Shown here one piece after another: positions 1 through 22,452 of a stretch of 22,452 nt of DNA. The notes beneath the pieces were generated by a model. That model was not told where the DNA came from, made no database searches, and worked only from the letters and a program-made list of their open reading frames with translations. Where the stretch lies: the IMG/VR virus record IMGVR_UViG_3300030090_007208, positions 1 to 22,452 of that record, one strand, 5' to 3'. Within the stretch, counting starts at the first letter, position 1. Each line of letters starts with the position of its first letter. This DNA comes from a virus. Made by a program: the position numbers and the translations under genes.

Positions 1-414
1 TATAAGGTTTTAATGGGAGATAAATCAGATAATATTGAGGGAGTTAAAGGATTAGGTCCTAAAAAACTACCAAAAATAGTTCCTGATATAATCACCGAAA
101 GGGTCTTGGATTTAGATTCCATCGTTCAAGAAGCTTTAGAAGGGGAAGAACCTATGCACGAAAGAATTGTGGCGTCGGAGCATCAATTAGAAATAAATGA
201 AAAGTTAATGGATTTAAAAAATCCACCAATTTCAGGAGAATTAAAAAAGCAAATTCGTATGTTAATGAATGAACCAATAAATTTGCTCTCCCGAAATAGT
301 TTTACTACAATGTATCATGATGATTGTATGGGAAATGCTTTACAAATTCCAGACACATGGTTAACTCAACATTTTGTAAAATTAAATAGTTACGCTGAAT
401 CAACACATGAATAA
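1..414 (+). CDS. rnh: 5'-3' exonuclease / RNase H (flap endonuclease family), C-terminal part
   Basis: The gene enters from the left edge already open: the frame reads YKVL before the first ATG at 13, so the true start lies outside the window. The visible part begins with the helix-three-turn-helix region of the FEN/T4 RNase H family, GDKSDNIEGVKGLGPKKL. Its GDxSDNI segment carries conserved metal-site aspartates, and its GVKGLGPK segment binds duplex DNA. In T4 this nuclease removes RNA primers and flaps during lagging-strand synthesis. The remaining 100 or so residues are a helical C-terminal tail without a further motif I recognise. It overlaps the helicase start by 8 bases, so the two are probably co-translated. 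The family call is firm. The symbol is by analogy to T4, and a DNA polymerase I-type 5' exonuclease domain is the alternative. Confidence 0.85.
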   Translation, partial: YKVLMGDKSDNIEGVKGLGPKKLPKIVPDIITERVLDLDSIVQEALEGEEPMHERIVASEHQLEINEKLMDLKNPPISGELKKQIRMLMNEPINLLSRNSFTTMYHDDCMGNALQIPDTWLTQHFVKLNSYAESTHE

Positions 415-1765
415 ACTTACACAATATGGTCATCCGTTTCAAACAAAAGCATTAGCTGCGTTAGTAACAGATAGGGATTTTTTACAACAGTCAGCTGACA
501 TTGTATCTCCTGAATATTTTGATTCTGATGCAAGTAAATGGATTGTTCGTAAAACACTAACTTATTTTAATGAATATAGAACAACACCAACAATGGAAGT
601 TTTTAAAGTTGAGGTTGAAAAAATTCAAAATGAAGTACAAGCAGTTGCTGTAAAAGAACAACTAAAAGAAACATATAAATCATCACAAGTAAAAGATCTT
701 GAATATATTAAAGATACTTTTCTTGATTTTTGTAAAAATCAAACACTTAAAAATGCAATCGTACAATCTGTCGATTTACTTCAAAATGGTCAATATGACG
801 ACATAAAAGCAATCATAGATGAAGCTATGAAAGCTGGTGCGGCTAAAGATATTGGGCATGACTATATAGTAGGAATAGAGGAGAGATTAACTAAGTCAAG
901 CAGAAGCACGGTCAAAACTGGATGGAATGTTATTGATGAAATTATGGATGGTGGATTAGGTGGTGGTGAGTTAGGTGTTATGGTGGCGCCCGCTGGTATT
1001 GGTAAATCGTGGTGTTTACAGGCAATTGGAGCAGCTTCCGTCAAAAGAGGGTTATCTGTGGTTCACTATACATTAGAGTTGAACGAAAACTATGTTGGTC
1101 TAAGATATGATTCTATATTTAGTGGAGTTACAACTGCTAACATAAAATATTATAAAGAAGATGTACAAAAGAAAATTAGTGAATTAGATGGTAGGTTGAT
1201 AATCAAATACTATCCTACAAAATCAATCACAGTTCAAACTTTATCCGCTCATCTAAAACAATTAGAATTGCAGGATATGAAACCTGATTTGATGCTTGTT
1301 GATTATGCAGATTTATTAATCGGTACAGGTAGAGAAAAAAGACATATATTAGAATCAATATACGAAGATTTGAGGGGTTTAGCAGGTGAGTTTGATACGC
1401 CAGTATGGACTGCATCACAAGCTAATCGTTCTTCATTGGAGGAGGAAATTATAGACGCGAGTAAAGTTGCGGAGAGTTATGCAAAAGTTATGATAGCTGA
1501 TTTTGTAGTTTCTTTGAGTAGAAAAGTTGAGGACAAAATATCAAATACAGGCAGATTTCACGTGATAAAAAATAGATTCGGAATAGATGGGATTACATAT
1601 CCAGCTATGATGAATACAAACATAGGTAAAATTGAAGTGCATGAATCAACTTCAAAAAGTGGCAAGGAACAACAATCTAAAATGGATAATTCTGAAGAGT
1701 ATTTGCGTAAAACATTATCAAACAAATACAATGATATGAATAAATCTGTAGATGGTTTTGAATAA
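407..1765 (+). CDS. 41: replicative DNA helicase, DnaB / T4 gp41 type
   Basis: A 452-residue protein with the two-part layout of DnaB-family helicases. Residues 1 to about 150 form an all-helical N-terminal domain. About 165-420 form a RecA-like ATPase core starting at TGWNVIDEIMDGGLGGGELG. The Walker A loop is APAGIGKS (residues 194-201, Lys200, Ser201), and the Walker B strand LMLVDYADLL has Asp299. The QANRSS segment and the RFHVIKNRFG segment near the end match the later helicase motifs. The ring helicase unwinds DNA ahead of the phage polymerase and recruits primase, but no primase gene is in this window. The ATG lies inside the end of the exonuclease gene, and the length is close to T4 gp41 (475 residues). 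The C-terminal 35 residues are polar and probably disordered. Confidence 0.93.
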   Translation: MNKLTQYGHPFQTKALAALVTDRDFLQQSADIVSPEYFDSDASKWIVRKTLTYFNEYRTTPTMEVFKVEVEKIQNEVQAVAVKEQLKETYKSSQVKDLEYIKDTFLDFCKNQTLKNAIVQSVDLLQNGQYDDIKAIIDEAMKAGAAKDIGHDYIVGIEERLTKSSRSTVKTGWNVIDEIMDGGLGGGELGVMVAPAGIGKSWCLQAIGAASVKRGLSVVHYTLELNENYVGLRYDSIFSGVTTANIKYYKEDVQKKISELDGRLIIKYYPTKSITVQTLSAHLKQLELQDMKPDLMLVDYADLLIGTGREKRHILESIYEDLRGLAGEFDTPVWTASQANRSSLEEEIIDASKVAESYAKVMIADFVVSLSRKVEDKISNTGRFHVIKNRFGIDGITYPAMMNTNIGKIEVHESTSKSGKEQQSKMDNSEEYLRKTLSNKYNDMNKSVDGFE

Positions 1766-1770
1766 AGTAG

Positions 1771-1827
1771 AGTATATATTATATTTAGTTATGAGTTTTT
1801 TATATCGAAAACAAAACAATATATACT
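1771..1827. repeat. inverted repeat in the helicase-reductase gap
   Basis: The 83-base gap between helicase and reductase contains a perfect 10-base inverted repeat. AGTATATATT (1771-1780) is the reverse complement of AATATATACT (1818-1827), with 37 bases between. The interval also holds GTTTT and AAAAC runs that could pair inside it. A weak sigma70-like pair, TTGAAT at 1758 and TATATT at 1780 (16 bases apart), overlaps the left arm. The right arm ends 6 bases before the AGGAGA ribosome binding site (1834-1839) of the reductase. It could be an operator or a leader hairpin. The arms are almost entirely A and T, so chance is a real alternative. Confidence 0.35.
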
Positions 1828-1848
1828 TCGGTTAGGAGAAAGTTTTAA

Positions 1849-3858
1849 ATGGAAAAATTTAAGTTATCTGATAATTTTCTTAATAAATTTAAGAGAAAGA
1901 AGGCACCATTTGGTTTTAACGGATTAGGTGAATTGGTTTATATGAGAACATATTCTCGTATAAAAGAGAATGGTAAAAATGAAAGATGGTGGGAAACGGT
2001 TCAGAGGGTTGTAGAGGGAACATACTCAATGCAAAAAGAACATATTGAATCATTATCATTAGGTTGGAATGCATGGCAAGCACAAAGGTCGGCGCAAGAG
2101 ATGTATGAAAGAATTTTTAATATGAAGTTCTTACCACCAGGTCGTGGTTTATGGGCTATGGGTACACCAATCACAGAAGAAAAGAATTTATACGCGGCAC
2201 TTAATAATTGTGCATTCGTATCAACTAAAACACTCAAAGAAGATTATTCAAAACCATTTTGTTTCTTAATGGACGCATCTATGTTAGGTGTTGGAGTTGG
2301 ATTTGATACCAAAGGTGCTGGTGAGATTATAATAAAAGGTGTTAACAAAGATAGAAATGAAGAGGTATATGAAATACCCGATACTCGTGAGGGTTGGGTA
2401 GAATCACTTCGTTTACTTTTAGAAAGTTACTTTCACGGAACTGCTCACGTAGAGTTTGACTATACTAAGATACGAGATGAAGGAGAACCAATCAAAGGTT
2501 TTGGAGGAGTAAGTTCAGGTCCTGAACCACTAAAAGAAGTACACAATAGTATTAGAAAAGTATTAGAGGATAATAGCGGAGAACCAATCACAATCACAAC
2601 AATCGTAGATATTATGAATCTAATCGGTAAATGTGTTGTGGCTGGTAATGTAAGAAGAACAGCAGAGATTGTTTTTGGTGACCCACATAATGAAGAGTAT
2701 TTAGATTTAAAAAACTACAAAGTAAATCCTGATAGAGAAACTTATGGTTGGACATCCAATAATAGTATTTTCGCAGAGTTAGGAATGGATTACACAGAAG
2801 CTGCAAAAAGAATAATAGATAATGGTGAGCCAGGTTTTGCTTGGTTAGATAATATGAGACATTATTCTCGTATGAAAAATGGTGGTGATAACAAAGACCA
2901 TAGAGCTATGGGTGGTAATCCGTGTTTAGAGCAAACCTTAGAGTCATATGAATTATGTTGTTTGGTTGAGACATTTCCTAGCAATCACGATTCATTTGAG
3001 GACTATGCTAGAACATTAAAATACGCATATCTTTATGCAAAAACAGTCACATTGGGTGGAACTCATTGGGCTGACACAAATAGGGTTATGTTGAGAAACA
3101 GAAGAATTGGTTGTAGTGTGAGCGGAGTCGCACAATTTATTACAAAAAATGGTTTGGGTGAATTAAAAGATTGGTTGGAAGATGGTTATGATGTCATAAA
3201 AGAATGGGACACAAAATATTCAGATTGGTTCGCAGTCCCACGTTCAATCAAAACTACCTCAGTTAAACCAAGCGGTACGGTATCTTTATTAGCAGGTGCT
3301 ACACCAGGCTTACATTATCCTGAGAGTAGATTTTATATTAGAAGAATTAGGTTGTCAAAACATTCAGAGTTGATTGAACCTATGAAAAAAGCAGGTTATA
3401 AGATAGAACCAGCCTTTGGTTCAGAGGATACGACTTCGGTTGTTGAAGTTCCTGTTGATGTTGGTGAGGGGATAAGAACCGCATCAGAGTTATCAATATG
3501 GGAACAATTCTCTTTAGCAGCTTTTATGCAAAGACATTGGGCTGATAATCAGGTTAGTTGCACAGTTACATTTAATCCAGAAACAGAGGGGGATGAAATA
3601 TCGCATGTATTGAATTATTTTCAATACCATTTAAAAGGTATTTCACTATTACCACGACACGATTATGGTGCTTACAAACAAATGCCATATGAGTCTATAG
3701 ATGAAAATGAATATAAAAAGCAAGTTAGTAAACTTAGTAAACTATCATTTGGAGTTATCAAAAATGAAGAAGCTGAAATTGATAAGTTCTGTAATAACGA
3801 TAGTTGTGAAGTTCCCTCTTTAACTGGTGATAATGATGACCAAGAATACGCAAACTAA
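1849..3858 (+). CDS. nrdJ: adenosylcobalamin-dependent (class II, monomeric) ribonucleoside-triphosphate reductase
   Basis: A 669-residue enzyme that reduces ribonucleotides to deoxyribonucleotides using vitamin B12 coenzyme, so it needs neither oxygen nor a second subunit. It matches the Lactobacillus leichmannii RTPR family. Cys121 (NNCAFVST) and Cys370 (YELCC) correspond to the redox pair. Cys359 and Glu361 in NPCLEQ correspond to the thiyl-radical Cys and its glutamate, and the 11-residue distance from Cys359 to Cys370 equals that in the known enzyme. A C-x4-C pair (Cys648, Cys653) near the end matches the swinging re-reduction cysteines. TTSVKPSGTVSLL is the conserved late barrel motif. 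The ATG follows AGGAGA at 1834-1839. The protein is slightly shorter than the 739-residue Lactobacillus enzyme. Its base composition is a little richer in GC than the replication genes. No nrdA/B or nrdD gene is visible. Confidence 0.93.
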   Translation: MEKFKLSDNFLNKFKRKKAPFGFNGLGELVYMRTYSRIKENGKNERWWETVQRVVEGTYSMQKEHIESLSLGWNAWQAQRSAQEMYERIFNMKFLPPGRGLWAMGTPITEEKNLYAALNNCAFVSTKTLKEDYSKPFCFLMDASMLGVGVGFDTKGAGEIIIKGVNKDRNEEVYEIPDTREGWVESLRLLLESYFHGTAHVEFDYTKIRDEGEPIKGFGGVSSGPEPLKEVHNSIRKVLEDNSGEPITITTIVDIMNLIGKCVVAGNVRRTAEIVFGDPHNEEYLDLKNYKVNPDRETYGWTSNNSIFAELGMDYTEAAKRIIDNGEPGFAWLDNMRHYSRMKNGGDNKDHRAMGGNPCLEQTLESYELCCLVETFPSNHDSFEDYARTLKYAYLYAKTVTLGGTHWADTNRVMLRNRRIGCSVSGVAQFITKNGLGELKDWLEDGYDVIKEWDTKYSDWFAVPRSIKTTSVKPSGTVSLLAGATPGLHYPESRFYIRRIRLSKHSELIEPMKKAGYKIEPAFGSEDTTSVVEVPVDVGEGIRTASELSIWEQFSLAAFMQRHWADNQVSCTVTFNPETEGDEISHVLNYFQYHLKGISLLPRHDYGAYKQMPYESIDENEYKKQVSKLSKLSFGVIKNEEAEIDKFCNNDSCEVPSLTGDNDDQEYAN

Positions 3859-3889
3859 AATTTCACATACAAAAAGCGGACAGGCAGTA

Positions 3890-3913
3890 GACACACCTGT
3901 GAAAAAATGTGTC
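3890..3913 (+). promoter_or_regulatory. possible leader hairpin before the TonB-dependent receptor
   Basis: In the 83 bases between reductase and receptor, GACACA (3890-3895) is the reverse complement of TGTGTC (3908-3913), with a 12-base interval CCTGTGAAAAAA. An inner CACA/TGTG pairing is a competing fold. The element ends about 17 bases before the AAGGAGA ribosome binding site at about 3929-3935. It could be an mRNA leader structure for the receptor transcript. No convincing -35/-10 pair is visible here, so where transcription of the receptor starts is unclear. A six-base stem is short enough to be chance. Confidence 0.25.
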
Positions 3914-3941
3914 GTACTAAACAATAACAAGGAGATTCGAT

Positions 3942-6716
3942 ATGAAAAGTCGTAATCTAATTGCTATGATGATGACTCTACTAACACCGATGATGTTGTT
4001 TGCACAATCGGTAACAGGAACAGTTACATCAGAAGCAGGAGACCCTTTAGCTAATGCTAATATTGTTGTAGTTGGTACTGATTTAGGTACAATTTCAGAT
4101 GAAACTGGAACATTTGTACTTGATTTAGGTGCTGGTGACTATACAATTACAGCTACAGTAATTGGGTTTAAACCACAATCACAACTTGTGAAGATTACAG
4201 AAGCTGATACAGACTTGATGATGGCTTTTGTTCTACCGCTAAACGTGATTGAATTGTCAGACGTTGAAGTTCTTGCTTCAAGAGCTGACGATAAAACACC
4301 TGTTGCTTACACAACCGTTAGTAAAGAAGAGTTAGAAGTTCGTCTTGGTTCACAAGATATTCCGATGGCTTTAAATACTACACCAAGTGTATATGCAACA
4401 CAACAAGGTGGTGGTGCGGGTGATGCTCGTATCAATGTTCGTGGATTCAACCAAAGAAACGTAGCAGTTATGATTAACGGAGTTCCCCAAAATGATATGG
4501 AGAACGGATGGGTTTATTGGAGTAACTGGGATGGAGTAGCCGATGCTGCTAACTCAATTCAGTTACAAAGAGGTCTATCAGCGGTTAATTTAGCTACACC
4601 ATCTATTGGTGGAACCATGAACATCATTACAGACCCAGCTGCAAACGAGAGAGGTGGTAAGTTTAAACAAGAGGGTGGTGCAGGTAATTTCTTGAAAACA
4701 ACTTTTAACTACAATACTGGTTTGATGATGGGTGATAAATTAGCGTTGAGTGGTACACTTGTTCGTAAGACAGGTGATGGTATCATTGATGCTACTTGGA
4801 CAGACGCATGGGCATACTACCTAGGTAGTAGTTTTCAAATGAATGAGAACAATCGATTCGAACTTTACGCGATTGGTGCTCCACAACGACATGGACAAAA
4901 TCTATATAAACAGAACATAGCTACATACTCACAAGATTTAGCTGGGGATATAGATGGATATGACGTTACTGCTTTCGCAGAGGGTAATAAGTTCGAGACA
5001 GAAGCCGGTAGAACATTCAACCAAAATTGGGGGCCTGTAAGTTCCGATTACACAGGTAAACAATACTGGTATATGTATGGTGTCGGTGGATTGTTCGGTG
5101 GTGGAAACCAACCAAGATACAACTCTAACTTTTTGAATGAAAGAGAAAACTTCTTTCACAAACCATTGGTTAACCTTAACCATTTTATGACCATTAACGA
5201 AAAGACAAGACTAAGTTCAGTATTGTATTGGAGTGGTGGTTCAGGTGGTGGAACTGGTACTTATGGTTCATCATTCAGAAAACCAGCAGTTGACGGACAG
5301 AAATGGTATAGAAGTTCACCTTGGGGTTGGGATTGGGATGCAGCTATCGCAACCAACTCTGATAGGGTAGACGCTAACTTTCACGCAACAGAGAATCGTT
5401 CAAAAGGTATTCTTCGTAACTCAATCAACAGACAAAACACTTATGGTTTGATTTCTAAACTTAACTACGATGTTAGTGATGAGTTAGAAATACAAGTCGG
5501 TCTTGATTGGAGAACAGCAGGTATTGAACACGCTCGTGAGGTACGTGACCTACTTGGTGGTGACTATTATGTAGACTACGCCGACGACAACGCACCTGAT
5601 GGTAAAGTTGTTCGTTTAGGTGATGAAATTGCTTATCACAACTCTACAACCGTAGATTGGATTGGTGGATTCTTACAAGGTAACTACACCAAGGATAAAC
5701 TAAACCTATATGGTATGGGTGGATTATCAAGTATTAAATATACTTACCAAGACCACTTTACAGTAGCTAACGAAGTAGTTGAAGCAGATGCTATTTCTAC
5801 TTTCCAAATCAAGGGTGGAGCTATGTATGACGTTGATGATAATGTTAGTGTGTTCGCTAACACAGGATACGTTCAGAAACCACCAATTATGGATAACGTA
5901 ATCTACTATGATGGTACAGTTGCGTCAGACCCATCTAACGAGAAGTTTGTCAGTTCAGAAGCTGGTGTAAATTTCAACACCGAAAATGTAGCAGTCAAAG
6001 TGAGTGCTTACAATACTGATTGGATGGATAGAAACCTAACTAAATCTGTCACAACAGGTCAAGGTGACTCAGGTGATACCGACGTTATTTTCTTGAGTGG
6101 TATCAATCAGAAACACCAAGGTCTTGAGATTGAAGCTTCTATGAAACTTAATGATATGATTCGTTTAGACGGAGCTGTTTCATTTGGTAATTGGAAGTTT
6201 GACGGAGATGCTAAAGGTAACTACCAAGAGAATGAGTATAATGCAGAGGGTCAAGTTATTGGTTTAAAGACCACACCTTACTCTTATGCACTTGATGGAT
6301 TATGGGTAGGTGACATGCCTCAGACAGCTTATGTTATGGGTGCTACACTTACACCAATCAAAGGTCTTAGACTACAAGGTATCTTGAAGATGTACGATAA
6401 GAACTACTCAGATTGGAGTCCAAATGCACGTGAGTATGATGGTAGTGATGCAGACGCTGACAGAAGTCAAGTTTGGATGGCACCAAAGTATAATCGTTTA
6501 GACCTACATGGTTCTTACAAACTACCAAAGATTGGTGGTTTAGATATGAGTGTTAACGCTCATATATTCAACGCGTTAGATGCAGTTTATGTACAAGATG
6601 CCGTTGATAATTCACAGTACAATGGTTTTGGTGATAAACTTCACCTACCACATAACGCAGAGGTATTCTTAGGAACACCACGTTATGCTAATATTGGATT
6701 AGTTGTCAATTTCTAG
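3942..6716 (+). CDS. TonB-dependent outer-membrane receptor with carboxypeptidase-regulatory-like N-terminal domain
   Basis: A complete 924-residue receptor. Residues 1-21 are a signal peptide (basic start, Met/Leu-rich core, cleavage expected at LFA|QS). About 24-100 form a carboxypeptidase-D-regulatory-like beta domain (VTGTVTSEAGDPLANANIVV). A TonB-box-like stretch DVEVLA lies at 107-112. A plug domain follows (INVRGFNQRNVAVMINGVP through GGTMNIITDPA), then a barrel of about 650 residues ending IGLVVNF, whose terminal Phe is the usual signal for barrel assembly. Such receptors import siderophores, cobalamin or glycans across the outer membrane using TonB energy. The layout is that of FCB-group bacteria. 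A ribosome binding site AAGGAGA precedes the ATG and a strong terminator follows. It is GC-richer than the replication genes: rough hand counts of two 60-base lines give 40 and 47 percent against 27 and 30. This suggests later acquisition. The substrate cannot be read from sequence. Confidence 0.93.
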   Translation: MKSRNLIAMMMTLLTPMMLFAQSVTGTVTSEAGDPLANANIVVVGTDLGTISDETGTFVLDLGAGDYTITATVIGFKPQSQLVKITEADTDLMMAFVLPLNVIELSDVEVLASRADDKTPVAYTTVSKEELEVRLGSQDIPMALNTTPSVYATQQGGGAGDARINVRGFNQRNVAVMINGVPQNDMENGWVYWSNWDGVADAANSIQLQRGLSAVNLATPSIGGTMNIITDPAANERGGKFKQEGGAGNFLKTTFNYNTGLMMGDKLALSGTLVRKTGDGIIDATWTDAWAYYLGSSFQMNENNRFELYAIGAPQRHGQNLYKQNIATYSQDLAGDIDGYDVTAFAEGNKFETEAGRTFNQNWGPVSSDYTGKQYWYMYGVGGLFGGGNQPRYNSNFLNERENFFHKPLVNLNHFMTINEKTRLSSVLYWSGGSGGGTGTYGSSFRKPAVDGQKWYRSSPWGWDWDAAIATNSDRVDANFHATENRSKGILRNSINRQNTYGLISKLNYDVSDELEIQVGLDWRTAGIEHAREVRDLLGGDYYVDYADDNAPDGKVVRLGDEIAYHNSTTVDWIGGFLQGNYTKDKLNLYGMGGLSSIKYTYQDHFTVANEVVEADAISTFQIKGGAMYDVDDNVSVFANTGYVQKPPIMDNVIYYDGTVASDPSNEKFVSSEAGVNFNTENVAVKVSAYNTDWMDRNLTKSVTTGQGDSGDTDVIFLSGINQKHQGLEIEASMKLNDMIRLDGAVSFGNWKFDGDAKGNYQENEYNAEGQVIGLKTTPYSYALDGLWVGDMPQTAYVMGATLTPIKGLRLQGILKMYDKNYSDWSPNAREYDGSDADADRSQVWMAPKYNRLDLHGSYKLPKIGGLDMSVNAHIFNALDAVYVQDAVDNSQYNGFGDKLHLPHNAEVFLGTPRYANIGLVVNF

Positions 6717-6727
6717 GAGTTTTAATT

Positions 6728-6757
6728 AGGGGGGATTTATTCCCCCCTTTCTCTTTT
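6728..6757 (+). terminator. intrinsic terminator after the receptor gene
   Basis: An 8-base-pair stem, AGGGGGGA (6728-6735) with TCCCCCCT (6741-6748), closes a TTTAT loop and is followed by a T-rich tract, TTCTCTTTT. It begins 12 bases after the receptor stop. Six consecutive G-C pairs in a genome this rich in A and T make chance unlikely. It would isolate the receptor transcript from the genes to the right. Confidence 0.88.
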
Positions 6758-6764
6758 CAATATC

Positions 6765-7292
6765 ATGGAAGAAAAAAAAATATTAACAGAAGTAAAGACT
6801 TGGATAACCGAGTATTTAGAAATACCAAATGAAAATTTTGGTGGTATGCCAGTATGTCCCTTTGTAAAAGCTGAAAGGGAAAAAAACAAATTAATGTTCG
6901 AAATCTGGTACCCGAATAAAACATCATTTATCGAAGTATTAGATAAATTTAAAAATAGTGAATTTTCATCAGCCTTAGTAATATGTATGAATACAGATGG
7001 ATTACTTTGGGAAGAGGTTGATAGAAAAAAATATCAAAAAACAATTCAAATCTTAATGAAAGAAAACGGATATACGGATATCAAAGCTTTATGTTTCTCA
7101 CCGTTTGAACATCACACAGCGGCCGGGGAAGAAACAAGAAAAGGTTCACCATACTTTTTAATTAATATAGCCGGTACAGATGAATTAAATGTAGCACATC
7201 GAAAATTATTAAAAACATCTTACTTTGATAAATTTACTGATGACGAGGTAAAGACCTTAAAAGTATATCCTAAAAAGAAGAAAAAATTATAA
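6765..7292 (+). CDS. DUF1415-like protein of unknown function
   Basis: A 175-residue soluble protein without signal peptide or membrane segment. From memory of the bacterial DUF1415 family, three features agree: a CPFVKAER segment near residue 31 (family pattern CPFAK), a middle helical part ending in a CFSPFEHHTAAGE segment (family pattern of F-H-P then an aromatic-rich loop), and a following RKGSPYFLINIA segment (family pattern N-R-S-P-Y-P). The relationship is therefore likely but distant, and the family's function is unknown. The C-terminus is a lysine-rich tail. It starts 8 bases after the receptor terminator, with no clear ribosome binding site before its ATG. It must therefore be transcribed from read-through or an unseen promoter. 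It precedes the polymerase promoter. Confidence 0.55.
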   Translation: MEEKKILTEVKTWITEYLEIPNENFGGMPVCPFVKAEREKNKLMFEIWYPNKTSFIEVLDKFKNSEFSSALVICMNTDGLLWEEVDRKKYQKTIQILMKENGYTDIKALCFSPFEHHTAAGEETRKGSPYFLINIAGTDELNVAHRKLLKTSYFDKFTDDEVKTLKVYPKKKKKL

Positions 7293-7300
7293 AAAAACAC

Positions 7301-7330
7301 TTGACAAGTATAGGTTTTTTTTCGTATATT
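7301..7330 (+). promoter_or_regulatory. sigma70-like promoter upstream of the DNA polymerase gene
   Basis: TTGACA (7301-7306) and TATATT (7325-7330) are separated by 18 bases, which is a near-consensus sigma70 promoter. It lies 31 bases before the polymerase start codon. The same arrangement, with the same CAC before the -35, GTATAG after it, TTCG before the -10 and ACATAAATTA downstream (7334-7343), recurs at 13877-13906. The two copies therefore support each other as a conserved phage promoter class, probably for early or replication genes. Confidence 0.85.
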
Positions 7331-7361
7331 CTAACATAAATTAAATTGGGAAATTATATAG

Positions 7362-9875
7362 TTGTATCAAAACATTTATTATGACAGACGAGTAAATAAG
7401 ATGCACGTTTGGGATGACAAAGCTGGTCATCTAACGTTTCGTTATAAAAAATACGCTTACACAAAAAATCGTAACGGCACTTATCTATCTTTATATGGTG
7501 ATAAACTCACAAGAATAAACAAGTGGGATGAAGACCAACCAGATTTATTCGAATCGGATGTAAACCCAGAAATCAGGGTATTGGTTGATAACTACACGGA
7601 TTCAGATGACGTATCAGAGGGTCATCGCGTGATGATTTTTGATATAGAGGTTGAGGTAACGGATGGTTTTCCAGACGTAGCAAAAGCTGAGAATAAAATT
7701 ACATCTATCGCTTTTAATGACCCGGTTTTAAATAAATACTATTGTTATGTGTTAGACCCAACAGATAAATTAAATTTAGGTAAAGAAAGAACAAGAGAAG
7801 ATGGTGATACAATCGTTTCTTTCTATGATGAGTATGACTTACTAAACGCCTTTTATAAAAAATACATGGAGATACAACCAACCATTTTAACAGGTTGGAA
7901 CGTTGAATTTTTCGATGTACCGTATTTATATAACAGGTCTCAACAAGTTCTTGGTCAAGAGATTGCTAATTTATTATCACCGATACAAATAGTGAGATGG
8001 AATAGTTTCAAAAAAAGATTTATTATAGCTGGTGTTAGTACACTTGATTATTTAAGTTTGTACAAAAGATTTACATTTAGTCAAAAAACTTCTTATCGAT
8101 TAGATGCTATAGGTGAGGATGAGGTTGGAGAGAAAAAGGTTTCTTATGAGGGAACGTTAAATGATTTGTATGAAAACGACTTAGAAAAATTTGTTCAATA
8201 CAATATACAAGACGTGAAACTTGTAAAAAAGTTGGATGACAAGTTAGATTTTATTGAAATAGCTCGTGGTTTGGCTCATCTTGGTCATGTGCCTTATGAG
8301 TCTATTTATATGTCATCACATTATCTTGAGGGAGCTATATTAGTTTATTTAAAGAAAAACAATATAGTTGCACCAAACAAACCACCAAGACCAGAAACAT
8401 TTAATGCTGAGGATAAATTCACTGGTGCGTATGTTCAAGACCCACAACGAGGTAAACATGATTGGGTTTATGATTTAGATATTACCTCGATGTATCCATC
8501 TTGTATCATGTCTTTAAATATATCACCAGAGACCAAACTTGGTAAAATACAAGGTTGGAATCCTGAAGAATTTTTAAATAAAAAAAATAAAAAGACGTAT
8601 TCAATCACACAAGGTAAAAATACTTTAGGTGTGTTTACTGAAACTGAGTTGAAGAACTTTTTGTCCAATAGAGACGTATCGGTTGCTACAAATGGAGTTA
8701 TGTATCGTTCTGATAAAGATGGTTTATTACCAGCACTTCTTAGAAAATGGTTTGACGAAAGAGTTGAGTATCGTAAATTATCGAAGAAGTTTCATGAAGA
8801 GGGTGATAAGGAAAAATCAGATTATTTCGAACGACGACAATATCTACAAAAGGTTGTTTTAAATAGTTTGTATGGTGTGTTGGGTTTATCTGTTTTTAGA
8901 TTTTATGATGTTGATAACGCTGAAGCTGTAACAACAACTGGTCAATCATTAATAAAATTTACAAAAAAGATTACCAACAATTACTACAATAAAGAATTAC
9001 AAGATAATTTAGATTATTGTATTTACATTGATACTGATTCGGTATTTTATTCAGCAACACCATTAGTGACAAAACGTTTTCCAAATCTAGATATCAAAAA
9101 CGAAGATAAAATGTCAAAAGCTATCCTTGAGATTGCTAGTGAAGTCCAATCGTATCTGAACAAAGGTTATGATTATTTTGCTAAAAAGTTTTGTAATCTT
9201 GATAAACATCGATTTGATATCAAACAAGAGGTTATTGCTAAAAGTGGTTTATTCGTAACAAAGAAAAGATATGGTCTAAAGATTATTAATGATAATGGTA
9301 AAAAAGTTGATAAAATGATGGTCAAGGGTTTAGATACAGTCCGTAGTAGTTTTCCTATAGCCATGAAAGAAATGTTGTCTAAATTATTAGATGATATCAT
9401 GATGGACGTACCAAAAGATAAATTAGATAAATTTATTTTGAACTTTAAAAAGAGTATGAAGTTGATGGATTTTGAAAAGATAGCCATACCAACAGGTATG
9501 AAAGGTCTTGAAAAGTATAAAGATAATACCGATGTGTTATTCACTGGTTATAAACTGGGGACGCCAGTGCATGTGAAGTCTGCCATCTTTCATAATGATT
9601 TATTAAGATATTATAAAATGGATAAACGTTATGAAAAGATAATTAACAACGAAAAGATTAAATGGGTATATTTGAAACAAAATGAATTTAATTTAAGTGT
9701 TATAGCGTTTAAAGGTTATGATGACGCACCTCAGATTATTGATTTTATCAAACGACACATAAATACTGAGAAAATTTATGAACAAGTGTTACATAAAAAA
9801 ATTATGATGTTATATGAAGCTCTTGGTTGGGATGAACCAACAGATGCAACAAAAACCATAGAAAGATTTTTTTGA
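7362..9875 (+). CDS. 43: family B DNA polymerase, T4 gp43 type
   Basis: An 837-residue replicative polymerase with proofreading. The 3'-5' exonuclease carries MIFDIEVEV (Asp94, Glu96), TGWNVEFFDVPYLYNR, and YNIQDVKLV with the expected YxxxD aspartate. The polymerase domain carries motif A DLDITSMYPS (Asp373), motif B KVVLNSLYG (Lys497, Asn501, Tyr504) and motif C YIDTDS (Asp557, Asp559). A later KKRYG motif is also present. All catalytic residues are intact. T4 gp43 is 898 residues. I use TTG at 7362 as the start: a stop codon (TAG) lies directly before it, GGGA at 7348-7351 is suitably placed, and the segment YQNIYYDRR looks like a natural family N-terminus. The next in-frame ATG (7401) would remove it. 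It heads the transcription unit after the 7301 promoter. Confidence 0.95.
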   Translation: MYQNIYYDRRVNKMHVWDDKAGHLTFRYKKYAYTKNRNGTYLSLYGDKLTRINKWDEDQPDLFESDVNPEIRVLVDNYTDSDDVSEGHRVMIFDIEVEVTDGFPDVAKAENKITSIAFNDPVLNKYYCYVLDPTDKLNLGKERTREDGDTIVSFYDEYDLLNAFYKKYMEIQPTILTGWNVEFFDVPYLYNRSQQVLGQEIANLLSPIQIVRWNSFKKRFIIAGVSTLDYLSLYKRFTFSQKTSYRLDAIGEDEVGEKKVSYEGTLNDLYENDLEKFVQYNIQDVKLVKKLDDKLDFIEIARGLAHLGHVPYESIYMSSHYLEGAILVYLKKNNIVAPNKPPRPETFNAEDKFTGAYVQDPQRGKHDWVYDLDITSMYPSCIMSLNISPETKLGKIQGWNPEEFLNKKNKKTYSITQGKNTLGVFTETELKNFLSNRDVSVATNGVMYRSDKDGLLPALLRKWFDERVEYRKLSKKFHEEGDKEKSDYFERRQYLQKVVLNSLYGVLGLSVFRFYDVDNAEAVTTTGQSLIKFTKKITNNYYNKELQDNLDYCIYIDTDSVFYSATPLVTKRFPNLDIKNEDKMSKAILEIASEVQSYLNKGYDYFAKKFCNLDKHRFDIKQEVIAKSGLFVTKKRYGLKIINDNGKKVDKMMVKGLDTVRSSFPIAMKEMLSKLLDDIMMDVPKDKLDKFILNFKKSMKLMDFEKIAIPTGMKGLEKYKDNTDVLFTGYKLGTPVHVKSAIFHNDLLRYYKMDKRYEKIINNEKIKWVYLKQNEFNLSVIAFKGYDDAPQIIDFIKRHINTEKIYEQVLHKKIMMLYEALGWDEPTDATKTIERFF

Positions 9876-9892
9876 TTTTGAGAAAACAAACT

Positions 9893-9910
9893 CATATATA
9901 TGTATATATG
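9893..9910. repeat. AT palindrome upstream of the clamp gene
   Basis: CATATATA (9893-9900) and TATATATG (9903-9910) form a perfect 8-base inverted repeat around TG. The 15-mer TATATATGTATATAT (9895-9909) recurs exactly at 16093-16107, again in a leader. A TATAAATA sequence follows at 9913-9920 and AGGAGA (9923-9928) is the clamp ribosome binding site. It is a candidate operator or regulatory hairpin, but low complexity leaves chance open. Confidence 0.4.
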
Positions 9911-9935
9911 GTTATAAATAATAGGAGAATACCGC

Positions 9936-10658
9936 ATGAATAGAGAAAAGTTCGTTAGTTTTATTAAAAAATATCATCTAGATGGACTAGTTAATTCTGC
10001 CATTTTAACTTTCAAAGATAGTAAATTAAGCACTCGTTTTACAAACGGTGATAAATCAATCTTAGGAATGATAGAATTAGATAATTGGGATTTTGAACCA
10101 GGTGATTTTGGTGTTTATGACGCTGGTGTATTTGTTAAATTAATAGAGGTTCTTGATAATGATATTGAAATGAAAATAAGTAGAGCAGGTGACAAAGCTA
10201 TTTCGATACAAGTATCAGATAAAAACTCTAAAATACAGTATATGTTGTCAGATACAACCCTAATAAATCAACCTCCAGTGCCAGAGAAATTACCAACTGA
10301 CTTTGATTTAAAAATAGATGTCAATAAACAATTTATTGATAAATTTAAAGCAGGGACAAACGCCTTACCAGAAACAGAGACATATAGTGTTCTAACAAAT
10401 AATGGAGAAACACAAGTGGTGATAGGGTACTCAACGGTCGGAACAAACAGGGTGACACTACCAGTTACAACAACTGAATATAGTGATTTAGATTTGATTT
10501 CTTTTAATGCAAAACATTTTAAAAGTGTTTTAAACGCCAATAGTAAATGTGAAAGTGCGTTACTTGAAATTAGTCCATCAGGATTATCAAAGATAACATT
10601 TAAATTTGATGACTTTAGGTCGGAGTATTACTTAGTAGCAGTACAAGACGTTGATTAA
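9936..10658 (+). CDS. 45: DNA polymerase sliding clamp, T4 gp45 type
   Basis: A 240-residue protein that fits the phage sliding clamp: similar in length to T4 gp45 (228 residues), beta-rich, with two clamp-like halves. The first half opens with a helix (MNREKFVSFIKKYH) and strands (SAILTFKDSKLSTRF); the second starts near residue 125 (FDLKIDVNKQFIDKFKAGTNALP). The end (FKFDDFRSEYYLVAV) matches the closing strands of gp45-like clamps. The ring tethers polymerase to DNA, and in T4 it also couples replication to late transcription. Position supports the call: polymerase is upstream and the clamp loader downstream. It has a strong ribosome binding site, AGGAGA, 7 bases before its ATG. Its stop overlaps the next start as TAATG. 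Confidence 0.85.
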   Translation: MNREKFVSFIKKYHLDGLVNSAILTFKDSKLSTRFTNGDKSILGMIELDNWDFEPGDFGVYDAGVFVKLIEVLDNDIEMKISRAGDKAISIQVSDKNSKIQYMLSDTTLINQPPVPEKLPTDFDLKIDVNKQFIDKFKAGTNALPETETYSVLTNNGETQVVIGYSTVGTNRVTLPVTTTEYSDLDLISFNAKHFKSVLNANSKCESALLEISPSGLSKITFKFDDFRSEYYLVAVQDVD

Positions 10659-12049
10659 TGATTAACGGTTTAAGAATTTTACATTATGTCTCTCCTGTAA
10701 GGTTTGATAAAACAGGATTGTTTCAACATGAATTTGACTCTAATTACAAAGTGGTAGAAAAGACAATTTCTTTTTTACCACGATGTCATCATTATGTTGT
10801 TGTGCCAAAAAAACATAACATACCAGATACAAGAGATAATGTAACTTTTATTAATTACCCGTATTCAAGAGATTTATTAGCCAATAGGTCATATTTCGAT
10901 GGTGTGACTTTTAGAAATCTATTTGATTTTCGATATATGGATTTTGATTTTGTTTTTTGTCATCAACCAGAGATGCTTTATAATATTTTAGTCTCATTTA
11001 ATGATAAACGATATGGTCAAAACATGAATAGGTTTTTGTTCTTTCATTGGGTTGATTGTAGTCAAAGTAGAGCATCGAGTGCCATACCACCCGCATACAT
11101 GAGACAATTAGAAGCAATAAATTTGTGTGACAATGTATTTTTTCATACAGACATAGCATCTGAATGGTTAGGTAAAAATTTTAAAAATGAACAAAGCACG
11201 ACATTCAATCATGATTATATAAAAGATAAAACACAAACATTTCCAATATCAGCTGATGAATTACAAGATATTGAACCATTTGATATTGAACATGAAAATG
11301 TTTTAGTTTTTAATCATAGATGGGCTAAGTCAACTGGTGTTAATCGGATGATGGAATATATTGATGGATTAGATGATTTCAAAATATGGGCCACGGATTA
11401 TCAGGCACCAAAAGAATATGTCGGTTCAAATTTGAATCGTGGTCAATATAGATATTTGTTAGAAAATTCTTTGGGAAGTATGAGTTTTGTTGATAGTTAC
11501 GCTACCTGGAATCTTTCCATACAAGATGGTTTATCAGTAAAAAAACCCGTTTTGGTTTATGACCAACCAGCTATGAGAAAAGTTGTCGGTGATGATTATC
11601 CTTTGTTTTTTAAAACTAAGGACGAATTTCACACACAAGTTAAAAATTTAAAACAGATGGGTAATTTTACTTGGGACATACCAAATCACGATGAAAAGTT
11701 TGCCTATAATATTATAAAGTCAATTTCAAATATAATGAGTAAACCTAGAAAACACATTCCAAAAGATGCTAATAATTGGTTGTATTGTATTTTAAATGGT
11801 TTGAATTACAAACATGATATTGCAAAACAAGTACAACCAAATCTGCAATTAAATTCGGTATGGCAATATATTCGTAGATACTTATTAGAGATAGGGGTCA
11901 AGGACAACATCAATAGTCCGTTTGTTAATTATTCAATACCTGATGAGATAAAAGACCAAGTCCAAAACATGGTGAAGAATGTTAACTTAGATATCGAACC
12001 TCGAACAATCAAAAGAAAAATAGTAACAAAAAAACATAACTGGTTTTAA
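10658..12049 (+). CDS. glycosyltransferase-like protein (GT-B fold likely)
   Basis: A 463-residue soluble protein. The N-terminal half starts LRILHYVSPVRFDKTG, and its core VFFHTDIASEWLGKNF resembles the acceptor domain of GT-B enzymes. From about residue 213 a second Rossmann-like half follows, with LVFNHRWAKSTGVNRMMEYI (NHRW at 219-222) and a late IQDGLSVKKPVLVYD segment that takes the place of the usual nucleotide-sugar-binding loop. The classic EGFG..E motif seen in the genes at 16554 and 17951 is absent, so donor binding is uncertain. About 95 C-terminal residues (from DANNWLYCILNGLNY) form an extra helical domain. It is wedged between clamp and clamp loader, translationally overlapping the clamp (TAATG). 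It could be a DNA-sugar transferase, but only the fold-level call is supported. Confidence 0.6.
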   Translation: MINGLRILHYVSPVRFDKTGLFQHEFDSNYKVVEKTISFLPRCHHYVVVPKKHNIPDTRDNVTFINYPYSRDLLANRSYFDGVTFRNLFDFRYMDFDFVFCHQPEMLYNILVSFNDKRYGQNMNRFLFFHWVDCSQSRASSAIPPAYMRQLEAINLCDNVFFHTDIASEWLGKNFKNEQSTTFNHDYIKDKTQTFPISADELQDIEPFDIEHENVLVFNHRWAKSTGVNRMMEYIDGLDDFKIWATDYQAPKEYVGSNLNRGQYRYLLENSLGSMSFVDSYATWNLSIQDGLSVKKPVLVYDQPAMRKVVGDDYPLFFKTKDEFHTQVKNLKQMGNFTWDIPNHDEKFAYNIIKSISNIMSKPRKHIPKDANNWLYCILNGLNYKHDIAKQVQPNLQLNSVWQYIRRYLLEIGVKDNINSPFVNYSIPDEIKDQVQNMVKNVNLDIEPRTIKRKIVTKKHNWF

Positions 12050-12051
12050 TT

Positions 12052-12978
12052 ATGAACATTAATAAATCAAATACGCTTTGGGTAGAAAAGTATCGGCCTT
12101 CCAACCTCGACAACTACATCGGTAATGAACATCTAAAAAGTAAAGTCGAGATTTACTTAGAGAGTGGAGATTTACCACACCTTTTATTATACGGAAAGGC
12201 TGGTACAGGTAAAACCACTCTCGCTAAATTACTTGTAAAAAACATTAGTTGTGATTATCTTTACATAAATGCAAGTGATGAAAATAACGTTGAGACCGTC
12301 AGAACAAAAGTAAAAAACTTTGCTTCCACGGTTGGTTTTGAAGATATAAAGGTAATTATTTTAGATGAGTGTGATTACATTACACCAAACGCACAAGCCG
12401 CACTTCGTAATCTTATGGAGACATTTAGTAAACATTGTAGATTTATCTTAACTTGTAATTATGTTGAAAGAATTATTGACCCAATACAAAGTCGTTGTCA
12501 ATCTTTTCAAATCATACCACCATCTAAAACTGATGTAGCTAAACATCTACACAATATATTGTTACAAGAAAATATTATTGATAAACCAGAGGATATAAAG
12601 ATTTTAGTTGAAAGTGGTTATCCAGATATTCGTCGTGTAATAAATTCTGCACAGAGAAATGTGGTGAAGGGAAAACTAAAACTTGATACCTCTAGTATTA
12701 TTCAAAATGATTATAAATTAAAATTATTAAAGATTTTAGAAACACAAAATAAAAAGAACGCGTTTAAAGAAATAAGACAATTACTTGCGGACAATCAAAT
12801 TACAGATTTTGCAGAATTGTTTAGATTATTATATGACGAGGTTGATGGTTATGGTAAAGGTCATGTAGCCGAGTGTATCTTAATTATCGCAAGATATGAA
12901 CTTTCAGATAGTCAAGTGGTTGATAAAGAAATCAACGCTATGGCTATGATAATAGAATTATTAGGAGTGATTAAATGA
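12052..12978 (+). CDS. 44: sliding clamp loader ATPase subunit, T4 gp44 / RFC-small type
   Basis: A 308-residue AAA+ ATPase. It begins with the RFC-box LWVEKYRPSNLDNYIG, then Walker A GKAGTGKT (residues 48-55, Lys54), Walker B VIILDECD (Asp105, Glu106), a sensor-1 region FILTCNY, and the arginine-finger SRC motif (Ser147-Arg148-Cys149). The helical collar follows. T4 gp44 is 319 residues. Four copies with one gp62 open the clamp and place it on primer ends. The B motif reads DECD, the form also found in T4-like and archaeal/eukaryotic RFC variants. The start is 2 bases after the preceding stop and has no good ribosome binding site, so translation is probably coupled. Its end overlaps the next gene as ATGA. 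Confidence 0.95.
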   Translation: MNINKSNTLWVEKYRPSNLDNYIGNEHLKSKVEIYLESGDLPHLLLYGKAGTGKTTLAKLLVKNISCDYLYINASDENNVETVRTKVKNFASTVGFEDIKVIILDECDYITPNAQAALRNLMETFSKHCRFILTCNYVERIIDPIQSRCQSFQIIPPSKTDVAKHLHNILLQENIIDKPEDIKILVESGYPDIRRVINSAQRNVVKGKLKLDTSSIIQNDYKLKLLKILETQNKKNAFKEIRQLLADNQITDFAELFRLLYDEVDGYGKGHVAECILIIARYELSDSQVVDKEINAMAMIIELLGVIK

Positions 12979-13250
12979 CAATGAGACCGATGAAAAAACC
13001 AAAACAACAGACACAAGTAAAAGTTGATTTAAAACAAGCCGACACAATCAAGTGTAAAGATTGTAATAATTACTTATGGATACAATCTTTTATTTTAAAA
13101 AAATTATCAGCCTTGGTATCCCCAACTGGTCAAGAAGCTTTGATACCAGTGCAAGTCTATTCTTGTGGTAATTGTGGTAAAGTTGCTGAGGGTATGTTAG
13201 AGGGAAGCGGTGTTGATGATACAAGTTCATTTCCAACTCTAGATATATGA
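12975..13250 (+). CDS. small zinc-ribbon protein
   Basis: A 91-residue protein with two CxxC knuckles: CKDC near residue 27 and CGNC near residue 64, spaced 34 residues apart as in zinc ribbons. Between them is a well-ordered segment, WIQSFILKKLSALVSPTGQE. Similar small ribbons are common next to replication genes in T4-like marine phages, where their function is unknown. Two roles are possible, binding nucleic acid or bridging replication and transcription, and neither is shown by the sequence. It overlaps the clamp loader stop (ATGA at 12975) and the next small gene (ATGA at 13247), so it is made within the clamp-loader operon. The gp62-type subunit follows two genes later. Confidence 0.8.
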   Translation: MTMRPMKKPKQQTQVKVDLKQADTIKCKDCNNYLWIQSFILKKLSALVSPTGQEALIPVQVYSCGNCGKVAEGMLEGSGVDDTSSFPTLDI

Positions 13251-13390
13251 GATTAACACTTTGGGAAAGGTTACATATGCTAATAATATGGTATATATTT
13301 TTACCACTATTTTGCATATGGATGGGTAGATACTTTCACAAGATAAGAACACAAGGTGAGTTTGGAAGAAAGAGTTGTTATGAGTGTTAA
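13247..13390 (+). CDS. 47-residue membrane microprotein
   Basis: A short frame begins at ATG 13247, overlapping the zinc-ribbon stop as ATGA, and ends at TAA 13388-13390, 11 bases inside the next gene. The product starts MRLTLWERLHMLIIWYIF and has one clear hydrophobic segment of about 17 residues (positions 11-27), then a basic, polar tail with GRYFHKIRTQ and two late cysteines. That gives one membrane pass with, by the positive-inside rule, the basic tail probably in the cytoplasm. It exactly fills the gap between two coupled genes, which argues it is real despite its size. No family is recognised. Confidence 0.6.
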   Translation: MRLTLWERLHMLIIWYIFLPLFCIWMGRYFHKIRTQGEFGRKSCYEC

Positions 13391-13880
13391 AAAGAAAAGT
13401 CTGTTTGACCATATCAAACAAATAACCTCGGTTCAAAATCCAAATTATTGGGAGGAGATTTCGGACGAGGATAAAAAGTCTTGGTCAAACTATATGACTC
13501 ACAGATTTTTATCTATGAAAATGGATTGGGTTGAACTTGTAAATGAACTACAAAAGTACAATTTAAAACCAAAAGAATTATATAAACTTTACACCAATGT
13601 ACTACCAAAGGGTAGACAATGGTTAAAATACACGAAAGGAAAAAATCAAATGGAATATCCAAATTGGTTAATCAATATAGTTGCGAATGATATGCAAGTT
13701 AGTAAAAAAGAAGCCAAAGATGCTGTTGATATGTATTATCTTACCGAGGGTGGTATGGCCGAACTAGGTCAACTAGCTAGAAAATGGGGTATCGAACCTA
13801 AAAAGATTGCTAAGGCTGGTTTAGACGTGTTAGGTAGTGTCGGAGGATATACAGCTGGTAATGGTCAAAAAAGCACTTGA
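13380..13880 (+). CDS. 62: sliding clamp loader small subunit, T4 gp62 type
   Basis: A 166-residue helical protein, starting MSVKKKSLFDHIKQI. An earlier in-frame GTG at 13356 would add eight residues. I prefer ATG 13380, which has a purine-rich GGAAGAAAGAG stretch before it and gives the usual phage clamp-loader N-terminus. The match to T4 gp62 is weak in sequence but consistent in order: an N-terminal helical part with NYMTHRFLSMKMDWVELVN, a central LPKGRQWLKYTKGK (T4 has a similar RGKRYGKWAK), then a WLINIVANDMQVSKKEAKDA segment (T4 has LIIKLLAKRYQVNTNDA). The subunit has no ATPase site and completes the gp44 ring. Position next to the gp44-type gene is strong support. Its TGA stop is also part of the next promoter's TTGACA. 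Confidence 0.75.
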   Translation: MSVKKKSLFDHIKQITSVQNPNYWEEISDEDKKSWSNYMTHRFLSMKMDWVELVNELQKYNLKPKELYKLYTNVLPKGRQWLKYTKGKNQMEYPNWLINIVANDMQVSKKEAKDAVDMYYLTEGGMAELGQLARKWGIEPKKIAKAGLDVLGSVGGYTAGNGQKST

Positions 13881-13906
13881 CACGTATAGTAATTTATTCG
13901 TATATT
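13877..13906 (+). promoter_or_regulatory. sigma70-like promoter upstream of the DUF1599 gene
   Basis: TTGACA (13877-13882) and TATATT (13901-13906) have the same 18-base spacing as the copy at 7301. CAC before the -35, GTATAG after it, TTCG before the -10 and the downstream ACATAAATTA (13912-13921) are also shared. Over the 34 bases from CAC through TATATTC the copies differ at 5 positions. The -35 box contains the TGA stop of the gp62-type gene. The AGGAGA ribosome binding site of the next gene follows at about 13921-13926. Confidence 0.85.
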
Positions 13907-13931
13907 CAGTTACATAAATTAGGAGAAATAC

Positions 13932-14327
13932 ATGAGAGGTATTATAGAAGATATTATAAAAGATAGTCCTCGTTCAGAATCCAGGGATTATGACGTTATA
14001 GAGCAGATGGAAAAGGAGTGGCCTGAGATGACCAAAGAGTTCAAGGATATTCAACGACAACAGTATGAATTATTCTTACACAAACAGCATGATTATGGGC
14101 CAGGTAATATATCAGTTGGTACACAATTACAAACACCAGAAGAGATAAAATTGTCACTTACAGGTTTGTGGTTTAGGATGAATGATAAGTTACAAAGAAT
14201 GAAAACACTATTAATGAATAATAGAGAATCTGCTGTTAAAGATGAACCACTAGAAGATGCGTATCTTGATGTATCAAATTATGGTATCATGGCTACAATC
14301 GTAAATCGTGGAAAGTGGGGTAAGTAA
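13932..14327 (+). CDS. DUF1599 / nucleotide modification associated domain 1 (Nmad1)-like protein
   Basis: A 131-residue protein, largely alpha-helical. Three blocks fit the DUF1599 family: HDYGPGNIS (His53 to about 61), LWFRMNDKL (79-87), and DEPLEDAYLDVSNYGIM (Asp104 onward, with Glu108, Asp109 and Asp113). The last block resembles the acidic metal-binding helix of MazG-like nucleotide pyrophosphohydrolases, so acting on a nucleotide is plausible. The family was named for its co-occurrence with DNA base-modification genes in phages, and its biochemical activity is not settled. It is the first gene after the 13877 promoter with a strong AGGAGA site. Its stop overlaps the next micro-gene as TAATG. 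Glycosyltransferases upstream and downstream are the relevant context. Confidence 0.75.
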   Translation: MRGIIEDIIKDSPRSESRDYDVIEQMEKEWPEMTKEFKDIQRQQYELFLHKQHDYGPGNISVGTQLQTPEEIKLSLTGLWFRMNDKLQRMKTLLMNNRESAVKDEPLEDAYLDVSNYGIMATIVNRGKWGK

Positions 14328-14413
14328 TGAACGTAGTAATAGCAGTTGTCTTATCGCTTGTGATATCAAGTGTGGTTGTTATGGTCTTAGAATATTATAA
14401 ATCATTAAGATGA
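14327..14413 (+). CDS. 28-residue single-pass membrane microprotein
   Basis: The frame opens at ATG 14327 (TAATG overlap with the preceding stop) and closes at TGA 14411-14413 (ATGA overlap with the nuclease start at 14410). It thus bridges two genes with no spare base. The product is almost wholly one hydrophobic helix, starting MNVVIAVVLSLVISSVVV and ending in a short EYYKSLR tail. This precise tiling, and not its length, is the argument for a real gene. Translational coupling without a function for the peptide is the alternative. Confidence 0.55.
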   Translation: MNVVIAVVLSLVISSVVVMVLEYYKSLR

Positions 14414-15273
14414 AAAAAATAAGTTATAGTCAGTATAGTCAATGGGTTACCTGTCCATGGAAATGGAAACTTAATTACATAGATAAGTTAAGTGAGTTTA
14501 CAGATAGTATTCACACCTTGTTTGGTACTTCAATGCATGAGGTTCTACAAACTTATCTAACCGTGATGTATAATGACACTATCAAGATGGCAGACGCATT
14601 ACCTCTAGACAAAATGTTACTTCATCGAATGAAAACAAATTACACCAACATCATGAAAAAAAATGGTGGGGAGGTTTTTTGTGAACAACGTGACATGGAG
14701 GAGTTTTATAATCATGGTCTAGCCATTTTAGATTGGTTCAAGAAAAAACGTAGTATGTATTTCAGTAAAAAAGGTTATGAGTTGGTTGGTATCGAGGTAC
14801 CAGTAAATTTTGAATTACCAAATGAGATAAAATTCATAGGTTACATCGATGTTATAATATATGATAGTATCAGAGACCGTTATAAAATAATTGATATTAA
14901 AACATCTACTATGGGTTGGAATAAGTATCAGAAAGCAGATAAGAATAAGACAGACCAATTATTACTTTATAAACATTTTTATGGTGCACAACATGACATT
15001 CCTGTAGATAAAATTGATGTTGAATATTTTATTGTTAAGCGTAAACTTTATGAAAAATTAGATTTTCCTCAAAGAAGGGTTCAAACGTTCTCACCAGCTA
15101 GTGGTAAACCAAGTATAAATAAATTAATGAATAAATTGAATCAATTCTTAGATGAGTCTTTTATTGATGGTGATTATAATTTAAAACATAATTATATAAA
15201 ACTACCATCGAAAAAAAATTGTCGGTACTGTGAATTCAATCAAACGGAGCATTGTGACTCAGGAGTAAAATAG
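14410..15273 (+). CDS. PD-(D/E)XK nuclease with Fe-S cysteines (Cas4 / RecB-like)
   Basis: A 287-residue nuclease of the RecB/Cas4 family. His43 lies in GTSMHEVLQ, the helical motif that precedes the core. Asp147 in FIGYIDVII and Asp162-Ile163-Lys164 in KIIDIKTST form the PD-(D/E)XK active site. The QLLLYKHF helix about 30 residues on matches the QxxxY motif. Four cysteines are placed as in Cas4, AddB and Dna2: Cys15 (VTCPWKWKLNY) near the start, and Cys271, Cys274 and Cys282 (CRYCEFNQTEHC) at the end, so a 4Fe-4S cluster is likely. Such phage enzymes trim DNA ends, help recombination or attack host DNA. No Cas1, Cas2 or CRISPR array is near, so CRISPR adaptation is not implied. It overlaps the microprotein as ATGA. 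Confidence 0.88.
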   Translation: MKKISYSQYSQWVTCPWKWKLNYIDKLSEFTDSIHTLFGTSMHEVLQTYLTVMYNDTIKMADALPLDKMLLHRMKTNYTNIMKKNGGEVFCEQRDMEEFYNHGLAILDWFKKKRSMYFSKKGYELVGIEVPVNFELPNEIKFIGYIDVIIYDSIRDRYKIIDIKTSTMGWNKYQKADKNKTDQLLLYKHFYGAQHDIPVDKIDVEYFIVKRKLYEKLDFPQRRVQTFSPASGKPSINKLMNKLNQFLDESFIDGDYNLKHNYIKLPSKKNCRYCEFNQTEHCDSGVK

Positions 15274-15687
15274 ATGTTATCAAAAATTACGGTAAGGTTA
15301 AAATTATCGGATTTTATCAATACCGAGTTAGAAAATACCATAATGGATATGATAAACCAAGCACACATAGAATTGAACGCTAGCGTTATATTATATTTAT
15401 GGTTTGATGAAGAGGTTGAGGGTTTGAGAGATTTTCTTTTAAGGTGGGAACCAAAACTAGCTTTTAAAACAATAGTGAAAAATAATAGTAAAGCTAACTT
15501 TGATGAATTTATTTTTTACGATATCGTACCACTAAACACACCTAGTAATTCAACTTATAGATTTAAATACTCATACCTAGAACCAAAACAAATAGTTGAC
15601 GGTTTAAAAGAATTTTACAAAATTACTAAATTTATTACATCAGACAAACCAATTAAAAAACAAAAAAGAAATGACTATGAAGACTAA
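15274..15687 (+). CDS. protein of unknown function
   Basis: A 137-residue soluble protein I do not recognise. It starts at the base after the nuclease stop, with AGGAG at about 15259-15263 inside the nuclease gene as its ribosome binding site. The N-terminal part alternates beta (ITVRLKLSDF, SVILYLWF) and helix (TELENTIMDMINQAHIEL). The middle has FDEFIFYDIVPLN and FKYSYLEP. The end is a lysine-rich tail. No cysteine pairs, Walker motif, signal peptide or membrane segment is visible. Its close fit behind the nuclease suggests a partner or accessory role, which is only inference. It overlaps the following gene by 17 bases. Confidence 0.7.
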   Translation: MLSKITVRLKLSDFINTELENTIMDMINQAHIELNASVILYLWFDEEVEGLRDFLLRWEPKLAFKTIVKNNSKANFDEFIFYDIVPLNTPSNSTYRFKYSYLEPKQIVDGLKEFYKITKFITSDKPIKKQKRNDYED

Positions 15688-16084
15688 GATTGGAATTGTT
15701 GGTAGTAGAGCATATACTAATAAAACAAAAGTAAAAGATTTAATATTTGAAATTAAGCAGAAATATGGGAATTCAGTAGAGATTGTAAGTGGTGGCCAAT
15801 CACAAGGTGCTGACGGATTTGCTAAAAAGTTTGCGTTAATGTTTGGTTTACATTACGTTGAGTTTCCACCATCACATTATAGTTGGAACATGCACTGCGT
15901 TTTACCAGCATCAAAATATAGAAAACCATATTACGTGTCAAATTATTTTCAACGAAATAAACAAATAGCAGAGTATAGTGATATAATAGTTGCATTTATT
16001 CAACCAGGTGTAGAGTCTCGTGGAACTCAAGATACAATAAAACACGCCAAAAAGAAAAAAAAATTAGTAAAAATAATAAATTAA
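15671..16084 (+). CDS. SLOG-fold protein, DUF2493 / YspA-like
   Basis: A 137-residue Rossmann-like protein. The order of motifs fits the SLOG superfamily branch with DUF2493: IGIVGSR at the first strand (Gly11-Ser12-Arg13), the nucleotide-loop motif GGQSQGAD (residues 41-48), a YFQRNKQIAEYSDIIVAF segment with the conserved Arg-Asn, and SRGTQDTIKHA, with the Ser-x-Gly-Thr that closes the site. SLOG proteins bind nucleotides or nucleotide sugars (DprA, lysine decarboxylase-like and cytokinin-activating enzymes are relatives) and several act in phage-host conflict. A second ATG at 15677 is an equally good start. It sits in the Nmad1/nuclease cluster. Its specific ligand is unknown. Confidence 0.75.
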   Translation: MTMKTKIGIVGSRAYTNKTKVKDLIFEIKQKYGNSVEIVSGGQSQGADGFAKKFALMFGLHYVEFPPSHYSWNMHCVLPASKYRKPYYVSNYFQRNKQIAEYSDIIVAFIQPGVESRGTQDTIKHAKKKKKLVKIIN

Positions 16085-16090
16085 TATATA

Positions 16091-16110
16091 TTTATATATG
16101 TATATATAAA
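16091..16110. repeat. AT palindrome upstream of the small gene at 16121
   Basis: TTTATATA (16091-16098) and TATATAAA (16103-16110) are a perfect 8-base inverted repeat around TGTA. It contains the same 15-mer, TATATATGTATATAT, as the clamp leader (16093-16107 and 9895-9909). It fills most of the 36-base gap before the AGAGG ribosome binding site. A protein-binding operator, or an mRNA hairpin acting with the ribosome binding site, is possible. Confidence 0.4.
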
Positions 16111-16120
16111 AGAGGTTTTT

Positions 16121-16312
16121 ATGGACTATAAATTAACTTCGGTAAAACTACTGAAAGAGTTATATAAAAAATTCAAAAGTACAACATTAGACGATGAGTT
16201 TACGTTACAAAAACTAGTAAATCGTTCAATGGATTTATACGTTTTGGATGAACAATTCAAAGATAAAATACAATCATACAATAACTTAATAGCAAGTGGG
16301 AGTAGACTATGA
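16121..16312 (+). CDS. small protein, possibly ribbon-helix-helix-like
   Basis: A 63-residue polar protein: a short N-terminal strand-like stretch (YKLTSVKLL), then two helices (ELYKKFKSTT and EFTLQKLVNRSMDLYVLDEQF). The pattern of strand followed by helix-turn-helix in such a short product is what a ribbon-helix-helix (Arc/MetJ) DNA-binding dimer would look like. The palindrome directly upstream would then suit autoregulation. Both points are inference, and no signature residue proves the fold. AGAGG lies about 7 bases before its ATG, and its stop overlaps the next start as ATGA. Confidence 0.6.
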   Translation: MDYKLTSVKLLKELYKKFKSTTLDDEFTLQKLVNRSMDLYVLDEQFKDKIQSYNNLIASGSRL

Positions 16313-16551
16313 GTAATTTGAGAGAAGACTTTATTAACGCTTCAAGATTACATTTTAAAGCTGGTATTGAAAAACATAGAGTCAACGCGGAGAACCTAAT
16401 GTGTAACGCTGTAGGTATCGGTGAACACGGTGATGTTATGGAAGAGATAGAAAAAGAGCTTGGAGAGATGGCTGATTATGCAGATAAATTAGAAATGTTA
16501 GATTATTTTGAAGCCGAGATTGGCCCTAATAAAACTGTTTTAAAAGGTTAA
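16309..16551 (+). CDS. small helical protein of unknown function
   Basis: An 80-residue acidic protein with two long predicted helices: NLREDFINASRLHFKAGIEK, then VMEEIEKELGEMADYADKLE. A loop with MCNAVGIGEHGD lies between them. This helical-hairpin shape with the EHxDxMExIEKEL pattern resembles small uncharacterised proteins I associate with T4-like marine phages. No function is known to me. It has GGGAG as a ribosome binding site inside the preceding gene (ATGA overlap) and ends 2 bases before the glycosyltransferase start. Confidence 0.7.
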   Translation: MSNLREDFINASRLHFKAGIEKHRVNAENLMCNAVGIGEHGDVMEEIEKELGEMADYADKLEMLDYFEAEIGPNKTVLKG

Positions 16552-16553
16552 TC

Positions 16554-17942
16554 ATGTCTAAAAAGAAAATATTACTATTATCGGATGATTTAAGAATGTC
16601 ATCTGGTATAGGAACCATGTCGAAAGAGTTTGTGTTGGGTACTATCCATCATTACGATTGGGTTCAAATTGGTGGTGCCATTAAACACCCTGAAAATGGT
16701 AAAGTGGTAGATATGAATGAATCCGTTAGAAAAGAAACAGGTGTGGAGGATGCTAATCTTAAGATTTATCCTGTTAATGGTTATGGTAGTCCTGATTTAC
16801 TAAGGAATCTTATTTCTATCGAAAAACCTGACGCTGTCATGCACTATACAGACCCAAGATTTTGGGGTTGGTTATATGATATGGAGCATGAAATTAGACA
16901 AATTATGCCAATATTTTATTATAATATTTGGGATGATTGGCCAGCTCCAAATTACAATGAAAACTTTTACGAGTGTTCTGATTTGATAATGAACATATCA
17001 AAACAAACAGTTGCAATCGTCAATGACGTAGCAAAGAACAAACCTAGAACAGATTGGGATTGCACATATATCCCACACGGTATTAGTGAAAAATATTTCT
17101 ATCCAATTTCAGTTTTTGATAAAGAGTATCAAGAGGTGGAAAATATGAAAAAACAACTAACTGACGATGATATTGAATTTATTGTATTTTATAATAATAG
17201 AAATATACGTAGAAAAATGACTGGTGATGTTGTGTTAGCGTTTAAGACTTTTTGTGATATGTTAACAGAGGAACAAAAGAATAAATGTGCCTTATTGATG
17301 CATACTCAACCAATTGATGAAAATGGAACCCACTTACCAAACTTGATTAATGATTTATGTCCAGAAGTTAAAGTTTATTTTAGTGATAAAAAACTTGAAC
17401 CTAAACATTTGAATCATTTATATAATTTAGCAGATGTTACAATCAACATTGCTAGTAACGAGGGATTTGGATTAGGAACTTGTGAATCATTGATGTGTGG
17501 AACACCAATCATTGTTAATGTTACAGGTGGATTACAAGACCAATGTGGGTTTGAACTTAACGGTAAACACTTAACTGTAAAGGATTATGAAGAGATTAAG
17601 TCATTACATGATGATAGAAAATGGGCTAATAATCCTGATTTAACTTGGGGTGAGTGGGTAAAACCTGTATGGCCTGCTACACGTTCATTACAAGGTTCAG
17701 TACCAACACCGTACATATTTGATGATAGATGTAGGTTTGATGACGCGGCTCAACGTATAAAAGAGTGGTATGATATGACTGCTGATGAAAGAAGAGATTG
17801 TGGTATGAAAGGTCATGAATTTGTAAAAAGAGAGGATGTCATGATGACGAGTGATATGATGTGTCAGAATTTTATAAACCACATGGATATGGGATTTGAG
17901 AAGTTTGAACCAAGAAAACGTTATAGTATCTTTAAAGCTTAG
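16554..17942 (+). CDS. GT-B glycosyltransferase, GT4-like
   Basis: A 462-residue soluble enzyme with two Rossmann-like halves. The first opens with KILLLSDDLRMSSGIGTMSK, whose glycine-rich turn after the first strand is typical of GT4 acceptor-side domains. The hinge is near YIPHGISEKYFYP. The second half has FIVFYNNRNIRRKMTGDVV and the donor-binding loop EGFGLGTCE with the E-x7-E pair (Glu303, Glu311), followed by MCGTPIIVNVTGG. The enzyme would move a sugar from a nucleotide-sugar donor to an unknown acceptor. It heads the glycan cassette that runs to the end of the window and stops 8 bases before the next glycosyltransferase. Its 460-residue length is rather long for GT4. Confidence 0.88.
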   Translation: MSKKKILLLSDDLRMSSGIGTMSKEFVLGTIHHYDWVQIGGAIKHPENGKVVDMNESVRKETGVEDANLKIYPVNGYGSPDLLRNLISIEKPDAVMHYTDPRFWGWLYDMEHEIRQIMPIFYYNIWDDWPAPNYNENFYECSDLIMNISKQTVAIVNDVAKNKPRTDWDCTYIPHGISEKYFYPISVFDKEYQEVENMKKQLTDDDIEFIVFYNNRNIRRKMTGDVVLAFKTFCDMLTEEQKNKCALLMHTQPIDENGTHLPNLINDLCPEVKVYFSDKKLEPKHLNHLYNLADVTINIASNEGFGLGTCESLMCGTPIIVNVTGGLQDQCGFELNGKHLTVKDYEEIKSLHDDRKWANNPDLTWGEWVKPVWPATRSLQGSVPTPYIFDDRCRFDDAAQRIKEWYDMTADERRDCGMKGHEFVKREDVMMTSDMMCQNFINHMDMGFEKFEPRKRYSIFKA

Positions 17943-17950
17943 GAGTAATG

Positions 17951-19279
17951 ATGAGTAAACCTTTATGTTTAGTAACTGCACCTGTCGCCACTAGAAGTGG
18001 ATATGGTGCACACGCAAGAGATATTTGCAGAGCATTAATTAAATTAGATAAATATGATGTAAAAATTTGGAGTGTGCGTTGGGGTAACACACCGATGAAC
18101 GCATTGAATCAACAAGACCCAAATGATAAAATGATAATAGATAGACTTTTACAGAATCCCCAATTACCAAAGCAACCTGAAATACATTTTCATATCGTGA
18201 TACCAAATGAATTCAATCCATTAGCTAAATTCAACATCGGTATCACAGCTGGACTAGAGATGACAGCATGTCCGCCTGTTTGGTTAGAGGGTATGAACAG
18301 AATGGATATGAATATTGTTCCATCTAATTTTGTAAAAGACACAATGAATCGTATAGTTTTTGATATTAACGATGAACAAACAAAACAAAAAAAAGGTGAG
18401 TTAAAAAATACAAAACCAATCGAAGTTTTGTTTGAGGGGACAGACACAAATATTTTTAAAAAGACTAATGAGTTCAGTGCACCATTTCTTAAAGAAATGA
18501 AAAAAGTTAAAGAGTCTTTTAATTTTTTATATGTGGGACATTGGTTACAAGGTGATTTAGGTAAAGACAGAAAAGATACTGGTATGATGTTAAAAGTGTT
18601 TTTAGAGACCTTTAAAAACATGAAAAATAGTCCAGGTTTAATCATGAAAACGAGTGGTGCTGGGTTTTCAGTATTGGATAGAGAGCAAATGTTAGCAAAG
18701 ATAAAATCAATAAAATCCATGATAAAAGGTGACCTACCAAACGTATATTTATTACATGGTGATTTTACCGACAATGAAATGAATGAATTGTATAATCATC
18801 CAAAAGTAAAGGCACACGTCAATCTAACACACGGTGAGGGATTTGGTCGTCCACTTCTTGAGGCTAGTATTTCACAAAAACCTGTGATTGCACCTAATTG
18901 GAGTGGTCATGTTGATTTTTTGAATAAAGACCAGGCAATATTATTAAACGGAGACTTAACTAGTGTCGAGAAAGGTTCGGTACCTGATGAATTTTTAGTT
19001 GATGGTTCACAATGGTTTACCGTTAACTATCAAGAGGCTTCAGCGTATATGAGTGATGTATATAAAAACTACAGAAAATATTCTTTAAATGCAAAGAAAT
19101 TAGGTACGATAAACAAATCCAAATTTTCCTTAAATGCTATGACAAGACAACTTGATAAAATTCTGAATCAGTATGTACCTGAATTTCCAAAAGAGGTAAA
19201 ATTAAATCTACCAAAATTAAAAAAAGTAGGTGGTGATAATCTTCCAAAAATAAAACTACCAAAATTAAAGAAAGTATAA
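17951..19279 (+). CDS. GT-B glycosyltransferase, GT4-like, with basic C-terminal repeat tail
   Basis: A 442-residue enzyme. The N-terminal half has LVTAPVATRSGYGAHARDI (glycine turn) and FNIGITAGLEMTACPPVWLE. The hinge is near VLFEGTDTNIFKK, and the donor loop is EGFGRPLLE (E-x7-E, Glu297 and Glu305 when counted from the upstream ATG at 17948) followed by KPVIAPNWSGHVDFL. I prefer ATG 17951 because AGGAG (17941-17945) is then 5 bases away, against 2 for 17948. The last 26 residues are an unusual basic tail with LPKLKKV twice and LPKIK between. It has no hydrophobic segment, so it could bind a nucleic acid, an acidic glycan or a membrane surface. It works next to the GT at 16554, possibly on the next sugar of the same chain. 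Confidence 0.88.
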   Translation: MSKPLCLVTAPVATRSGYGAHARDICRALIKLDKYDVKIWSVRWGNTPMNALNQQDPNDKMIIDRLLQNPQLPKQPEIHFHIVIPNEFNPLAKFNIGITAGLEMTACPPVWLEGMNRMDMNIVPSNFVKDTMNRIVFDINDEQTKQKKGELKNTKPIEVLFEGTDTNIFKKTNEFSAPFLKEMKKVKESFNFLYVGHWLQGDLGKDRKDTGMMLKVFLETFKNMKNSPGLIMKTSGAGFSVLDREQMLAKIKSIKSMIKGDLPNVYLLHGDFTDNEMNELYNHPKVKAHVNLTHGEGFGRPLLEASISQKPVIAPNWSGHVDFLNKDQAILLNGDLTSVEKGSVPDEFLVDGSQWFTVNYQEASAYMSDVYKNYRKYSLNAKKLGTINKSKFSLNAMTRQLDKILNQYVPEFPKEVKLNLPKLKKVGGDNLPKIKLPKLKKV

Positions 19280-19280
19280 T

Positions 19281-19727
19281 ATGGAAAAAGTAATAGATTG
19301 TCCAGTTTGTTTTGATAATGATAAATGTTTTGAGGATGAACAAGATGGTTTTAGTTCTTACCTTTGCTTTAATTGTGGTTACATGAGTGATTCTAGATAT
19401 GAATTAGGTAGTCTTAAGTTAGATGATAATTTAAAAAAATCACCACGATTAATACAAGACAATAAATTTCACGATAAAAAAAGAAATATAATTTGGTTTC
19501 CGGCTGTATTGAATATGGGTGAGTTAGGTATGATTTTTCCTGAGGGAACAAAAGATGAAGACGATTATGTTTGGAAATACGCTAAAATCGTAGAGATACC
19601 TGAGGGTCAACGTGAGATTTATGATAATTATGATAGAAGACTTGATGTTGAAAATGCAAAGACATTTAAGAAAACTGAATTTTTAGCGGCCTGTAAAGAG
19701 ATGGGTATCACAAAGGATTTAAGTTAG
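19281..19727 (+). CDS. zinc-ribbon protein of unknown function
   Basis: A 148-residue protein whose N-terminus is a zinc ribbon: CPVC (Cys7, Cys10) and CFNCG (Cys29, Cys32), with 18 residues between the pairs. The rest is a mixed domain with NIIWFPAVLNMGELGMIFPEG and, later, RLDVENAKTFKKTEFLAACKEMG, which reads as a beta sheet followed by helices. I recognise no enzyme motif. Proteins of this design are frequent in large marine phage genomes. It starts 1 base after the GT stop. It lies inside the glycan cassette, but whether it takes part in glycan synthesis is unknown. Confidence 0.75.
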   Translation: MEKVIDCPVCFDNDKCFEDEQDGFSSYLCFNCGYMSDSRYELGSLKLDDNLKKSPRLIQDNKFHDKKRNIIWFPAVLNMGELGMIFPEGTKDEDDYVWKYAKIVEIPEGQREIYDNYDRRLDVENAKTFKKTEFLAACKEMGITKDLS

Positions 19728-19728
19728 T

Positions 19729-20196
19729 ATGCCAAAAAAACCATATACTTGGGGAAAAGTCAAAGCTGGTGACATAATATCTTTTCGATATAAAAGTAAA
19801 AAAGATAATGTGGCAACACTAGATACATTACTTGTTTTGAACACCAATCTACCATTCAAAAAAAAAGATGGTACAACAAATTTTCACCTAGTTGGTTTAA
19901 AATTAGAAAGTCAAGGTACTATCCCATTGGTGAAAAACAAACCAGCGTTGGTACGTATAATAGAAAAAATTGGTGACGTTAAAATCGTTGAGGGTACGGA
20001 TGATATATTTAGAGTTGTACCTTTTAATGTAGGCCCGAGAGGTGTATCCAAAAAGTTGTATGCAAGAATAAAGGAAGTAATAGAAAAGTATTCAATGTAT
20101 CGAACTTATGATTTTATAGAGGCAAAAAAATCAGCTGTTTTTTTAGAGCCAGTTGAACTTCCAAACAATGTTATGGAGTTATTACGTGAAACTTAG
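19729..20196 (+). CDS. protein of unknown function, beta-rich
   Basis: A 155-residue basic protein with no recognised family. The N-terminal part, WGKVKAGDIISFRYKSKK, followed by LDTLLVLNTNLPF and NFHLVGLKLES, suggests a small beta barrel (SH3- or OB-like). The second half has RVVPFNVGPRGVSKKLYARI and a helical region ending near its stop. The barrel-like start is compatible with nucleic acid binding, which is inference. It starts 1 base after the zinc-ribbon stop. The GGAG used by the next gene (20175-20178) lies inside its end, so the two overlap by 11 bases. Confidence 0.7.
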   Translation: MPKKPYTWGKVKAGDIISFRYKSKKDNVATLDTLLVLNTNLPFKKKDGTTNFHLVGLKLESQGTIPLVKNKPALVRIIEKIGDVKIVEGTDDIFRVVPFNVGPRGVSKKLYARIKEVIEKYSMYRTYDFIEAKKSAVFLEPVELPNNVMELLRET

Positions 20197-20800
20197 TTAT
20201 GGAATAACAGTCCACGATGAGGCTGAAGAACTAAAAAGGTTATTAAATATTCTAACAGATAATATAGATAAAGAAGATGAGATAGTCATTTGTATCGATG
20301 GGGATGATGTAAAAGTAGAGTCAGTCGTAGGTGAATATTTATCTGAAAATGAAGCCATAGTTTATAAAAGAAAACTTGATGGTGATTTTGCTGCACAAAA
20401 AAATTCTGTCATAGAGAACTCTAGTGGTGATTATATTTTTCATATCGACGCTGATGAGTACCCAAGTGATGGTTTATTAGAATATGTCAAGCCTGTTTTA
20501 GAAATAAATAAAGTAGATTTGATTTGGGTTCCACGAGTAAATACTGTTGATGGATTGACCGATGAATATTGTAACAAGTGGGGTTGGAGAATTACGCAAA
20601 ATGGTTGGGTGAATTATCCTGATTATCAGAGTCGTATTTTTAGAAATGATAAATCTATAAGATGGCAAAATAAAGTACATGAAAGAATTTTTGGAGCTAA
20701 AGAATACTCCCATTTACCACCAAATGAAACGTTGAGTTTATATCATCCCAAAACAATTAACAAACAAATAAAACAAAATGAGTTTTACAGTCAAATATGA
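20186..20800 (+). CDS. family 2 glycosyltransferase (GT-A fold)
   Basis: A 204-residue GT-A enzyme. The start is GTG 20186, giving MKLSYGITVHDEAEELKRLL. GGAG at 20175-20178 lies 7 bases before it. An earlier in-frame ATG at 20153 would overlap the upstream gene by 44 bases and add a segment foreign to the family. The protein begins with the family 2 first strand and helix, and continues with IVICIDGDD and the donor-site motif HIDADEYPS, in which Asp88-x-Asp90 is the metal-binding DxD. FAAQKNSVIENSSGDYIFHI is the classic helix before the DxD. A conserved acceptor-side aromatic segment (WGWRITQNGWVNYPDYQS) follows. It would add one sugar from a UDP- or GDP-sugar. It overlaps the next gene as ATGA. 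Confidence 0.88.
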   Translation: MKLSYGITVHDEAEELKRLLNILTDNIDKEDEIVICIDGDDVKVESVVGEYLSENEAIVYKRKLDGDFAAQKNSVIENSSGDYIFHIDADEYPSDGLLEYVKPVLEINKVDLIWVPRVNTVDGLTDEYCNKWGWRITQNGWVNYPDYQSRIFRNDKSIRWQNKVHERIFGAKEYSHLPPNETLSLYHPKTINKQIKQNEFYSQI

Positions 20801-22452
20801 TAAAAATTAAATTATTAGAACATGAAATTCACAGGAATGAAACAACGTTTCGTCCGTTTTTATTCGCACAAAATACACTACGTGAAGTTGGTATTGAATT
20901 TACAACTTCAGATGATTACGATTATGCTTGGGTTGGACAAGCTAGTATCATTGACAAAAAGAAATCACTAAGAGAATCAATAGATAAGGGACTTGAGTTT
21001 TTATCTGGTCTTAATGGTGATTACATGATAATAGATGGTCAAGACGCCACATCATTGATTGGGACTATTGATGTTTTTAGAGAATCAAACGCACTATTGT
21101 TTTTAAAAAACTCTTATCTAAAAGATTTTGACTTATATAAACAAGGTTGGATGAATGGTAGAATATATTGGGGTGAAGGAGATTATACAGTTCCTGATAT
21201 TGATGAATTAAAACCAAAAATGAAACTAACAGGTTGTAATTGGTTAGGAACAATCAACCCACAAATGATGAATTATAACGCTGATAAAAAATATGATGTA
21301 TCATGCATGTTTAGTTGGGGTGACATTGAGAATTTTGAGCATGATATTCAAACTAATATTCCCTATGATGACCATCGTAGAATACTATTAGAAAAATTAG
21401 AAAAAACTAATTATAACGTGGTTAGAAGAGAATCAGGAGTTCGTATTCCACAACAAGAATTCTATCAAAATATGTATGACTCTAAAATAGTTATGGCTCC
21501 AATAGGATATGGAGAGATGGCAGTTAGAGATATAGAAGCGGCCGGATTCGGTTCTGTTCTGATTAAGCCAGATATGGATTATATTTATTCTAAGCCGTTT
21601 GTTTATGAGGATGGTGAGACTTATATTGCTTGTAAATACGATTGGTCAGACGTTGAAGATAAAATAGATTATGTCTTGTCAAATTATAAAGAATTACAAC
21701 CTTATTTAGTTGAGAATATGAGAAAGAGATTTAAGGAACAATACTCACATGAAAATCTAGCCTTACATTTGTATGATATGTTTAGAAATCTACCGTCAAT
21801 GTCAGTAGAGAATGCAGAAAATACAACCACGGACATTACATTAAATGAAATTGAAAAAATTCAATCGGTGGTCGATATTTGTGATGGTATGTGTTTCGAC
21901 CAATACAAATCTATTTACAATTGTATAAAAGAAAAAAAAGGTTCTAATGTTTTGGTTTTTGGTGTAGGTAGTGATTCAGATTTGTGGCATGAGACGAATC
22001 AAAATGGTAAAACAGTTTTTTTAGAAAATCATGATGAATGGTTAAAAAAAGTCAATCAAGAATCACCTCATTTAAACGTATACGAAATTCAATACACCAA
22101 TAATGGATATGAAGCTGACAAGTTAATGAATGAGTATATTTCAGGAAATCACGATTGTCTTTCTGTGGATTTACCAGATGAAGTTAGGGAGACTAAATGG
22201 GATGTTATTATAGTTGACGCCCCAGCTGCGTGGGATTACAAATACCCTTGTAGAATGAAAAGTATTTATGAAGCTTATAATTTAGCAAAAAATTCAGACC
22301 ACATAGATATTTTTGTACACGATACACATAGAGAAATAGAAATCAAATACTGTGATTATTTTTTAAGACCTAATTTTGATTTTGTTCAAGAGGTTACAGA
22401 CCCACCTGGTTCGCGTTGGGAAGGTCGAAAGTTATTTCATTTTAGAAAGTAG
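20797..22452 (+). CDS. glycosyltransferase-like domain fused to DUF579/GXM-like sugar O-methyltransferase
   Basis: A complete 551-residue two-domain protein. Residues 1 to about 330 are glycosyltransferase-like: MAPIGYGEMAVRDIEAAGFG (234-239 is APIGYG), then SVLIKPDMDYIYSKPFVYED and DWSDVEDKIDYVL, a layout seen in exostosin/GT-B-type phage proteins. From about 383 the second domain carries the blocks of plant glucuronoxylan 4-O-methyltransferases (DUF579/GXM): NVLVFGVGSDSDLW (Gly389, Gly391, Asp393), TVFLENHDEW, LPDEVRETKWDVIIVDAP (Asp474), RMKSIYEAY, and FVHDTHREIE (His508, Asp509). That family methylates a sugar hydroxyl using S-adenosylmethionine. The fusion suggests that one protein adds and caps a sugar. 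The methyltransferase match is from remembered family motifs. The target is unknown. The gene ends at the right edge with its stop. Confidence 0.82.
   Translation: MIKIKLLEHEIHRNETTFRPFLFAQNTLREVGIEFTTSDDYDYAWVGQASIIDKKKSLRESIDKGLEFLSGLNGDYMIIDGQDATSLIGTIDVFRESNALLFLKNSYLKDFDLYKQGWMNGRIYWGEGDYTVPDIDELKPKMKLTGCNWLGTINPQMMNYNADKKYDVSCMFSWGDIENFEHDIQTNIPYDDHRRILLEKLEKTNYNVVRRESGVRIPQQEFYQNMYDSKIVMAPIGYGEMAVRDIEAAGFGSVLIKPDMDYIYSKPFVYEDGETYIACKYDWSDVEDKIDYVLSNYKELQPYLVENMRKRFKEQYSHENLALHLYDMFRNLPSMSVENAENTTTDITLNEIEKIQSVVDICDGMCFDQYKSIYNCIKEKKGSNVLVFGVGSDSDLWHETNQNGKTVFLENHDEWLKKVNQESPHLNVYEIQYTNNGYEADKLMNEYISGNHDCLSVDLPDEVRETKWDVIIVDAPAAWDYKYPCRMKSIYEAYNLAKNSDHIDIFVHDTHREIEIKYCDYFLRPNFDFVQEVTDPPGSRWEGRKLFHFRK

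Follow-up and report, generated by a model that had tools for sequence, protein, structure and literature searches.

TonB-dependent receptors (TBDRs) have been found in phages before. A SusC-like TBDR is present in the megaphage Mar_Mega_1 and in LR745206, where it was proposed to aid uptake (PMC9723777), and TonB plug and receptor domains occur in many viral genomes from gut bins that were assigned to the genera Bacteroides and Alistipes (PMC8857322). Phage-borne TBDRs are therefore already known as a kind. TBDRs such as FhuA are also known as phage receptors, and the Cor proteins of phi80 and N15 inactivate them, acting as exclusion factors (PMC11436027). Here, we analyzed a stretch of 22,452 nucleotides (the window; positions 1 to 22,452 of IMG/VR virus record IMGVR_UViG_3300030090_007208), in which a TBDR gene is found among phage replication genes. 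The auxiliary genes known from phages mostly act within the cytoplasm. All features of the window described below are on the plus strand.

The receptor gene and its product

The gene from position 3942 to position 6716 is an intact open reading frame encoding 924 amino acids (aa). A preliminary description of the sequence had called it a complete TBDR, and this was confirmed by the domains and the predicted fold. The product starts with a putative Sec-type signal peptide (aa 1 to 21, positions 3942 to 4004) ending in FAQ (...LFAQ), with an N-terminal helix at residues 3 to 19 in an AlphaFold2 model. Next come a CarboxypepD_reg-like domain (aa 22 to 104, positions 4005 to 4253; PF13715 match at aa 24 to 110), the TonB-box candidate EVLASR (aa 109 to 114, positions 4266 to 4283), a plug domain (aa 117 to 237, positions 4290 to 4652; PF07715 match at aa 117 to 225, 56.6 bits against a cutoff of 23.9), and a predicted beta barrel with a C-terminal Phe (aa 238 to 924, positions 4653 to 6713). 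EVLASR lies between the N-terminal domain and the plug, which is the place expected for a TonB box, and was invariant in 79 of 79 phage and cellular sequences; contact with TonB is a prediction.

The barrel was well predicted by AlphaFold2 (pLDDT of >80 in most blocks), and 22 strands were assigned from the DSSP string of the model. The plug was poorly predicted; mean pLDDT was 72.8, and pTM was 0.69. All 50 PDB fold matches listed by Foldseek were TBDRs, with Fiu, PqqU, and FhuA among the top ones and E values down to 1e-25. The plug and the modeled 22-strand barrel place the protein in the TBDR superfamily. The closest PDB folds were varied TBDRs at 10 to 14% identity, and a substrate assignment via solved structures was rejected, as these were remote TBDR matches only. 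In the Pfam search, the PF00593 profile was not reached. The SusC/RagA profile TIGR04056 scored 61.2 bits, below its cutoff of 368.25, and no SusD-like lipoprotein gene was found among the neighbors scanned in the window or beside the host orthologs.

Neighboring genes and expression unit

The location of the receptor gene in a T4-like phage replication region agreed with the preliminary description. Upstream is nrdJ (positions 1849 to 3858), which is a fixed neighbor of the receptor gene and encodes a ribonucleotide reductase of class II, the adenosylcobalamin-dependent type (361.8 bits over the cutoff of NCBIfam TIGR02505; phrog_367). Downstream are an accessory gene for a DUF6875-like protein of 175 aa (positions 6765 to 7292), present in few relatives, and the fixed neighbor, a T4-like family B DNA polymerase (PolB) gene (positions 7362 to 9875; PF00136; phrog_262, E value of 2.6e-184). 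The TBDR neighbors as a whole are T4-like replication genes (DnaB helicase, NrdJ, family B polymerase, clamp, and clamp loader), and related contigs also hold genes for a gp32-like protein and a baseplate wedge. With a T4-type replisome here and myovirus genes in its relatives, the phage is T4-like (Straboviridae-related).

The ribosome binding site and terminator described earlier were both recovered, the former as the Shine-Dalgarno sequence AAGGAG (positions 3929 to 3934) and the latter as an intrinsic terminator hairpin, AGGGGGG-loop-CCCCCCT, with a T-rich tail (positions 6728 to 6748); GC-rich hairpins also follow the TBDR gene in relatives. A sigma-70-like promoter, TTGACA-N18-TATATT (positions 7301 to 7330; 11/12 match), precedes the PolB gene. 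Most relatives share the strong terminator and the PolB promoter, and phages with an empty site have retained the promoter, there without leader or TBDR. No clear promoter was seen between nrdJ and the TBDR gene, so that the two are probably read from a shared transcript.

Over the 19.9 kb that were compared, the window equals the first part of the 54,960-bp IMG/VR contig 3300030090_005625. A long run of sugar genes lies downstream (window positions 16554 to 22452, and L224 to L225, contig positions 15,000 to 54,960), with glycosyltransferases, NeuB, GDP-mannose dehydratase, epimerases, and C-methyltransferases. It looks like a phage-encoded glycan pathway spanning most of the contig.

Distribution among phages

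A search for other phage-borne receptors had been proposed in the preliminary description. In a protein scan, at least 312 IMG/VR stretches were found to encode relatives of the TBDR, the best 80 of the 312 being 68 to 100% identical. Among GenBank phages, 17 of 50,697 records matched; two matches, in short unannotated gut contigs, cover most of the TBDR length at about 30% identity. The commonest gene order was exonuclease, DnaB, NrdJ, TBDR, PolB, clamp, and clamp loader. Among 112 loci with both NrdJ and PolB (loci, not phages, as some overlap as pieces of one contig), the TBDR gene lay between them in 72 and not in 40, and the spacers without it were mostly shorter than 160 bp. A scan seeded with the polymerase is neutral toward TBDR presence; at the 78 loci found in this way, the TBDR was present in 31, missing in 38, and unclear in 9. 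The TBDR is thus dispensable to the phage. Exactly one copy was found in each of the 15 long TBDR contigs searched.

In a second context, genes for QueD, QueE, QueC, and GTP cyclohydrolase lie downstream of the TBDR gene, and one such contig carries baseplate and tail-fiber genes. The QueD-QueE-QueC-FolE cluster of the 7-deazaguanine pathway (L018, positions 9454 to 12319) suggests modified DNA. A tRNA-like gene, read by eye, occupies the NrdJ-PolB spacer of three TBDR-minus loci (L103, L104, and L105). In L133 (positions 4864 to 7899), nrdJ is broken by an in-frame insert resembling an intein with an endonuclease, and in G003 (the contig of L032; positions 35435 to 39959), it is in three pieces.

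Origin of the phage TBDR

The nearest cellular relatives of the phage TBDR were found in Marinimicrobia/Neomarinimicrobiota. Each of the four Marinimicrobia genomes searched in full had a single ortholog at 62 to 69% identity, and the other TBDRs in these genomes reached at most 36%. The receptor phylogeny suggested earlier was built from 81 sequences with a site-heterogeneous model. The 37 phage representatives all fell into one deep clade (SH-aLRT of 100) among Marinimicrobia receptors, its sister being 10 Marinimicrobia rows (support of 98). The exception is L158, a 4.3-kb contig from a Marinimicrobia metagenome-assembled genome (MAG), which forms a long branch within the phage clade; strict phage monophyly was therefore not upheld. 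Because a constraint keeping the phages together was not rejected (p-AU of 0.076), either phage-to-host transfer or tree error may account for this placement. On the same contig (L158, positions 986 to 4265), the TBDR gene is accompanied by a second TBDR start in tandem.

The gene had been described as 10 to 15 points richer in GC than the replication genes. The measured gap was 4 to 10 points (39.7% against 29 to 35% in neighbors), and the excess was located in codon positions 1 and 2. At fourfold-degenerate sites, the TBDR gene had 9.2% GC against 11 to 22% for its neighbors, the lowest of those tested; the value was 8.7% over all phage copies against a cellular mean of 30%. The high GC content thus reflects amino acid composition, and GC was rejected as a sign of recent transfer. 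Judged by its synonymous sites, the gene is long adapted to the mutation bias of the phage. The earlier idea of recent host cargo did not hold, as the gene is an ancient acquisition, its synonymous composition resembles that of the phage, it occurs commonly among marine phage contigs, and its leader is seen only in phages.

On the best reading, a T4-like marine phage lineage acquired the TBDR in the distant past from a bacterium of the Marinimicrobia type (SAR406). SAR406 bacteria are abundant and hardly cultured. The TBDR, conserved and linked to the phage replication region, points to SAR406 as the source of the gene and as the probable host of the phages. Proof of the host via close phage polymerases was tried and abandoned, because 245 Marinimicrobia genomes gave only matches of 34 to 38% identity. 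The neighbors of the host ortholog (DnaG, SRAP, U32 peptidase, and Lon) form no uptake operon and were uninformative on the substrate.

A pseudoknot in the leader of the TBDR gene

The 83-nt gap between nrdJ and the TBDR gene contains a TTCACATAC motif (positions 3862 to 3870), which most phage TBDR leaders share and some lack, and an H-type RNA pseudoknot of 34 nt (positions 3880 to 3913). Helix P1 pairs positions 3880 to 3884 with 3896 to 3900 (ACAGG/CCTGT), and P2 pairs positions 3890 to 3895 with 3908 to 3913 (GACACA/TGTGTC, 6 bp). L1 is CAGTA (positions 3885 to 3889), with CA(G) at its start, L2 has zero nucleotides, and L3 (positions 3901 to 3907) is A-rich. In 32 distinct leader cores of fixed length, a set that excludes a few leaders whose loops differ in length, 96.0% of the pair cells held standard pairs. 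Compensatory cells numbered 34 against 9.3 after shuffling, the covariation score was reached in 0 of 500 shuffles, and three pairs covaried in each helix. Pairing was destroyed when the helix partners were slid out of register. In the L052 leader, P2 pairing is imperfect. The leader is thus an H-type pseudoknot RNA with two interleaved helices that show compensatory change. A naive pseudoknot finder gave 34% background matches in AT-rich DNA, and because of this high background, the evidence is limited to the covariation test and the pattern scans.

Exact-pattern scans with two P2 variants recovered the pseudoknot in at least 176 distinct IMG/VR stretches. Among the 176 listed, tblastn placed a TBDR downstream in 157; the remaining 19 stop within 250 nt, and those inspected begin the same TBDR, which ties the pseudoknot to this gene in 176 of 176. 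NrdJ was upstream in 152 of the listed stretches, and the TBDR was placed elsewhere in about 21. The pseudoknot was found in two genomic contexts, both times with the TBDR. It was not seen in the leaders of the cellular TBDR orthologs examined or in the empty NrdJ-PolB spacers examined. Rfam 15 gave no gathering match in the window; for the leader, the best E value was 1.7, to unrelated families, and none fitted up to an E value of 10.

In most copies, the pseudoknot lies 15 to 18 nt from the Shine-Dalgarno sequence. Since it is confined to phages, tied to the TBDR, and placed just ahead of the ribosome site, it travels together with the gene, and its most likely role is to control translation of the TBDR. 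More tentatively, the leader could be a new class of cis-regulatory RNA confined to phages, which would set importer translation in response to either the solute taken up or a replication protein; we regard this as possible rather than probable. If it is true, the phage runs a regulated nutrient-uptake circuit, beyond carrying an auxiliary gene. The first TBDR codons (window positions 3942 to 3970; RNL, CGTAATCTAAT) also show low synonymous variation among phages, 0.29 in codons 1 to 10 against about 0.4 elsewhere in phage TBDRs. This is perhaps part of the translation control.

Selection and the role of the receptor

The median dN/dS of the TBDR gene was about 0.17, with 0.09 to 0.19 for five neighboring replication genes. 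Across 79 aligned phage and cellular sequences, 75% of the plug sites (aa 128 to 237) were invariant among phages, and only three sites showed near-fixed differences between phages and cells. Extracellular loops were assigned from the predicted strand order, and the ratio of their variation to that of the rest of the barrel was 1.01 in phages and 1.24 in cells. At matched overall divergence, the phage/host loop ratio was 0.81 (confidence interval, 0.71 to 0.92; label permutation P value of 0.001). Indirectly, the loop constraint speaks more for a transport function that was retained than for a decoy under diversification.

The preliminary description had offered nutrient import and receptor replacement as plausible roles, and both were retained, with unequal weight. 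We consider it somewhat probable (about 0.58) that the gene encodes a functional outer-membrane importer, captured long ago from a SAR406-type bacterium and kept for uptake during infection. At the level of sequence, it appears as an intact ortholog of one conserved cellular TBDR, under purifying selection, at a fixed site and with a phage-specific leader. The invariant EVLASR, the near-invariant plug, the low dN/dS, and the constrained loops count in favor of import, as do the single host ortholog, the one phage clade, the leader tied to the gene, the one copy per contig, and the empty sites, where leader and TBDR are both missing but the PolB promoter is retained. A further point in its favor is the abundance of Marinimicrobia TBDR transcripts at the deep chlorophyll maximum (PMC13096325). 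Against it are the uninformative host context, the remote and varied PDB folds, and the absence of the TBDR from 38 of 78 loci. As an importer, the protein would be translated from a transcript that includes nrdJ and ends at the terminator of the TBDR gene, exported via Sec/BAM, and energized by host TonB-ExbBD. It would then keep supplying the cell with a growth-limiting solute during the shutdown of host expression, and the leader pseudoknot could tune its translation by binding a metabolite or a protein. If this is true, a widespread marine phage group controls what enters the infected cell.

A small protein with a TonB C-terminal domain (TonB_C) was found in four TBDR contigs and in none of nine TBDR-minus contigs, which gives a modest hint of a TonB-related function in part of the family. 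The proteins have 107 to 138 aa (L445, positions 2588 to 2956, minus strand; L446, positions 2747 to 3070, plus strand; G278, positions 24860 to 25048; and G261, positions 49114 to 49308). The two that were read have a signal peptide and lie near prepilin-like (N_methyl) genes, one also near a gp32-like gene. They are possibly TonB adaptors or decoys. A pattern scan for relatives recovered only the two known copies, as the patterns were too poor.

The main rival to import is receptor replacement or superinfection exclusion. Here, a TBDR that serves the phage itself or its competitors as a receptor would be made in the phage's own version, in amounts that flood the outer membrane, and later phages would remain unadsorbed or be dead-ended. 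FhuA-type receptors and Cor provide the precedent (PMC11436027), and the phage clade differs from the hosts by about 25 to 40%. TBDR presence changed at least five times on the PolB tree, and TBDR distances followed those of NrdJ (rho of 0.42) over those of PolB (0.28) and DnaB (0.13), so that the NrdJ-TBDR part appears to have been swapped among phage backbones. Such poor linkage between TBDR alleles and the backbone also fits a role in phage-phage competition, and the relatively faster loops of the hosts are expected under phage attack. However, the TonB box and the plug would be unneeded for exclusion alone, yet they are invariant or nearly so, and the phage loops are constrained rather than diversified. 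We regard exclusion as less probable than import, but as a serious alternative.

Supply of vitamin B12 to the adjacent B12-dependent NrdJ is attractive because the TBDR gene directly follows the gene for this adenosylcobalamin-dependent enzyme in most of the listed stretches. It is nonetheless improbable: no cobalamin riboswitch was found in the window or near the loci of 22 relatives, BtuB was missing from the top 50 PDB folds, no cobalamin genes occurred among the host neighbors scanned, TBDR-minus relatives retain NrdJ, and in the approximately 21 listed stretches noted above, the TBDR is elsewhere than behind NrdJ. Still less credible is a passenger gene that recombination has spread and that makes no difference to phage fitness. 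The polymorphism in presence/absence and the exchange of alleles would suit it, but purifying selection over deep divergence, invariant motifs, a covarying leader RNA with compensatory changes, a fixed site, and a single copy argue against it. Lastly, an assembly chimera or a bacterial contig mislabeled as viral, both raised in the preliminary description and suggested by two family phage contigs (L157 and L206) binned into unrelated Flavobacteriales and Euryarchaeota MAGs, likely by error, can be dismissed because the same junctions were found in contigs of many samples and across many levels of divergence, and contigs of 50 to 216 kb carry the gene.

Comparison with known systems

The defined 34-nt RNA and the single host ortholog lend themselves to direct tests for ligand, transport, and phage exclusion. 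The ortholog from Candidatus Marinimicrobia (Neomarinimicrobiota/Fidelibacterota, SAR406) is full-length, co-linear, and 58 to 69% identical to the phage protein, with the same motifs and an invariant TonB box. It differs in its flanking genes, in having no pseudoknot leader, in its mean fourfold GC content (30%, against 9% in phages), and in its relatively faster loops.

The T4 gene 32 leader and the preQ1-I and SAM-II riboswitches are compact H-type pseudoknots with an A-rich loop, placed ahead of a start codon. Like the T4 gene 32 operator, the phage TBDR leader has a pseudoknot followed by an open, A-rich segment that reaches the ribosome site. Unlike these RNAs, it has no Rfam match, occurs only before the TBDR, and has an empty L2 and a P2 of 6 bp.

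Among phage-borne receptors, the match to the LR megaphage records spans 14 to 24% of the window TBDR query at 26 to 34% identity, and these phages are unrelated; no fixed locus or leader was described for the Mar_Mega_1 and LR745206 TBDR (PMC9723777). The gut viral bins represent different phages, in largely temperate-rich bins, with no conserved synteny or leader reported (PMC8857322). PHROG 5687, a phage family of unknown function, matches the plug region only (aa 118 to 234). SusC/RagA proteins (TIGR04056) likewise have an N-terminal regulatory-like domain and a plug, but the phage TBDR scores below their cutoff, and no SusD neighbor was seen in the window. In the open-access literature searched, neither this T4-like TBDR lineage nor its leader was found to have been reported, and no Rfam family matched the leader. 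This comparison suggests that what is new is a T4-like lineage with a TBDR at a fixed replication locus, derived from one Marinimicrobia ortholog and preceded by a phage-only pseudoknot.
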